From: Oceanicola sp. 502str15
Lineage (GTDB): Bacteria > Pseudomonadota > Alphaproteobacteria > Rhodobacterales > Rhodobacteraceae
Reading direction: 5' to 3'
DNA: 64,000 bases
NCBI RefSeq assembly: GCF_024105635.1
Contig: NZ_WYDQ01000001.1
Span: 3,100,501-3,164,500 of the forward strand
In this document: in pieces, positions 1-64,000 of the stretch
How the letters are laid out: each line of letters opens with the position of its first letter
How positions within the stretch are numbered: the first letter of the stretch is position 1
The notes under the pieces: generated by a model
What the model saw: only the letters and a program-made list of their open reading frames with translations
The model's database searches: none
What the model was told of the DNA's origin: nothing
Translations under genes and position numbers: made by a program

Positions 1-81
1 CAGCACGGTGACAGGCGGCGACGGGTGAGAGGCCGCATAGCCCAGCGCGCCGTTCTGAGAATCCGGTGTCACCTGCAACAT
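1..81 (-). CDS. Possible 5' end of an unidentified gene, cut by the window edge
   Basis: From an ATG at 81 the minus strand stays open to the left edge for 27 codons, giving MLQVTPDSQNGALGYAASHP and a few more residues. It lies downstream of rfbA in the same direction, so it could be the next gene of the polysaccharide cluster. No good ribosome binding site is visible, and an alternative ATG at about 109 opens another frame that also reaches the edge. The fragment is too short to name a family. Confidence 0.25.
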   Translation of the reverse strand, partial: MLQVTPDSQNGALGYAASHPSPPVTVL

Positions 82-289
82 GGTCTGCCCCGCTTGCGAT
101 CGGCATCATGCCTCCGAGCCCAAGGCGGCCCCGAGGGCGAGAGAACGCCCCTCCGTCACCGCATCGAACCAGCCCCGATGGCGCTCCACCCGCTTCTGCC
201 AGAAAGCCATGAAATCCCGGTTAATTCTGCTGACCGCCGAAGTCACGGCCAAGGCAGGCAGGCGCCGCGCGGCCCGCCTTCCGCCCGGG

Positions 290-1162
290 TCAGGGCAGCA
301 GTGCGCTCAGGTAGGTGCCGTAGTCGTTCTTGGCGAACATCTCTGCCCGGCAGATCAGGGTTTCCCGGGTGATCCAGCCCTTGCTGAAGGCGATCTCCTC
401 CAGCGAGCCGGTCTGCAGCCCCTGCCGCACCTCCAGCGTGCGCACGAAATTTCCCGCGTCGAGCAGGCTGCCGTGGGTGCCGGTGTCGAGCCAGGCATAG
501 CCGCGTCCCATCAGCTCCACGTCGAGGTCGCCATCCGCAAGGTAGCTTTCCAGCAGCGAGGTGATCTCCAGCTCGCCCCGGGCCGAGGGCTGCACCCGCC
601 GGGCGCGTTCGGGGGCGGTGCCGTCGACAAAGTACAGCCCGGTCACGGCGTAGTTGGAGGGCGGCTGCGCGGGTTTCTCGATGATCGCCCGAACCTTGCC
701 CGCCGCGTCGAAATCCACCACCCCGTAGCGCTCCGGGTCCGCCACCCGGTAGCCGAAGACAGTGCCGCCGGAGGGCTTGCTGTCGGCGCTGGCGAGCATG
801 GTGGGCAGGGCGTGGCCGAAAAAGATGTTGTCGCCCAGCACCAGCGCCGAGGCGGCCCCGGCCAGAAAATCCTCGGCCAGGATGAAGGCCTGCGCCAATC
901 CGTCCGGCGAGGGCTGGGCGATGTAGGTGAAGGTCAGGCCCCACTGGCTGCCGTCGCCCAGCAGCCGCCGGAACTGCCCGGCGTCCTCCGGCGTGGTGAT
1001 CACCGCAATCTCGCGGATGCCCGACAGCATCAGCACCGAGATCGGGTAGTAGATCATCGGCTTGTCGTAGATCGGCAGGAGCTGCTTGGAGACGCCGATG
1101 GTGATCGGATAGAGCCGCGAGCCGGTGCCCCCGGCCAGAATGATGCCCTTGCGTTCCGTCAT
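290..1162 (-). CDS. rfbA: Glucose-1-phosphate thymidylyltransferase
   Basis: Makes dTDP-glucose from dTTP and glucose-1-phosphate, the first step of dTDP-L-rhamnose synthesis in the cytoplasm. The 290-residue protein has the nucleotidyltransferase signature LAGGTGSRL at residues 9-17 and Lys26 in the following VSKQLLP motif; the length is normal for RfbA. The frame runs further upstream, but ATG at 1162 puts the signature at the expected distance from the N terminus and follows a GGAGG. It starts 10 bp after the stop of rfbB and closes the rhamnose operon (transcribed rfbD, rfbC, rfbB, rfbA). Confidence 0.96.
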   Translation of the reverse strand: MTERKGIILAGGTGSRLYPITIGVSKQLLPIYDKPMIYYPISVLMLSGIREIAVITTPEDAGQFRRLLGDGSQWGLTFTYIAQPSPDGLAQAFILAEDFLAGAASALVLGDNIFFGHALPTMLASADSKPSGGTVFGYRVADPERYGVVDFDAAGKVRAIIEKPAQPPSNYAVTGLYFVDGTAPERARRVQPSARGELEITSLLESYLADGDLDVELMGRGYAWLDTGTHGSLLDAGNFVRTLEVRQGLQTGSLEEIAFSKGWITRETLICRAEMFAKNDYGTYLSALLP

Positions 1163-1172
1163 CGGTGCCTCC

Positions 1173-2213
1173 TCAGGCGGATAAACCCAGCCGCTGGCCC
1201 AGGCCGGCGCGGTCGCGCAGCGCCTGCCACCAGGGTTCATTGTCGAGAAACCAGGCCACGGTGCGCCGCAGCCCTTCTTCCAGTGTCACGCTCGGGCGCC
1301 AGCCCAGCTCGGTGGCGATGCGGCTCGGGTCGATCGCATAGCGCAGGTCGTGGCCGGGCCGGTCGGCGACGAAGGTGATGAGCTCTTCGCGCGGGCTCGG
1401 TGCCGGGCGGGCCTCGTCGAGCAGGGCGCAGATCATCCGCACGAGGTCGATGTTGCAGGCCTCGTTTTCGCCGCCAATGTTGTAGCTCCGGCCCGGCGCG
1501 CCGCGCCGGATCACCGCCAGCAGGGCGTCGGCGTGATCTTCGACGTAGAGCCAGTCGCGCACGTTCTCGCCGCGCCCGTAAACCGGGATCGGCCGGCCCT
1601 CCAGCGCATTCAGGATCACCACCGGCACCAGCTTTTCGGGGAAGTGGAAAGGCCCGTAATTGTTGGAACAATTGGTCATCACCACGGGCAGGCCGTAGGT
1701 TTCGTGCCAGGCGCGCACGAGGTGGTCGGAGCTGGCCTTGGAGGCGCTGTAGGGGCTGCGCGGGTCGTAAGGCGTGGCCTCGGTGAACTGGCCTTCCGCG
1801 CCGAGCGAGCCGAAGACCTCATCGGTGCTGACGTGATGAAACCGGAAGCCCTCGGGCTGCCCCTCGGCCTGCCAGTAGGCGCGGGCGGCTTCGAGCAGGT
1901 GGAAGGTGCCGAGCACATTGGTCTCGATGAAGCTGGCGGGCCCGTCGATGGAGCGGTCGACGTGGCTTTCGGCGGCGAGGTGCATGATCGCATCCGGCCG
2001 GTGCCGGGCGAGCGCCGCGTCGAGCGCGGCGCGGTCGCGGATGTCGGCCTTCACGAAGCTGTAGCACGGGTCATCTGCCACGCTGGCGAGGTTGGCGAGG
2101 CAGGCCGCATAGGTCAGCGCATCGAGGTTCACCACCTCGTGCCCATCGGCAATGGCCCGTCGCACCACCGCCGAGCCGATGAACCCCGCGCCGCCCGTCA
2201 CCAGCAGCTTCAT
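1173..2213 (-). CDS. rfbB: dTDP-glucose 4,6-dehydratase
   Basis: Converts dTDP-glucose to dTDP-4-keto-6-deoxyglucose with bound NAD. The 346-residue extended short-chain dehydrogenase has the nucleotide-binding GGAGFIG at residues 7-13, the diagnostic dehydratase triad Thr130-Asp131-Glu132 (STDEVFG) and the Tyr155-x3-Lys159 pair. The frame is open much further upstream, but ATG at 2213 overlaps the rfbC stop by 4 bp (ATGA) and puts the Rossmann motif at the N terminus. Middle gene of the rhamnose operon. Confidence 0.96.
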
Positions 2214-2779
2214 GCTCCGCCCTCCCATGCAAAGGGGCTTTCGAACCCGACGAGCGGCGGGGCGGCGGCGTCCTTGTCCGAGAGCACGGGCGCGGCACCG
2301 CCGAGGCCCCAGTCGATGCCGATATCCGGGTCGTTCCAGGCCAGCGCGCCCTCGGTTTCGGGGGCGTAGGTGTCGGAGCATTTGTAGATGATCTCGGTGT
2401 CGGGCACCCGGGTCACGAAGCCATGGGCAAAGCCGGCGGGCAAAAACAGCTGCACGCCGTTCTCCTCGGTCAGCTCCACGCCGAACCACTTGCCATAGGT
2501 CGGGCTGCCCCGGCGGATATCGACCGCCACGTCGAACAGGGCACCGCGGCCGCAGCGCACCAGCTTGTCCTGCGCCCGGGGCGGGGCCTGAAAGTGCAGC
2601 CCCCGCAGGGTTGGCGCGCTGCGGGAGAGCGAATGGTTGTCCTGCACGAAAACCGTGTCGATCCCGGCCTCAGCCAGCTTAGGCCGCGAGTAGGTTTCGG
2701 CAAAGAAGCCGCGATGGTCGCCAAAGCGGCGCGGGGTGATGACGACGACGCCGGGCAGGGGGATGTTTTCGATCTTCAT
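2210..2779 (-). CDS. rfbC: dTDP-4-dehydrorhamnose 3,5-epimerase
   Basis: Epimerises dTDP-4-keto-6-deoxyglucose at C3 and C5. The 189-residue cupin-type protein has the family landmarks DHRGFF at 21-26, RGLHFQ at 59-64 with the catalytic base His62, and the conserved Tyr132. Its ATG overlaps the rfbD stop by 4 bp and its stop overlaps the rfbB ATG by 4 bp, so translation of the three genes is probably coupled. Full length for the family. Confidence 0.96.
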
Positions 2780-3702
2780 GGCGTGGCGCGCTCCCTCGTT
2801 CCGGCGCGCTCCGGCATGCCGCCTGGCGCGGTTTTCCCAAGCTTGACGGCACCCAACTTCCCGAGCACGCGGGAGAGGGCCGGGCGCCAGTTAGGGCGGG
2901 CCAGCCCGAAGCGGGCCTGCGTTTCGGTACAGTCGAGCCGCGAGTTCAGCGGGCGTTGCGCCGGGGTCGGGTAGCTGCTGCCGGGGATGCGCTCGACCTC
3001 GCAGGGCAAACCGGCCCGCGCAAAGATCTCCTCGGCGAAACCGGCCCAGCTCACGTCGGGGCTGCCGGAAAAGTGGTAGGTGCCCGTCTTCGCGGGGTCG
3101 CCCCGAAGGGCCGCAGCGATGGCCACGCAGGCCGCTGCAATATCCGCCGCCGCCGTCGGGCCGCCGTGCTGGTCATCGACAACCGACAACCGCGCGCGCT
3201 CTGCCCCGAGGCGCAGCATGGTCTTCACGAAGTTGGTGCCATGGGCCGAAAACACCCAGGAGGTGCGCAGGATGGCATGGGCCCCGCCCGCCGCGCGAAC
3301 CGCCTCCTCGCCGGCCAGCTTGCTGCGGCCATAGGCACCGAGCGGAGCCACTGCGGCGCCCGGCGCGCGCGCCGCCATGCCGCTGCCGTCGAACACGTAG
3401 TCAGAGGAAATGTGCACCAGCGGCAGCCCCCGGGCCGCGCAGGCCTCGGCAATCTCTCCCGGCGCCGCGCCGTTGACCCGAAGCGCCAGCGCCTCTTCCT
3501 CCTCGGCCCGGTCCACGGCGGTGTAGGCGGCGGCGTTGATCACGGCATCTGCGTCGCATCGGGCGACCACCTCCGCCGCCTCACCGCTGCGGGCAAGGTC
3601 GGCGCGGCTGCGGGGCACCGTCTCGATCCTGCGGTCATCGCGCACCAGCGCTGCCAGCTCTCTTGCGACCTGTCCGGTTTCTCCGAACACCAGAAGTTTC
3701 AT
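2776..3702 (-). CDS. rfbD: dTDP-4-dehydrorhamnose reductase
   Basis: Last step to dTDP-L-rhamnose, NAD(P)H-dependent. The 308-residue protein has an N-terminal Rossmann motif (FGETGQVARE, from residue 6), the INAAAYTAVDRAE segment at 55-67, SSDYVFDG at 99-106 and the catalytic Tyr124-x3-Lys128 (YGRSK). The frame extends about 50 codons upstream, but ATG at 3702 fits the family start. It is the first of the four rhamnose genes, 19 bp downstream of the epimerase gene that ends at 3722. Confidence 0.95.
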   Translation of the reverse strand: MKLLVFGETGQVARELAALVRDDRRIETVPRSRADLARSGEAAEVVARCDADAVINAAAYTAVDRAEEEEALALRVNGAAPGEIAEACAARGLPLVHISSDYVFDGSGMAARAPGAAVAPLGAYGRSKLAGEEAVRAAGGAHAILRTSWVFSAHGTNFVKTMLRLGAERARLSVVDDQHGGPTAAADIAAACVAIAAALRGDPAKTGTYHFSGSPDVSWAGFAEEIFARAGLPCEVERIPGSSYPTPAQRPLNSRLDCTETQARFGLARPNWRPALSRVLGKLGAVKLGKTAPGGMPERAGTRERATP

Positions 3703-3721
3703 CCGTGCAAACCCTCCGCCC

Positions 3722-4639
3722 TCATCCCACCAGCTCCGATTGATACCACGCGAGGGTGCGGGCAATGCCGTCCTGCAAGCTGTGCTGTGGCACAAAGCCC
3801 AGCTCGGCGCGGGCGTGGGCGATATTGGCAAGGTTGTTGCGGATCTCGCCGGCAAGCGCCGGGCCGTGCACCACCTCGGGCATCCGCCCCGGGGCGAGCG
3901 TGCGAAAGATCTCCGCCACCTCCATCACCGAGGTCCGCACCCCGGTGCCAAGCTGAAACAGCCCTTCGGCACGGGCCTCGATCGCTGCAGCAATCGCGCG
4001 CGAAACATCGTCGACATAGATGTAATCGCGGGTCTGCCGCCCGTCGCCGTTGATCCGCAGGCAGCTGCCTTCCAGCACCTGGCGGCAAAACTGCGGAATC
4101 ACCCCGCCCTGTCGCCGTGAATGCGGGCCGTAGACGTTGGAAAACCGCAGCGACACCGCGGCAAGCCCCCAGGCGCTGGCATAGGCCCGCAGCATCGCCT
4201 CGGCGCAGAGCTTCGAGGCTCCGTAGGGCGAGGCCGGGTTGGGCCTTGCGCTCTCGTCCATCGGCCCGGCGTCCTGCGAGACGGCGCCGGTGGAGGCAAA
4301 CACAAAGTGGGTGTCGGGCGCGTGGCGACGCAGGTAGTCGATCAGGCGCAGGGACTGGGCGGCATTGGTCTCGAAGGTGCCGATCGGGTCGATCATGCTC
4401 TCGCGCACCGAGGCCTGGGCCGCAAGGTGCACCACCGCATCGCCACTGGCCGCCAGCGCCAGCCCCTCGTCGGAGGCAAAGCACCCGCTGTGGAAGTGGT
4501 CGAACACCGCCCGCTCGGCCGCCGGCCCGTCGCGGTAGCGGTCGATCCCCACCAGCGTGGCCGGATGGCCCGAGCGGCGCAGGAAATGCGCCAGGTTCTG
4601 CCCGATGAACCCGAGGGCGCCGGTAATCACCAATCTCAT
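3722..4639 (-). CDS. NAD-dependent sugar epimerase/dehydratase (GalE-like)
   Basis: An extended short-chain dehydrogenase of 305 residues acting on a nucleotide sugar. It shows TGALGFIG at residues 6-13, Ser116-Thr117 in the FASTGA segment and the active-site pair Tyr139-x3-Lys143 (YGASK). The usual DDVSRAI segment follows the nucleotide-sugar-binding region. It resembles UDP-glucose/UDP-GlcNAc 4-epimerases, but the substrate cannot be decided from sequence. It sits directly upstream of the rhamnose genes on the same strand, so it probably supplies another sugar nucleotide to the same polysaccharide. Confidence 0.85.
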   Translation of the reverse strand: MRLVITGALGFIGQNLAHFLRRSGHPATLVGIDRYRDGPAAERAVFDHFHSGCFASDEGLALAASGDAVVHLAAQASVRESMIDPIGTFETNAAQSLRLIDYLRRHAPDTHFVFASTGAVSQDAGPMDESARPNPASPYGASKLCAEAMLRAYASAWGLAAVSLRFSNVYGPHSRRQGGVIPQFCRQVLEGSCLRINGDGRQTRDYIYVDDVSRAIAAAIEARAEGLFQLGTGVRTSVMEVAEIFRTLAPGRMPEVVHGPALAGEIRNNLANIAHARAELGFVPQHSLQDGIARTLAWYQSELVG

Positions 4640-4783
4640 CTCTGGCTCCGATCCGGCATCATGCTCTCCATCGCGGCGCTTGCGGGCAGTCGACCTCGAG
4701 CACCCGCACGGCGCGTCTGACAGGCACCCTACAACCCGAGTCTCTACAGAGGATTAACCACAATGCGGTTTGTCAGCCGACTT

Positions 4784-5440
4784 TCAGATCCGCGCCGCCT
4801 TTGCCCGCAGACGGTTCAGCCGCGCGCCGGGCAGCGGCATCAGCTTTCCGGCGGTCAGGTAGAGAATGTAGAGGTCGAGCCCGAGGCTCTGGCGGCGGGT
4901 ATAGAGCCTGTCGAGACGCGCCTTCCGCGGCACGCAGCGCCGGGTATAGACCTCCTCGGTCTCCGCCGCCGTCCGGCAGGCCTTCAGCAGCATTTCCTCG
5001 TGGCTGTGATGCAGGATCGTCGCCAGCCCGGTGATCCCGGGGCGGCTCTTCAGCACCTCCGCATAGACCGCCGGAAACTGCTCGACGTATTGCCGCATCG
5101 GCGGGCGCGGGCCGACAAAGCTCATGTCGCCGCGCAGCACGTTGAACAGCTGCGGCAGCTCGTCGAGGCGCAACCGGCGCAGCCGATGCCCGAGCGGCGT
5201 GATCCGCCCCGCCTTGTCACCGCCCGAAACGCCGGTTTCCCTGCGGGCCGCGCCCGTCGCCATGGTGCGGAACTTGTAGAGATCGAAGGGCAGGCCCGGA
5301 GCCTTCATCCGCTCCGAGGTGTAAAGCGCCGGCCGACCGTCGCGCAGCGCCACGACGCACCACAGCACGCCCATCAGCGGCAGGCCCGGAATCAGCAGCA
5401 GGGTGGCCAGCGTCAGATCGAAGATCCGCTTGACCACCAC
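4784..5440 (-). CDS. Polyprenyl-phosphate sugar-1-phosphate transferase (bacterial sugar transferase family)
   Basis: Likely starts a surface polysaccharide by moving a sugar-1-phosphate from a nucleotide sugar to undecaprenyl phosphate at the inner membrane. The 218-residue protein has the short PglC-like form: one N-terminal hydrophobic segment at about residues 4-30, the KFRTM motif at about 56-60, then RLDELPQLFNVLRGDMSFVGPRP, where the Asp-Glu pair is catalytic. The last third is less typical. It lies just after ugd on the same strand (18 bp apart), consistent with an exopolysaccharide cluster. Confidence 0.9.
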   Translation of the reverse strand: MVVKRIFDLTLATLLLIPGLPLMGVLWCVVALRDGRPALYTSERMKAPGLPFDLYKFRTMATGAARRETGVSGGDKAGRITPLGHRLRRLRLDELPQLFNVLRGDMSFVGPRPPMRQYVEQFPAVYAEVLKSRPGITGLATILHHSHEEMLLKACRTAAETEEVYTRRCVPRKARLDRLYTRRQSLGLDLYILYLTAGKLMPLPGARLNRLRAKAARI

Positions 5441-5458
5441 CGCCCGCGCGCCGCCGCG

Positions 5459-6811
5459 TCAGCCGGCCGCCGCGACGGCTGGCGTGCCGGAAAGCCCGAG
5501 CGCATCAGGACGGCCCACGCAGATGTAGCTGTCAAACCCGGCAGCCCCGGCATCCTCGGCCGAGTAGATGTTGCGCAGGTCGGCCATCTTCGCGCTGCGC
5601 ATGTCCTTGGCCACCCGCTCGAGATCGAGGGCGCGGAACTCGTTCCACTCGGTCAGGAGCACCAGCGCATCGGCACCATCGGCGGCAACGTAGGGGTCAT
5701 CCTCCCAGATCACCCCGGGCAGCAGCGCCTCGCCCTCGCGCCGGCCCTGCGGATCGACCACCCGCACCTCGGCCCCGCCGCCCACCAGCGCCGGCACGAT
5801 GGTGAGGCTCGGGGCCTCGCGCATGTCGTCGGTGTTGGGCTTGAATGTCACGCCGAGCACGGCGATCTTCTTGCCGTTGAAGGAGCCGTCGCAGAGGTCG
5901 CGCAGCTTCTCGATCATCCGCCGCTTCATCTCCTCGTTCACGGCAATGACCGTCTCGGTGATCTGGAGCGGCACGGCAATGTCCTGCCCGATCCGGGCCA
6001 GCGCCTTGGTGTCCTTCGGAAAGCAGGAGCCGCCATAGCCGGGGCCCGCATGCAGAAACTTGTTGCCGATCCGGCCATCCAGGCCCATCCCCCGGCTCAC
6101 CGCCTTGATGTCGGCCCCGACGCGCTCGCAGAGCATGGCGATCTCGTTGATGAAGGTGATCTTGGTGGCTAGAAAGGCGTTGGCGGCGTATTTGATCGTC
6201 TCGGCGCTCTCGAGGTCGGTGTAGACAATCGGGAAATCGCGCAGGAACAGCGGGCGGTAGATGTCGCCCATCACCGCCTTGGCCTGCGGCGTCTCCACGC
6301 CCACAACCACGCGGTCGGGGCGCATGAAATCGTCGATCGCGGCGCCCTCGCGGAGAAACTCGGGGTTGGAGGCCACATCAAAGCTGCCTTCCTCGCAGGT
6401 CTTGGCGATGATCTCATAGACCTTGCGGTTGGTGCCCACGGGCACCGTCGACTTGGTGACAACCACGGTGAAGCCGTCGAGCGACTGGGCAATCTCCTCG
6501 GCGGCGGCAAAGACATAGCTCAGGTCGGCATGGCCATCGCCCCGGCGTGTCGGGGTGCCCACTGCGATGAACACCGCATCGGCGCCCGCCACGGCGGGGG
6601 CCAGCTCCTCGGTGAAGCTCAGGCGACCGGCGGCCACGTTCTTGGCCATCAGCACGTCGAGACCAGGCTCGTAGATCGGCACTTCGCCCGCGTTCAGCTT
6701 GGCCACCTTCTCGGGGTTCTTGTCGACGCAGACAACCTCATGCCCGAAATCCGAGAAGCATACGCCAGAGACAAGGCCCACATAGCCCGTACCGATCATC
6801 GCGATTTTCAT
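5459..6811 (-). CDS. ugd: UDP-glucose 6-dehydrogenase
   Basis: Oxidises UDP-glucose to UDP-glucuronate with two NAD. The 450-residue protein has the N-terminal Rossmann motif GTGYVGLVSG at 7-16, the TKSTVPVGT segment at 119-127, NPEFLREG at 149-156 and the catalytic Cys263 in GGSCFPKD. The frame is open another 26 codons upstream, but ATG at 6811 gives the canonical MKIAMIGTGYVG start. Its product is the substrate of the UDP-glucuronate 4-epimerase encoded at 7702-8706, so the two genes are probably linked in function. Confidence 0.96.
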   Translation of the reverse strand: MKIAMIGTGYVGLVSGVCFSDFGHEVVCVDKNPEKVAKLNAGEVPIYEPGLDVLMAKNVAAGRLSFTEELAPAVAGADAVFIAVGTPTRRGDGHADLSYVFAAAEEIAQSLDGFTVVVTKSTVPVGTNRKVYEIIAKTCEEGSFDVASNPEFLREGAAIDDFMRPDRVVVGVETPQAKAVMGDIYRPLFLRDFPIVYTDLESAETIKYAANAFLATKITFINEIAMLCERVGADIKAVSRGMGLDGRIGNKFLHAGPGYGGSCFPKDTKALARIGQDIAVPLQITETVIAVNEEMKRRMIEKLRDLCDGSFNGKKIAVLGVTFKPNTDDMREAPSLTIVPALVGGGAEVRVVDPQGRREGEALLPGVIWEDDPYVAADGADALVLLTEWNEFRALDLERVAKDMRSAKMADLRNIYSAEDAGAAGFDSYICVGRPDALGLSGTPAVAAAG

Positions 6812-6983
6812 GGTCCGCCCATCCTTCAGTCTAGCGGTTGTGCCCGCCCCCTGAATGGCGGGAGCGGCGGGCAAAAGCAACCTGTGCAACGGTGTTTCCC
6901 CAATCGCGCCTTATTCTGGCCAGATCGGGGGGTTTGTTTCGACAGTTGAGCTGATGGTGGGGGCCGGACGCTTGAGGTAACTG

Positions 6984-7616
6984 ATGCAGAAGGCAATTCG
7001 CCTGGCTCTCGGAGCCATGATGACGGTGGCGAGCCTGTCAACCGCAGCCAACGCCTGCACCCGCGCCGCGGTGCCGGGGGCCGAGGCAACGATCAATCCC
7101 GCGCGGCTGGACCAGCCCCTGCTGGACGCCGCCATCGCCTCCGAAGTGAACCACCAGCGCTGCCGCAACGGGCTGTCCGCCCTCTCCGGTGCACCGGCCC
7201 TGCGCGCCCCCGCGCTGGATCACGCCCGCTGGATGGCCGCCTCCGGCACCCTCAGCCACCACTCCACCCGCCCGGGCCGGGCCACCGTGAAGGCGCGGAT
7301 CCTGTCGTCGGGCCTGCGTATCCGCCGCGGCTCCGAAAACATCGCCCGCGTGGCGCTCTACAAGGTCGAGGGCCGCACCGGCTACAGGATCGTCGACGCC
7401 GCCGCCTGCGCCTTCGCCACCCCCGCGGGCCAGCCCATCGGGCGGCACAGCTATGCCTCGGTCGCGCGCTACACCGTGGGCCTCTGGATGAACTCGCCCG
7501 ACCACCGGGTCAACATCCTCGGCCGCAAGTACAAGATCGCCGCCTCCGCCGTCGCGCTGGACCCGAAGGGCCGTGCCTGCGGGTCGCTCTTCATCGCACA
7601 GAATTTCGCCGGCTAG
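6984..7616 (+). CDS. Secreted CAP/SCP-domain protein
   Basis: A 210-residue protein with a signal peptide (about residues 1-24, ending in AANA before Cys25) followed by one CAP domain. Family signs are His80, the SHHS stretch at 91-94, SENIA at 117-121 and the WMNSPDHRVNIL motif near the C terminus. Bacterial CAP proteins are secreted or periplasmic and mostly of unknown function. Cysteines at 25 and 60 plus two later ones may form disulfides. It is the only plus-strand gene in the surface-polysaccharide block, diverges from ugd, and has GAGGT before its ATG. Confidence 0.85.
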   Translation: MQKAIRLALGAMMTVASLSTAANACTRAAVPGAEATINPARLDQPLLDAAIASEVNHQRCRNGLSALSGAPALRAPALDHARWMAASGTLSHHSTRPGRATVKARILSSGLRIRRGSENIARVALYKVEGRTGYRIVDAAACAFATPAGQPIGRHSYASVARYTVGLWMNSPDHRVNILGRKYKIAASAVALDPKGRACGSLFIAQNFAG

Positions 7617-7646
7617 GCACGCCCCGCCGCCCGAGCCAACTGCCCC

Positions 7647-7674
7647 GCGCCCGCCCGATCACCCCGGCGGGCGC
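7647..7674. terminator. Stem-loop between convergent genes
   Basis: Perfect 9-bp arms GCGCCCGCC (7647-7655) and GGCGGGCGC (7666-7674) around a 10-nt loop. It lies between the stop of the CAP gene (plus) and the stop of the epimerase gene (minus), the place for a two-way terminator. There is no clear T-tract. Confidence 0.6.
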
Positions 7675-7701
7675 TGTGCTGTGGGGCTCTCCGGCAAGGG
7701 C

Positions 7702-8706
7702 CTAGGTGTAGTGCCGGTCATACCACGCCACGAAGGCCCCCACGCCCTCTTCCAGCGAGGTCTGGGGCAGCTCGCCCACAAGCGCCGTCAGCAGGGCGGT
7801 ATCGGCCCATGTGGCCGGCACATCGCCCGGCTGCATCTCCATCATGTTCTTCTCGGCCCGCGCGCCAAGAGCGGCCTCGATCGCCTCGATGAAGGTGCCC
7901 AGCTCCACCGGCGCGGCATTGCCGATGTTCACCACCCGCCACGGCGCGACGGGCGACAGGCTGTCGGCCTCGCCCACCGGGGCACCGCGCTCGGGCGGCA
8001 CATCCACCAGCCTGCGGATGCCCTCGACCAGATCGTCGATATAGGTGAAATCCCGGCGCATCCGGCCGTGGTTGTACACGTCGATCGGCTCCCCCGCCCG
8101 GATCGCCTTCACGAACTTGAACAGCGCCATGTCCGGCCGGCCCCAGGGGCCATAGACGGTGAAGAACCGGAACATGGTGACAGGCAGGTCGTAGAGATGG
8201 GCATAGCTGTGCGCCATCGCCTCGTTCGCGGCCTTTGTGGCGGCATAGAAGCTCATCTGATGCGCCACCCGGTCGGTCTCGGCATAGGGCATCTTCTCGT
8301 TGGCACCGTAAACGCTCGAGGTCGAGGCCATCAGCATATGGGCGGGCGGATGGGCGCGGGCGGCCTCCAGCAGGCGGAAGGTGCCGATCAGGTTGGCCTC
8401 CACGTAGCTCTCGGGCGCGTCGATCGAGTAGCGCACGCCCGCCTGCGCCGCGAGGTGGATCACCACATCCGGCGCGTGCTCTTCCAGCAGCGCCTCCAGC
8501 CGCCCCGGCTCCTCCAGCCGCGCCTCCACGGCGCTGAAGCCCTCGCTCTGCATCAGCCGCTGGTGGCGGCGCTGCTTGAGGCTCACGTCGTAGTAATCGG
8601 TCATCGCATCCAGCCCGATCACCCTGAAGCCGTCATCCAGCAGGCGGCGGGCGACATGCGAGCCGATGAACCCGGCCGAGCCGGTCACGAGAGCGGTGCG
8701 CGTCAT
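7702..8706 (-). CDS. UDP-glucuronate 4-epimerase
   Basis: Probably interconverts UDP-glucuronate and UDP-galacturonate. The 334-residue extended SDR has TGSAGFIGSH at residues 8-17, the active-site serines in STSSVYG at 128-134 and Tyr154-x3-Lys158. The loop DAMTDYYDVSLKQRR and the phrase PYAETDRVAHQMSFYAATK are typical of the bacterial LspL/Cap1J group rather than GalE. ATG at 8706 overlaps the stop of the upstream glycosyltransferase by 4 bp. The substrate assignment rests on family resemblance and the nearby ugd. Confidence 0.87.
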   Translation of the reverse strand: MTRTALVTGSAGFIGSHVARRLLDDGFRVIGLDAMTDYYDVSLKQRRHQRLMQSEGFSAVEARLEEPGRLEALLEEHAPDVVIHLAAQAGVRYSIDAPESYVEANLIGTFRLLEAARAHPPAHMLMASTSSVYGANEKMPYAETDRVAHQMSFYAATKAANEAMAHSYAHLYDLPVTMFRFFTVYGPWGRPDMALFKFVKAIRAGEPIDVYNHGRMRRDFTYIDDLVEGIRRLVDVPPERGAPVGEADSLSPVAPWRVVNIGNAAPVELGTFIEAIEAALGARAEKNMMEMQPGDVPATWADTALLTALVGELPQTSLEEGVGAFVAWYDRHYT

Positions 8707-10175
8707 GGTCTGGCTCCTTCTTTCCAACAATCGCCCGGCACCCGCCAGACAGTCTGCGGCCTGCGCCGAAACGCGCCTTCGCCGGGGGCGATCGGCGCCA
8801 GTGCCACCGCCCCCTCGCAGGCCGGCGGCGCAGCGCTTCGGCTGACATAGAGCACATCGCCGGGGCTGCCGGCAAAGGCATGGCTCTGCACGTAGTGGTT
8901 CGGCGGGCGGCCCCGCTCGGGCCGGGCATAGGCCTCCAGCCCCATGATCTTGCCCGCCACGCTCCGGCCCCGGATGCGGTAGAACAGGTCGGCCAGCACA
9001 TCGCGGTCATCGGCCACCACGACCGTCACGCCCTCGGCCTCGGCCCGCGCCGCGATGGTCGCGCTCATCGCGATCCGCCCAAGGTAGCGCTCCATCAGCA
9101 GCGGCCCGTCGCCCAGTCGCAGCACGGGCGCAAAGACCGTGGCCAGCACCAGCACCACGGCAAACCCCGCGCCCAGCGCAAGGCTCGCCCCCATCGCCCA
9201 GCGGCCCCAGCCCCGCACCGTGATGACGGCGGCAATGGTGCCCGCGAGGTAGGCCGCCGCCGCCCAGTTGGCATAGGCCTTCGACAGCAGCGCCTGCCCG
9301 CAGACCAGCAGGAGGATCGGCAGGGCAAACCACAGCAGCATCGCGCTGCGCCTCTTCACCGCCGACCACAGCAGGCCCACCAGCAGCACCGGCCCGAACA
9401 CCACGAACTGGCTGCCCGCGAACTCCCCCAGCGCCGCCCAGTTCAACCTGGCCCTTGCGCCGGGGTCGCGCACCCAGTCGGCGTTGTCCATCGTGTGCTC
9501 AAGGGTCGAAAGCCCGTTCTGGATGTTCCAGATGATGTTTGGCGAAATCACCACCAGCAGCGCCCCCAGCGCCAGCCCCGCATCGCTCCAGCGCACCCTC
9601 GCGCCCGGCACGAACACCGCCGCCAGTCCCGCGCAAAGCACGTAGTAGAGCCCGGCGTATTTGCTCATCACCGCCAACCCCACCAGCGCGCCGGCCAGCA
9701 GCGCCGCCCCCCGGCTCTGCTCGCGGATCACCCGCACCCAGGCCCAGAGCGCGCCTGCAAGGAAGGGGAACATCACCGTGTCGGTGCTGATCAGAAAGCT
9801 GCCCACCGCCACCAGCGGCAAGGTGATATAGCTCGCCGCCACGAGGATCGCCGTGCGCCTGTCGGCCAGCTCGTTGGCCAGCCCGGCCAGCAGCAGCGCC
9901 GTCACGCCATGCAGCAGCACCGCAGGCGCCCGGAGCCAGAAGGCGCTGTCGCTCCCCGCCAGCTCGGTCACGGCGCGCAGCAGCCAGCCGATCATCGGCG
10001 GCTTTGAATAGTAGCCAAAGGCCAGCTCCTGCCCCCAGAGCCAGTATTGCGCCTCGTCCACAAACACCTCGGCCCGCGCCAGCGGCAGCAGCGCAAGGCG
10101 AAAGATCACCAGCGCCGCCACCACCGCAAAGGCAGTGCCGAACCAGGGGCGCTCAGGCTTCGCGCTTGCTGACAT
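8703..10175 (-). CDS. GT39-family membrane glycosyltransferase (ArnT/Rgt-like)
   Basis: A 490-residue polytopic membrane protein with about ten hydrophobic segments. The first periplasmic loop carries VDEAQYWLWGQEL, whose Asp-Glu pair is the conserved catalytic/metal motif of polyprenyl-phosphate-sugar-dependent GT-C transferases, followed by YYSKPPMIGW. Such enzymes move a sugar from a polyprenyl-phosphate carrier to lipid A or a glycan outside the inner membrane. The gene overlaps both neighbours and lies between the 4-epimerase and the LAB_N/GT2 pair, so a galacturonosyl transfer to LPS is a reasonable guess. The acceptor is unknown. Confidence 0.85.
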   Translation of the reverse strand: MSASAKPERPWFGTAFAVVAALVIFRLALLPLARAEVFVDEAQYWLWGQELAFGYYSKPPMIGWLLRAVTELAGSDSAFWLRAPAVLLHGVTALLLAGLANELADRRTAILVAASYITLPLVAVGSFLISTDTVMFPFLAGALWAWVRVIREQSRGAALLAGALVGLAVMSKYAGLYYVLCAGLAAVFVPGARVRWSDAGLALGALLVVISPNIIWNIQNGLSTLEHTMDNADWVRDPGARARLNWAALGEFAGSQFVVFGPVLLVGLLWSAVKRRSAMLLWFALPILLLVCGQALLSKAYANWAAAAYLAGTIAAVITVRGWGRWAMGASLALGAGFAVVLVLATVFAPVLRLGDGPLLMERYLGRIAMSATIAARAEAEGVTVVVADDRDVLADLFYRIRGRSVAGKIMGLEAYARPERGRPPNHYVQSHAFAGSPGDVLYVSRSAAPPACEGAVALAPIAPGEGAFRRRPQTVWRVPGDCWKEGARP

Positions 10176-10458
10176 GAATCAGGTAGAGATTGCGCAGGTA
10201 GATACCGAGCCCCATCGCCTGCCCCAGCACGAACACCGGGTCTTTCCGATAGAGCGCATAGGCCAGCAGGATCACCCCGCCGCCGATCGAGAAGTACCAG
10301 AAGGCCAGCGGCACCACCGAGGCCCGCGCCCGCTCGCTGGCGATCCACTGCACCAGAAACCGGGCGGTGAACATCAACTGCCCGCCCAGCCCGATGATGA
10401 CCCACCAGAATTCGACCCAGGTCTCGACATGGAGCACCGCAAAGAGCCACTCAAACAT
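10153..10458 (-). CDS. Small LAB_N membrane protein (lipid-A-disaccharide synthase N-terminal-like)
   Basis: A 101-residue membrane protein with three hydrophobic helices. The segment GQLMFTARFLVQWIASE and then VVPLAFWYFSIGGG are hallmarks of the LAB_N domain, named for a fused version on some LpxB proteins. Standalone copies next to a GT2 polyprenyl-phosphate glycosyltransferase are thought to help present or flip the lipid-linked sugar. The gene overlaps the GT2 stop region by 8 bp and the GT39 start by 23 bp, so the three are one transcription unit. Confidence 0.85.
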   Translation of the reverse strand: MFEWLFAVLHVETWVEFWWVIIGLGGQLMFTARFLVQWIASERARASVVPLAFWYFSIGGGVILLAYALYRKDPVFVLGQAMGLGIYLRNLYLIHVSKREA

Positions 10459-11185
10459 CGGGCGTCACCTCGGTCGGCGCCTCGGTCTTCCGCCGCCGGA
10501 TCAGCCAGGCCACGCCGATCAGGTCGTAAATCCCCACGAGGGCGCGGCCAAGGTTGTTGTACTTGCTCTTGCCCGCCGCGCGTTCGGCATGGGTCACATC
10601 CACATGCGCCACCTCCCAGCCGTCCCGCCGCATCAGCGCGGGCAGGTAGCGGTGCATGTGGTTGAAGAAAGGCAAACCAAGAAAGGCATCCCGCCGAAAG
10701 CCCTTGAGCCCGCAGCCGGTGTCGCGCGTGCCGTCCTTCAGGATGCGGGCGCGCAGCCCATTGGCTGCCTTGCTCGCCCAGCGCTTGCTGGCGGTGTCCT
10801 GCCGGTCCACCCGCTGCCCGGCCACAAGGCCGAGCCTGCCCGTGGTGTCGGCCATCAGCGGGCCATAGAGGTTCGGCAGCTCCTCGGGCGGGTTCTGCCC
10901 GTCGCCGTCCAGGGTCACACAGATCGGGGCGCGGGCGGCCTTCACGCCCGAATGCACGGCGGCGCTCTGCCCGGCAGGCCTCGGGTGCTGCAACACCCGC
11001 ACGCGCCCATCGGCCCGCGCCAGCTTGAGCAGTTCCTCGCCGGTGCCATCGGTTGAGCCGTCATTCACGGCCACAACCTCGAAGGCAACATCCCCACAGG
11101 CCGCCACGATCCGCCCGATCAGCGGCGCGACGTTCTCCGCCTCGTTCATCATAGGGATCACCACCGAAACCTGCGGCGCGCTCAT
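10451..11185 (-). CDS. GT2 polyprenyl-phosphate glycosyltransferase (DPM/ArnC/RgtE-like)
   Basis: Likely attaches a sugar from a nucleotide donor to polyprenyl phosphate on the cytoplasmic face. The 244-residue protein opens with a GT-A fold: VSVVIPMMNEAENV at residues 6-19, VNDGSTDGT at 40-48 and the metal-binding TLDGDGQ (Asp93, Asp95). The RAAGKSKYN motif near the C terminus is typical of dolichol-phosphate-mannose-synthase-like enzymes. No C-terminal membrane pair is present; the next gene (LAB_N protein) may supply it. Starts 4 bp after the LacI gene's stop. Confidence 0.9.
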   Translation of the reverse strand: MSAPQVSVVIPMMNEAENVAPLIGRIVAACGDVAFEVVAVNDGSTDGTGEELLKLARADGRVRVLQHPRPAGQSAAVHSGVKAARAPICVTLDGDGQNPPEELPNLYGPLMADTTGRLGLVAGQRVDRQDTASKRWASKAANGLRARILKDGTRDTGCGLKGFRRDAFLGLPFFNHMHRYLPALMRRDGWEVAHVDVTHAERAAGKSKYNNLGRALVGIYDLIGVAWLIRRRKTEAPTEVTPDV

Positions 11186-11189
11186 GTCC

Positions 11190-12242
11190 TCAGCCCCGCT
11201 TCAGCGTGTCGCCCAGCGCCAGCACCGGCTCGAGCTCCGTCACCGTGCCGCCGCCCTCACCCGCCAGATCGCCGCTCGCCGTGCGCTCGGCAATGATCTT
11301 GGCGGCCGCCTCACCGATCTCGCGGCGGCAGGCGTCCATTGTGGCCAGCTTCTGCGGGAAGGCGGCCAGCATCTCCAGCGCGTTGAACCCGGCAAGCCCC
11401 AGCTCGTTGGGAATGTCGATGCCCGAGGTCAGGCAATGCAGCATCCCGCCCGCACCGATCATGTCATTGGAATAATAGATGAAATCCAGCTCCGGGCTGC
11501 GCTTGAGCATGGTCGCCGTCATCTCCCGGCCCTTGGCAAGGCCCGAGCCGCCCGCATAAAACTCGCGGTCCCGCACCTCCAGCCCGGCACGGGCGAGGGC
11601 GGTGGTGAACCCCTCGAAGCGCTTCCGCGCCCGGTGGTCCAGCGGCATCTTGGTGCCCGCAAACCCGATGTTCCGATAGCCCGCGCCCGCGATCGCCTCG
11701 GCCATCATCCGCCCCGCGCGGCGGTGGGAAATTCCCACCATGGAATCGATCGGCTCGCCGTCCACATCCATGATCTCAACCACCGGGCAGCCCGCATTCG
11801 CCAGCATCGCGCGGGCCGCATCGGTGTGCTCCAGCCCGGCCACGATCACGCCGCTGGGCCGCCATGAGAGCATCTCGTACAGCACCTTCTCGGCGCGCTC
11901 GGGCTTGTAATGGGTCACGCCCACGACGGGCTGCAAATCGGTGTCATCCAGCACCGCGCCAATGCCCGTCAGCACCTCGGGGAAGACCATGTTGGAGAGC
12001 GACGGAATGACCACCGCCACAAGGTTCACCCGGCTGCTCGCCAACGCGCCGGCGATCTTGTTGGGCACGTATCCCAGCCGCTTGGCGGCCGCCAGCACCC
12101 GCTCCCGCGTGGCCTGGCTCACATCGCCCCGGTTGCGCAACACCCGGCTCACCGTCATTTCGCTGACGCCGCTGGCCTCCGAAACGTCCCTCAGGGTCAG
12201 CGGGCGGCGCGGCGGGATGGGCTTGGGGGCGTCCTGGTTCAA
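11190..12242 (-). CDS. LacI-family transcriptional regulator (GntR/gluconate-repressor type)
   Basis: A 350-residue DNA-binding protein. The N-terminal helix-turn-helix and hinge are clear (LTLRDVSEASGVSEMTVSRV at residues 15-34, RLGYVPN at 55-61), followed by a periplasmic-binding-protein-like sensor domain. The sequence is closest in style to gluconate repressors. Its stop lies only 4 bp before the GT2 gene of the lipid-decoration operon, yet such regulators usually control sugar catabolism; the target is unknown. I saw no convincing palindromic operator in 12243-12345. Confidence 0.9.
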   Translation of the reverse strand: MNQDAPKPIPPRRPLTLRDVSEASGVSEMTVSRVLRNRGDVSQATRERVLAAAKRLGYVPNKIAGALASSRVNLVAVVIPSLSNMVFPEVLTGIGAVLDDTDLQPVVGVTHYKPERAEKVLYEMLSWRPSGVIVAGLEHTDAARAMLANAGCPVVEIMDVDGEPIDSMVGISHRRAGRMMAEAIAGAGYRNIGFAGTKMPLDHRARKRFEGFTTALARAGLEVRDREFYAGGSGLAKGREMTATMLKRSPELDFIYYSNDMIGAGGMLHCLTSGIDIPNELGLAGFNALEMLAAFPQKLATMDACRREIGEAAAKIIAERTASGDLAGEGGGTVTELEPVLALGDTLKRG

Positions 12243-12323
12243 CGGAGCGGGCCTTTCAACGGGTCTTTCTCCCCTGCTTACCGCCTTATTCCCGCCACTC
12301 CAAGCAGTTGCGGCAGGCTGTAG

Positions 12324-12340
12324 GGTGGGTGAAACCCACC
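12324..12340. repeat. Short inverted repeat GGTGGGT-N3-ACCCACC
   Basis: Seven-bp perfect arms with a 3-nt loop, just downstream of the Anbu stop. The same hairpin occurs at 26740-26756, again right after a minus-strand operon end, so it is probably a dispersed intergenic element serving as terminator or 3'-end stabiliser. Confidence 0.55.
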
Positions 12341-12345
12341 AGCCG

Positions 12346-13074
12346 TCAGATCTCGATATCCGGCAGGCTGTCGAGCGCGGCGGTCAGGGCCTCGCCCCAG
12401 CCGTTGCTGATGCGCTGGAAATCCGGGTCGCTCGCTTCGATCCGCTTCTGCATACCCTGCACCAGGCTGCCCTCCTCGTAGAACTGGAGGTCCAGCGGCA
12501 GGCCGACGGTCAGGTTGGCCTTCACGGTGGAATCGAAACTCACCATCAACAGCTTCACCGCCTCGGCAAAGGACATTTCCGGGCGGTAGGCCCGCACCAG
12601 GATCGGGCGGCCATACTTGGTTTCGCCAATCTGGAAGAACGGCGTGTCGTCGCCCGCCTCGATGAAGTTGCCTTCCGGGTAGATCAGGAACAGCCGTGGC
12701 GCGGAATCGGCAATCTGCCCGCCCAGAATGAGCGTGGCCCCGAAGGCGCTCGCCTGCTGCCCGGCCTGCTCATGCTCGGCAATCACGTCCTTCAGGACCT
12801 TCGCCACCATCCGCGCAACCTGAAACATGCTGGGCGCTTCCAACAGCGAGGGGCTGCGCTCGCCCGGCGCCTTGGTGCGCTCCTCGAGGATCGAAACCAC
12901 CGCCTGCGTCGTGGCAAGGTTGCCCGCGCTCATCAGCGTGATCACCCGGTCGCCCGGCTGCTCCCACGAGTGCATCTTCTTGAAAACACTGATGTTATCG
13001 ACACCCGCGTTGGTGCGCGTGTCCGACATGAACACGAGGCCGCGATCGAGCTTCATTCCGACGCAATAGGTCAT
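12346..13074 (-). CDS. Anbu proteasome-type peptidase
   Basis: A 242-residue Ntn hydrolase related to HslV and proteasome beta subunits. After removal of the initiator Met the N-terminal residue is Thr, the expected nucleophile; counting from it, Asp17 (MSDTRTN) and Lys32 line up with the catalytic Asp and Lys of the fold. The GNLATTQ segment is also typical. Anbu forms open-ring or lock-washer assemblies in other bacteria and its substrate is unknown. It is the last gene of an operon with ATP-grasp, alpha-E and transglutaminase genes; the gap to the transglutaminase stop is 1 bp. Confidence 0.92.
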   Translation of the reverse strand: MTYCVGMKLDRGLVFMSDTRTNAGVDNISVFKKMHSWEQPGDRVITLMSAGNLATTQAVVSILEERTKAPGERSPSLLEAPSMFQVARMVAKVLKDVIAEHEQAGQQASAFGATLILGGQIADSAPRLFLIYPEGNFIEAGDDTPFFQIGETKYGRPILVRAYRPEMSFAEAVKLLMVSFDSTVKANLTVGLPLDLQFYEEGSLVQGMQKRIEASDPDFQRISNGWGEALTAALDSLPDIEI

Positions 13075-13075
13075 T

Positions 13076-13894
13076 TTACTGTTCTTGGCTCTGGCTCATC
13101 TGTTGCGCAACCTCGATGGCAACGGAGAGAGACTCCTCCTCGCCGCCCGTGCGCGTACCAGTTACCGGTGCGGCACCGGCATAGTCCAGCCCTGTCGCAA
13201 CGCGAACATAGCGTGTGTCGGGAGACATGTCGTTGCTCACATCGAACCCGACCCAGCCCAGCGCCTCCACATGCACCTCGGCCCAGCCGTGCATGGCATC
13301 CTGGCTCACCGCGTCATCCAGCATCAGGTAACCCGACACATAGCGCGACGGATGGCCCAGATGGCGGGCGGCGGAGATGAACACATGGGTCTGGTCCGAG
13401 CACACGCCCTTGCCCGCATCCAGCACCTTCTCGGCGCTCCAGTCGGACTGCGAGGAGCCCGTCGTATAGACCACCGCCTTGCCCACCGCAGACATCAGCG
13501 TGTGCAACTGGTCCAGCCCGTCGCGGTCCGAAATGCTGCGCGCGAGTTCGCGCACCAGCGGGCCGGGCTTGGTCTGCGGGGTCTGCCGGTCGAACAGCCA
13601 CAGCGGCGTCAGGCTCTGATGCGGGCCGATCACGCCGTTGTTCTCCTCCACCTCCACCTCGCCCTCGCTGCGCAACAGCAGCTCGGTCTCGCCGGGGGAG
13701 ATGCTGACAAGCTCCACCGTGTTGCGGTGCTGGTCCTCGTATTGCAGCTCTTTCTTGCCGCCGATCACCGAGGTCTCCCAACTCAAAACCCGTTGGTTTC
13801 GATAGGATTTCGGCAGCTTGCGCATCTGCTGCAACCCGTAGCGCACAGGCTCCGAAAAGCTGTAGCGGGTTTCGTGTGCGATTTTCAGGCGCAT
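13076..13894 (-). CDS. Transglutaminase-like cysteine protease family protein (Anbu operon)
   Basis: A 272-residue cytoplasmic protein with an N-terminal bacterial-transglutaminase-like beta domain (about 1-100) and a papain-like core. The catalytic triad is visible: Cys165 in GKGVCSDQTH, His202 in AMHGWAEV and Asp218 in GFDVSND. Such proteins hydrolyse or ligate peptide or isopeptide bonds; the substrate is unknown. It is encoded between the alpha-E and Anbu genes with gaps of 9 bp and 1 bp. Two paralogous triads occur at 28833-32189 and 34587-35471. Confidence 0.9.
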   Translation of the reverse strand: MRLKIAHETRYSFSEPVRYGLQQMRKLPKSYRNQRVLSWETSVIGGKKELQYEDQHRNTVELVSISPGETELLLRSEGEVEVEENNGVIGPHQSLTPLWLFDRQTPQTKPGPLVRELARSISDRDGLDQLHTLMSAVGKAVVYTTGSSQSDWSAEKVLDAGKGVCSDQTHVFISAARHLGHPSRYVSGYLMLDDAVSQDAMHGWAEVHVEALGWVGFDVSNDMSPDTRYVRVATGLDYAGAAPVTGTRTGGEEESLSVAIEVAQQMSQSQEQ

Positions 13895-13903
13895 GCCGGG
13901 GGC

Positions 13904-14845
13904 CTATTCATAAAACCGGAAGTCCACTTCAATCTGACGACTGAGGTCTCCCAAGGCAACGATGATCTCCTGGATGAACTCGTGCAGCCCGGTGTCGAAG
14001 ATCTCGTCGATGCTGTGTTCCTTCAGTCGTTTGCCAAGCTGCACGGCCAAGTCGTGGCTGGTGGCGGTGGTGCCGTAGTCATGGGCCAGGTAGCTGAGAT
14101 TGTCCTGCAACTTCTTGGCGCAGAAGTAGAGCGAGCGGGGCATCCGCCCGTCGAGGATCAGGAAGGCCGCAATCTCCCGCGGGGTCGGGTTGTGGCCATA
14201 GACCATCCGAATGCCGCTCTCGCCGCTGACCGAGCGCAGGATGGTCTCCCACTGCACGTTGTCCAGCCGCGAGCCCACGGCGGCAGCGGCGGGCAGCAGC
14301 ACGTAGTATTTGACGTCGAGAATGCGCCCGGTGTTGTCGGCCCGCTCGAGGAAAGTGCCGATCCGGGCGAAATCGTAGATGTCGTTGCGCAGCAGCGTGC
14401 CATGGGTCGTGCCCCGCACCAGCGCGGTGCGCTGGCGGACGGCGCCCAGCACATGGGGCAGGTCGCGCTCGTTGACCTTGCGCTTCAGCACCTCCTTGAG
14501 GCGCATCCAGCACATGTTCATGGCTTCCCAGACCTCATCGGTCAGGGCGGTGCGCACCTGCCGGGCATTGCTGCGGGCCGCTTCCACCGCGCTCAGCACC
14601 GAGGAGGGGTTGTCGCGGTCGCGCAGCATCCAGTCGATGACCGCTTCCTTGGTCAGCTCGTCGTGCTTCTCGAAGTAGCCGAGATCCACCGAGGCCGTCT
14701 GCAACACGCTGGCCCATTCGTCGTCGTTATCTTGGTTCCGGGTCAGCGCAATGCGCTGGCCGGTCTCCACCATCCGGGTGATGTTCTCGGCGCGTTCAAG
14801 GTAACGATACATCCAGAACAGGCCGCCTGCGGTCTTTCCCAGCAT
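13904..14845 (-). CDS. Alpha-E domain protein
   Basis: A 313-residue all-alpha protein of the alpha-E family (DUF403). It begins MLGKTAGGLFWMYRYLERAE, the usual start of the family with the aromatic and ERAENI motif, and repeats a similar ERADNTGRI segment further on. No catalytic activity is established. The family nearly always sits next to circularly permuted ATP-grasp and transglutaminase genes and probably works with them. Here the ATP-grasp stop is 3 bp upstream of this ATG. Confidence 0.9.
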   Translation of the reverse strand: MLGKTAGGLFWMYRYLERAENITRMVETGQRIALTRNQDNDDEWASVLQTASVDLGYFEKHDELTKEAVIDWMLRDRDNPSSVLSAVEAARSNARQVRTALTDEVWEAMNMCWMRLKEVLKRKVNERDLPHVLGAVRQRTALVRGTTHGTLLRNDIYDFARIGTFLERADNTGRILDVKYYVLLPAAAAVGSRLDNVQWETILRSVSGESGIRMVYGHNPTPREIAAFLILDGRMPRSLYFCAKKLQDNLSYLAHDYGTTATSHDLAVQLGKRLKEHSIDEIFDTGLHEFIQEIIVALGDLSRQIEVDFRFYE

Positions 14846-14848
14846 CGC

Positions 14849-16267
14849 CTAGTCCTCCAGCACCCAGGTGTCCTTGGTGCCTCCGCCCTGGCTGGAGTTC
14901 ACCACCAGCGATCCCTTCTTCAGAGCCACCCGCGTCAGCCCGCCAGGGGTGATGTTCACCCCCTCCGGGCTCACCAGCACGAAGGGGCGCAGGTCCACAT
15001 GGCGCGGGGCAAGGCCCGCCTTGGTCAAGATCGGCACGGTCGACAGGCTGAGCGTCGGCTGGGCAATGTAGTTGCCCGGGCGCGACTCCAGCTTCTTGCG
15101 GAACTCCGCGATCTCCTTCTTGGAGGCGGTCGGCCCGATCAGCATCCCGTAGCCGCCCGAGCCATGCACTTCCTTGACGACCAGCTCGGGAAGGTTGTCG
15201 AGCACGTACTTCAGGCTCTCGGGGTCGTTGCAGCGCCAGGTCGGCACGTTCTGCAAGATCGCCTTCTCGCCGGTGTAGAACTCCACGATCTCGGGCATGT
15301 AGCTGTAGATCGCCTTGTCGTCGGCAATCCCGGTGCCCGGCGCATTGGCAATCGCCACGTTGCCGGCCCGGTAGACATCCATGATCCCCGGCACGCCCAG
15401 CGCGCTCTCGGGGTTGAAGCTGAGAGGGTCGATGAAGGCGTCGTCGATCCGGCGATAGATCACGTCGATCGGCTTGTAGCCCAGCGTCGTGCGCATCGCC
15501 ACGCGGCCATCCACAACCCGCAGGTCGGAGCCTTCCACCAGCTCCACGCCCATCTGGTCGGCCAGAAAGGCGTGCTCGAAATAGGCGCTGTTGTAGCTCC
15601 CCGGCGTCAGCACGGCCACGGTCGGCGTCTCTCCGGCGCAGGCCGGGGCGCAGGCCGAGAGCGAGCGCAGCAGCGAGCGCGGATACTGGCTCACCGGCTG
15701 CACCTTGGTCTGCGCAAACAGCTCGGGGAACATCTTGTACATGGTCTCGCGGTTTTCGAGCATGTAGCTCACACCACTCGGCGTGCGGGCGTTGTCCTCC
15801 AGCACGTAAAAGTCGTCATCCCCGGTGCGGACCAGGTCGATGCCGACAATATGGGTATAGACCCCGCCCGGCGGCGTGACGCCGATCATCTCGGGCAGGT
15901 AGGCCTCGTTGTTCTTGATCATCTCCACCGGCAGCCGCCCGGCCCGGACGATCTCCTGGCGGTGGTAGATATCGTGCAGGAAGGCGTTGATCGCACGCAC
16001 CCGCTGCTCGATCCCCCGGGTCAGCTTCTTCCATTCGGCGCCGCTGATGATTCTCGGCACGATGTCGAAGGGAATCAGCCGTTCCTCGGCGGCCGCCTGC
16101 CCGTAGACGTTGAAGGTGATGCCAGTGAGGCGGAAGACTTCTTCCGCTTCGCGTTGCTTGGCCCGCAGGCGCGCCGGGTCTTCGCCCTCGAACCACTGAC
16201 CGAATTGGGAGTAGGGCGACCTCAGCCGCTCTTCCTTCCCCCACATCTCATCGAATGTTGTTGTCAT
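14849..16267 (-). CDS. Circularly permuted type-2 ATP-grasp protein
   Basis: A 472-residue predicted ATP-dependent carboxylate-amine ligase. Segments typical of the family are the DEMWG start, the FYVLEDNARTPSGVSYMLENR region in the middle, the VVKEVHGSGGYGMLIGP nucleotide-binding loop and the final GGGTKDTWVLED. The family is predicted to form peptide-like amide bonds; substrates are unknown. First gene of the four-gene Anbu operon, 81 bp downstream of the M20 gene on the same strand. A fused homologue is encoded at 32186-34582. Confidence 0.92.
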   Translation of the reverse strand: MTTTFDEMWGKEERLRSPYSQFGQWFEGEDPARLRAKQREAEEVFRLTGITFNVYGQAAAEERLIPFDIVPRIISGAEWKKLTRGIEQRVRAINAFLHDIYHRQEIVRAGRLPVEMIKNNEAYLPEMIGVTPPGGVYTHIVGIDLVRTGDDDFYVLEDNARTPSGVSYMLENRETMYKMFPELFAQTKVQPVSQYPRSLLRSLSACAPACAGETPTVAVLTPGSYNSAYFEHAFLADQMGVELVEGSDLRVVDGRVAMRTTLGYKPIDVIYRRIDDAFIDPLSFNPESALGVPGIMDVYRAGNVAIANAPGTGIADDKAIYSYMPEIVEFYTGEKAILQNVPTWRCNDPESLKYVLDNLPELVVKEVHGSGGYGMLIGPTASKKEIAEFRKKLESRPGNYIAQPTLSLSTVPILTKAGLAPRHVDLRPFVLVSPEGVNITPGGLTRVALKKGSLVVNSSQGGGTKDTWVLED

Positions 16268-16348
16268 TGGGACGATTATCCACGTCCCAGAAGGCTTTAC
16301 AAAGCGAAATGACGCAAACGCAGGTATCGCGCGGAAATTGCCCGATTT

Positions 16349-17569
16349 TTAGGCATCGGCAACGCGGCGTAAGGTCTCCGCAATGGCGGAAACCCCCGCG
16401 CCAAGGTCCGCCGGGGCGGCAAATTCGTCCGGTCGGTGGCTAACTCCACCCCGGCACCGCACGAAAAGCATCGAGATTGGGCAGAGGTCCGCGATGGCGC
16501 TCGCGTCATGAGTCGCACCCGAGGTCAGCTCCATCCCCCTGCCGCCACCGGCCTTCACCGCCTGCACCAGCGCCGCCCTCAGCGCGGTGTCGCAGGGCGC
16601 GGCGGGCTGCGCGTAGGTGCGCCGCGCTTCCAGCTTCAGGCCCATCTCGGCGGCCACGAGGCTGGCAAAGGCGGCAATCGCCTCGCCCGCCTCCTCCCGT
16701 GTCGTGTCATCCTCGCAGCGCAGCTCCACCGGCATCCGCACCTCGCCCGGCACTGCGTTCACCGCGCCGGGCCGTACGTCGACCTGCCCCACCGTGGCCC
16801 GCAGCCCCGGCGTCGCCTGCGCCAGCCGGTTCACCTCGGAAATCACCCGCGCCGCGCCCACCAGCGCATCCTTGCGCGCCGCCATCGGCACCGTGCCCGC
16901 ATGGCCGGTTTCCCCGACAAGGCGCAGCGCGTGCCGCTCGATCCCGCAGATCCCGGTCACAACGCCCAGCGCCTCGCCTTCGGCCTCCAGCACCGGCCCC
17001 TGCTCGATATGCGCCTCAAGGTAGCCCAGCGCGCTGCCCCGCTCCCGCGCCAGCGCCGGTATCCCCTCGGGATCGCAGCCAAAGCCTTCGAGGGCGGCTC
17101 GCAAGCTCACGCCGTCGCGGTCCACCATGTCGAGCACCGCAATATCCACCGTGCCCGCCACCGCCCGACTTCCCACCAGCGCCGTCGGAAAGCGCACGCC
17201 CTCCTCATCTGCGAAGGCAAGGATCTCCACCGCGAAGGGCAGCGCCACCCCCTCCTCGGCCAGCTTCTGCATCGCCAGCACCGGCAGCACCACGCCCGCG
17301 ATCCCGTCAAACGCACCGCCCTGAGGCACCGAATCCTGATGGCTCCCCATATAGAAGGTGCCCGCCCCGCCGCCCTCGGCCCGGCCCACCAGCGTGGCCG
17401 CCGCGTCGAGATGCACCGCCAGCCCGGCGCCCTGCATCAGCTCTGTCAGGTAATCCACCGCCGCCAGATGGTGCGGCCCGTAGGGCAGGCGCGTCACCCC
17501 CGGCCCCTCGGCGCTGAACGCCGCCAGCGCCTCCAGATGCCCCGCCGCCCTTGCGCCCCAGTCGCTCAC
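16349..17569 (-). CDS. M20-family amidohydrolase (allantoate/N-carbamoyl-amino-acid type)
   Basis: A 406-residue zinc-dependent amidase of the hydantoinase/carbamoylase group. Metal-ligand regions are visible: GSHQDSVPQGGAFDG (His and Asp), FADEEGVRFP (catalytic and ligand Glu), AHIEQGP (His) and a C-terminal GVSHRPDEF (His). I chose a GTG start at 17569 because it overlaps the DUF1028 stop as GTGA and gives a family-length protein; the open frame further upstream is only the shadow of DUF1028. Likely cleaves an N-carbamoyl or N-acyl amino compound imported by the adjacent peptide transporter. The exact substrate is not readable. Confidence 0.88.
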   Translation of the reverse strand: MSDWGARAAGHLEALAAFSAEGPGVTRLPYGPHHLAAVDYLTELMQGAGLAVHLDAAATLVGRAEGGGAGTFYMGSHQDSVPQGGAFDGIAGVVLPVLAMQKLAEEGVALPFAVEILAFADEEGVRFPTALVGSRAVAGTVDIAVLDMVDRDGVSLRAALEGFGCDPEGIPALARERGSALGYLEAHIEQGPVLEAEGEALGVVTGICGIERHALRLVGETGHAGTVPMAARKDALVGAARVISEVNRLAQATPGLRATVGQVDVRPGAVNAVPGEVRMPVELRCEDDTTREEAGEAIAAFASLVAAEMGLKLEARRTYAQPAAPCDTALRAALVQAVKAGGGRGMELTSGATHDASAIADLCPISMLFVRCRGGVSHRPDEFAAPADLGAGVSAIAETLRRVADA

Positions 17570-18267
17570 TCCTCGGGCTCCGGTACCAGCGTTCCGGTCA
17601 GCTCCGCATCCAGCACCCGATGGGGCGCCGCAAGGGTCGGCACCTGCCGCGCCCAGTCGCCATAATCGCCACTCGTCGCCCGGTGCAGCAGATCGCCCAG
17701 CGCCTCCAGCGGCGTGTCCGAGTGATCTATCCGCAGCGTCAGCGGCGGCGCATCCGACCGCAACACCAGCAGCGCCGCCGACAGAAGCCCGCGCTTGTCG
17801 CTGCCCTCCTCCGCCGCGCCCCACAGCGCGGCCATCAGCCGCTCCGGCAGGTTGCCCTCTGCTTCGAGGTAGCTCCGTGCCATCGCCTCCGGCACCGCCT
17901 TACTGCCCAGCATGTTGCCCGAGGCCACACCCCCGGCAAAAACATGATGCGCCGTCAGCGCCGTGTTCTGATTGCCGGTGAAACAGGCCCCCTCGCCGCC
18001 CATGCCCAGCGCCGCAAGCTGGCGCCACTCGCGCCCCGGATCGGCGCCCGTGATCTCGCGCACAGCCTCCGCCGCACCCGCACCGCCCTGCATCTCGTCG
18101 AGCACCGACTCGCCCCAGATCGTCGAGGGCGCCGCGCCCTGGCTCGCACTCATCCCCGCACCCCATCGCCCCCGCAGAACCCAACCGCCCACGCAGAGGC
18201 TTCCGGTAGCTGCCGCACCGGCAATGGCGTTTGTTTGAGCATCGTGCACAAGAATCGAGAAGGTCAT
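17566..18267 (-). CDS. DUF1028 family protein (Ntn-hydrolase-like)
   Basis: A 233-residue protein starting MTFSILVHDAQTNAIAGAA, the common opening of DUF1028 proteins, whose fold resembles N-terminal-nucleophile hydrolases. GQ/GNQNT-like and MLGSKAVPEAMARSYL segments are also typical. Function is unproven; the family often sits with peptide transporters and amidases, as here. Translation is coupled to the M20 gene by a GTGA overlap, and the gene diverges from the dipeptide-type transporter across the AT-rich region at 18268-18402. Confidence 0.88.
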   Translation of the reverse strand: MTFSILVHDAQTNAIAGAAATGSLCVGGWVLRGRWGAGMSASQGAAPSTIWGESVLDEMQGGAGAAEAVREITGADPGREWRQLAALGMGGEGACFTGNQNTALTAHHVFAGGVASGNMLGSKAVPEAMARSYLEAEGNLPERLMAALWGAAEEGSDKRGLLSAALLVLRSDAPPLTLRIDHSDTPLEALGDLLHRATSGDYGDWARQVPTLAAPHRVLDAELTGTLVPEPEE

Positions 18268-18291
18268 GCGGCTCCTTTACCCTCCGGAAAG

Positions 18292-18335
18292 AAATTTATC
18301 ATGAAAAATTGACCGGTCAAATTTATCATGATTAA
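18292..18335. promoter_or_regulatory. Candidate operator cluster between DUF1028/M20 and the peptide ABC operon
   Basis: In this GC-rich window the stretch is strikingly AT-rich. A 13-bp direct repeat AAATTTATCATGA occurs at 18292-18304 and 18319-18331, and a perfect 12-bp palindrome TTGACCGGTCAA lies between them at 18309-18320. Each repeat is itself a near palindrome centred on ATCA|TGA, so three dyad centres lie 13-14 bp apart. Position between divergent operons suggests a repressor site, perhaps for the GntR/FadR protein at 24242-25012. Confidence 0.6.
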
Positions 18336-18402
18336 TTTCTTCCACGAACACCCGGCGCCCGCAAGGGAATCGCCGTGATAAAAACCACAGGGAGATGCTC
18401 CA

Positions 18403-19971
18403 ATGACCCTCTTCAACTGGACACGCCGCGCCGTGATCGCAGCCGGGGCCGCGCTTGCGCTCGCGCCGCTGGCCGCCTCAGCGCAAACCCCCGAAGGCGT
18501 GCTGATCGTCGGCCAGGTGGCCGAACCCAAGTCGCTCGACCCCGCCGCCGTGACCGCGGTGAACGACTTCCGCATCCTGGTGAACCTCTACGAGGGCCTC
18601 ACCCGCTACAAACCCGGCACGCTCGAAGTGGCGCCCGGTCTGGCCGAAAGCTGGGAAGTCTCCGAGGACGGCACCGAATATACCTTCAAGCTGCGCTCGG
18701 GCGTCACCTTCCACGATGGCACGCCCTTCAACGCCGAGGCGGTGAAGTTCAACTTCGACCGGATGCTCAAGGAAGATCACCCCTTCCACAACACCGGCCC
18801 CTTCCCGCTGGCCTTCTTCTTCTCCTCGGTCGAAGAGACCACGGCGGTCGATGACACCACGGTGAAGTTCAAGCTCTCCGCGCCCTACGCGCCTTTCCTG
18901 TCCAACCTCGCCTATCCCACCGGCCTCATGGTCTCCCCCGCCGCCGTCGAGGCAGGCGGTGCCGACTTCGGCCGCGCCCCCGTGGGCACCGGCCCCTTCA
19001 AGTTCGTCGAATGGCGCGCCAACGAGGCCGTGGTGATCGACAAGTATGAAGACTACTGGGGCGAGCCCGCCGGGGCGCAGGCCGTGGTCTTCCGCCCGAT
19101 CGAAGATGCCAACACCCGCGTCGCCGAGATGATCGCAGGCGGCATCGACATGATGGTCGAAGTGCCCCCCACCGCGCTCTCCCAGTTCCAGGGTGACGAG
19201 TTCAACGTCGTCGAGCAGGCCGGCCCCCACGTCTGGTTCCTGATCCTGAACGCCAAGGAAGGCCCGATGGCCGACAAGAAGGTGCGTCAGGCCGTGAACT
19301 ACGCGATCAACAAGGAAGCCATCGTCAACGATGTGCTCGAAGGCACCGCCGATGTCGCCGCCGGGCCCACGCCCCCGGCCTTCGCCTGGGCCTACAACGA
19401 CGAGCTCTCGCCCTACCCCTACGACCCGGAGAAGGCCAAGGCCCTGCTCGCCGAAGCCGGGGCAGAGGGCGCCTCGCTCACCTTCTACGTCACCGAAGGC
19501 GGCTCCGGCATGCTCGATCCGGTCGCCATGGGCACCGCGATCCAGGCCGACCTCGCCGCCGTGGGGCTCGACGTGAAGATCGAAACCTACGAGTGGAACA
19601 CCTTCCTCGGCAACGTGAACCCGGGCCTCGAAGGCAAGGCAGACATGGCCGAAATGGCCTGGATGACCAATGATCCCGACACGCTCCCCTACCTCGCCCT
19701 GCGCACCGACGCATGGCCCGACAAGGGCGGCTTCAACTCCGGCTACTACTCCAACCCCAAGGTTGACGAGCTGCTGGAATCCGCCCGCACGGCGGTGGAT
19801 CAGGAAGAGCGGGCCGCGCTCTACAAGGAGATGCAGACCATCGTGCAGGAAGATGCGCCATGGGTCTTCATCGCCAACTGGAAACAGAACGCCGTCACCA
19901 ATGACCGTGTCGAAAACTTCTCTCTGGAGCCGTCATTCCTGCTCCAGCTCGAGAAGGTGGTTAAGAAGTAA
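18403..19971 (+). CDS. Peptide-type ABC transporter substrate-binding protein (family 5)
   Basis: A 522-residue periplasmic solute receptor of the SBP_bac_5 (DppA/OppA) family. Signal peptide at about 1-28 (ending AASAQ), then the family motif LAESWEVSEDGTEYTFKLRSGVTFHDGTPF region and a long two-lobed domain. The ligand could be a di- or oligopeptide, glutathione or another amide; the neighbouring M20 amidase and DUF1028 protein suggest an N-substituted amino compound. GGGAG lies 11 bp before the ATG. First gene of a plus-strand operon to 25012. Confidence 0.93.
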   Translation: MTLFNWTRRAVIAAGAALALAPLAASAQTPEGVLIVGQVAEPKSLDPAAVTAVNDFRILVNLYEGLTRYKPGTLEVAPGLAESWEVSEDGTEYTFKLRSGVTFHDGTPFNAEAVKFNFDRMLKEDHPFHNTGPFPLAFFFSSVEETTAVDDTTVKFKLSAPYAPFLSNLAYPTGLMVSPAAVEAGGADFGRAPVGTGPFKFVEWRANEAVVIDKYEDYWGEPAGAQAVVFRPIEDANTRVAEMIAGGIDMMVEVPPTALSQFQGDEFNVVEQAGPHVWFLILNAKEGPMADKKVRQAVNYAINKEAIVNDVLEGTADVAAGPTPPAFAWAYNDELSPYPYDPEKAKALLAEAGAEGASLTFYVTEGGSGMLDPVAMGTAIQADLAAVGLDVKIETYEWNTFLGNVNPGLEGKADMAEMAWMTNDPDTLPYLALRTDAWPDKGGFNSGYYSNPKVDELLESARTAVDQEERAALYKEMQTIVQEDAPWVFIANWKQNAVTNDRVENFSLEPSFLLQLEKVVKK

Positions 19972-19987
19972 CGAGTAACCACTGTTC

Positions 19988-20013
19988 GCCCTCCGGCTTT
20001 CGGGCCGGAGGGC
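19988..20013 (+). terminator. Intercistronic stem-loop after the substrate-binding-protein gene
   Basis: Perfect 10-bp arms GCCCTCCGGC (19988-19997) and GCCGGAGGGC (20004-20013) with a 6-nt loop. Its place between receptor and permease genes, without a T-tract, suits a 3'-end stabiliser or partial attenuator giving more receptor than permease. Confidence 0.65.
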
Positions 20014-20124
20014 ACCCCTGCGGTGGGGGGCCTCCCCTCGGCCCGCCGCACCCCTCCAGCCGCCGCCGCGAAGACGTCTCGAAGGACGGACAAGCGCGCC
20101 CCAGCCAGACAGGAGACCCCCGTC

Positions 20125-21072
<948 letters not shown>

Positions 21073-21089
21073 GCCGGAGCACCCCCGTG

Positions 21090-21400
21090 GAAGCCGGGCC
21101 AGCGCCGTCCCGCCTTGCGCCTGCGGAAGCCGGGCGAGCGCCGTCCCGCGGGGTGGCGCTCCAACGCCCGGATGGGGGCACTTTATCGTGCGATTGTCCT
21201 CTTCCCTCCAAAGTCAGCCACAACCTCACCAAAGCGCCGCCCCGGGGGGCGGGACGGCGCTCGCCCGGCGCCTTCGGCTTGATTCCGGGCGGGTCTCGAG
21301 CCTCTGAACCCAACCGCGCCACCGTGGCACCGTCATCCTCGGGCTCGACCCGAGGACCCCTCCGCCACGAGATCCTCGGGTCAGGCCCGAGGATGACAGC
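21090..21400. repeat. Intergenic inverted-repeat elements inside the peptide transporter operon
   Basis: The 349-bp gap between the two permease genes holds no credible gene. It contains a perfect 18-bp inverted pair (CGGGCGAGCGCCGTCCCG at 21131-21148 and its complement at 21250-21267) plus a near copy of the same motif at 21094-21112, and a second pair at 21332-21356 and 21373-21397 whose 25-bp arms differ at only two positions (GTCATCCTCGGGCTCGACCC type). They look like two kinds of dispersed palindromic element of GC-rich alphaproteobacteria. Confidence 0.75.
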
Positions 21401-21421
21401 CCAACACGACGGAACCTCCCC

Positions 21422-23299
21422 ATGACCGCCTTCCTCAAGCTCCTCTTCCGCAACCGCCTCGCCGCCATGGGCGCCGTCGTGCTCTCCATCATCCTCCTGC
21501 TGGCCCTCGCCGTGCCGATCCTGCCGCTGGCCGACCCCAACATCACCAACACCGCCGACCGCTTCGCCAAGCCCTTCTCCGAGGGCTACCTCCTCGGCGC
21601 CGACCACCTGGGCCGCGACCAGCTCTCCCGCCTGCTCTACGGCACCCGCACCTCGCTCGCCGTCGGCGCCATCGCCGCCTTCCTCGCCGCCTTCTTCGGC
21701 TCCGCCATCGGCATCCTCTCGGGCTACTTCGGCGGACGGACCGACAACATCCTGATGCGCCTGATCGACATGCTCATGGCCTTCCCCTACATCCTCCTCG
21801 CGCTGGCCATCGTCGCAGCACTGGGCACCGGCCTCATCAACGCGCTGATCGCCGTGGCCGCCGTCAACATCCCCTTCTTCGCCCGCAACATCCGCGGCAT
21901 CACCGTGGGCCTCTCGCACCGCGAGTTCGTCGATGCCGCCCGCCTCGCAGGCAAGGGCCACATCCGGATCATCCTCTCCGAGGTGCTGCCCAACGTGCTG
22001 CCGGTCATCGTCATCGCCATGTCCACCACCGTCGGCTGGATGATCCTCGAAACCGCGGGCCTCTCCTTCCTCGGCCTCGGCTCGCAGCCGCCCGACAGCG
22101 ACCTCGGCTCCATGCTCGGACAGGCCCGCGCCGCCTTCACCACCCATCCGCACACCTCCATCATCCCCGGCGTGATGATCTTTCTGATCGTCATGTCGGT
22201 GAACCTGCTCGGCGACGGCGTTCGCGACGCGCTCGACCCGCGCCTGCGCTCCGGCGCCCTCTCCCGGCCCCTCCCGGTCACGCAGGTCTCCAAGTCCCGC
22301 GCCCTTCCCGCCGCCCGCGCCGAGGCCCCCCTGCTCGACATTCAGGAGCTTGAAACGCAGTTTCACGTCGGCGAGCGCGTCTATGAGGCGGTCGGCAAGG
22401 TCTCGCTCTCGGTCAAACCCGGCGAATGCCTCGGCATCATCGGCGAAAGCGGCTCGGGCAAGAGCGTCACCGCCCTCTCCGTCACCGGCCTCGTCGCCTC
22501 GCCTCCCGGAGTCATCACCGGCGGCGCGGTGCGGCTCGACGGGCAGGATCTGCTCTCCACCGGCTACGAACAGCTCCGCTCGGTGCGCGGCAACCGCATC
22601 GCCTATATCTTTCAGGACCCCCTCAGCACCCTGCACCCGCTCTACACCGTGGGCGACCAGCTGGCCGAGGCGATCCGGGTGCACGACAGCCGGGTGAGCA
22701 GATCGGCGGCCCGCGCCCGGGCGCTGGAACTGATGAAACAGGTCCGCATCCCCAACCCCGAGTCCCGCCTCGGCAACTACCCGCACGAGATGTCGGGCGG
22801 CATGCGCCAGCGCGTCGGCATCGCCATGTCGCTGGCCAACGAGCCCGACATCATCATCGCCGACGAGCCCACCACCGCGCTGGACGTGACCGTGCAGGCG
22901 CAAATCCTCGCCCTGCTGAACGACCTGCGCCGCGAGCGCGGGCTGGCGATCATCTTCATCACTCACGACTTCGGCGTGGTGGCCCAGCTCTGCGACCGGG
23001 TCGCGGTGATGTATGCGGGCCGGATCGTCGAGGAGGGGCCAACCCAATCGGTGCTCGACGCCCCCGCCCACCCCTACACCAAGCGCCTCATCGCCTGCGT
23101 GCCCGAACTCGGCGGCGGGCGGCGCGAGCTGGCCGCCATCCCCGGCCTGCCCCCGGTGGTCAACGACCTGCCGCCCGGCTGCCATTTCGCGCCTCGCTGC
23201 CACAAGGCCGCGCCAGAATGTAAAACAGGTTACATTCTGCTCGAGGGCACCGCACCCCGCGCCGTCCGCTGCATATACCCCGAGGAGACCCTCGCATGA
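21422..23299 (+). CDS. Peptide-type ABC transporter permease-ATPase fusion (DppC-DppD)
   Basis: A 625-residue fusion. Residues 1 to about 285 are a DppC-like permease with six hydrophobic segments and the EAA loop ([23 protein letters not shown]). After a short linker the rest is a DppD-like ATPase with Walker A GESGSGKS at 341-348, the signature MSGGMRQR at 457-464 and Walker [13 protein letters not shown], followed by the oligopeptide-transporter C-terminal cysteine region ([16 protein letters not shown]), which can hold an iron-sulfur cluster. Its stop overlaps the next ATG by 4 bp. Such fusions are known for this transporter class. Confidence 0.93.
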
Positions 23300-24276
23300 G
23301 TCCGTCCGATAGCGCCCCCGCCCCAAAGCTCGCCCTCAAGGTCGACAACCTCTCCAAGACCTTCCCCATCGGCGGTGGCCTGTTTTCCAAGCCCAAGGCC
23401 GGGGTCCGCGCCGTGCGCCCCGTGTCCTTCGAGGTGCCCGAGGGCGAAACCCTTGGTATCGTCGGAGAGAGCGGCTGCGGCAAATCCACCTTCGCCCGCA
23501 TGCTCGTCGGCCTGTTGGAGCCGACCACCGGGACGATTCAAATCGCCGGCAAGGCGCTCGACAACGCCGACCCCGCCGCCTTCGGCCGCCTGATCCAGTA
23601 CATGTTCCAAGACCCGATCTCCTCGCTCAACCCGCGCAAAACGATCCGCCAGATCATGGAGGCCCCCCTCAAGCTCCTGCACGGCATGGACAAGCCCCGG
23701 CGCGACGCCCGCATCTCGGAAATCTTCGCCTCGGTGAACCTGCGCGAGGAGTTCCTCGAACGCTATCCGCACGAGTTCTCCGGCGGTCAGGCCCAGCGCA
23801 TCGGCATCGCCCGCGCGCTGGCGGCGTCGCCCGAAATCATCATCCTCGACGAGCCGGTCTCGGCGCTCGATGTGTCGGTGCAGGCGCAGGTGCTCAACCT
23901 CATGGCCGGGCTCAAGGCCGAGTTCGGGCTGACCTACCTCTTCATCTCCCACGATCTCGCCGTGGTCGAGGCGGTGTCTGACCGGATCATGGTGCTCTAC
24001 TTCGGCGCCGTGGTCGAAATCGGCCGCGCCGAAGATGTCTTCCGCGCGCCCAAACACCCCTATACCAAGCTCCTCGCCAACTCCGCCCCCGTCGTGGGCC
24101 GCCCGCTCACCGCCCCCGAATCCGCCGCCGCCGAGCTGCCGGACCCGCTCAACCCGCCCCCGGGCTGCCCCTTCGCGGGCCGCTGCCCGCGCGTGACCGA
24201 CGAATGCCGCATTGAAGAGCCGCCGCTGGTGGCCATGGGAGATGATCATCTTGCCGCCTGTTTCCACCCGCTCTGA
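23296..24276 (+). CDS. Peptide-type ABC transporter ATP-binding protein (DppF-like)
   Basis: A 326-residue ATPase, second of the pair that drives the transporter. Walker A GESGCGKST at 57-65, signature FSGGQAQRIGIARAL, Walker B IIILDEPVSALD and the H-loop FISHDLAVV are all present. The C-terminal PPPGCPFAGRCPRVTDEC region matches the oligopeptide transporter extension with four cysteines. Translationally coupled to the fusion gene (ATGA) and overlapping the start of the regulator gene. Confidence 0.94.
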   Translation: MSPSDSAPAPKLALKVDNLSKTFPIGGGLFSKPKAGVRAVRPVSFEVPEGETLGIVGESGCGKSTFARMLVGLLEPTTGTIQIAGKALDNADPAAFGRLIQYMFQDPISSLNPRKTIRQIMEAPLKLLHGMDKPRRDARISEIFASVNLREEFLERYPHEFSGGQAQRIGIARALAASPEIIILDEPVSALDVSVQAQVLNLMAGLKAEFGLTYLFISHDLAVVEAVSDRIMVLYFGAVVEIGRAEDVFRAPKHPYTKLLANSAPVVGRPLTAPESAAAELPDPLNPPPGCPFAGRCPRVTDECRIEEPPLVAMGDDHLAACFHPL

Positions 24277-25012
24277 AAACCACCGCATGAGCCGCCCGGT
24301 CCAGGTGGCCGAGGCCATCAAGTCCTGGGTTGTCGAACACGGCCTCAAGGCGGGCGACCGGCTCCCCGCCGAGGCGGAGTTGATCGAACGTTTCGGCATG
24401 GCCAAGGGCACCATCCGCGAGGCCATGCGCATCCTCGAGGCCCAAGGCCTCGTCCGCACCCGCACCGGCCCCGGCGGCGGCGTCTTCGTCCACTCCGTCA
24501 GCCGCGAGCGGGCGCGGGCGCTGCTGGGCAACTACTTCTACTTCAAGGATCTCACCATCGCCGACATCTACCAGCTCCGGCAGGTGCTGGAGCCCGAGCT
24601 GGTCGCCACCCTCGCCGGCAAGCTTTCGGGCGCGGTTCTGGCCGAGCTGAGATCGGTGATCGACAGCTACGCCGAGCCCTCCCGCACCATCGAGGAGGAG
24701 CGCGAGCAGCATGTCACCTCGCTCCAGTTCCACGCCCTCCTCGCCCGCCAGTCGCGCAACCCGCTGCTGAGCTTCACCATCGACTTCATGGTCGTCCTGC
24801 TCTCCGACCTCACGGTCTACCGCGAGCTCTACGCGCCGCCCAACATCGAGCTCTGGAAGAAGGGCCGCGAGTTCCAGATCCGCCTCGTCGACGCCCTCCG
24901 CGACGGCAAGTCCGAAGAGGCCCGCGCGATCATGGCCGAGCACATGAAGACCGCGCGCGCGCTGATGGAGGGTCAGGAGGCGGTCATGATGCAAAGGTTC
25001 ATGGCCGGCTGA
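24242..25012 (+). CDS. GntR/FadR-family transcriptional regulator
   Basis: A repressor-type protein of about 256 residues. The winged helix is clear (GDRLPAEAELIERFGMAKGT, then IREAMRILEAQGLVRTRTGPGGG), followed by an all-helical FadR-type ligand domain. The start is uncertain: ATG 24242 keeps the upstream LPPVSTRSENHR stretch, while ATG 24287 lies just after the ATPase stop; neither has a strong ribosome binding site. As last gene of the peptide operon it may regulate that operon through the repeats at 18292-18335. Confidence 0.88.
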   Translation: MIILPPVSTRSENHRMSRPVQVAEAIKSWVVEHGLKAGDRLPAEAELIERFGMAKGTIREAMRILEAQGLVRTRTGPGGGVFVHSVSRERARALLGNYFYFKDLTIADIYQLRQVLEPELVATLAGKLSGAVLAELRSVIDSYAEPSRTIEEEREQHVTSLQFHALLARQSRNPLLSFTIDFMVVLLSDLTVYRELYAPPNIELWKKGREFQIRLVDALRDGKSEEARAIMAEHMKTARALMEGQEAVMMQRFMAG

Positions 25013-25078
25013 ACCGCGCCCGCCGCTCACCGTGCGCCGCGTAGATTAACGCACGCTATGTCATTTGATGTATGCACA

Positions 25079-25111
25079 GGTTGTGTACGGGTTGTGCACG
25101 GGATGTGACTC
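25079..25111. repeat. Three imperfect 11-bp tandem repeats
   Basis: GGTTGTGTACG, GGTTGTGCACG and GGATGTGACTC follow one another between two convergent operon ends. A short CCCG-T5-CGGG hairpin lies directly downstream (about 25112-25123) and may be a weak terminator. No gene is seen in 25013-25138. Confidence 0.5.
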
Positions 25112-25138
25112 CCGTTTTTCGGGGTTAACGCCGCTTTC

Positions 25139-25906
25139 CTACCCCGGCGTGCGCTCCGCCCATCCGGCAAAGATGCTCTCGAGCCAGACCACGATGTAAT
25201 AAAGCAGGATTCCGAGCGCCGCGAGGGCGATCAGAACCGCAAACATCAGCGGGTAATCCGAGTTGGTCTTGCCACTGTCGAACAACGCCCCAAGCCCCCG
25301 CCCATGCGGGCTGACGATCTCCATCAGGTTGGTCCCGATGAAGGCCAGGGTGACGGCCACTTTCAGCGCCCCAAAGAACTCCGGCAGCGTCTTGGGCAGC
25401 GCGATCTTCCAGAAGATCGTGCTCTGCGAGGCCCCCAAAGCCCTTAGAATATCACGATATTCCGGCTCCAGCGTCGAGAGGCCAATGCTGATCGAAACCG
25501 CGATCGGAAAGAACGAGATCATGAAGGCCATGAGCACCGTGTTGAAGTCATGCGCCCCAACGAACATCAGCGCCACAATGGGAACGACGGTCGCCTTGGG
25601 GATCGCGTTGAAGCCCACCAGCAACGGGTAAAGCGCCTCCCGCATGGTGCGCGAAAAGCCCATCACCATGCCAATCGCCACGCCCACGATGATCGCCAGG
25701 ATCAGCCCCACCAGCGTCCGCCAGAGCGTCTGCCATCCCATCACGATGAACAGCTCCCAATAGCGCGAGTAAGCGGGCACAAGGTCCGACGGCGAAGCCA
25801 TCTTGTAGTTCGGCCAACCCATTGCCCAAACAAGGAATTCCCAGAGCAGGAGGAACACGATCACCGCAGCGATCGGCACCGCCACCTTGCGCAGTTTCGG
25901 GTTCAT
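25139..25906 (-). CDS. ABC transporter permease (SsuC/ThiX-like)
   Basis: A 255-residue inner-membrane permease with about six hydrophobic segments and the EAA-loop motif ILRALGASQSTIFWKIALPKTLP. It belongs to the BPD_transp_1 group that includes nitrate/sulfonate/taurine and thiamine-precursor permeases. Its ATG overlaps the ATPase stop by 4 bp. The solute is set by the receptor encoded at 26759-27784. Confidence 0.92.
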   Translation of the reverse strand: MNPKLRKVAVPIAAVIVFLLLWEFLVWAMGWPNYKMASPSDLVPAYSRYWELFIVMGWQTLWRTLVGLILAIIVGVAIGMVMGFSRTMREALYPLLVGFNAIPKATVVPIVALMFVGAHDFNTVLMAFMISFFPIAVSISIGLSTLEPEYRDILRALGASQSTIFWKIALPKTLPEFFGALKVAVTLAFIGTNLMEIVSPHGRGLGALFDSGKTNSDYPLMFAVLIALAALGILLYYIVVWLESIFAGWAERTPG

Positions 25907-26697
25907 GCCGCGCCCTCCTCGGCCGGCGCACGGCCCTGTGCCACCTCGATCTGGTGGCGCAGGATCGCCAGCATATCCGCCGCTTCCTTGGTATAGAGCT
26001 GCTCGATGTCATGGCCTCTCGCGGGCACATCCAGCACATATTGCGTCCGCGCCGGACGCCCCGAAAGCACCACGACCTGATCGGCCAGGTAGATGCTTTC
26101 GCGCAGGTCGTGGGTGATCAGAACGCCGGTGAACGGCTCGGCCTGTTTCACCTTCTGCATGGTCTGCCACAGGTCTTCGCGGGTAAAGGCATCCAGCGCC
26201 CCGAAAGGCTCGTCCAGAATGAGCACTTCGGGCTTGTGCACAAGGGCCCGGCACAGGCTGGCCCGCTGCCGCATCCCGCCCGAAAGCTCGCTTGGCCGCT
26301 TGTCTTCAAAGCCTTCCAGCCCGACCAAGTGCAGCAGGTAACGCGCCCGCTCCTCCTGCTCCTTGCGCCCCATCTTCGTGGGCACGATCTCCAGCGGCAG
26401 CATCACGTTCTTCAGGATCGTCCGCCACTCCAGCAGCACCGGATTCTGAAACGCCATGCCCACCGTCGCACGCGGCCCCTTCACGCGCTCTCCGTGCAGC
26501 CAGACCTCGCCCTCATCGGGCTTCATCAGCCCGGCCACCAGCCGTGTCAGCGTGGACTTGCCGCAGCCCGAGGGGCCGACAACGGCCACAAAGCCGCCCT
26601 CCGGGACAGAAACATCAAGCCCGTCGAGCACCGGAAGGGGTCCGCTCGGCGTCTGGTAGGCGTGGCGCACGCCCTTGATTTCAATGAGGTTCGTCAT
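25903..26697 (-). CDS. ABC transporter ATP-binding protein (SsuB/ThiZ-like)
   Basis: A 264-residue ATPase with Walker A GPSGCGKST, signature LSGGMRQRASLCRAL, Walker B VLILDEPFGALD and the H-loop LITHDLRESIYLAD, all in normal order. The sequence is typical of nitrate/sulfonate/bicarbonate-type importers. It is the middle gene of a three-gene minus-strand operon, 61 bp after the receptor gene and overlapping the permease gene. Confidence 0.94.
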   Translation of the reverse strand: MTNLIEIKGVRHAYQTPSGPLPVLDGLDVSVPEGGFVAVVGPSGCGKSTLTRLVAGLMKPDEGEVWLHGERVKGPRATVGMAFQNPVLLEWRTILKNVMLPLEIVPTKMGRKEQEERARYLLHLVGLEGFEDKRPSELSGGMRQRASLCRALVHKPEVLILDEPFGALDAFTREDLWQTMQKVKQAEPFTGVLITHDLRESIYLADQVVVLSGRPARTQYVLDVPARGHDIEQLYTKEAADMLAILRHQIEVAQGRAPAEEGAA

Positions 26698-26739
26698 GCC
26701 GTTTGCCCCAAAAGGGGGCGACCAGTGCCGCCCCCGCAG

Positions 26740-26756
26740 GGTGGGTGGAACCCACC
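26740..26756. repeat. Second copy of the GGTGGGT-N3-ACCCACC hairpin
   Basis: Seven-bp perfect arms with a 3-nt loop, placed 2 bp after the receptor gene's stop. Same element as at 12324-12340. A further GC-rich hairpin (GGGGGC at 26714-26719, GCCCCC at 26730-26735) follows before the ATPase gene. Confidence 0.55.
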
Positions 26757-26758
26757 AA

Positions 26759-27784
26759 TCACTTCAGCGCAAACCCACCTTCGGGCAGATATTCTTCGGT
26801 GAAATAGGCCGAAACATCGGGCTCGTTGACGAACTCGTAGGTGCTTTTGATCTGCTCCACCGAGCTGGCCAGACGGTCCTCGTCGATGGTGCCAAAGCCG
26901 CTTTCCATGGCGTAGTCGGTCAGCACGTTGGCATCGATCGACATCTGCAACCGGCGCTCCTCCAGCTCCGCATCGGCGGCCGGGTTGCGCTCCATCAGGC
27001 TGGCGGTGGCCGCCGCCGGATCGGCAATCGCGTCTTTCCAGCCCGCAGCGATGGCGGCCAGAAAGGCCTTCAGCGTATCGCCATTCTCGGCGGCCCACTC
27101 GGTGTTGACGATGATCGCATTCCCGTAAAGGTCCACCCCGTAATCAGCCATTAAGATTGTCGAGATATCGTCCTCCGGAACGCCAAGGCGCACGAGGTTG
27201 AGATAGGAGCTGAAGTTGAAGCCGGTGATCGAGGCCACGTTGCCCTCGGCCAGCATCGGCTCCCGGGTCGGAAAGCCCACAGGCTCCACCGTGATCGTGC
27301 TCATGTCGAGCCCGTTCTCGGCGGCAAAGATCGGGAACTGCGCCCAGGCGCCATCGGGGGGCGGTGCACCCAGCACCTTGCCCTCTAGGTCCTTCGGCTC
27401 GCTGACGCCCAGCGACTTACGGCCGATCACGGCGAAGGGCGGCTTGTCGTAGATCATCATCACCGCGGTGACAGGGGCGCCGGGGTTCTGGTCGAGGAAC
27501 TTGATGAGCGAGTTGATGTCGGCAAAGCCCACGGGAAAGGCGCCGGTGGCCACTTTCGGGATCGCGTCGAGCGAGCCGGAGCCTGCGGTGATCTCCACGG
27601 AGAGACCCGCGCCTTCGAAGTGGCCGTTGTCGATGGCGGCGAAGTAGGGGGCCGAGGGGCCTTCAAACTTCCAGTCCAGCGCAAAGGGCACGGCCATGGC
27701 GTGGCTTTCGGCACGGGCATCGCCGGGGGTGGTCAGGGCGGCGGCCAGGATGGCGCCAGTGCCGAGAAGGGTGCGAAAGAACAC
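26759..27784 (-). CDS. ABC transporter substrate-binding protein (NMT1/THI5-like)
   Basis: A 341-residue periplasmic receptor. GTG 27784 is the best start: GGAGG lies 9 bp upstream and it gives a proper signal peptide (VFFRTLLGTGAILAAALTTP, cleavage near ARAES). The mature part opens FALDWKFEGPSAPYFAAIDNGHFEGAGL, typical of THI5/NMT1-like receptors, which bind thiamine pyrimidine precursors, riboflavin or other heterocycles. I looked upstream for a TPP riboswitch core and saw none, so the ligand is open. First gene of the operon. Confidence 0.9.
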   Translation of the reverse strand: MFFRTLLGTGAILAAALTTPGDARAESHAMAVPFALDWKFEGPSAPYFAAIDNGHFEGAGLSVEITAGSGSLDAIPKVATGAFPVGFADINSLIKFLDQNPGAPVTAVMMIYDKPPFAVIGRKSLGVSEPKDLEGKVLGAPPPDGAWAQFPIFAAENGLDMSTITVEPVGFPTREPMLAEGNVASITGFNFSSYLNLVRLGVPEDDISTILMADYGVDLYGNAIIVNTEWAAENGDTLKAFLAAIAAGWKDAIADPAAATASLMERNPAADAELEERRLQMSIDANVLTDYAMESGFGTIDEDRLASSVEQIKSTYEFVNEPDVSAYFTEEYLPEGGFALK

Positions 27785-28099
27785 GGGTGAAGTCCTCCGT
27801 TTCAGGTGTTGAGCGGCCCCGAGATAGGCACGCCGCGCGGTCAAGGTGAATTGCCGCCCGATCAGGAGTAGCACGCGGCGGGGTTTCGCTCAATAATTGA
27901 GCAGTTGCGCCCGTTGCTGCCCGGTTGTGAGGCTGCGGGTGCACGGGAAGGGTTTGGTTAAGGTTTTAGGCAAATGGCAGGGCCCGCCGCTCTGCCCGAA
28001 ACCGACCCTTAAGAGATTCCGGCTAGCCTGCGCACCCATGGCGGCGCGTCGAATGTCGCCGCTCGTCGATTGCGCAGACCGCAAAACCCCGGAGTTCCC
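27785..28099. promoter_or_regulatory. Divergent intergenic region with a 15-bp palindrome
   Basis: This 315-bp stretch separates the NMT1/THI5 receptor gene (minus) from the Cache-like gene (plus) and holds no convincing gene. At 27888-27902 it has the perfect palindrome GCTCAAT-A-ATTGAGC, AT-rich against its surroundings and about 100 bp upstream of the receptor start, a likely operator. GGAG lies before the ATG at 28100. Confidence 0.5.
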
Positions 28100-28669
28100 A
28101 TGTTCAAAAGCACCGCCCTCGCCGCCGCCTTCGCCGCCCTCGCCCTGCCCGCCGCCGCGCAGGACTATCACGCCGCGATGACCGATTATCTCTCTGCCTC
28201 CGTCGCCACCTGGGCTTCCAGCGATGTGCTCGTTGCCGCGATCAAGGCCGCCAATGCCGAGCGCGCCGCCTTCACCCAGGCCGACATCGACGCCATGGAT
28301 CAGGCCTGGCGCGCCGAGGCCGACGGCGGCGCAGGCCCCACCATCGACCCGGTGATGCACAACGCCGCCGCCGACTTCCTGCGCACCCAGGTTGCCGCCT
28401 CCGGGGGTCTCATCAGTGAAGTCTTCGTGATGGACAGCCACGGCCTCAACGTCGCCGCCTCCGCCGTGACCTCCGACATGTGGCAGGGCGACGAGGACAA
28501 GCACGCCAAGACCTATGCCGCCGGAGCAGGCGCCACTTTCGTCGACGAGGTCGAGTTCGATGAAAGCTCCGACACCTATCAGGGCCAGGTTTCCATGACG
28601 ATCAGCGACCCGGCCACCGGCGAGCCGATCGGGGCCATCACCGTCGGCCTCGACGCCGAGGCTCTCTGA
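28100..28669 (+). CDS. Secreted Cache/PDC-like sensor domain protein
   Basis: A 189-residue protein with a signal peptide (about 1-21, ending AAAQ) and one soluble domain. The stretch GLISEVFVMDSHGLNVAASAVTSDMWQGDE and the final DPATGEPIGAITVGLD look like a single Cache (PDC-like) extracytoplasmic sensing domain, but no histidine kinase or methyl-acceptor part is attached or encoded nearby. It may be a periplasmic binding subunit for a sensor elsewhere. Family assignment is from sequence style only. Confidence 0.65.
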   Translation: MFKSTALAAAFAALALPAAAQDYHAAMTDYLSASVATWASSDVLVAAIKAANAERAAFTQADIDAMDQAWRAEADGGAGPTIDPVMHNAAADFLRTQVAASGGLISEVFVMDSHGLNVAASAVTSDMWQGDEDKHAKTYAAGAGATFVDEVEFDESSDTYQGQVSMTISDPATGEPIGAITVGLDAEAL

Positions 28670-28683
28670 ACGCCGCTTCCTTG

Positions 28684-28711
28684 TGCAGGCCGGAGCCTTT
28701 CCCGGCCTGCA
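28684..28711 (+). terminator. Stem-loop after the Cache-like gene
   Basis: Perfect 10-bp arms TGCAGGCCGG (28684-28693) and CCGGCCTGCA (28702-28711) with an 8-nt loop, 15 bp after the stop codon. No T-tract. Confidence 0.65.
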
Positions 28712-28832
28712 TGATGCAGAGGGGCGCAGCGCAGGGCTGAAACGCGCTGTCGCCGGATTGCCTGCTATGCATCCATCGGCAGATGCGGCATAAATTGTGT
28801 GTTCGAAACAAAGCAAGAGCACACAAACCGGC

Positions 28833-31800
28833 ATGGCCATACTCGCAAGCATCTACCATCTGACGCACTACAAGTATGACCGACCTGTCACTCTTGCCCC
28901 GCAGATCATCCGCCTGCGCCCGGCGCCGCACTCGCGCACCCGGGTGCTCTCGCACAGCCTCAAGATTTCGCCCGCCGGGCACTTCGTGAACCACCAGCAA
29001 GACCCCTACGGCAACTGGCTGTCGCGCTTCGTGTTTCCCGAGCCGGTCACCGAGCTGAAGATCGAGGTGGATCTGACGGCCGATATGACCGTCTACAATC
29101 CGTTCGACTTCTTCGTCGAAGAGAGTGCCGAGAAATGGCCCTTCGACTACCCCGAAGACCTGAGCGAAGACCTCTCCATCTACCGCCGCCCCGAGCCCGC
29201 CGGCCCAAAGCTTGCGCAGTTCATCGGCGCGTTCGACTTTGGCACCGACGGCACGGTCGACTTTCTGGTCGCGCTCAACGCCCATATTTCCAGCGTGGTC
29301 GATTACACCATCCGCATGGAGCCGGGCGTGCAGACCCCGGAAGAGACCCTCACCGTCAAATCCGGCTCCTGCCGTGACAGCTCGTGGCTGCTGGTCCAAT
29401 GCCTGCGCCACCTCGGCTTTGCCGCCCGCTTCGTCTCGGGCTACCTGATCCAGCTCAAGCCCGATGTGAAGGCGCTCGACGGTCCCTCCGGCACCGAGGT
29501 CGACTTCACCGACCTGCACGCCTGGGTCGAGGTCTATATCCCCGGCGCCGGCTGGATCGGGCTCGATCCCACCTCCGGCCTGCTGACGGGTGAAAGCCAC
29601 ATTCCGCTGGCCGCCACCCCGCACTACCGCAACGCCTCGCCAATCAGCGGTGGCTTCACCGCCGCAGGCACGCCCGAGGTCGAGTTTGCCTTCGACATGA
29701 AGGTCGATCGCGTGGCCGAGCACCCACGCATCACCAAGCCCTTCTCCGACGAGTCCTGGACCCGGCTCAACACCCTTGGCAACAAGGTCGATGAAGACCT
29801 GAAGGCCGCAGATGCCCGCCTCACCATGGGCGGCGAGCCGACCTTTGTCTCGATCGACGATTTCGAGGGCGAAGAGTGGAACACCGCCGCCGTCGGCCCC
29901 GAGAAACGCGCACTGGCCGATCAGCTGATCCGCCGCCTCCGCGACCGTTTCGCCCCCGGCGGCTTCCTGCACTACGGACAGGGCAAATGGTATCCCGGCG
30001 AGACCCTGCCGCGCTGGACCTTCTCGCTCTACTGGCGGCGCGACGAAAAGCCGATCTGGTCCGATGATGCCCTGATCGCAGGCGAAAAGCAGGACACCGG
30101 CGCCACCGCCGAGCATTCGCAGCAGTTTCTGGAGGGCATGGCGGGCCGCCTCGGGCTCGAGGCCGATTATGTCGCCCCCGCCTACGAAGACCCGGCGGAG
30201 TGGATCATCAAGGAGGGCAACCTCCCCGAGAACGTGACCCCCGAGAACTCCAAGCTGAAAGACCCCGAGGAACGCGCCCGGATCGCCAAGGTGTTCGAGC
30301 GCGGGCTGACCGAGGCGGCGGGCCACGTACTGCCGGTGCAGCGCTGGCAATCCAAGGCGTCGGGCCACAAGTGGCGCTCGGAAAAGTGGAAACTGCGGCG
30401 CGGCAAGGTCTTCCTCGTGCCGGGCGACAGCGCCGTGGGCTACCGCCTTCCGCTGGGCACCCTGCCCTACGTGCCGCCGAGCCAGTTTCCCTACACCTAC
30501 GTCACCGACCCCAGCGTGCCGCGCGGCCCGCTGCCCGATTATCACGCCGAGGCCGGGGATGACCTGCCCGAAAGCGCCGAGGAGCGGGTTCAGCCGGTGT
30601 CGGCGCCCAAGGCCACCGGCCCGACGCAGGACATCGTCGAGCAGGAGCTGACCATCGGCGGCGCCGTGCGCACGGCGATCTCGGTCGAGCCGCGCGATGG
30701 CCGGCTCTGCGTGTTCATGCCGCCGGTCGAGGATGCCGAAGATTACCTCGATCTGCTCACCGCTGCCGAAGAAACCGCCAAGGACATGGGCCTGCCGATC
30801 CATATCGAAGGCTACGCCCCACCCCATGACCCGCGCATCAACGTGATCCGCGTCGCGCCCGATCCCGGCGTGATCGAGGTCAACATCCACCCGGCTTACG
30901 ACTGGCAGGATTGCGTGGCGACGACCGAGGCGATCTACGAGGAGGCGCGCAATTGCCGCCTCGGGGCCGACAAGTTCATGATCGACGGGCGCCATACCGG
31001 CACCGGCGGCGGCAACCATGTTGTGGTCGGCGGGGCCACCCCGAACGACAGCCCCTTCCTGCGCCGCCCCGATCTGCTGAAATCGCTGATCCTGATCTGG
31101 CAGCGCCATCCCTCGCTCAGCTACCTGTTCTCCGGCCTCTTCATCGGCCCCACCTCCCAGGCGCCCCGGATCGACGAGGCCCGGCACGACACGCTCTACG
31201 AGCTGGAGATGGCGTTGGCGCAGGTGCCCGCTCCCGGCGAGGGCGAGATGCCCCCGCCATGGCTGGTAGACCGTCTGTTCCGCAACATGCTGACCGACGT
31301 GACAGGCAACACCCACCGCGCCGAGATCTGCATCGACAAGCTGTTCTCGCCCGATGGGCCAACGGGGCGACTTGGCCTGATCGAGTTCCGCGGCTTCGAG
31401 ATGCCGCCCCATCCCCGGATGAACCTCGCGCAGCAATTGCTGATCCGCGCCATCATCGCCCGGTGCTGGAAGGCGCCGGTGCAGGGCAAGCCGGTGCGTT
31501 GGGGCACGGTGCTCCACGACCGTTACATGATGCCAGAGTTCCTCTGGGCCGACTTCCTCAAGCTGCTCGAAGACCTCGCGCAGCATGGCTACGAGTTCGA
31601 CCCCACATGGTACGAAGCGCAGGCCGAGTTCCGCTTTCCGTTCTGCGGGCAGATCGAGGTGGAAGGCGTGCACCTCGAGGTGCGGCAGGCATTGGAGGCA
31701 TGGCATGTGCTCGGCGAAACCGGCGCCATCGGCGGCACGGTGCGCTATACCGACAGTTCGGTGGAGCGGCTTCAGGTCAAGCTGACGACCCAGCATCAGG

Positions 31801-32189
31801 GCCGCTACCGGGTCATGGTCAACCAGCGCCCGGTGCCGCTGTCTGCCGGCAATGTGTCGGGCACGCAGGTTGGCGCCGTGCGCTTCAAGGCCTGGCAGCC
31901 CGCCGAGGCGCTGCATCCGGTGCTGCCTGTTAACACCCCGCTCAGTTTTGACATCTATGATGACTGGACCGGCCGCCCGATCGGGGGCTGCACCTATCAC
32001 GTGGCCCATCCCGGCGGGCGCAATTACGAGACCTTCCCGGTCAATGGCAACGAGGCCGAGGCGCGTCGTCTGGCGCGGTTTGAGCCCTACGGCCATACTC
32101 CGGGGTCCTACCGCCCCGCCCCCGAGCGGCCGCACCCCGAGTTTCCCTGCACGCTCGATCTGCGGCGCGATCCGAGGCTTGACGCTTGA
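28833..32189 (+). CDS. Transglutaminase-like/DUF2126 fusion protein
   Basis: A 1118-residue protein. Residues about 1-300 are a bacterial-transglutaminase N-terminal domain plus papain-like core with triad Cys180 (GSCRDSS), His229 (DLHAWVEV) and Asp245 (GLDPTSG). The rest is the large DUF2126 domain, containing a [10 protein letters not shown] segment, [17 protein letters not shown] and a glutamine-synthetase-like or amidoligase-like pattern; this C-terminal part is predicted, not proven, to be a ligase. Start ATG 28833 gives the usual [13 protein letters not shown] opening. First of three coupled genes, its stop overlapping the next TTG start. Confidence 0.92.
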
Positions 32190-34582
32190 ATGAACCCAAT
32201 GCTCTCCGGGCCCAAAGGCAGCTTCCCCTGCTAGATGGCTATGCCCCAAGGCCCGGAACGGCTGACGAGCTGATTGACGGCAAGGGGCAGATGCGCCCTG
32301 TCTGGCACAACTTCATCTCTGCCCTCGGACGGCTCCCGAAGGACGAGATCGAGGATCTCTTTTCGCGGGGCACCAACTACCTGCGCGATGCCGGGGTGTA
32401 CTTCCGGCAGTATTCAAACGATCCCGCCCCAGAGCGCGACTGGCCGTTCAGCCATGTGCCCGTGATAATCCACGAGAAGGAGTGGTTCTCGATCTGCGAC
32501 GGCCTCGCCCAGCGCGCGGACCTGCTTGAGCATGTCATGGCCGATCTCTACGGCCCCGCCGAACTGGTGCGCGGCGGCCACCTGCCCGCCGAGCTGGTAG
32601 CGCGTAACCCGCGCTGGCTGCGCTCGATGGTCGGCATCACGCCGGCCTCCGGGCATTTCCTGCACCTTGTGGCCTTCGAGATCTCGCGCAACCCCGACGG
32701 CACGTGGTTCGTGCTGGGGGATCGGACCCAGGCGCCCTCCGGTGCCGGCTTCGCGCTCGAGAACCGGATGGCCACCTCGCGCATCTTTCAGGATCCGTTT
32801 CCCCGCGCCAACATCCACCGGCTGGCCGGGTTCTTCCGGGCCTTCCGGGCGGCACTCGACGGGCAGGCGGGGGCCGCGGGGCGCCGCGCGGCAATCCTCA
32901 CGCCCGGCCCGGGCAACGACACCTACTTCGAGCACACCTACATCGCCCGCTACCTCGGTATGGCGCTGCTCGAAGGCGAGGACATGATCGTTCATGACGG
33001 TCAGCTCAAGGTGCGCACGGTTGAAGGGCTGGAGCCCCTCGGCGCGCTCTGGCGCCGGCTCGACAGCGAGTTTGCCGACCCGCTGGAGCTGGATGAAAGC
33101 TCCTACCTCGGCACACCGGGGCTGGTGCAGGCGCTCCGGCTCGGCACGCTCTCGATGGTCAACGCGCTGGGTGCCGGGGTGCTCGAGATGCGGGCGCTGG
33201 AGGCATTCCTGCCGCGCATCTCCGAGGTGCTCAAGGGGCAGTCGCTCAAGCTGCCCAACATCGCCACGTGGTGGTGCGGCACCGAAAGCGAGCGCGAACA
33301 CGTGCGCAAGAACACCTCCGAGATGATGATCGGCCACGCACTTGCCTCCGATCTGCCCTTCGAGATGGGGGCCACCACCGCGCCGGGCGGCGAGTTTCGC
33401 GAAAGTGCCCAGCCCTCGATCGACGCCTGGATCGAGGCGGAGGGCGGCAACCTCGTGGCGCAGGAACTCGTCACCCTCTCGACGACTCCCGCATGGGAGA
33501 ACGGCCGCCTCGTGCCGCGTCCGATGACGGTGCGGGTCACCGCGGCCCGCACCCCCTCGGGCTGGACCTTCATGCCCGGCGGATATGCCCGCATCGGCGC
33601 GTCCAACGACCTGTCGGCACTGGCCATGCAGCGCGGCGGCACGGTGGCCGACGTCTGGATCATGGGCGATGCGCCGGTGGCCGCCGAGTCGATGCTGGGC
33701 GCCAGCGAGTCGCTTTCGCCTCGCAGCGGCGCGCTCCCGGCGCGCGCGGCCGAAAACCTGTTCTGGCTCGGGCGCTACGTCGAGCGGTTCGAAGGCGCGG
33801 TGCGGCTGTTGAGAGCCTACCACCTGCGCCTTGCCGAAACCGGCGACCGCAAGGATCCGCGCCTTCTCGAGCTTGCCAAGTTCATGGAGGCGCTCGCGAT
33901 CGACATCACGGCCCCCGTGCCCAAGGCGCTGAACGATCTGCTCGGCTCGGCTCGCAACTGCGCCGGCAAGGTGCGTGACCGGTTTTCGATCGACGGGTGG
34001 AACGCGCTTTCCGACCTCGCGCAAACGCTCTCTGCCATTTGCGGCTCCACCCGCGCCGGCGATGGCGCAGCCCATGAAATGGGCGTGCTCCTCCGCAAGG
34101 TCACGGGCTTTTCGGGCCTCGTGCAGGAAAACATGTATCGCTCCATCGGCTGGCGCTTTCTGGCCTTCGGGCGGGCGCTGGAGCGGGCCGACGCGCTCTC
34201 GTCCATCCTTGCCACCTTCTGTGACGCCGATCAGCCGCAGGGCAGCCTCGATATCGCGCTGGAACTGGGCGACGCGCTGATGACCCACCGCCAGCGCTAC
34301 CCGATCGAAGCCAGCCGTGGCTCGGTTGTCGACCTTCTTGCGCTCGACCCGAACAACCCGCGCGCGGTTGTCTTCCAATTGGTCGAGATGCACGAGCTTT
34401 CGAGCATGTTGCCGGGCAATGCCGCGCCCGGGCGGCCCTCTGCGCTCACCCGGGCCGTGATGCCGATCGAAACCCGGCTGAAAACGATCGACCCCGGGGC
34501 GCTGAGCACCAAGGCCATCCGCGCGCTGCGGCGCGATCTGGCCAATCTCTCCAACCTGCTTTCAACGCTCTATCTGAGGTGA
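32186..34582 (+). CDS. Circularly permuted ATP-grasp and alpha-E fusion protein
   Basis: A 798-residue fusion of the two partners that are separate genes at 13904-16267. Residues 1 to about 505 are the ATP-grasp part ([33 protein letters not shown], and the closing [11 protein letters not shown]); residues about 520-798 are alpha-E ([20 protein letters not shown] and [10 protein letters not shown]). The best start is TTG 32186, overlapping the upstream stop (TTGA), because the conserved [15 protein letters not shown] stretch precedes the first in-frame ATG. Predicted peptide-bond-forming ligase, substrate unknown. Confidence 0.9.
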
Positions 34583-34586
34583 TCTG

Positions 34587-35471
34587 TTGCGCTACGACGT
34601 GAAGCTCAAGATCGAGTATGAATATCAGGGCTCGTCGGACCACGCCCGAAACCTGCTGCACCTGCTGCCCGCCGAAATTCCCGACCGGCAGCGCATTTCG
34701 GCCAGCCTGCTGACCGTGGACCCGGTGCCTCCCGAACGGCGCGACCTGTTCGACTTCTACGGCAACCTGATGACCTTCATCGCCTTCCACGAGCCGGTAG
34801 AGCAAATTTCGCTGACGCTGGCCGCGCGGGCAGAGCGGCTGTTGCAACCGCCTGGCTTGGAAATTTCGCCGCCGCTCTCGGCCCTGCCGCGCGAGATCAC
34901 CGAAGAGCGCCGCATCGACGGCTCCGCTCCGCACCACTTCATCGGCCCCAGCCCCCGGGTTTGGCCCAACCCCGAGATGGCCAGCTTTGCCGCCGCCCTC
35001 GTCACACCCGACATGCCGGTGCTCGACGCCATGCGCGCTGTCGGGCGGGCGCTGCACGATGAAATGACCTTTGATCCGGAGGCCACCGAGGTCGACACGC
35101 CGGCCGCCGAGGCCTTTGCGGCCCGCAACGGTGTGTGCCAGGATTTTTCGCATATCATGATCGCCTGCCTGCGCTCGCTCGGCATTCCGGCCGGATATGT
35201 CTCGGGGTTTCTGCGCACCATCCCGCCCGAGGGTGAGGAGCGGCTGGAAGGCGCGGATGCCATGCATGCATGGGTGCGGGCCTGGTGCGGTGCCGAGGTG
35301 GGCTGGGTCGAGTTCGACCCGACCAACAACATTGCCGCCGGAATGGACCATATCACCGTTGCAGTGGGCCGCGATTATGGCGATGTGGCACCCGTCAAGG
35401 GCGTGATCCGAACATCGGGTGAGCAGGAGACAAGCCATAGCGTGGATGTTATCCCCCTTCCCGCTGCATGA
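34587..35471 (+). CDS. Transglutaminase-like cysteine protease family protein (second locus)
   Basis: A 294-residue cytoplasmic protein with the N-terminal beta domain (RYDVKLKIEYEYQG) and a papain-like core: Cys184 in GVCQDFSH, His227 in MHAWVRAW and Asp244 in EFDPTNN. A TTG start at 34587 is used, with GAGGTGAT just before it, 4 bp after the fusion gene's stop. Third gene of the second ATP-grasp/alpha-E/transglutaminase set. No Anbu gene is present beside it, unlike the first locus. Confidence 0.9.
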   Translation: MRYDVKLKIEYEYQGSSDHARNLLHLLPAEIPDRQRISASLLTVDPVPPERRDLFDFYGNLMTFIAFHEPVEQISLTLAARAERLLQPPGLEISPPLSALPREITEERRIDGSAPHHFIGPSPRVWPNPEMASFAAALVTPDMPVLDAMRAVGRALHDEMTFDPEATEVDTPAAEAFAARNGVCQDFSHIMIACLRSLGIPAGYVSGFLRTIPPEGEERLEGADAMHAWVRAWCGAEVGWVEFDPTNNIAAGMDHITVAVGRDYGDVAPVKGVIRTSGEQETSHSVDVIPLPAA

Positions 35472-35532
35472 ATGAACCCGCGCCTGCGCATGGCGCTTCC
35501 CTTCGACCAACCGGCCAGAAAGTGCACCGCCT

Positions 35533-37419
35533 GTGAAAACCTCCATCGCCACTGTCTCGATCTCCGGCAATCTGCGCGAGAAGCTGGAAGCCATTGCCGC
35601 AGCCGGTTTCGACGGAATCGAGATTTTCGAGCAGGACTTCATCGCTGACGAGGGCAGCCCGCGCGACGTGGGCCGGATGGTGCGCGACCACGGGCTGGAG
35701 ATCGTGCTGTTTCAGCCTTTCCGCGACTTTGAGGGGCTGCCCGAGCCGTATCGGGCCAAGGCCTTCGACCGGGCCGAGCGCAAGTTTGACGTGATGCAGG
35801 AACTGGGCACCGACCTCGTGCTGTTCTGCTCCTCCAGCCACCCCGAGGCGCTGGGCGGGATAGACCGTGCGGCCGCGGATTTCGTCGAGTTGGGGGAGCG
35901 GGCGGCGGCGCGGGGCATCCGGGTTGGCTACGAAGCCCTGGCCTGGGGCCGCCATGTAAATGACCATCGCGATGCATGGGAGATCGTCCGCCGCGCCGAC
36001 CACCCCAACATCGGCCTCATCCTCGACAGCTTTCACACCCTCGGCCGCAAGCTTTCGCCGGAGAGTATCCGCGCAATCCCGGGCGACCGGATCTTCTTTG
36101 TACAGCTCGCCGATGCGCCTGCCATCGAGATGGATCTGCTCTACTGGTCCCGCCATTTTCGCAACATGCCCGGCGAGGGCGATCTTGCCGTGACCGATTT
36201 CATGCGGGCGGTGGCAGCCACGGGCTATTCAGGCCCGATCAGCCTTGAGATCTTCAACGACCAGTTTCGCGGCGGCAACACCAAGGCCATCGCCCGTGAC
36301 GGCTACCGCTCGCTCATGGCCCTTGCCGATGAAACCCGCCGGGTCGAGCCCGAGCTGGCGATTGATCTCCCGGCATTCCCCCCGCCGATCCGCACCGAGG
36401 GCGTGGGTTTCATCGAGTTCGCAACGCGCGGTGACGAGGCCCGAGAACTGGCCAAGCTACTTTCCACCCTCGGGTTCAGCCACGCCGCGCAACACCGCAA
36501 CAAGGCGGTGTCTCTCTGGCAGCAGGGCGATGTCCGGATCGTGCTGAACGAAGAGACCGAAGGCTACGCGGCCTCCGCCTGGGCGGCGCGCGGCACCACC
36601 GTCTGCGACATCGGCCTGCAGGTCGCCTCCGCCGCCGACACCATCGCCCGCGCAACGGCGCTCGGGGCCGAAACCTTTTCGCAACCAATCGGACCTGGTG
36701 AGCTGGAGATTCCCGCAATCCGCGGCCTTTCCGGCAGCCTGCTGCACTTTCTCGATGAAGGCAGCGGGTTGGAAAAGGTCTGGGACGTGGAATTCGAAGC
36801 CCTCGAACCGCAGGGCGCAGGGGCCGGGCTGACCAAGATCGACCATCTCGCTCAGACCATGAGCTACGACAACATGTTGAGCTGGACCCTGTTTTACGGA
36901 ACGCTCTTCGACATGCACAAAAGCCCGATGGTCGACGTGATCGACCCCGACGGCCTTGTGCGGAGCCAGGCCGTCACCGCCCCCGACGGCTCGCTTCGGA
37001 TTACCCTTAACGGCGCCGATAGCCACCGCACGCTCGCCGGGCGCTTCCTGTCAGATACCTTCGGCGCTCCGCTTCAGCACATGGCGCTGGCGACGGATGA
37101 CATCTTTTCCACCGCGGAAGCCCTGAGCGCACAAGGTTTCGAATCCCTGCCGATGCCGGCCAACTACTACGCCGACCTGTCGACCCGGTTCACGCTGAAC
37201 CCCGGGATGCTCGACCGGCTGAAGGCGGCGAATATCCTCTACGACGCGGATGACTCGGGGGAGTTCTTCCAGCTCTACAGCCGGGCTTTCGCGGGCGGGC
37301 TGTTTTTCGAGATCCTGCAACGCAAGGATGGATATGCCGGCTATGGTGCCCCCAACGCGCCGTTCCGCATTGCAGCCCAAAAACGACTGACCCGGGCCAA
37401 GGGTATCCCCAGCGGTTGA
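35533..37419 (+). CDS. quiC: 3-dehydroshikimate dehydratase, two-domain QuiC type
   Basis: Converts 3-dehydroshikimate to protocatechuate. The 628-residue protein has an N-terminal TIM barrel (about 1-290) whose expected metal ligands are all present: Glu134 (GYEALAWG), Asp165 (ILDSFHTLG), Gln191 (FVQLADAP) and Glu239 (SLEIFND). The C-terminal part is a 4-hydroxyphenylpyruvate-dioxygenase-like VOC domain (KIDHLAQTM, LQHMALATDD, FFEILQR). GTG 35533 is the start; the ribosome binding site is weak. No other quinate or protocatechuate gene is nearby, and it follows the ligase-type operon after 61 bp. Confidence 0.9.
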   Translation: MKTSIATVSISGNLREKLEAIAAAGFDGIEIFEQDFIADEGSPRDVGRMVRDHGLEIVLFQPFRDFEGLPEPYRAKAFDRAERKFDVMQELGTDLVLFCSSSHPEALGGIDRAAADFVELGERAAARGIRVGYEALAWGRHVNDHRDAWEIVRRADHPNIGLILDSFHTLGRKLSPESIRAIPGDRIFFVQLADAPAIEMDLLYWSRHFRNMPGEGDLAVTDFMRAVAATGYSGPISLEIFNDQFRGGNTKAIARDGYRSLMALADETRRVEPELAIDLPAFPPPIRTEGVGFIEFATRGDEARELAKLLSTLGFSHAAQHRNKAVSLWQQGDVRIVLNEETEGYAASAWAARGTTVCDIGLQVASAADTIARATALGAETFSQPIGPGELEIPAIRGLSGSLLHFLDEGSGLEKVWDVEFEALEPQGAGAGLTKIDHLAQTMSYDNMLSWTLFYGTLFDMHKSPMVDVIDPDGLVRSQAVTAPDGSLRITLNGADSHRTLAGRFLSDTFGAPLQHMALATDDIFSTAEALSAQGFESLPMPANYYADLSTRFTLNPGMLDRLKAANILYDADDSGEFFQLYSRAFAGGLFFEILQRKDGYAGYGAPNAPFRIAAQKRLTRAKGIPSG

Positions 37420-37443
37420 GTTCGCAGGTTTAGACGCGCGCGA

Positions 37444-37472
37444 ATTGCCCTTCATGCGCAATTCAGGGCAAT
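37444..37472. terminator. Stem-loop between convergent quiC and chrR
   Basis: Perfect 8-bp arms ATTGCCCT (37444-37451) and AGGGCAAT (37465-37472) around a 13-nt loop, in the 76-bp gap between two converging genes. Probable bidirectional terminator. Confidence 0.55.
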
Positions 37473-37495
37473 CACCGAGACTGATCGGCAGCGCC

Positions 37496-38134
37496 TCAGA
37501 TCCGGAAGAGACGCTGCAGGAGCCGGGGCACGAGGGCCGAGAACCGCAGCGGCGCATCCGTCGCTGCAAGGCAGATGCAGGTCTCCCCGGCATCAGCAAC
37601 CGGCGTGTGCTCCAGCTCTTCGTCCGCAACCTCGAGGTCACCCACACCGAAACGCCCGGTTTCGTCGCTGAAACTGCCCTGAAGCACGAGCGTCAGCTCC
37701 ATGCCCCTATGGCCGTGATCGGGCACCGCCTGTCCCGGCGGGATCGACAGCAGGCGGACCGAGCCGGACCTGCTCTCGCTCACGATGCACTGGCGGATGC
37801 CCTTGCCGAGCGTAGACCACTTGGGCGGCTTGCCGCCCAGCGCCTCGACAACGGGGCCGGGCAGCGGGCCGAGGCGTCGCGGGCGGGCAGGTGCAGGGTC
37901 TGGCAGCTCGATCAGCGCCAGAACATCGGCCTTGAGACCATCCGAGATCGGAGCGGATTGCCCGGCATCCAGCACCACGCCGCCCAGCGCCTGATGCGCC
38001 TCGTAGGCGGCACGGCATTCCAGGCAGAGCGAGACATGCGTGGCCACCACCAGCGCATAGGGGTGCGGCAGGCTGCCCGCGGCGTAGGCCGCCAGCAGGG
38101 CGTCGGGGGTGTGATGAGTTATGGTGTCCTTCAT
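37496..38134 (-). CDS. chrR: ChrR-type zinc/cupin anti-sigma factor
   Basis: A 212-residue cytoplasmic anti-sigma factor. The N-terminal zinc anti-sigma domain has His8, His33, Cys37 and Cys40 (HVSLCLEC), matching the ChrR ligand pattern. The C-terminal cupin (IPPGQAVPDHGHRGMELTLVLQG, and EELEHTPVAD) carries the second metal site. In Rhodobacter sphaeroides ChrR holds RpoE inactive until singlet oxygen appears, and the cupin is needed for release. It is the second gene of the rpoE-chrR pair, 1 bp after the rpoE stop. Confidence 0.95.
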   Translation of the reverse strand: MKDTITHHTPDALLAAYAAGSLPHPYALVVATHVSLCLECRAAYEAHQALGGVVLDAGQSAPISDGLKADVLALIELPDPAPARPRRLGPLPGPVVEALGGKPPKWSTLGKGIRQCIVSESRSGSVRLLSIPPGQAVPDHGHRGMELTLVLQGSFSDETGRFGVGDLEVADEELEHTPVADAGETCICLAATDAPLRFSALVPRLLQRLFRI

Positions 38135-38135
38135 C

Positions 38136-38756
38136 TCAACGGATGCCTTTCAATTCATGGCGCAACCGTTCAAGGCCCAGCCGGATGCGGGACTTGATGG
38201 TGCCAAGCGGAAGGCCGGTCTGCTCGCTGATCTCCTGATGGGTCAGATCGCCCATATAGGCCTTCTCGATAATCTCGCGCTGCGCGGGCTTCAGCCGCCC
38301 CAGCGCCTCCTTCAGCGCCCCGGCTTCCTGCTCCACCGCCAGCATGGCGCTGCCATCGGGCTCCGGCGCGGGCGCGATATCTTCAGGCAGGGGGCGACCC
38401 TCGCGGCGGATCACGTCGATCTGCCTGTTGCGGGCGATCTGGTAGATCCAGGCCGAGACCGGCGCGCGGGATGGGTCGTAGAGCCCCGCCTTGTGCCAGA
38501 CCGTCAGCATCACCTCCTGCACGATCTCTTCGGCCTGCGCCGGAGAGGTTCCGCTGCGGATGATGAAGCCTTTCAGCTTGGGGGCAAAGTCGTCGAAAAG
38601 CGCAGCAAAGGCCGTCCGGTCGCGCTGGTCGCGAACGGCGATCATCCAAACGGTCTGGGCAGACGGGTTCGGAGCGGGCGAAGTCACCTCTGGCCTTTCC
38701 TTGAGCAACATCCGAACCGGGTGCCGGCCCGCCGTGGCGCTGGTGTGCGTTTCCAT
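38136..38756 (-). CDS. rpoE: ECF sigma factor of the RpoE/ChrR (ECF11) type
   Basis: A sigma-70-family ECF factor of about 206 residues, expected to direct the singlet-oxygen and peroxide response. Region 2 is clear (FDDFAPKLKGFIIRSGTSPAQ followed by VMLTVWHKAGLYD), and region 4 is at the C terminus (LTHQEISEQTGLPLGTIKSR). Two ATGs, 38762 and 38756, are close together; 38756 fits the AGGGAG 8 bp upstream. If the promoter at 38768-38796 is used, its start point would fall near 38761, so the first ATG may not be in the transcript. The open frame further upstream runs through the promoter and is not coding. Confidence 0.93.
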   Translation of the reverse strand: METHTSATAGRHPVRMLLKERPEVTSPAPNPSAQTVWMIAVRDQRDRTAFAALFDDFAPKLKGFIIRSGTSPAQAEEIVQEVMLTVWHKAGLYDPSRAPVSAWIYQIARNRQIDVIRREGRPLPEDIAPAPEPDGSAMLAVEQEAGALKEALGRLKPAQREIIEKAYMGDLTHQEISEQTGLPLGTIKSRIRLGLERLRHELKGIR

Positions 38757-38767
38757 CAACATAGCTC

Positions 38768-38796
38768 CCTTACGCAGCAGGGCGAACCCCGGATCA
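38768..38796 (-). promoter_or_regulatory. Predicted RpoE-dependent promoter of rpoE-chrR
   Basis: On the minus strand TGATCC (38796-38791), then 17 bp, then GTAAGG (38773-38768). TGATCC is the known -35 hexamer of the R. sphaeroides RpoE regulon. The -10 overlaps the Shine-Dalgarno-like AGGGAG before rpoE. Implies autoregulation. Confidence 0.75.
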
Positions 38797-38801
38797 TTTT
38801 T

Positions 38802-38830
38802 TGATCCGGGGCGTTGGCTTTCTCGTAACC
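38802..38830 (+). promoter_or_regulatory. Predicted RpoE-dependent promoter of the lipid-modification operon
   Basis: TGATCC (38802-38807), 17 bp, GTAACC (38825-38830). It mirrors the rpoE promoter: the two -35 elements face away from each other within the palindrome GGATCA-TTTTT-TGATCC. The transcript start would be near 38837, 23 bp before the ATG at 38860. Confidence 0.75.
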
Positions 38831-38859
38831 CCCTTGATCGAAACCGAAACGAGGCCCCG

Positions 38860-40134
38860 ATGTCACTCGACGCCCTTCCTTCGCGCCCGCAGCGCATCGC
38901 CATTGTCGGCGGCGGCATCTCGGGGCTGGCCTCGGCCCATCTGCTTGCGCCGCAGCACGCGGTCACCCTCTACGAGGCCGCGCCTCGACTGGGTGGACAT
39001 GCGCGCACAGTGCTCGCCGGGCGACAGGGCGATCAGCCGGTCGACACCGGCTTCATCGTGTTCAACTACGCCAATTACCCGCACCTGACCCGGCTGTTTC
39101 AGGAGCTCGACGTGCCGGTGACCCGGAGCGACATGAGCTTTGGCGCCTCCATCGACGATGGGCGCATTGAATATGCCCTGCGCAGCCTCTCCGCCCTCAC
39201 CGCGCAAAAGCGCAACCTCGCCCGGCCGGGCTTTTACCGCATGGTGCGCGACATCCTGCGCTTCAACGCACGTGCCGAGGCGCTGGCGGAAGACAGCACC
39301 ACCATCGGCGAACTGATGGACGAGATGCAGCTGGGTGCGTGGTTTCAGAACTATTACCTCGTGCCGCTCTGCGGCGCGATCTGGTCAACCCCGCCCGACC
39401 AGATCCGCGCTTTTCCGGCCCGCGCCATCCTGCAATTCTTCCGCAACCACGCGCTGCTCAGCCGCGGCGGGCAGCACCAATGGTGGACGGTGAAGGGCGG
39501 GAGCATCGAATATGTCCGCCGCCTTGAGCACTCCCTGCGCGGGCGCGGCGTGGCGCTGCGAACCAACTGCCCGGTGGATGCCATCGAGCGCGACGGCGAG
39601 AGCTGCATCGTGCGCGCGGGCGGTACTGCCGAGAGTTTCGACCATGTCATCCTTGCCTGCCACGCCGATCAGGCTCTGCGCCTTCTTGCCCGTCCTACCG
39701 CTGCGGAGGAAGCTGCCCTTTCCGCCGTGCGCTTTCAGGACAACCGCATGGTCCTGCACCGCGATACGGCACAGATGCCGCGTCGCCGCGCCTGCTGGTC
39801 AAGCTGGGTTTATACCGCCGACACCCGCAACCCCGCGCCCGCCGTGGGCGTGACCTATTGGATGAACCGTCTTCAGGACATCCCCGAGGCCGATCCGCTC
39901 TTTGTTACGCTCAACCCGGCCCGCGAGGTGCCCCAGGAGCTGACCTATGACGAAACCACCTTCCGCCATCCGATCTTCGACGCGCCCGCGCTTCAGGCGC
40001 AGGAGTGGTTGCGCGGAATGAACGGTCGGAACAACACGTGGTTTGCCGGGGCATGGACCCGCCACGGATTCCATGAAGACGGATTTGCCAGCGCGGCCCG
40101 GATTGCCCGCCAGTTGGAGCTGCAACCGGCATGA
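38860..40134 (+). CDS. FAD-dependent amine-oxidase-type oxidoreductase (COG2907)
   Basis: A 424-residue flavoprotein. The FAD-binding Rossmann motif IAIVGGGISGLASA lies at about residues 13-26, followed by the second conserved stretch YEAAPRLGGHARTV. A C-terminal FAD contact (TWFAGAWTRHGFHEDG) closes the domain. The family is always found with DUF1365 and a CFA-synthase-like methyltransferase, as here, and is thought to act on fatty acyl chains of phospholipids. GAGG precedes the chosen ATG. First gene under the predicted RpoE promoter; its stop overlaps the next ATG by 4 bp. Confidence 0.9.
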   Translation: MSLDALPSRPQRIAIVGGGISGLASAHLLAPQHAVTLYEAAPRLGGHARTVLAGRQGDQPVDTGFIVFNYANYPHLTRLFQELDVPVTRSDMSFGASIDDGRIEYALRSLSALTAQKRNLARPGFYRMVRDILRFNARAEALAEDSTTIGELMDEMQLGAWFQNYYLVPLCGAIWSTPPDQIRAFPARAILQFFRNHALLSRGGQHQWWTVKGGSIEYVRRLEHSLRGRGVALRTNCPVDAIERDGESCIVRAGGTAESFDHVILACHADQALRLLARPTAAEEAALSAVRFQDNRMVLHRDTAQMPRRRACWSSWVYTADTRNPAPAVGVTYWMNRLQDIPEADPLFVTLNPAREVPQELTYDETTFRHPIFDAPALQAQEWLRGMNGRNNTWFAGAWTRHGFHEDGFASAARIARQLELQPA

Positions 40135-40910
40135 GCGCGCCGCAGCCCCACGCCCCCGAGCACCTGAAGGGCACCACCACCCACAGCCGGCGTGGCGCCA
40201 CACGCCACGGATTTCGGTACGGGGTGGATTACGTGCTGATCGACCCCGAGCACGGCGCGCCCGGCCCCCGACTTTTTTCTCGCGGGCGCTTCAACCTCGC
40301 TTCCGTGCATGACACCGACCACGGCGGACCGCTTAAGGAGGGTAAGGGCGCGGTCTGGGCACGCGAGGTTTTGGAGCTTCATGGCCTCACAGGGACCCGC
40401 CTGCTGCTGCTCACCCAGCCGCGCTTTCTGGGCTATAGCTTCAACCCGGTCAGCTTCTGGCTGGCGCTGGAGGGCGAGGCGCTGCGGGCGGTCATCGCCG
40501 AGGTTTCCACCCCCTTCGGCGATCGCCACTCCTACCTCTGCCACCTGCCCGGCTTCGCGCCGATCACCCCCGACGCGGTGATCACCGCCCCCAAGGCGCT
40601 GCATGTCTCGCCGTTTCAGGATGTGGCCGGGCTCTACGAGTTTCGCTTCGATCTCGCGCCCGACCGGCTCGCCTTCACCATCCTGCACCGCAACGGCGCC
40701 GAGGGGGTGGCCGCCGCGCTTTTCGGGCGCCGCGCCCCGCTCACCAGCGCCCGCCTGCTCGGGGCCGCGCTGCGCCGCCCCTTCGGCGCCCTGCGCACCA
40801 TGACCCTGATCCACTGGCAGGCCCTGCGGCTGCGTCTCAAGGGCGCCCGCTACCGTGCCCGCCCCGCGCCGCCCCCTGCTGCGGTAACATCCTCCGAGGT
40901 ATCCCGATGA
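40131..40910 (+). CDS. DUF1365 family protein
   Basis: A 259-residue protein of COG3496/DUF1365. Typical features are YGVDYVLID near residue 30, the LLTQPRFLGYSFNPVSFWLA stretch, EVSTPFGDRHSYLCHLPG and KALHVSPFQDVAGLYEF. The function is not settled, but the gene is a fixed partner of the COG2907 oxidoreductase and a CFA-type methyltransferase and belongs to the sigma-E regulon in R. sphaeroides. It overlaps both neighbours by 4 bp. Confidence 0.9.
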   Translation: MSAPQPHAPEHLKGTTTHSRRGATRHGFRYGVDYVLIDPEHGAPGPRLFSRGRFNLASVHDTDHGGPLKEGKGAVWAREVLELHGLTGTRLLLLTQPRFLGYSFNPVSFWLALEGEALRAVIAEVSTPFGDRHSYLCHLPGFAPITPDAVITAPKALHVSPFQDVAGLYEFRFDLAPDRLAFTILHRNGAEGVAAALFGRRAPLTSARLLGAALRRPFGALRTMTLIHWQALRLRLKGARYRARPAPPPAAVTSSEVSR

Positions 40911-42064
40911 GCTTTCTGACCACCCGCGCCCGCCGCGAGTTTATTGACAGTTGCGCCCGCATCACTTGCGGCAGCCTGCGCCTGCGCACCCCCGAGGGCG
41001 AGGTCCATGACTTCGGCTCCGGCGCCCCCGCCGCCGAAATGGATATTCACGACTGGTCGATCGTCACCTCGCTGGCCGCGCGGGGCGACATCGGCCTTGG
41101 CGAGAGCTATGTCGAATGCCTCTGGGACACCCCCTCGATCGAAACCCTCGCCGAGCTGGCCCTGCGCAACTTCCACGAGTTCCAGGGTCATGCCCACGCC
41201 GGGTTCTGGAACCGGCTGAAGTTCCGCGTGACCGACCGCCTCCTGCGCGCCAACTCCCGGCGCGGGGCCTCGCGCAACATCCGGGCGCATTACGATGTGG
41301 GCAACGAGTTTTACCAGCTCTGGCTCGACGAAGGCATGACCTATTCCTCCGCCCTCTACGCCCCCGGCGACGATGACCTCACCCGCGCCCAGAACCGCAA
41401 GTATGACCGCATCCTCGACCGGGTGCGCGATGCCGAGAGCCTGCTCGAAATCGGCTGCGGCTGGGGTGGCTTCGCCGAGCGCGCGGCAGGCCGGGGCCAG
41501 CACGTCACCGGCGTCACCATCTCGCCCAGCCAGAAGGGCTATGCCGACGCCCGCCTCGACGGGCGCGCCGAAATCCGCCTTCAGGATTACCGCGCGGTGC
41601 AGGGCAAATACGCCAGCATCGTGTCGATCGAGATGATCGAGGCCGTCGGCCAGCGCTACTGGCCCACCTATTTTGCCACCCTCAAGGCGCGTCTGGCCGA
41701 GGGCGGGCGCGCCGTGCTTCAGGCCATCACCGTGCCCGACGAGAACTTCGACCATTACGCCGGGCGCTCCGATTACATCCGCCATTATACCTTTCCCGGC
41801 GGGATGCTGCTGAGCGATTCCCGCATCGCCCGCGAGGCCGAACGCGCCGGGCTGCGGGTGACAGACAACCACGCCTTCGGCCTCGATTACGGCCGCACCT
41901 GCCGCGCCTGGAACGACCGGCTGGAGGCGGTGGCAGGCAAGGTTCGGGCGCTGGGCTATGACGAGCGTTTCCTGCGCAACTGGCGCTACTACCTCGGCAC
42001 CTGCACGGCGGCCTTTGCCACCGGGCGCTGCGATGTGGTGCAGGTCGAGCTGGCCCATGTCTGA
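40907..42064 (+). CDS. Cyclopropane-fatty-acyl-phospholipid-synthase-like methyltransferase
   Basis: A 385-residue SAM-dependent enzyme that modifies unsaturated acyl chains of membrane phospholipids. The pattern ESYVECLWDTPSIETL, HYDVGNEFYQLWLDEGMTYSS, the SAM-binding LLEIGCGWGGFAE and the late YIRHYTFPGGMLLS are family hallmarks. It could make cyclopropane rings or add a methyl group to a double bond; sequence alone does not decide. Third gene of the RpoE-linked operon, overlapping DUF1365 by 4 bp and the SDR gene by 8 bp. Confidence 0.92.
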   Translation: MSFLTTRARREFIDSCARITCGSLRLRTPEGEVHDFGSGAPAAEMDIHDWSIVTSLAARGDIGLGESYVECLWDTPSIETLAELALRNFHEFQGHAHAGFWNRLKFRVTDRLLRANSRRGASRNIRAHYDVGNEFYQLWLDEGMTYSSALYAPGDDDLTRAQNRKYDRILDRVRDAESLLEIGCGWGGFAERAAGRGQHVTGVTISPSQKGYADARLDGRAEIRLQDYRAVQGKYASIVSIEMIEAVGQRYWPTYFATLKARLAEGGRAVLQAITVPDENFDHYAGRSDYIRHYTFPGGMLLSDSRIAREAERAGLRVTDNHAFGLDYGRTCRAWNDRLEAVAGKVRALGYDERFLRNWRYYLGTCTAAFATGRCDVVQVELAHV

Positions 42065-42794
42065 GCCGCAACTCATCTGGATCATCGGCGCCAGCGACGG
42101 AATCGGTGCGGCGCTGGCCCGGCACTACGCGGCAGAGGGCGCCCGGCTGATCCTCTCCGCCCGCTCCGAAGACAAGCTCTCGGCGCTGGCCGCAAGCCTT
42201 GGCGGCCACCATGAGGTGGTGACACTCGACGTGGCCGACCGCGCCTCGGTGGAGCAGGCCACCACCCGGATCGCCGCCCTCGGCCCGCTCGACAGGATCA
42301 TCCACCTCGCCGCGCTCTACGATCCGGGCCGCGTGGCCGAGCTCGACCCGGAGAAGGCCGCACAGATCGTCACCGTGAACCTCACCGGCAGTTTCCACAT
42401 CGCCCAGCTCGCCCCGCCGCTGCTGCGCAGGGGAGGGCAGCTTGCGCTCTGCGGCTCCGTGGCGGGCTACGTCGGGCTGCCCAAGGGGCAGATCTACTCG
42501 GCCAGCAAGGCCGGGGTGATCAACCTAGCCCAGTCGCTGCGCGCCGAACTCTCCCCCGGCGTCGATGTGCGCCTGATCAGCCCCGGTTTCGTCGACACCC
42601 GGCTGACCCAGCAGAACGACTTCAAGATGCCCGCCATCACCACCCCCGAGAAAGCCGCCCTTGCCATTGCCCATGGGCTCGAACGGCGGCGCTTCGAGGT
42701 GCATTTTCCGCGCCGCTTCACCTATGCGCTCAAACTCCTCTCCGCCCTGCCCTACTGGGCGGCGCTCCCCCTGACCGGAAGGCTGGGCCAATGA
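42057..42794 (+). CDS. Short-chain dehydrogenase/reductase in the lipid operon
   Basis: A 245-residue classical SDR with IIGASDGIGAALA at about residues 8-20 for cofactor binding, a serine in the LCGSVAGY stretch and the YSASK catalytic motif. ATG 42057 lies inside the end of the methyltransferase gene (8-bp overlap, ATGTCTGA). The substrate is unknown; an SDR occupies the same place in the R. sphaeroides sigma-E regulon cluster as far as I recall. Confidence 0.9.
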   Translation: MSEPQLIWIIGASDGIGAALARHYAAEGARLILSARSEDKLSALAASLGGHHEVVTLDVADRASVEQATTRIAALGPLDRIIHLAALYDPGRVAELDPEKAAQIVTVNLTGSFHIAQLAPPLLRRGGQLALCGSVAGYVGLPKGQIYSASKAGVINLAQSLRAELSPGVDVRLISPGFVDTRLTQQNDFKMPAITTPEKAALAIAHGLERRRFEVHFPRRFTYALKLLSALPYWAALPLTGRLGQ

Positions 42795-43195
42795 AGATAC
42801 TCGCCCTCTACGCCATCACCGCCACCGTCTTTCTTGCCGGTGACGCCCTTGGCCTCAAGTTCCTGATCAAGCCAGTGTTCGACCGCCACGTTGGCCACCT
42901 TCTGGCCTCGCCGCTGCGGCTCGGACCGGCGGCGGCCTTCTACCTTGCCTATGTCGCGGGGGTGCTGTGGTTCGTTTCGCTCCCGGCGATGCGGACGGGC
43001 GATCCGATGGCCGCGCTCATCAATGGGGCGCTTATCGGGCTGCTGGCCTATGGTACCTACGAGTTCACCAATTATGCGACGCTCCGCGACTGGTCGGTGC
43101 AGCAGGTTGTGGCCGACACGCTGTGGGGCGGCTTCCTCACCGGGGTTTCGGCCTGGGCCGGTGTCGCGTTGGTTGGGCTTATCTGGCGGACCTGA
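42791..43195 (+). CDS. DUF2177 membrane protein
   Basis: A 134-residue protein with four hydrophobic helices. The opening (TATVFLAGDALGLKFL), the AALINGALIGLLAYGTYEFTNYATL stretch and the final DTLWGG are typical of DUF2177. Function unknown. It closes the operon, overlapping the SDR stop by 4 bp, which suggests a role in the same membrane-lipid modification. Confidence 0.9.
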   Translation: MKILALYAITATVFLAGDALGLKFLIKPVFDRHVGHLLASPLRLGPAAAFYLAYVAGVLWFVSLPAMRTGDPMAALINGALIGLLAYGTYEFTNYATLRDWSVQQVVADTLWGGFLTGVSAWAGVALVGLIWRT

Positions 43196-43239
43196 GCGCC
43201 GTTTGGTGCGGTTGTGCCTTCCGGCCATCTGAGGGACGG

Positions 43240-44310
43240 TCAGAATACCAGCCTTCGCTGTGTGAGCTCGCAACGTCTGACCATTTCCAGGTTGGGGTGC
43301 GACGGCCTTGGCGGTGTTGAGATCTGCACGGCTTTTCCTGTCTTCGCGGCCTCTTCAATTGCGACGAGCACGAGCATATCGGCGAGGCCCTCCTCGCCGT
43401 CCGGCTCGGGCGGGGTTCCGTTGGTGATGCAGTCGGAAAAATAGGCCGTCATGCCCGCGAAGTGGTCGATATGGGGGAAGTCTATTTGCTCTGTGGTGCC
43501 ATTTCGCGTCAGGCGCATCTGCATCGGAACTTCGAAGCGGAAGGCCGGGTCCAGTGAAATGTCACCTTTGGTTCCGATGACGCGGAAGTGCTCGACGAGG
43601 GCCGCGCCGAAGCTGGCAATGAGTTGGGCGATGCCGCCGGACGGAAACCGCAGGGTCGCGGCGACCGAAGCGTCGACTTCGGCAAAGCGCGGATCATCCG
43701 TTGTCTGGTAGCGCACGGCCGTCACCTCCACGGGCTCCTCGGCAAAGATGTGACGGGCGGCGTTGATGCAGTAGACCCCGACGTCCTGCATCGGCCCGCC
43801 CCAGTGTTCGGCGCTGAAGCGGTGATTGCCGGTGCCCGGTGTGTTGGAAAAGGTGAGCTGCGCGAGCATCGGTTTGCCGATGGCGCCGGAATGGATGTGA
43901 TCAAGGACGGTGAGGTTGCCGGGTTCGTTGTGAAGGCGATAGGCCGTCATCAGGAACACGCCTGCCTCGCGGGCGGCGGCAACCATGGCCTCGGCATCGC
44001 GCAGATTGTCGGCGAGCGGCTTCTCGACAAGGATGTGCTTGCCCGCCCGTGCCGCACGGATCGCGTAATCGGCATGCATGGAATTGGGCAGGGCGATGTA
44101 GACGGCGTCGATGCGGTCACTAGCGAGCAGGTCGTCATAGGCTGCGTAGGGCACGACTTCCGGCACGTCGTGAAAGCTGGCAAGTTCGGCGGCTCGCCCG
44201 GCGTTGCCGGAGACGATGGCGGTGACACGGGAGTTTCCGGTCTGATGGGCGCCCGGGAGGAAGGCTTCCTGCGATATCCATCCGGCTCCGACGACGGCGT
44301 ATCTGATCAT
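43240..44310 (-). CDS. Gfo/Idh/MocA-family oxidoreductase (second of the transporter operon)
   Basis: A 356-residue NAD(P)-dependent sugar or cyclitol dehydrogenase: Rossmann motif VVGAGWISQ at 6-14, the VEKPLADN motif with the conserved Lys, and the GGPMQDVGVYCINAARH segment carrying the Asp-x3-x-Asn/His active-site pattern. ATG 44310 is chosen because GGAGA precedes it and it lies 1 bp after the upstream stop. Last gene of the ABC transporter operon; the substrate is probably the imported polyol or a derivative. Confidence 0.9.
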   Translation of the reverse strand: MIRYAVVGAGWISQEAFLPGAHQTGNSRVTAIVSGNAGRAAELASFHDVPEVVPYAAYDDLLASDRIDAVYIALPNSMHADYAIRAARAGKHILVEKPLADNLRDAEAMVAAAREAGVFLMTAYRLHNEPGNLTVLDHIHSGAIGKPMLAQLTFSNTPGTGNHRFSAEHWGGPMQDVGVYCINAARHIFAEEPVEVTAVRYQTTDDPRFAEVDASVAATLRFPSGGIAQLIASFGAALVEHFRVIGTKGDISLDPAFRFEVPMQMRLTRNGTTEQIDFPHIDHFAGMTAYFSDCITNGTPPEPDGEEGLADMLVLVAIEEAAKTGKAVQISTPPRPSHPNLEMVRRCELTQRRLVF

Positions 44311-44311
44311 G

Positions 44312-45304
44312 TCAGGGGGTCTCCTCGGTCTGTGCGTCTTCGTAGAAGCTGTCTTTGGTGCCGATCTCAAAGTTGATCGGCCGCTCGCTCTGCATCCCTG
44401 CCACGATCTGATCGGCGAGAGCCGAGGCGACGTAGCCATCCCAGCTGCTGGCTCCGGTGGGGATGCCGGTGGCGATGGATTGCACCCAGGCATTGAGCTG
44501 GCGCCTGTAGGCCTCGTTGAAGCGCGGCAGCCAGTTGTCGGGCCAGCCATGGCCATGCTGGCCTGCCCTGTCCAGCCAGGCATGGGTGGGCGTGGCCATG
44601 GAGACCGCGCCATCGCGGCCTACCAGCTCGGCGTGGACGTGGTATCCGTAAGTGGCGTTCAGGAAGACCTCGGTCGAGACCATCTCGCCGCGGTCGGTCT
44701 GCATCTGGATCATCAGCGGATCGCCACCTGCACCTGCGAACACATGGGCCCGTGCCATTTCGGACCCTAGGAGCCATCGGCTCGCGTCGATCTCATGCAC
44801 AAAGGCATTGGTGATTGCCATGGCGCCGGTGAACCACTCGGGGGCCTGGGCATTGCGGTGCACGTTGTGCAGCAGCATGGGCTGGCCGATCCGGCCGGAC
44901 GTGGAGGCATGACGCAGCTCGGCATATGCCGGATCGAACCGGCGCATGAATCCGACCTGCACCAACCGCCGGCCCCCTTTGATCTCGGCCTCGATGATCG
45001 CGGCGGCCTGCGCGGTTGTGGCGGCCAGCGGCTTTTCGCAGAGCACCGGCTTGCCTTGCGAGAGGGCCTCCATCACGAGGGCTTCGTGCGTTTCGTCGGG
45101 GGAGGCCACGACCACGGCTTCGACTGCATCCGAGCGGATCAGGGCGAGCGGGTCTGAAAAGACCTCCACCCCGAACGCGGCGGCCCGTTTGGTATCTGCA
45201 TCGCAGACCGCTGCCAGGTCGGCTCCGCGGGTTTCGGTCTGGAGCAACCTTGCGTGCTTGGCGCCCATGACACCGGTGCCGATGACACCTACCGAAATAC
45301 TCAT
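44312..45304 (-). CDS. Gfo/Idh/MocA-family oxidoreductase, inositol-2-dehydrogenase-like
   Basis: A 330-residue dehydrogenase with the N-terminal GVIGTGVMGAKHA, the CEKPLA motif and an active-site region VHEIDASRWLLG, closest to inositol dehydrogenases. Start ATG 45304 follows GGAAGG. It lies 31 bp after the permease gene and 1 bp before the next oxidoreductase. With the IolG at 52795-53802 the island has three enzymes of this family, which may act on different inositol isomers or on C-positions of one substrate. Confidence 0.9.
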   Translation of the reverse strand: MSISVGVIGTGVMGAKHARLLQTETRGADLAAVCDADTKRAAAFGVEVFSDPLALIRSDAVEAVVVASPDETHEALVMEALSQGKPVLCEKPLAATTAQAAAIIEAEIKGGRRLVQVGFMRRFDPAYAELRHASTSGRIGQPMLLHNVHRNAQAPEWFTGAMAITNAFVHEIDASRWLLGSEMARAHVFAGAGGDPLMIQMQTDRGEMVSTEVFLNATYGYHVHAELVGRDGAVSMATPTHAWLDRAGQHGHGWPDNWLPRFNEAYRRQLNAWVQSIATGIPTGASSWDGYVASALADQIVAGMQSERPINFEIGTKDSFYEDAQTEETP

Positions 45305-45335
45305 CAGTTCTTTCCTTCCATCGAAGCCGAAGCCA

Positions 45336-46337
45336 TCACCGGGCCCGTGCCGGGCCACTGCGAAGTGTGTCGATGTAGACAGCAGCGATCAACACGACGC
45401 CCACAACGATTTGCTGGATGAAGGGCGACATCCCGAGCACGTTCAGGCCGAAACGGATTTCTGACATGATCAAGGCGCCGATGATGGCCCCCCAGACCGT
45501 GCCGCGCCCCCCCATCAGACTGCCACCGCCGATGACGACGGCCGCGATGGCATCGAGCTCATAGCCGAAGCCGATGCCCGGGTGGGCAGAGTTGATCCGC
45601 GATGCGAGGATGATCGAGGCGAGGCCAGCCGTGGCGCCCGAGATGGCGAAAATTCCCATTCGGTAGCGGCGCACATTGATACCTGCGCGTCGGGTGCCCT
45701 CCTCGCTTCCGCCCATGGTGAAGGCGTAGCGGCCCACCTTGGTCTGGTAGAAGACGAAGAGCATCAGGCCCGCAAAGGCCGCCAGGATCAGCACCGGCAC
45801 CGGCAGTCCGAGGACCTTGCCGCCGCCGACAACCTCAAAGCTCTCGGGGAAGCCATAGAGGGAGCGGCCGTTTGATACGAAGAGTGCGAGACCCTGCGCG
45901 ATCCCAAGCATTCCGAGGGTCACGATGAAGGCGGGCAACCGGGCATAGGCGATGAGAAAGCCGTTGATGCCACCCATCAGGGTGCCGGTTGCGATGGCCG
46001 CTCCGAAGCCGAGCCAAAGTGGGAGCCCTGCATCGATCACAGCAATGCCCATGACGACCATGGACAGCGACATCACGGTGCCGACTGAAATGTCGATTGC
46101 GCCGCTGATGATCACCAGCATGACGCCGATCGCCAGAACCGCCCGCGTGGCGGATTGCAGCGCGATCAGGCTGAGATTGTTGGAGGTGACGAAGCCCGAG
46201 TGCAGGAACTCCATCAGCACCATGATCGCGAGGAACACGAAGACGGTCGAGAGCTTATCGAGCAGGCCCCTCACTCGGGCCTTGCCCGAGGCGTCTCCGG
46301 TGCCGATGGTGGTGCGGTTTTCCAGTTTGGTGGTCAT
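45336..46337 (-). CDS. Sugar-type ABC transporter permease (RbsC-like)
   Basis: A 333-residue permease of the ribose/inositol type (CUT2 class) with about nine hydrophobic segments. The stretch SGAIDISVGTVMSLS near residue 80 and GGGSLMGGRGTVWGAIIGAL near residue 275 are hallmarks. ATG overlaps the ATPase stop by 4 bp. Imports a sugar or cyclitol with the ATPase and receptor encoded just upstream. Confidence 0.93.
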   Translation of the reverse strand: MTTKLENRTTIGTGDASGKARVRGLLDKLSTVFVFLAIMVLMEFLHSGFVTSNNLSLIALQSATRAVLAIGVMLVIISGAIDISVGTVMSLSMVVMGIAVIDAGLPLWLGFGAAIATGTLMGGINGFLIAYARLPAFIVTLGMLGIAQGLALFVSNGRSLYGFPESFEVVGGGKVLGLPVPVLILAAFAGLMLFVFYQTKVGRYAFTMGGSEEGTRRAGINVRRYRMGIFAISGATAGLASIILASRINSAHPGIGFGYELDAIAAVVIGGGSLMGGRGTVWGAIIGALIMSEIRFGLNVLGMSPFIQQIVVGVVLIAAVYIDTLRSGPARAR

Positions 46338-47155
46338 GCCTCTACCTCCGTCTGCGCTTCCTTCTGCACCGGCGGCTCTTCGATGCCGCTGACGATCATG
46401 CGGACCAGTTGATCGCGGTCGACGAGATCGACGCTGCGGTTGGTCACGAGCGTTCCGGTCTTCAGGATGACCACCCGGTCTGCCACCCTCATCACGTCAT
46501 TCATGGAGTGGCTGATCAGCACGATGGCCTCGCCCTTGGCGCGCAGATTCTCGATGAGGCTGAGCACCTGCTCCTGCTGGGCGACGCCAAGCGCCGCTGT
46601 GGGCTCATCCATGATGATCAGCTTGGCCTCGGAATAGACGCTCTTGGCGATGGCGATGGTCTGGCGCTGGCCGCCGGAGAGATCGCGCACGGGTTCGTTG
46701 ATGTTGGATATATTGATGCGAAGATCGCCGAGGAGGCGTTGGGTCTCTTCGGCCATCTTGCGGCGGTCAAAGACCTTGACGAGCCCGCCCGCGAAGGACT
46801 TTTGCAGCTCGCGCCCGAGGAAGATGTTGGTTGGGATATCAACGTTGTCGCAAAGGGCGAGGTCCTGGTAGATGATCTCGATTCCAAGTTCCTTGGCCCG
46901 GGCCGGCGTGCCGAGCTCGACCTGTGCACCGTCGATCATGATCGTCCCGGTATCGGCTGTGACTGCCCCGGCGAGGATCTTGACGAGGGTGGACTTGCCA
47001 GCCCCGTTGTCGCCCAGTAACGCAACGACTTCGCCGCGGCGGACTTCAAGGTCGACATTGTCGAGCGCGGCAACGCCGCCGTAGTGCTTGGAGATGCCCC
47101 GCATCGACACGATAGGCGCCTGCCCCTCGGCGGACCTGCTTTCGGCGATATCCAT
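46334..47155 (-). CDS. Sugar-type ABC transporter ATP-binding protein (single-domain)
   Basis: A 273-residue ATPase with Walker A GDNGAGKST, signature LSGGQRQTIAIAKSV, Walker B LIIMDEPTAALG and the H-loop LISHSMNDV. CUT2 systems commonly use a double-length ATPase (RbsA type); this one has a single domain, like FrcA-type proteins of alphaproteobacteria. Lies between the receptor and permease genes. Confidence 0.93.
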   Translation of the reverse strand: MDIAESRSAEGQAPIVSMRGISKHYGGVAALDNVDLEVRRGEVVALLGDNGAGKSTLVKILAGAVTADTGTIMIDGAQVELGTPARAKELGIEIIYQDLALCDNVDIPTNIFLGRELQKSFAGGLVKVFDRRKMAEETQRLLGDLRINISNINEPVRDLSGGQRQTIAIAKSVYSEAKLIIMDEPTAALGVAQQEQVLSLIENLRAKGEAIVLISHSMNDVMRVADRVVILKTGTLVTNRSVDLVDRDQLVRMIVSGIEEPPVQKEAQTEVEA

Positions 47156-47186
47156 CGCTTACCTCGTTTCATGAGTTCTGGTGGTG

Positions 47187-47208
47187 GGGGCGGCAAAAGC
47201 GCCGCCCC
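47187..47208 (-). terminator. Stem-loop between receptor and ATPase genes
   Basis: Perfect 8-bp arms GGGGCGGC (47187-47194) and GCCGCCCC (47201-47208), 6-nt loop, in the 65-bp gap. Likely protects the receptor mRNA or partly terminates transcription. Confidence 0.65.
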
Positions 47209-47220
47209 GCGCGCGCTTGA

Positions 47221-48189
47221 TTACTCGGCGATCCCGAGGATATCGCGGCGATAGTCGGCAACGTTCCACTTGTGGAGAAGCAGCATGCCGGAGTCGATCC
47301 GCTTGGGGAAATCCGCGGCGGTCTTGTCGCCGGCGGCGATGGCCGCGAGGATCTCGACAGAGGTTTCACCCATGCCCTTGGCACTTTGCGACACATCCCC
47401 GGCGGCGCGATCTTCAAGGATCAGATCGGTGCCCTCCGGGATGCCGTCAAAACCGATGACAAGAATGTCCTGGCGGTCGTTTCGGCGCAGAACTTCGGCG
47501 GCACCGACGGCCATGAGGTCGGAGGAGGCGAAGATGAGGTCGAGTTCGGGATTGGCCGAAAGGATGGCCTCCGTCGCTTCCACAGCGCCCGGCGTGGTCC
47601 AGTGGCCCGTAACCGAGGAAACCAGCTCGATGCCGTCGTATTTGGCGATGCTCTCGTGGAAGCCTTCGCGACGCAGGGCGGCAGCCTCAGAGCCAGGTTC
47701 GCCTTCGAGCTGCGCGACCTTGCCCGAGTAGCTCAGGAGCGAGGCGGCGTAGTCCGCTGCGAGACCGGCCGCGCGAGCGTTGTCGGTGGCAACCAGTGTC
47801 ACATAGTTGGCTTCGTCGGTTTGCACCCCGCCATCCACAAGGACGACCGGAATGCCGGCTGCGGCGGCGCGCTTTACCGATGGGGCAAGGCCGTTTCCGT
47901 CAAGCGCGGCAAGCGCGATGCCATCAACACCGCGCGAAATCAGCGCCTCCATCGCTGAAACCTGCTCTTCGATCGCACCGTGGCCGGACACCGAATGGAT
48001 TTCGATTTCCACGCCGAGTTCGGCGCCCTTGGCCTTTGCGAATTCGGCAACGTTGTTCATGAAAACATCGTTGATCACCGTTTTCGGCAATACAGCGATG
48101 ACGGGCTTGTCCTGGGCCATTACCGGTCCGGTGGCGACAAGCGTGGCAGCAGCGGCACCTGCAAGCAGGCCGCGTCGAATGATGTTCAT
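47221..48189 (-). CDS. Sugar/cyclitol ABC transporter substrate-binding protein
   Basis: A 322-residue periplasmic receptor of the RbsB/Peripla_BP_4 family. Signal peptide at about 1-25 (cleavage near VMAQD), then IAVLPKTVINDVFMNNVAEFAKAKGAELG and the SRGVDGIALAALDG ligand-lobe segment. With the CUT2 permease it most likely binds a sugar or inositol-type polyol. First gene of a five-gene minus-strand operon under the LacI operator region at 48265-48324. Confidence 0.93.
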   Translation of the reverse strand: MNIIRRGLLAGAAAATLVATGPVMAQDKPVIAVLPKTVINDVFMNNVAEFAKAKGAELGVEIEIHSVSGHGAIEEQVSAMEALISRGVDGIALAALDGNGLAPSVKRAAAAGIPVVLVDGGVQTDEANYVTLVATDNARAAGLAADYAASLLSYSGKVAQLEGEPGSEAAALRREGFHESIAKYDGIELVSSVTGHWTTPGAVEATEAILSANPELDLIFASSDLMAVGAAEVLRRNDRQDILVIGFDGIPEGTDLILEDRAAGDVSQSAKGMGETSVEILAAIAAGDKTAADFPKRIDSGMLLLHKWNVADYRRDILGIAE

Positions 48190-48264
48190 ATCTTCCTCCC
48201 GTTTCCGCCTGGCTGTGTGACTGCGGGAGGCTCAGGCGGAAAAGCCTCCCGGGGAACGGTGCGG

Positions 48265-48324
48265 GGTAGCACCAGCTTTGCGGGTTGTGCTACCGGTTGC
48301 ATCGTATGTGCTACCGGTAGCACA
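48265..48324. promoter_or_regulatory. LacI-type operators in the divergent promoter region
   Basis: A perfect 18-bp palindrome TGTGCTACCGGTAGCACA lies at 48307-48324. A second, imperfect copy (TGTGCTACCGGTTGCATC, six of nine pairs) lies at 48286-48303, exactly 21 bp or two helical turns away. A half site GGTAGCAC occurs at 48265-48272. The central CCGG and the dyad length fit LacI-family sites. The region separates the transporter operon (minus) from the lacI-type gene (plus). Confidence 0.8.
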
Positions 48325-48413
48325 CTGAGTTCTTATGTGTCAATCTGCGACGCCCTCTTGCGAGGCGCTTTTGTGGGGACGTATCAGAGAACATCGAGGC
48401 GGAAGGAGCCAGA

Positions 48414-49418
48414 GTGAAGCCGAACGGAACGACTGTGACCGCAGCCGACGTTGCCAAGAAGGCGGGTGTGTCGAAATGGACGGTGATTCGGGCTTTCAAG
48501 CCGGATGCGCGCATTGCGGCGGAGACTCGGGAGCGTGTGCTTTCGGTTGCCCGCGATTTGCATTACCAGCCCAACCTTCTGGCGCGGAGCCTTGCCACCA
48601 GCCGCACTCATCAGGTCGCGATTCTCGTCGATGATTTCGAGAATCCATACAAACTGCCAACTCTCAGCCGCCTGACCGCGAAGCTTCAGGCTGAAGGGCT
48701 GTTGGCTTTTCTCGTCAATATCAACGAGGACTTCTCGCAGAACGCGGCAATCATGGATGCCCGCCAGCGGAGGATCGACTCGATCATTTTCTTTGGCAGC
48801 GCCTACGATCCGGCGTCGATCAGCGACCAGGTGCTGGATGCGACGCAGCAGCCAATCTTCGTTCTGGCCCGCGAGTCTGTGAGCCACCCGCTTCCGAGTG
48901 TCTTCACCGACCCCCGGCACGCCATCGAGGAGCTGTCCAACCACGCCTTCGAGCGTGGCTATCGAAACCCGGTCTATGTAGCCGGGCCGTCGCGGGCCTA
49001 CACGGCAGTTGGGCGCCGCCAACAATACCGGAAATTCTGGAAGGCAAAGGGTGTTGACCACCTGCCCGAGATCAATGCCGGGGCCTATGAGTTCCAGGCT
49101 GCCTGCGACGCGATCAGGGCACAGTTCGCCGATGGCTCCGGCGGCGCACCTTACGATGTGGTCCTCTGCGAGAACGATCTGCTCGCGCTCGCGGCGCTGG
49201 AAACCTTGCGATACGACTTTGGCCTCCGGGTGCCCGAAGACGTCGCCGTTGTGGGCTTCGACGACATTTCTCTGGCCGGGTTCAAGTCGATCTCGCTGAC
49301 CACGTACCGCCAGCCCTTTGCCGAGATGGTGGACGAGCTGATCGAGATGGTGGTGGGCCGGAAGCTGCCGGAATCGATTGCACTGCGGGGTGAGCTGGTC
49401 GTCAGATCGACGACCTGA
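48414..49418 (+). CDS. LacI-family transcriptional regulator of the cyclitol island
   Basis: A 334-residue repressor. HTH at residues 8-27 (VTAADVAKKAGVSKWTVIRA), hinge LHYQPNLLARSL at 49-60, then a sugar-binding sensor domain ending in VAVVGFDDISLAGFKSISLTT, as expected for the family. The start is GTG 48414 with GGAAGGAG upstream. It diverges from the transporter operon, and the palindromes at 48286-48324 are its likely operators, giving control of the transporter and of itself. Confidence 0.93.
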   Translation: MKPNGTTVTAADVAKKAGVSKWTVIRAFKPDARIAAETRERVLSVARDLHYQPNLLARSLATSRTHQVAILVDDFENPYKLPTLSRLTAKLQAEGLLAFLVNINEDFSQNAAIMDARQRRIDSIIFFGSAYDPASISDQVLDATQQPIFVLARESVSHPLPSVFTDPRHAIEELSNHAFERGYRNPVYVAGPSRAYTAVGRRQQYRKFWKAKGVDHLPEINAGAYEFQAACDAIRAQFADGSGGAPYDVVLCENDLLALAALETLRYDFGLRVPEDVAVVGFDDISLAGFKSISLTTYRQPFAEMVDELIEMVVGRKLPESIALRGELVVRSTT

Positions 49419-49549
49419 CTCGGGTGATCGTCTCAGTCGGTTCGTTGGCTTGGCTGTCGGATGGTGCCTCTTGGTGATTGCGATGCGTAAGCAATTGCGG
49501 CGCAGTGGAGCCGCTACCGGACGCATGTGCGGCTTACCGAACGCTGCGC

Positions 49550-50524
49550 TCATACCTTTTGCTCGAAGCCAATTTCTGTCCGGTTCACCACGAGGTTCGG
49601 CGTGATCCGGTTCTCGAAGAAATCTATGATGTTCTGTGCCGACCCCAGGGCCATGCGTTCCGAAGCACCTTCGGTGACACCGGCAATATGCGGGCTGAGG
49701 ATCACCTGATCGAAGCCTTTCAGCGGGTCGTCCGCGGCGGGCGGCTCGTCCTCGAAGACATCGAGGCCGGCGGCGCCAACTTTGCCCGACAACAGCGCGT
49801 CGATAAGCGCCGCTTCATGCACGATGCCGCCACGCGCGGTGTTCACCAGAACAACGCCGTCCTTCATGGCGGCGAACTCGGTGGCGCCGATCAGCGGCTC
49901 CTTCGCCTTGGGCGCACTTATCGAGATCACATCGGCCCAACCCAGAGCCTCGGTCAGATCCTCGGCGGGGCCGACCGGGCCTTCGGGCCAGCCTTGCCGG
50001 GTAAGGTAGGGATCGAAGGCACGGATGTTCATGGAAAAACCCGACATCATCTCGGCGGTGTGGCGCCCGATGCGGCCATAGCCGAGGATCAGCAGATTGC
50101 GATCTCTCAGGTCCTGGCTTTCGAGCTTGTTGCGCCAGCCCCACGGGCCTCTGCGCACGGAAGCATCGCCGCGCAGGGCCCGCTTTGATGCTGCGAGGAT
50201 CATCATGCAGGCGTGCTCGGCCACGGAGTAGGAGTTCACGTCGCCACAGACCGCGAGGGCGATGCCTTTGCTGTTGAGTGCAGGCAGGTCAACCGCGTCG
50301 TAACCCACCCCATGGCGCGAGACGATCTTTAGGTTCTGTGCCTTTGCCACCGTCGGAGCCGACATCGGCTGGGTGCGGATCAGCAGGGCATCGGCCTCGT
50401 GGACGTAGGGCGCATAGCTTTCCTCGCTGACGTCTTCGATGTAGCGCACCGTCAGGCCCTTCGCCGCATCCAGCAACGCACGGCCGGAGGGGTGGAGCTT
50501 TCCGGCAACGAGGACGTGGGGCAT
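49550..50524 (-). CDS. D-isomer-specific 2-hydroxyacid dehydrogenase
   Basis: A 324-residue NAD(P)-dependent dehydrogenase: catalytic-domain start MPHVLVAGKLHPSG, cofactor motif LGYGRIGRHTAEMM near 146-159, the conserved NTARGGIVHE segment, catalytic Glu in DVFEDEPP and His in SPHIAGVTEGA. Resembles phosphoglycerate dehydrogenase/hydroxypyruvate reductase-type enzymes. Its ATG overlaps the aldolase stop by one base (TGATG). Last gene of the operon started by iolG. It may reduce or oxidise a 2-keto/2-hydroxyacid released by the aldolase. Confidence 0.92.
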   Translation of the reverse strand: MPHVLVAGKLHPSGRALLDAAKGLTVRYIEDVSEESYAPYVHEADALLIRTQPMSAPTVAKAQNLKIVSRHGVGYDAVDLPALNSKGIALAVCGDVNSYSVAEHACMMILAASKRALRGDASVRRGPWGWRNKLESQDLRDRNLLILGYGRIGRHTAEMMSGFSMNIRAFDPYLTRQGWPEGPVGPAEDLTEALGWADVISISAPKAKEPLIGATEFAAMKDGVVLVNTARGGIVHEAALIDALLSGKVGAAGLDVFEDEPPAADDPLKGFDQVILSPHIAGVTEGASERMALGSAQNIIDFFENRITPNLVVNRTEIGFEQKV

Positions 50525-51339
50525 CAGTAGCCTCCCTGGTCGTCGCTGCCGATTGGGCCAGTGGAGGAAACGGCCTCGCGAAAGGCCTTGACCGAGGCCG
50601 CTGCGGCACCGGCCAGAAGCCGGGTATCGCCGGATACCGTCGTCATGCTGTAGCCCCAACCGATGGCGCGGGCGGCATATTCGGCGGAGCCGCAATGGAG
50701 CGCGGCCTTGATCCCATGCTTGTTGCAGGTCTCGACGATGGTTTTGAGCGCGTCGACCATCTCGGGCTCTTCCCGGTCGAAGCCCGGTGGATAGCGGCCG
50801 TCACAAAGCGAAAATGTGAGATCGGCGGGGCCGACGTAAATTCCGTCCAGGCCCGGCGTGGCAGCGATGGCGTCGAGATTGGCCATGGCTTCCTTGGTCT
50901 CGACCATCGCCCATCCAATGATCTCGTCGTTGGCCTCGGCGGCGATGTTCCCGCCCTGTGCATAGGCCGCGCGGGTTGGGCCAAAGCTGCGCTGACCGTC
51001 CGGGGGATAGCGCAGGTAGCTGACGAACTCGGCGGCCTGCTCGGCGGTGCTGATCATCGGACAGATGATCTGCATCGCGCCGGCATCCAGCGCCTTCATG
51101 ATCGCGGCCGGATCAAGCCAGGGGACGCGCGCGCCAAGGGTTACACCCGAAGCCCTCATGGCCTGAAACATCGGCAGGACATTGGAATAGTCGAGTGCCC
51201 CGTGTTGCCAATCGACGGAGATCACGTCGTAGCCCTGGTCGGCCATGATCTCGGCGGTGAACGGGTTGCCGATGGACAGCCAGCCATGCAAGGCCGGTTT
51301 GCCTTCGGCCCACAGTTGCTTCACCTTGTTCTTGATCAT
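50524..51339 (-). CDS. HpcH/HpaI-family aldolase
   Basis: A 271-residue class II aldolase of the 2-keto-3-deoxy-acid type. The GWLSIGNPFTAEIMADQGYD start, DWQHGALDY, the metal-binding Glu in the MVETKEAM stretch and GLDGIYVGPADL are typical. Such enzymes cleave a 4-hydroxy-2-ketoacid to pyruvate and an aldehyde. Start ATG 51339 follows GGGAGGAAG. In this operon it could replace the IolJ aldolase step, its aldehyde product being oxidised by the enzyme at 51362-52798. That is inference. Confidence 0.92.
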   Translation of the reverse strand: MIKNKVKQLWAEGKPALHGWLSIGNPFTAEIMADQGYDVISVDWQHGALDYSNVLPMFQAMRASGVTLGARVPWLDPAAIMKALDAGAMQIICPMISTAEQAAEFVSYLRYPPDGQRSFGPTRAAYAQGGNIAAEANDEIIGWAMVETKEAMANLDAIAATPGLDGIYVGPADLTFSLCDGRYPPGFDREEPEMVDALKTIVETCNKHGIKAALHCGSAEYAARAIGWGYSMTTVSGDTRLLAGAAAASVKAFREAVSSTGPIGSDDQGGY

Positions 51340-51361
51340 CGTCTTCCTCCCTTGGCCGCGC

Positions 51362-52798
51362 TCAAAACACGATCTGCGCGAGTTTGGTGTCGAGGTAGTC
51401 CTCGATCCCCTCGGAGCCGCCCTCGCGGCCCATGCCGGAAAAGTTGGTGCCGCCGAACGGGGCCTCGGATGCAGCGAGCGCAAAGGAGTTGATGCCGACC
51501 ATCCCGGCCTTCAGCCCAGCGACGGTGCGCCGCGCGCGAGCCGGGGAAGCGGTGAATGCATATGCGGCAAGGCCCATTTCGGAGGCATTGGCGCGGGCGA
51601 GCACCTCGTCTTCGTCGGAAAAGCTGGTGATGGCGGCGATTGGCCCGAAGTTCTCCTCGGCGAAGACTTTCATATCGTCGGTCACGCCGGTCAGGACGGT
51701 GGGCTCGTAGAAGTGGCCTTCGTTGAACTGCGCGGCACGTTGCCCGCCGATCTCGACACGGGCCCCGCCTTCGACGGCGCGTTGTACGGTGCTAACAATC
51801 TCCTTCAGTCGGTCGGCGTTGATCAGCGGACCCATGGCCACGCTCTCGTCCAGACCGTCGCCCAATTTGAGGCCCCTGGTGCGCTCCACGAAGCCCTCGA
51901 CGAAGGCATCATGCAGCGAGCTGTGGATGAAGAAGCGATCCGGTGAAACGCAGACCTGCCCGCAGTTGGCAAACTTGATCGGCACCGTGGCGTCGAGCGC
52001 GGCCTGCAAGTCGGCATCGTCGTAAAGGATGTAGGGCGCGTTTCCGCCCAGTTCCATCGAGACTTTCTTCACCGTGTCAGCTGCATCGCGGATCATCTGC
52101 TGGCCGATGCGTGTAGAGCCCGTCAGCGACACCTTGCGCACCCGCGCGTCTGCCATGATGGGGTCATAGGTGTTGGTGGTGGAGCCGACCACGAGGTTGA
52201 CGGCGCCATCGGGCAAGCCGCCCGCGCGGAGGCAGTCGACCATGATCATCGCCACGCCCGGCGTCTGCGATGACGGCCGCAGCACAACGGAGCAACCGGC
52301 GGCGAGCGCGGGCGCCAGCTTTCGGGCGGGCAGCGCGGCGGGGAAGTTCCAAGCGGTAAAGGCGCCGACTATGCCCACCGGCTCGCGACTCACTTCGATG
52401 CGACCGCCGGGAACGCGGCTTTGGACGAGGCGACCATAGATGCGGCGAGCCTCCTCGGCGTACCAGCGGAACTGGTCGCAGGCGAGTGTCCACTCCCGGG
52501 CGGATTGCGCGATCGGCTTGCCGGTTTCGGTTGAAATCATATGCGCGGCCTCATCGGCACGCTTGATCATCTCGTCGGCGATCCGGTGTAGTGCATCGGC
52601 GCGGCCGAAGCCGCCCATGTCCAGCAGAGGCTTGAGCGCGGTATCAGCGGCCTGGATCGCGGCGCGGGTGTCATCCGCCGAGGCGGCCGCCACGGTGCCG
52701 AGAGGTTTTTCGGTTGCCGGTGAGGTCACGTGCAGCGAGCCGGCTCCGGCACGCCAGGAGCCATCAATGAAACATCCGTACTTGTCGTATATGGTCAT
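51362..52798 (-). CDS. NAD(P)-dependent aldehyde dehydrogenase (succinate-semialdehyde-dehydrogenase-like)
   Basis: A 478-residue aldehyde dehydrogenase. The catalytic Cys283 (FANCGQVC), the Glu in MELGGNAPYI, the PVGIVGAFTAWNFP opening and the C-terminal APFGGTNFSGMGREGG are in order. The sequence is closest to succinate/glutarate-semialdehyde dehydrogenases, not to the CoA-acylating IolA type. It overlaps iolG by 4 bp and precedes the aldolase gene, suggesting that it oxidises an aldehyde from cyclitol breakdown. Confidence 0.93.
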   Translation of the reverse strand: MTIYDKYGCFIDGSWRAGAGSLHVTSPATEKPLGTVAAASADDTRAAIQAADTALKPLLDMGGFGRADALHRIADEMIKRADEAAHMISTETGKPIAQSAREWTLACDQFRWYAEEARRIYGRLVQSRVPGGRIEVSREPVGIVGAFTAWNFPAALPARKLAPALAAGCSVVLRPSSQTPGVAMIMVDCLRAGGLPDGAVNLVVGSTTNTYDPIMADARVRKVSLTGSTRIGQQMIRDAADTVKKVSMELGGNAPYILYDDADLQAALDATVPIKFANCGQVCVSPDRFFIHSSLHDAFVEGFVERTRGLKLGDGLDESVAMGPLINADRLKEIVSTVQRAVEGGARVEIGGQRAAQFNEGHFYEPTVLTGVTDDMKVFAEENFGPIAAITSFSDEDEVLARANASEMGLAAYAFTASPARARRTVAGLKAGMVGINSFALAASEAPFGGTNFSGMGREGGSEGIEDYLDTKLAQIVF

Positions 52799-53802
52799 AC
52801 CATTTCGCTGAGTTTGACAGGCCGGCCCTCTTGGGCGGAAACCCCCGCTGCTTCGGCGAGCAGGAGCGCCTTGTGTCCGTCATCGAAACCGACGGCGGGG
52901 GCCGTCTTGTTCTCGATTGCATCGACGAAGGCGTCGATCTCGGTGGCAAAGGCCTGCTGGTAGCGCTCGATGAAAAAGTTCAGGAGCGGCGCCTGCCGGT
53001 CGGTGAAGGTTGCACCATAGAGGCGCATGTTGTTCTCGGCCTGGTTCTCGGAAATCGCCATGCCGCCCGATCCAAACGCCTCGACCCGCTGGTCGTAGCC
53101 ATAGACGGCCTGGCGGGAGTTTGTGATGACGCACTGCTTGCCCGATGCCGTCGTCATGGTGACGGTGACGGTGTCATAATCATTGCAGCGCTCCATCAGC
53201 TCCGGAGAGACGAAGCGGGCTCCCACGGCCGAAACAGTCTCGAATTCCTCTCCCATGATGAAGCGCGCCATGTCGAAGTCATGGATCGTCATGTCGCGGA
53301 AGATGCCGCCCGAACCCTCGATATAGGCGTCGGGCGCCATGCCGGGATCTCGGGAGGTTATGGCAACCTGATGCACATCGCCGATCTGCCCGTCTTCGAT
53401 TGCCCTGCGCACCCCGGCGTGGCCGTTGTCGAAGCGCCGCACGAAGCCCAGCATGATCGGCACGCTGGTGCCGGCGATCTTTTCTGCGCAGGCCTTGACC
53501 CGATCGACCGAAAGGTCGATGGGCTTTTCGCACAGGCAGGGCTTGCCGGCGGCGACCGCAGCCTCGATGAAATCGACGTGGGTGGCGGTAGACGTGGCGA
53601 TCAGTACCGCATCGACATCATCCGAGGCAAAGACGTGTTCGGCGCTGGCAAATTCGGTGACGCCGAGCTTGTCGGCAACATCCTTCGATGCGGCCGAGAC
53701 GACATCGAAGACCCCGGCCAGGGCAGCGCGGGGATGGGCGTGGATATTTTCGGCATGCATGCGGCCAATTCGACCGCAGCCCAGAACTGCAATTCTAAGC
53801 AT
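52795..53802 (-). CDS. iolG: Inositol 2-dehydrogenase
   Basis: Oxidises myo-inositol (or an isomer) to the 2-keto compound with NAD. The 335-residue protein starts MLRIAVLGCGRIGRMHAENI, the typical IolG opening, and has the CEKPID motif at 91-96 and the DMTIHDFDMARFIMG active-site region. ATG 53802 is preceded by AGGGAGGAAT. First gene of the minus-strand operon, divergent from iolD across 101 bp. IolD and IolE beside it strengthen the call. Confidence 0.93.
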   Translation of the reverse strand: MLRIAVLGCGRIGRMHAENIHAHPRAALAGVFDVVSAASKDVADKLGVTEFASAEHVFASDDVDAVLIATSTATHVDFIEAAVAAGKPCLCEKPIDLSVDRVKACAEKIAGTSVPIMLGFVRRFDNGHAGVRRAIEDGQIGDVHQVAITSRDPGMAPDAYIEGSGGIFRDMTIHDFDMARFIMGEEFETVSAVGARFVSPELMERCNDYDTVTVTMTTASGKQCVITNSRQAVYGYDQRVEAFGSGGMAISENQAENNMRLYGATFTDRQAPLLNFFIERYQQAFATEIDAFVDAIENKTAPAVGFDDGHKALLLAEAAGVSAQEGRPVKLSEMV

Positions 53803-53823
53803 GGATTCCTCCCTCATGTTGCC

Positions 53824-53837
53824 GCAATGATCATTGC
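53824..53837. promoter_or_regulatory. Palindrome in the divergent iolG/iolD promoter region
   Basis: Perfect 14-bp palindrome GCAATGATCATTGC, 22 bp upstream of iolG and 67 bp upstream of iolD. It does not match the LacI operator at 48307-48324, so a different regulator may bind here. Confidence 0.6.
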
Positions 53838-53903
53838 AAACAGCACGCGGTGTCAATATACATTTCTACAGTGAGGAGATTCCATCCGCGGGAGGAGGCC
53901 GAG

Positions 53904-55775
53904 ATGCCCGAGAGAACAGTCCGCCTGACCATGGCTCAGGCGTTGGTGCGATACCTTTGCAACCAGTATACCGAGATCGACGGCGAGCGGGTTCAGCTCT
54001 TTGCCGGCGTGTTCGGTATTTTTGGCCATGGCAACGTCACCTGCCTGTCCGAAGCTCTGGAGCAGGTGCAGGATCAACTGCCAACCTGGCGCGGACAGAA
54101 CGAGCAATCCATGGCCCTTGCGGCGGTCGGATTTGCAAAGGCCAAGCTGCGCCGTCAGATCATGGTTGCCGCCTCTTCGGTTGGGCCCGGTGCCACCAAC
54201 ATGATCACCGCGGCAGGTGTGGCCCATGCCAACCGCCTGCCGGTGCTGCTCCTGTCCGGCGATACCTTTACCAACCGCCTGCCCGACCCGGTGTTGCAGC
54301 AGGTCGAGCACTATGGCTCTCCCTCGACCACGGTAAACGACGGCTTTCGTTGCGTGTCACGGTTCTGGGATCGCATCACGCATCCGGCGCAGATCCTGTC
54401 ATCGCTGCCGCAAGCGATCAGCACCATGCTGGACCCGGCCGATTGCGGCCCCGCCTTCATCGGCCTGCCGCAGGACATTCAGGAAATCGCCTACGATTAC
54501 CCCGAGAGTTTCTTTGCCGAGAAGACTTGGGTGATCCCGCGCCCGCGCCCCTCGCGCAACGAGGTCGCCGCAGCGGTGGAGCTGTTGAAGAGCGCCAAGA
54601 ACCCGCTGATCATTTCCGGTGGCGGTGTGCGCTATTCGGGCGCCAATGAGGCCCTGGCCGATTTTGCCGCCCGTCGCGGTATCCCCGTCACCGAGACCAT
54701 CGCCGGCAAGGGTGCGGTGGTGCATGACCACCCGGTCTATGTTGGCGCAATGGGGATTGAGGGCACCGATGCGGCCAAGGATTTGGCTGAAGCTGCGGAT
54801 GTGATCATCGCCGTGGGCACCCGGATGCAGGATTTCACCACCGGTTCATGGACGACGTTTTCCAGAGACGCGAAGTTTCTCAACATCAACGCGGCCCGCT
54901 TCGACGCCTCCAAACACTTTGCCGTGCCGGTCGTGGGCGACGCGCTGGAGTGCCTTTCGGAGATCGACGCCGAGCTTGGCGACTGGGTCTGCGACGCGAA
55001 CCACATGGAGAACGCGCAGAAGCTCTACGCCGAATGGAACACGCTGCTCGACGAAGGCCAAGCGCCGACCAACGCCGCTGTGCCCTCCTACGCGCAGGTG
55101 ATCGGCGTGGTGAACAAGATGGCCCGGCCAGAAGACACCATGGTGACGGCGGCAGGCGGCCTGCCCGGCGAAACCGCGAAGAACTGGCGGGTGAAAGCTC
55201 CCAATACCTATGATCTGGAGTTCGGCTTTTCCTGCATGGGCTACGAGATCGCCGGAGGTTGGGGCCATGCCATGGCCAAGACCGGCCCCGACGGGCAGAC
55301 AGGCGCGCCGATCGTCATGGTCGGCGACGGCTCCTACATGATGATGAACTCCGACATCTATTCGACCGTTCTGACCGGCCACAAGATGATCGTCGTGGTC
55401 TGTGACAACGGCGGCTTCGGGGTGATCAACCGGCTGCAGACCAACATGGGCGTGCCCGGTTTCAACAACTTGCTCAAGGACTCGCGGGTGCTGGACAAAA
55501 GCAACGTCCCGCATGTCGACTTTGCCGCCCACGCCCGCGCGATGGGGGCCGAAGCGCGCCACTGCGAAAGCCTTGCCGATCTGGAGGCTGCGATGGAGTG
55601 GGCGCAGGGGACCGACCGAACAACCGTGCTGACCATCAACTCGGACGCCCATGCTTGGACGCCGGGCGGGGCGGATTGGTACGTCGGCGTGCCGGAAATC
55701 AACGAGCGCGAAAGCGTTCGCAAGGCGCGTGAGGGCCAGGAAGCCTTCCGCAACAAGCAACGCCGGGGGGTGTGA
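53904..55775 (+). CDS. iolD: 3D-(3,5/4)-trihydroxycyclohexane-1,2-dione hydrolase
   Basis: A thiamine-diphosphate enzyme that opens the cyclitol ring to 5-deoxy-D-glucuronate in the standard pathway. The 623-residue protein has the N-terminal PYR domain with the activating Glu (GQNEQSMALAAVGFAKA), a central domain and a C-terminal PP domain with GDGSYMMMNSD for Mg and diphosphate binding. ATG 53904 follows GGAGGAGG at 53891-53898. The open frame before it starts in the promoter and is rejected. First gene of the plus-strand operon. Confidence 0.95.
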   Translation: MPERTVRLTMAQALVRYLCNQYTEIDGERVQLFAGVFGIFGHGNVTCLSEALEQVQDQLPTWRGQNEQSMALAAVGFAKAKLRRQIMVAASSVGPGATNMITAAGVAHANRLPVLLLSGDTFTNRLPDPVLQQVEHYGSPSTTVNDGFRCVSRFWDRITHPAQILSSLPQAISTMLDPADCGPAFIGLPQDIQEIAYDYPESFFAEKTWVIPRPRPSRNEVAAAVELLKSAKNPLIISGGGVRYSGANEALADFAARRGIPVTETIAGKGAVVHDHPVYVGAMGIEGTDAAKDLAEAADVIIAVGTRMQDFTTGSWTTFSRDAKFLNINAARFDASKHFAVPVVGDALECLSEIDAELGDWVCDANHMENAQKLYAEWNTLLDEGQAPTNAAVPSYAQVIGVVNKMARPEDTMVTAAGGLPGETAKNWRVKAPNTYDLEFGFSCMGYEIAGGWGHAMAKTGPDGQTGAPIVMVGDGSYMMMNSDIYSTVLTGHKMIVVVCDNGGFGVINRLQTNMGVPGFNNLLKDSRVLDKSNVPHVDFAAHARAMGAEARHCESLADLEAAMEWAQGTDRTTVLTINSDAHAWTPGGADWYVGVPEINERESVRKAREGQEAFRNKQRRGV

Positions 55776-55779
55776 TCAA

Positions 55780-56676
55780 ATGTTGAAAGCGAAGCTGGGC
55801 ATTGCGCCGATCGCGTGGTGGAACGACGATCTTGAAGAACTTTCGGACGACGTCTCGCTGGATGAATGCCTGCGCCAGGCGGCGCAGGCGGGGCTCACCG
55901 GAATGGAAACGGGCCGACGCTTTCCGATGAACGAAGCCGACCTCGGGCCGGTACTTGCGCAGCACGGCATTTCTGTCTGTGGGGGCTGGTTTTCGGGCAT
56001 GCTGCTGGACGGCGATATCGAGGCCGAGAAAGAGCGGATCGCCGAGCAATTGGCGCTGTTCAAGGCTGTGGATGCGCCCTGCATCGTCTATGGCGAGGTT
56101 GCCCGTTCCGTTCAGGGCGAGCGGCACACTCCGCTGGCGCAGAAACCGGTGATCACCGAGGCCGAAATGGCGGCCTACGGGCGCAAGCTTTCGGACTTCG
56201 CCGATTGGTGCGCAGCGGAAGGCATGCCGATCGCCTATCACCACCACATGGCCGCCGCCGTGGAGACGGAAGCGGAACTGGACCTGCTGATGAAGCACTC
56301 CACGGTGCCGCTGCTTTTCGACGCGGGCCACATGGCCTTTGCCGGAGGCGATGTCTTCAGGGTGATCGAGAACCACCATGCTCGCATTCTTCATGTTCAT
56401 ACGAAGGACGTGCGCCAGGAGGTGATTTCGGGCCTGGACCGGAGCGGCGAAAGTTTCCTCGACGCCGTCATCAAGGGGGCCTTCACGGTACCCGGCGACG
56501 GTAGCCTGGATTTTGAAGCGATCGTGAAGGCGCTCGCCGCGAAGGGCTATCAGGGCTGGTTCGTGATCGAGGCCGAGCAGGACCCCAAGGCGAACCCGCC
56601 ACTCGACATGGCCATCAAGGGCCGGGCCGAACTGAAACGCGTCATGGACGCGGCCGGATACGAGGTGATTTCATGA
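55780..56676 (+). CDS. iolE: Inosose dehydratase (IolE)
   Basis: Removes water from 2-keto-myo-inositol to give the dione substrate of IolD. The 298-residue TIM-barrel protein has the family opening LGIAPIAWWNDDLEELSDD, the AYHHHMAAAVETEAE metal/active-site region, LFDAGHMAFAGGD and HVHTKDVR. ATG 55780 lies 4 bp after the iolD stop. Its stop overlaps the SDR start by 4 bp. Confidence 0.94.
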   Translation: MLKAKLGIAPIAWWNDDLEELSDDVSLDECLRQAAQAGLTGMETGRRFPMNEADLGPVLAQHGISVCGGWFSGMLLDGDIEAEKERIAEQLALFKAVDAPCIVYGEVARSVQGERHTPLAQKPVITEAEMAAYGRKLSDFADWCAAEGMPIAYHHHMAAAVETEAELDLLMKHSTVPLLFDAGHMAFAGGDVFRVIENHHARILHVHTKDVRQEVISGLDRSGESFLDAVIKGAFTVPGDGSLDFEAIVKALAAKGYQGWFVIEAEQDPKANPPLDMAIKGRAELKRVMDAAGYEVIS

Positions 56677-57485
56677 ACCGGATCGACGGAAAGGTCGCCG
56701 TTGTCACGGGCGGCACGCAGGGCCTTGGGGCCGCGATTGCAAAGCTGTTTGCCGAAGCCGGGGCTGCCGGGATCGTTATTGTCGGGCGCGGCACGGAGAA
56801 GGGCGAGAAGGTCGCCGCCGAGATCAAGGCAGCACATGGCACCGATGTGCGTATGGTCTCTGCCGACCTCGGCAATGTGGACGATGTGCGCAAGATCATG
56901 GAGTCCGCCGATGGCGCCTTCGGTCGGGTCGACATTCTGGTCAATGCGGCCGGGCTGACCGACCGGGGCAACATCCTCTCGACCGACCCTGAGCTTTTTG
57001 ACCGGATGTTCGCCGTGAACGCGCGCGCGCCCTTCTTCCTGATGCAGGACGCGGCCAAGATCATGATCCGTGAAGGCATCGAAGGCCGCATCGTCAACAT
57101 CGGCTCGATGTCGGAGCACGCCGGTCAGCCCTTTCTTGCGCCCTACTCCGCCTCCAAGGGTGCGCTGGCCACGATGACGCGGAACGCCGGTTTTGCCCTG
57201 ATGCGAAACCGCATCCACGTTAACCAGCTCGCGATCGGCTGGATGAACTCGGACCATGAGCGCAAGCTCGTCGAGCAGGAAACCGGCGATGCCAGCTTCA
57301 TCGACCGCGCCGCCGCCGGCAAGCCCTTCGGGCGTATCCTCGACCCCCGCGAGGTGGCGAAGGCGGTGCTCTGGATGGCCTCGGAAGACAGCGGCATGAT
57401 GACCGGCGCGATCATCAACTTCGACCAGTCGATCTGGGGGGCCTATGATGACGCACCGGTCCCGGAAGCTGCGCTGGAAGGCTGA
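56673..57485 (+). CDS. Short-chain dehydrogenase in the cyclitol operon
   Basis: A 270-residue classical SDR with TGGTQGLGAAIAK near residue 12, serine in NIGSMSEHAG and the YSASK catalytic motif at about 158-162. The GWMNSDHERKLVEQETGD loop after the active site is unusual. Coupled to iolE by an ATGA overlap. Likely acts on an intermediate or another isomer; the exact step is not readable. Confidence 0.9.
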   Translation: MNRIDGKVAVVTGGTQGLGAAIAKLFAEAGAAGIVIVGRGTEKGEKVAAEIKAAHGTDVRMVSADLGNVDDVRKIMESADGAFGRVDILVNAAGLTDRGNILSTDPELFDRMFAVNARAPFFLMQDAAKIMIREGIEGRIVNIGSMSEHAGQPFLAPYSASKGALATMTRNAGFALMRNRIHVNQLAIGWMNSDHERKLVEQETGDASFIDRAAAGKPFGRILDPREVAKAVLWMASEDSGMMTGAIINFDQSIWGAYDDAPVPEAALEG

Positions 57486-57507
57486 ACACCTAGCGGACCA
57501 TCAAGGG

Positions 57508-57530
57508 ACCGGGCGTCTACCTCGCCCGGT
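57508..57530 (+). terminator. Stem-loop after the iolD-iolE-SDR operon
   Basis: Perfect 8-bp arms ACCGGGCG (57508-57515) and CGCCCGGT (57523-57530) with a 7-nt loop, 22 bp after the SDR stop. No T-tract. Confidence 0.65.
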
Positions 57531-57569
57531 TCGTGGCGGACGCGGCGCCATGGAGCTGCCTTTCCCACT

Positions 57570-57586
57570 TGACCGAATAAAAGTCA
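57570..57586. promoter_or_regulatory. Possible operator upstream of the iron-transport operon
   Basis: TGAC-N9-GTCA inverted repeat about 100 bp upstream of the receptor gene. It loosely resembles the TGA-N9-TCA iron-Rhodo-box, though here the TGA/TCA arms are 11 bp apart, so the match is not exact. Confidence 0.3.
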
Positions 57587-57687
57587 GATTGCCCAAGTCG
57601 CATTGACTCCCAGTGGCCCGCCTTGGTCTATGGGGCCAGCCAGAGGATGTTCTCGAGCCATTCCCGATTGCAGAACGGAGTGACCCG

Positions 57688-58614
57688 ATGATCCGCGCTA
57701 CTCTCGTGCTATTGCTCAGTATCTTCCCGCTTGCCGCCAAGGCCTGCGAGGGTATCGCCATCGAGGACTCAGGGGTTTACACGGGGCCGCTCTGCCTTGC
57801 CGATGTGCCGCGACGGGTGGTGGTGCTCGATGCGAGCTTCGGCCTCGGGATCGGGATGGATGTGGGGCTGCCCATTGTCGGCGCGCCGCTGGAACGGATG
57901 AGCGATGCGGCGCTGCATGCGCGGGCCGTGGATGCGAAGATCACCTCGCTCGGCTTTGTCACCGAGCCCAGCCTAGAGACGCTGGTGGCTTTGCAGCCCG
58001 ATCTGATCGTCGGCTTCGTCGGCAGCGAGTCGATGGCAAGCGGGATCTATCCGATGGTGTCGCAACTCGCGCCAACGCTGCTCTACACCAGCACCGACTG
58101 GCGCGCGTTCTACAGGCTGATGGCGGGGCTCACGGGCCGGGAGGCGGCGGTTGCGTCGCAGCTCTCCGCACTGGATGACCGGATTGCCGAAGTGGCGGCA
58201 CGGATGCCGGAGACGACGGTTTCGGTGGTGCGCATCACCTCGTGGGATTTTCAGGTCTACCTCGACAGCCCGGGCGGCTATGCGCCCTTCAACATCATGC
58301 GCCAGGCGGGGGTAAACCGCTCGACCTATGAAACCACCGACAACCCGTCGGAGGCGCTGAAGCGGCCCGACTGGGAGCAACTGGCGCAGCTCGACGGCGA
58401 TGTGCTGCTCTATATCGTCGGTGGCACCAACGACAGCGACAAGGATGGCCGCCACGAAGAGGTTCTGGCCAACCCGCTCTGGCAGATGCTTCCGGCGGTG
58501 CAGGCAGGTCGCGTTCATCGCGTCGACCACGGGCATTGGATGCAGTTTTCGGGCCTCGCCTCGGCCCATGCAGTGCTGGATGACCTCGAACGCTATGTGA
58601 TCGGCCCGCAATGA
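57688..58614 (+). CDS. Iron-siderophore ABC transporter substrate-binding protein
   Basis: A 308-residue periplasmic receptor of the FecB/FhuD class (Peripla_BP_2). Signal peptide about 1-18 (ending AAKAC), then CLADVPRRVVVLDASFGLGIGMDVGLPIVG and a helical backbone typical of class III receptors. Start ATG 57688 follows CGGAGTG. First gene of an operon with two FecCD permeases, an ATPase and a TonB-dependent receptor. The siderophore type is not readable. Confidence 0.92.
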   Translation: MIRATLVLLLSIFPLAAKACEGIAIEDSGVYTGPLCLADVPRRVVVLDASFGLGIGMDVGLPIVGAPLERMSDAALHARAVDAKITSLGFVTEPSLETLVALQPDLIVGFVGSESMASGIYPMVSQLAPTLLYTSTDWRAFYRLMAGLTGREAAVASQLSALDDRIAEVAARMPETTVSVVRITSWDFQVYLDSPGGYAPFNIMRQAGVNRSTYETTDNPSEALKRPDWEQLAQLDGDVLLYIVGGTNDSDKDGRHEEVLANPLWQMLPAVQAGRVHRVDHGHWMQFSGLASAHAVLDDLERYVIGPQ

Positions 58615-59600
58615 GGCGCACCCTCCTCGCCGCTGCTCTGCTCGCTTTGCTGATCGTGCTCGTCGCGCTGTGGTCACTGGTCACGGGAAGCGCCGGGCTT
58701 ACTGTGGGCGAAGCGATGCGGGCGTTGTTCGCGCCGGGGGAGGGGCGCAGCGACGTGATCCTCTGGCAAGTACGGCTGCCGCGGGTGGTGGCGGCCGTTG
58801 CGGCGGGTGCGGCGCTGGGAGCGGCCGGGGCGATCATGCAGGCGGTCACCGGCAACCCGCTGGCTGAGCCGGGCCTCATGGGGGTGAACGCGGGTGCCGC
58901 TTTTGCGGTGGTGCTGGCGCTTTCGGTCTTTGGCGTGACGGCAAGCGGAGCGCTGACCTGGTGCGCCTTCGGCGGCGCAGGCGCGACGGCGGTGCTGGTC
59001 TATGCCATGGCATCGGCCGGGCGCGGCGGGCCAACACCGATCCGGCTTGTGCTGGCCGGGGTGATCGTTGGCACCTTTCTTGGCGCGCTCACCACCGCCA
59101 TCCTCCTGATCGACAGCCAGACACTGGATGCGGTGCGGTTCTGGACCGCTGGCAGCCTGAAGGGCCGCCAGCTTGCACAGATCCTGCCGGTTCTGCCCTA
59201 TGTGGCGGCGTCGCTCGTTGCGGCGCTGGTGTTTGCCCGGCAGTTCACCACCCTCGGCCTGGGTGGAGACGTGGCCCGAAGCATCGGGCAGAACCCGGCA
59301 CTCTGGCGGGCAATCGCAGCGGGCTGCGTGGTGGGCCTCGCAGGCTCGGCAGTGTCAATCGCCGGGCCGCTCGGGCTTGTCGGGCTGGTGGTGCCGCATA
59401 TGGTGCGACTCACGCTTGGCGGCGGATACGGGCGGATCGTGCCGCTCTCGATTCTCGGAGCGGCGGCGCTGACCTTGCTGGCCGACACCGCGCCGCGAGC
59501 ACTGCTGGGCGTGGATTTGCCCGCGGGCATCACTCTGGCGCTCATCGGCGCGCCGTTCTTCATCTGTCTGGCGCGCAGCCATGGAGCGGTGCGGGGATGA
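58611..59600 (+). CDS. Iron-siderophore ABC transporter permease (FecC-like)
   Basis: A 329-residue permease of the FecCD family with about nine hydrophobic segments. The RLPRVVAAVAAGAALGAAGAIMQAVTGNPLAEPGLMGVNAGA region and the GLVGLVVPHMVR loop that contacts the ATPase are characteristic. It overlaps the receptor stop and the next permease start by 4 bp each. Confidence 0.94.
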   Translation: MRRTLLAAALLALLIVLVALWSLVTGSAGLTVGEAMRALFAPGEGRSDVILWQVRLPRVVAAVAAGAALGAAGAIMQAVTGNPLAEPGLMGVNAGAAFAVVLALSVFGVTASGALTWCAFGGAGATAVLVYAMASAGRGGPTPIRLVLAGVIVGTFLGALTTAILLIDSQTLDAVRFWTAGSLKGRQLAQILPVLPYVAASLVAALVFARQFTTLGLGGDVARSIGQNPALWRAIAAGCVVGLAGSAVSIAGPLGLVGLVVPHMVRLTLGGGYGRIVPLSILGAAALTLLADTAPRALLGVDLPAGITLALIGAPFFICLARSHGAVRG

Positions 59601-60571
59601 GAATTGCCGGGCTCGCGCTCATCGTCTCCCTCGCCTTTGTCGCCGCGCTGGTGGTGGGCGATCATCCGGTTCCGCCGCAAGAGGTGTTGAGCGCGCTCTT
59701 CGGGGCAGATGGCGTGCCAACACCCTCGCGAGTCATCGTCAACGAGCTGCGGCTGCCACGCGCGGTCATGGCGCTGCTGGTGGGGGCGGCGCTGGCGGTG
59801 GCGGGGGCCATCGCGCAGGCGGTGATGCGCAACCCGCTGGCCGATCCGGGGATCGTGGGTATCAACGCCGGGGCGGCGCTGGCAGCGATGGTGGTGGTCG
59901 TGCAGGTCGGTAGCCTACCCGAGACGGCATTGCCATGGCTCACCTTTGGCGGAGCGCTTTCCATGGCGGCTTTGATCCATGCCCTTGCATGGCGGCAAGG
60001 CACCACTGGTACGCGCATCATTCTGGTTGGCATCGGGCTTTCGGCGCTGGCCGGGGCAGGGGCCAGCGCGATCTCGGTCTTCGGTGAGCCGGCGGCTGTG
60101 CAGCGTGCGATGGTTTGGCTGGCGGGCTCTCTGCAGGGCAGCCGGTGGGAGCGGGTGCCACATCTGCTCCTGTGGGCCGTGCCGCCGGCGCTCCTGGTCT
60201 GGGCCGCCGCGCGCGAGTTCGACCTGATCGCGCTGGGGGATGAAGTGGCACTGGCGCGGGGCCAGAGCGTGAACCTTGCCCGGGCGACGGCCATTCTCGC
60301 CTGCGCCCTTCTCTCGGGCGCGGCGGTGGCGGCTGCGGGGCTGGTGGCTTTCGTGGGTCTCGCCGCGCCCCATATCGCCCGCGCGCTGGTCGGCCCGCGC
60401 CACGCTAGACTGATCCCGACCTCGGCGCTGGTGGGCGCCGGACTTCTGCTCTGCGCCGACATCACCGCCCGCGCCGCCGCGCCACCGCTGCAACTGCCCG
60501 TGGGCCTCGTCACTGCGCTGCTCGGCGCGCCCTTCTTTGCCTATCTTCTGTGGAAACGCCGCAATGACTGA
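59597..60571 (+). CDS. Iron-siderophore ABC transporter permease (FecD-like)
   Basis: A 324-residue second FecCD permease. It shows the same RLPRAVMALLVGAALAVAGAIAQAVMRNPLADPGIVGINAG motif and a VAFVGLAAPHIAR coupling loop. ATG 59597 overlaps the FecC-like stop (ATGA). The open frame far upstream of this is a shadow of the first permease gene. Confidence 0.94.
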   Translation: MRIAGLALIVSLAFVAALVVGDHPVPPQEVLSALFGADGVPTPSRVIVNELRLPRAVMALLVGAALAVAGAIAQAVMRNPLADPGIVGINAGAALAAMVVVVQVGSLPETALPWLTFGGALSMAALIHALAWRQGTTGTRIILVGIGLSALAGAGASAISVFGEPAAVQRAMVWLAGSLQGSRWERVPHLLLWAVPPALLVWAAAREFDLIALGDEVALARGQSVNLARATAILACALLSGAAVAAAGLVAFVGLAAPHIARALVGPRHARLIPTSALVGAGLLLCADITARAAAPPLQLPVGLVTALLGAPFFAYLLWKRRND

Positions 60572-61358
60572 CAGCCGCCTTGCCGCCAACACCCTTCGGC
60601 TCGCTTATGGGCGAACACCGGTGATCGACGGGCTGAACCTTGCAATCGCTCCGGGACGCTTCACTGCTCTGGTGGGGCCGAACGGCTGTGGCAAGTCCAC
60701 CCTGCTGCGGGCGCTGGCCGGGTTGCATGCGCCCTCGACGGGGCAGGTGGTGCTGGATGGCGGCGATATCGCCCGCCGCTCCACCCGCGCGATCGCCCGC
60801 GAGATCGGGCTTCTGGCGCAGAGCGCAGGCCCGGCTGAGGGCATGACGGTGGAGGAGTTAGTGGCGCAGGGCCGCTACCCGCATCGCTCGGTGCTGGGGC
60901 CTTGGCGCGCGCGGGATCAGGCGGCAGTGGAACAGGCTCTGGGGCTGACCTCGCTCCTCCAGCTGCGCCACGCGCTGGTCGACAGGCTCTCGGGCGGACA
61001 ACGACAGCGCGCCTGGATCGCCATGGTGCTGGCCCAACAGAGCGACATCCTGCTGCTGGACGAGCCCACGACCTACCTCGACCTCGCGCACCAGGTCGAG
61101 GTGCTGGGCCTCATGCAACGGTTGGTGAGGGAGCATGGCGCCACCGTAGTTGCCGTGCTGCACGACCTCAGCCAAGCCGCCCGCCATGCCGACCGGATGG
61201 TTGTGCTGAAGGCGGGGCAGATCGTGGCGAGCGGCACCCCGCGCGAGGTTGTCACCCCCAAGGTCTTGCGCAGTGCCTTCAACCTCGAAGCCACAGTCTT
61301 GACCGACCCGGAGACCGGGACACCGCTCTGCCTGCCGCGCAGGGTGGTGCCGGACTGA
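60564..61358 (+). CDS. Iron-siderophore ABC transporter ATP-binding protein (FecE-like)
   Basis: A 264-residue ATPase with Walker A GPNGCGKST at about 38-46, signature LSGGQRQRAWIAMVL, Walker B ILLLDEPTTYLD and H-loop VLHDLSQAARHADR, all typical of siderophore ATPases. ATG 60564 overlaps the permease stop by 8 bp (ATGACTGA). Completes the transporter. Confidence 0.95.
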   Translation: MTDSRLAANTLRLAYGRTPVIDGLNLAIAPGRFTALVGPNGCGKSTLLRALAGLHAPSTGQVVLDGGDIARRSTRAIAREIGLLAQSAGPAEGMTVEELVAQGRYPHRSVLGPWRARDQAAVEQALGLTSLLQLRHALVDRLSGGQRQRAWIAMVLAQQSDILLLDEPTTYLDLAHQVEVLGLMQRLVREHGATVVAVLHDLSQAARHADRMVVLKAGQIVASGTPREVVTPKVLRSAFNLEATVLTDPETGTPLCLPRRVVPD

Positions 61359-61489
61359 AACACCGTTGTAACAGCCAAAATTGCAGGGCTTTCTAATAGC
61401 TGAGTAATTTGCTAGGGAATCGCTCAGCCGCCAGCCCATGCCAGCACTCAACTCGGTTCTCCCGCAGAGAACCTGATCAAGGTGCTCGA

Positions 61490-63604
61490 ATGTCCATTCC
61501 CAAACTCGCCGCTGCGCTGCTCGGTTCTTCCGCCCTCATGTCACCCTCTGCCGCCTTCGCGCAGCAGGTTGTCGATCTGGAACCAATCCTGATCTACGGA
61601 GACCGATCCACCGAAGATGCCCAAAGCACCACCGCCAGTGTCTCGGTGGTGGAGGCTGTCGATCTCAGCCGCACCCAACTTTCGCAGTGGCGCGACATCA
61701 TGGACCGGGTGCCAAACTTCGGGGATGGCGACCTGAACGAAAGCGGCTTTACCATCCGTGGCGTCAATTCCGAGGGGCTGACGCCGGGTGGGGCGGGCGC
61801 GCCGGTGGCCTCTCTTTACATCGACGGGGTGCAGCAGACGGTGGAGGGGACACGCCGGGGCTTTCGCGGCACATTCGACGTGGAGCAGGTGGAGATCTAC
61901 CGTGGTCCGCAATCCACCCTTTCGGGGCGCAATGCGCTCGCCGGGGCTGTTTACCTTCGGACGAAAGATCCGGAGTTCGCCCATTCGGGCAAGGTGCAAC
62001 TCACCTACGGCGAGAACAACAAGCAACAGGTCGGGCTGGCCTTCGGTGATGCGCTTTCCGACACGCTGGCCTATCGCTTCAGCGCCGAATGGTCGAAGAA
62101 AGACAATGACATCGCCTATCCCTCGCTGGAGGGCTACGACCGCTACGACGACTTCAAGACCGACGATTATCACACCATCCGAGGCAAGCTCCTGTGGCGG
62201 CCCAATGGCGGGACCGATGTGATCCTGAGCTATTCGCACAGCTTCGATGGCCCGGCCTACAACAACATCATCGGGCCCGGCTGGTTTGGCCTTGGCATCG
62301 AGTATGACGACATGCGCGGCGACGATTGGGGCGTGCTGGAGCCGCTGTCGCCCGGGGCGATCACCTATCAGGAAATCCGCGAAACCACGGTAGACAACCT
62401 CGGCCTCGAGGTGAAGCACGAGATTTCCAGCGCGCTGGCTTTTTCGGCGATCACCGGGCTCACCCATTCAGTCACTGGACGCCACTCGATCAACGAGGGC
62501 ACGGCGGGCGAGAACTACTGGGTGGATGGCGAGTTTGACCAGACGATTTTCAGCCAGGAGTTCCGCCTCAACTACGATGATGGCGGGCTGCGCTGGGTGG
62601 CAGGGCTCTATGCCGCCAAGGAACGCACCAAGGCTTTCCGCGATACCTGGATGTTCGGCTCGGTGACCGAAAATCGCAACACCATCGACGTGATGAACAC
62701 CGCGCTCTTCGGCGAGGCCTCCTATGAATTCGCCCCCGGCTGGCGGGTGATCGCGGGCGGGCGGCTGGATCGCTACAGCCAGGAACAGGAGGCCAGCTCG
62801 GGCGGGGTGGCGGCCCCTTCCACTAGCTACGAGGCGACGGTGTTCATCCCCAAGCTGGGGCTGACATGGGAAATCGACAGCAGGCAGCAGCTTTCGCTGG
62901 TCTACCAGCAGGGCTACCGACCCGGCGGGGCGTCCTACCAGATCAGCTCGGGCTCACTCCGGGAATACGAGGCCGAGCAGGCACATAACATCGAGCTGAA
63001 CTATCGCGGCTCGTTGATGGAGGATCGCCTTAAAGTGGGTGCGAGCCTGTTCTATCAGGACTGGGACAACCAGCAGGTCGAGATCCTCGAGACCCCGGGC
63101 GACAGCACGAGTTACTACATCACCAACGCAGGCAAGTCGGTGAGCTATGGTGCCGAGTTGGAGCTGGCCTATGCGGCCTCCGACAGGCTTGATCTCTACG
63201 GCTCGCTCGGCCTGCTGCACACCGAGTTCAAGGACTTCGCCATCGGCGGCACGGACTACTCCGGCAAGCCCTTCCCGCTGGCGCCGGAAACCACGATCAC
63301 CCTCGGCTTCAACTGGCGGCAGGGTGAGGTCGGTTGGTTCGGCGGAGCGCAGGCCACCTATGTGGGTGAACGCATGAGCCGGATCGAGAATGGCGTGGTC
63401 GACCCCTCGATGCTTGATGCCTATACCGTGGTCGACGCCTCGCTCGGCTACAAATGGGACAACGGGATGAGCCTGACGGGCTATGCCAACAACCTCTTCG
63501 AGGAGCGCTACCACCAGTACGAATACGTCGAAGGCGGGCAGGGGGCCTCGGCATGGCTGGGCGAACGCCGCGAGCTCGGTGTGCGCTTCGATTACACGTT
63601 CTGA
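61490..63604 (+). CDS. TonB-dependent siderophore-type outer-membrane receptor
   Basis: A 704-residue outer-membrane receptor. Signal peptide about 1-24 (SAAFAQ), plug domain with SGFTIRGVNSEG, SLYIDGVQQTVEGTRRG and VEQVEIYRGPQSTLSGRNALAGAV, then a beta barrel ending in the C-terminal Phe (GVRFDYTF). The plug is of the type seen in siderophore and other iron receptors. The 131-bp gap after the ATPase gene probably holds its own promoter, but I found no clear Fur or RirA box. Stop at 63604. Confidence 0.92.
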   Translation: MSIPKLAAALLGSSALMSPSAAFAQQVVDLEPILIYGDRSTEDAQSTTASVSVVEAVDLSRTQLSQWRDIMDRVPNFGDGDLNESGFTIRGVNSEGLTPGGAGAPVASLYIDGVQQTVEGTRRGFRGTFDVEQVEIYRGPQSTLSGRNALAGAVYLRTKDPEFAHSGKVQLTYGENNKQQVGLAFGDALSDTLAYRFSAEWSKKDNDIAYPSLEGYDRYDDFKTDDYHTIRGKLLWRPNGGTDVILSYSHSFDGPAYNNIIGPGWFGLGIEYDDMRGDDWGVLEPLSPGAITYQEIRETTVDNLGLEVKHEISSALAFSAITGLTHSVTGRHSINEGTAGENYWVDGEFDQTIFSQEFRLNYDDGGLRWVAGLYAAKERTKAFRDTWMFGSVTENRNTIDVMNTALFGEASYEFAPGWRVIAGGRLDRYSQEQEASSGGVAAPSTSYEATVFIPKLGLTWEIDSRQQLSLVYQQGYRPGGASYQISSGSLREYEAEQAHNIELNYRGSLMEDRLKVGASLFYQDWDNQQVEILETPGDSTSYYITNAGKSVSYGAELELAYAASDRLDLYGSLGLLHTEFKDFAIGGTDYSGKPFPLAPETTITLGFNWRQGEVGWFGGAQATYVGERMSRIENGVVDPSMLDAYTVVDASLGYKWDNGMSLTGYANNLFEERYHQYEYVEGGQGASAWLGERRELGVRFDYTF

Positions 63605-63615
63605 GGGGCAGTCAG

Positions 63616-64000
63616 ATGCCGGAAGCCTGCACAACCCTTTCCCTGCCGAGCGATCAGTCGTTCGAGGCCTTCTCCCGCGTGGCCGAGGCCAACGGCCTGA
63701 GCGCAGACCGGAGCGAAACCGGCCTGATGATCCAGGCCCGGCTGGGGCAGATCGAACTTCGCGGCGAGGGCTCGGGCACGCTGCTGCGGATCGAGGCGCA
63801 GTCTGACGGCGATCTGCAGATCATGCGCGACCTGCTGAGCGCCCGGCTGGAGGGCATGGGGCAGAAGCCGGCTTGGAAGGGTGCGGTGGCAGGGCGCCGG
63901 CCTGCAAACCTGAGCGTGGCGCGGGTGGTCAATGTCAGGCAGCTCTCGCCGTCCTACATTCGCGTCGTCATTGAGGGTGAAGACCTGGCCCGTTTCGGGG
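63616..64000 (+). CDS. Siderophore-interacting protein, DUF2218-FAD type (5' part)
   Basis: Starts at ATG 63616 and runs off the window after 128 codons. The first about 90 residues resemble DUF2218 (SFEAFSRVAEANG, IELRGEGSGTLLRIEAQ). They are followed by VARVVNVRQLSPSYIRVVIEG, the beginning of the FAD-binding domain of siderophore-interacting ferric reductases, which release iron from imported siderophores. It lies 11 bp after the receptor stop, fitting the iron operon. Confidence 0.8.
   Translation, partial: MPEACTTLSLPSDQSFEAFSRVAEANGLSADRSETGLMIQARLGQIELRGEGSGTLLRIEAQSDGDLQIMRDLLSARLEGMGQKPAWKGAVAGRRPANLSVARVVNVRQLSPSYIRVVIEGEDLARFG

Follow-up and report, generated by a model that had tools for sequence, protein, structure and literature searches.

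A DUF2126 operon with a putative pseudo-ATP-grasp/Alpha-E fusion and its relation to the Anbu operon in Oceanicola sp. 502str15

Two loci in a 64,000-nucleotide stretch of Oceanicola sp. 502str15 DNA (the window, by which we mean the whole stretch analysed) may be the two parts of a single system for making and cutting amide bonds, with a fused ATP-grasp/Alpha-E protein as a non-catalytic helper, Anbu shared, and use probably under nitrogen shortage. We hold this reading a little likelier to be right than wrong. It draws on gene order, motif loss, a single divergence separating the fused from the stand-alone forms, purifying selection, co-occurrence, and predicted folds, and we infer amide ligation and hydrolysis as the chemistry. 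The fusion, judged by its trees, is an anciently split paralogue of the ATP-grasp/Alpha-E pair, and it has apparently lost the residues needed for catalysis and persisted as a helper.

Gene content of the two loci

The DUF2126 operon (28833-35471, forward strand) contained three genes. The first, TG-DUF2126 (28833-32189), encodes 1118 amino acids from the ATG at 28833 in a 1130-amino-acid open reading frame (28797-32189). Residues 18-95, 155-258, and 294-1123 of that frame matched Bact_transglu_N, Transglut_core, and DUF2126, respectively, in Pfam, and the residue check showed Cys-His-Asp in the transglutaminase-like N-terminal part. The DUF2126 portion (about 29676-32165), a predicted glutamine-synthetase-like COOH-NH2 ligase, scored 1313 bits against a curated cut-off of 27 for PF09899 (E = 0). 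The TGA of this gene overlaps the TTG start of the second at 32186-32189. The second gene encodes the fusion (32186-34582), with CP_ATPgrasp_2 at residues 92-470 (E 4e-122; the pseudo-ATP-grasp half, about 32459-33595) and Alpha-E at residues 517-796 (E 9e-52; about 33734-34573), and was assigned as a putative pseudo-ATP-grasp/Alpha-E protein from Pfam, motif loss, and a structure model. Four bases further on, the third gene (34587-35471) encodes a transglutaminase-like protein, TGf, with Bact_transglu_N and Transglut_core domains (Pfam) and Cys-His-Asp present by residue check. The original prediction of three coupled genes was thus borne out in families, coordinates, and coupling. The closest named relatives of the fusion were from Vannielia litorea (Vannielia belongs to Rhodobacterales) and Oceanicola, with 86-87% identity, and 7302 of 8000 scored candidates were relatives of it.

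The Anbu operon lies about 12.6 kb away on the reverse strand (16267-12346). It consists of a stand-alone circularly permuted ATP-grasp with intact motifs (14849-16267; Pfam, a 3n6x match, and motif alignment), a stand-alone Alpha-E (13904-14845; Pfam and residue check), a transglutaminase-like protein with Cys-His-Asp present, TGa (13076-13894; Pfam and residue check), and the proteasome-fold protein Anbu (12346-13074; Pfam). This Anbu matched the solved structures 5loy (designed Anbu; E 9e-87) and 5nyj (E 2e-74), confirming the earlier view that the same families occur here as separate genes, Anbu included. Thr1, Asp17, and Lys32, the candidate catalytic residues according to PMC6376114, were found by position in its translation. 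The order ATP-grasp, Alpha-E, transglutaminase, Anbu was present at 16267-12346 and absent at 28833-35471. The whole genome had two matches each for CP-ATP-grasp and Alpha-E and one each for DUF2126 and Anbu. Each ligase-like protein in the window has a transglutaminase-like partner, fused to DUF2126, beside the fusion, or beside the stand-alone pair; outside the window, in chosen phylum stretches, the stand-alone pair often had no transglutaminase of its own.

Other genes fill the surroundings. Between the loci (16349-25012) were an M20 peptidase, a DUF1028 protein, an oligopeptide ABC transporter with one permease/ATPase fusion gene, and a GntR regulator. Three genus mates share the DUF1028, transporter, and regulator genes at this position. 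Upstream of the DUF2126 operon (25139-27874) lies another ABC transporter set, of NMT1/THI5 type, which three genus mates have as well. Directly downstream (35533-37419) is a xylose-isomerase-like TIM barrel fused to an HPPD-type glyoxalase domain, and 38491-42794 holds a cluster of FAD amine oxidase, DUF1365, cyclopropane-synthase-like methyltransferase, and short-chain dehydrogenase genes.

Motif loss, residue conservation, and folds

The stand-alone ATP-grasp (14849-16267) carried the E-x-N pair, Lys, Gly loop, and Asp/Asn motifs of its family, and the fusion did not. None of five core ATP-grasp residues was kept in 62 of 98 fusions and one or two were kept in 36, a count that excludes the L034 fusion fragment, the partial L043, and the L044 stand-alone ATP-grasp; the window copies (L001, L002) were skipped in motif counts, and the other motif alignments of fused and stand-alone ATP-grasps carry the L034 fragment among their stand-alone rows. 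Fused copies were taken as frames >650 amino acids, which broken copies would escape, and the sampling was without actinobacterial and cyanobacterial members. That nearly every fusion sampled has lost ATP-grasp residues may be a new point: among the papers listed by the literature searches, Iyer et al. 2009 aside, no title or abstract opening mentioned inactivity of the fused ATP-grasp in this family.

We consider it quite unlikely that the fused ATP-grasp is a neofunctionalised ligase working through other residues (D-R-x-Q-x-P-S-G). The D-R of that signature was invariant in 119/119 and 120/120 database fusions, R436 was retained in 97/98, and both lysines were kept in the acidobacterial-like members (120/120), so nucleotide may still bind in those. 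Against a live enzyme, the metal pair, Lys, and Gly loop were all altered in most proteobacterial fusions, and the Gly-loop region varied freely in the alignment. Loss of activity with retention as a scaffold would fit this pattern. The claim that the fusion shows ATP-grasp and Alpha-E acting as one machine is not supported, since the protein is a paralogue with its motif residues largely lost; the fusion points to an association of the two domains but gives no sign of being a working ligase itself.

Fused and stand-alone forms divided once, with support of 100/100 in both trees, which ruled out a recent fusion of neighbouring stand-alone genes. A decaying pseudogene was ruled out by dN/dS, indicating purifying selection, and by the conserved signature.

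Structure models were built from alignments of 79 and 64 sequences selected from those found. The fusion model (pLDDT 86.6) had an ATP-grasp fold of the glutathione synthetase type. The DUF2126 model had a glutamine synthetase fold; Foldseek by itself gave glutamine synthetase at E 0.008, and DUF2126 profile searches of Pfam and PDB found no glutamine synthetase match. Many polar residues were invariant across 19 DUF2126 sequences, with key loops modelled at low confidence (pLDDT <50 at 768-784 and 821-829, loops with invariant residues). For Alpha-E, sequence comparison with the PDB gave no significant match, and fold comparison of the modelled half gave no convincing fold, with middling Z for helical bundles. 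The ER motif of Alpha-E (PF04168) was retained in both forms (E 0.96 and R 1.00 in 26 fused, both 1.00 in 23 stand-alone). D171, R175, D178, W200, N94, and N111 were invariant in the stand-alone form and not conserved in the fused form, although the fused Alpha-E of the window retains D171.

Transglutaminase Cys-His-Asp residues were complete in 35/35 TGn and 28/28 TGf rows, and TGa had Cys in 5/6 rows and His and Asp in 6/6. In the tree, TGn formed a single group, and TGf and TGa were not cleanly separated; the TGf set used for both the counts and the tree takes in two beside-Anbu proteins of a different transglutaminase type (L028 and L030). These two (L028:11651-12439 and L030:15210-16058) are without Bact_transglu_N, and there Anbu adjoins the DUF2126 gene or operon.

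Co-occurrence and gene clusters across genomes

Among 195 genomes of the window's order, all those listed belonging to its family, Alpha-E was found in 143, Anbu in 144, and DUF2126 in 45. Every DUF2126-containing genome (45/45) also had Anbu and Alpha-E; Anbu was present in 143/143 genomes with Alpha-E, and DUF2126 in 36/36 with two Alpha-E matches. A single Alpha-E match occurred in 9/45 DUF2126 genomes. Among 219 phylum genomes, DUF2126 was found in 67, Anbu in 77, and Alpha-E in 120. All 67 DUF2126 genomes had Alpha-E (a single match in seven), 39 had Anbu, and 28 had no Anbu match, as was true of 44/120 genomes with Alpha-E; six genomes had two Alpha-E matches without DUF2126. Fisher tests of these co-occurrences ignore kinship.

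The 28 DUF2126 genomes without an Anbu match all kept a stand-alone ATP-grasp and a stand-alone Alpha-E frame (317-543 amino acids, two partial matches), the latter ≤10 kb from DUF2126 in 20 of them; therefore, across the genomes examined, DUF2126 can go without Anbu but not without the pair. A probable dependence of DUF2126 on the stand-alone pair, not on Anbu, is a second new point for these genomes. The fusion is also dispensable to DUF2126, because three DUF2126 genomes (G073, G080, and G146) had one PF14403 match each and no fusion, and four loci (L026-L029) had DUF2126 with the stand-alone pair and Anbu and no fusion.

DUF2126 and Anbu lay ≤25 kb apart in 13/45 order genomes (9/32 genera, or 8/31 without the window's genus) and in 16/38 others in the phylum sample, a limit set after seeing the window's own 16.6 kb. 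The best 80 of 593 DUF2126 loci matched in genome_contigs made up the named set; going by record titles, all or almost all were alphaproteobacterial. A fusion was in the flank of 72 of these 80, with a transglutaminase-like gene after it in 71 (read from the listing); of the eight fusion-less loci, three were cut by contig ends and five had about 10 kb downstream and no fusion. In only one of the 80, from Pseudooceanicola (L044), did the examined flank include Anbu or a stand-alone Alpha-E; there the window's two operons are adjacent and divergently oriented. The two halves lie apart in most Alphaproteobacteria. In 12 of 20 phylum stretches, hand-chosen and not random, 19 of them centred on DUF2126, the stand-alone pair shared the stretch with DUF2126. 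Genome G044 (L030) had Anbu beside the DUF2126 operon and none in 12 kb around its stand-alone set (L135). An Enterobacter roggenkampii plasmid typed IncFII (L139:4603-13794) had five set genes in a row and no Anbu in the stretch examined, and Granulicella (Acidobacteriota) had the three genes of the DUF2126 operon. Separately, eight loci (L049, L080, L083, L099, L121, L023, L024, and L025) had TG-DUF2126 with neither a fusion nor any further set gene in the stretch examined.

These counts ruled out Anbu and DUF2126 as alternatives, and the statement that Anbu replaces DUF2126 did not survive them. Nor is a separation by Anbu of a synthesis part from a degradation part supported, since stand-alone ATP-grasp/Alpha-E always accompanied DUF2126 in the genomes examined, with or without Anbu. 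It is very improbable that the loci represent the same pathway in two independent versions, set apart in function mainly by Anbu, as originally supposed. The domains are homologous, the family sets similar, and the sets lie apart in most of the best 80 of 593 loci, but occurrence is nested, clusters are shared, Anbu occurs in either locus, and the putative pseudo-ATP-grasp is confined to one set. Protein tagging and turnover, in which the ligases would add a peptide tag and Anbu would remove it or degrade the tagged protein, is a published proposal in literature cited by PMC5666114 and PMC6376114. We regard it as rather unlikely: the unbroken Alpha-E/Anbu association in the order sample agrees with it, but the Anbu-less genomes of the phylum sample do not, and PMC6376114 found no peptidase activity for Anbu in Y. 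bercovieri.

Proposed mechanism and known systems

In the preferred reading of one amide-bond making and cutting system, the stand-alone ATP-grasp and the GS-like DUF2126 would be two ATP-driven ligases, with the transglutaminase-like proteins as thiol hydrolase or transferase partners. The fusion would have arisen by an ancient duplication of the ATP-grasp/Alpha-E pair, then lost its metal- and phosphate-binding residues and become a non-catalytic scaffold or specificity subunit for DUF2126 or the intact ATP-grasp, and Anbu would be an accessory hydrolase common to the whole system. A more specific version, possible and put forward only tentatively, has the fusion as a dedicated pseudo-ATP-grasp modifier, formed once, that makes DUF2126 a regulated ligase/amidase in a nitrogen-starvation amide-conjugation cycle, with the intact ATP-grasp and DUF2126 acting in sequence on one substrate and Anbu clearing the product. 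Should one ligase be a pseudoenzyme and the loci form one system, studies of the four-gene Anbu operon by itself may miss partners in genomes with both sets.

A nitrogen role in Oceanicola sp. 502str15 would be consistent with reports from other organisms. In P. putida, PP_2685 and PP_2688 were up on nitrate, and the PP_2688 promoter was induced 3.7-fold by nitrogen depletion while that of PP_2685 was not responsive (PMC8050072); PP2685-2687 were up under nitrogen versus carbon limitation (PMC3325844). B. cenocepacia I35_5080-5083 require NtrC and sigma54 (PMC5491218), where I35_5083 would be TG-DUF2126, going by how another strain orders these genes and by its description as a "large protein containing transglutaminase-like domain". 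Urea metabolism domains in marine metagenomes are accompanied by Bact_transglu_N, DUF403, DUF404, and DUF407 (PMC3597751). Expression of the Anbu operon, as cited in PMC5666114, was unchanged under various other conditions. Scans of the window with sigma54- and NtrC-like consensus sequences gave no site above chance and none upstream of either operon. Comparison with genus mates found a conserved block before the first gene of the DUF2126 operon, with no site recognised.

Iyer et al. 2009 reportedly predicted a peptide-tagging system with a circularly permuted ATP-grasp, a GS-like ligase, an Ntn-hydrolase, and Alpha-E; these same families are all represented in the window taken as a whole. Glutathionylspermidine synthetase/amidase offers an analogy, but the fused ATP-grasp of the window is without the motif residues and its thiol enzymes are transglutaminase-like. 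The rlo ATP-grasp/inactive-transglutaminase operon (PMC12239564) and hm2192 (PMC12096838), as far as those accounts go, are other systems, and passages of PMC8407117, PMC2922099, PMC7159879, and PMC10318531 contained nothing on the DUF2126/ATP-grasp/Alpha-E system.

PMC5666114 and PMC6376114 trace the Anbu operon of ATP-grasp, Alpha-E, transglutaminase, and Anbu to Valas and Bourne 2008 and Iyer et al. 2009, and the original prediction was right that comparative work had proposed peptide synthesis or tagging. In Y. bercovieri, PMC6376114 found no specific interaction of the operon proteins. Locus 16267-12346 reproduces this four-gene set and its order, whereas 28833-35471 differs in being without Anbu, having DUF2126, and carrying a degenerate ATP-grasp fused to Alpha-E. 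A B. cenocepacia cluster (L140), whose first four genes are apparently I35_5080-5083 (PMC5491218), differs from the window in being contiguous, with six set genes in a row and no Anbu found in 21 kb, while the window set is split, and in its NtrC/sigma54 control, which had no counterpart in the consensus scans; its six protein kinds are the same as those of the window. The gene families are very common, and the window cassette is a common member of a described kind.
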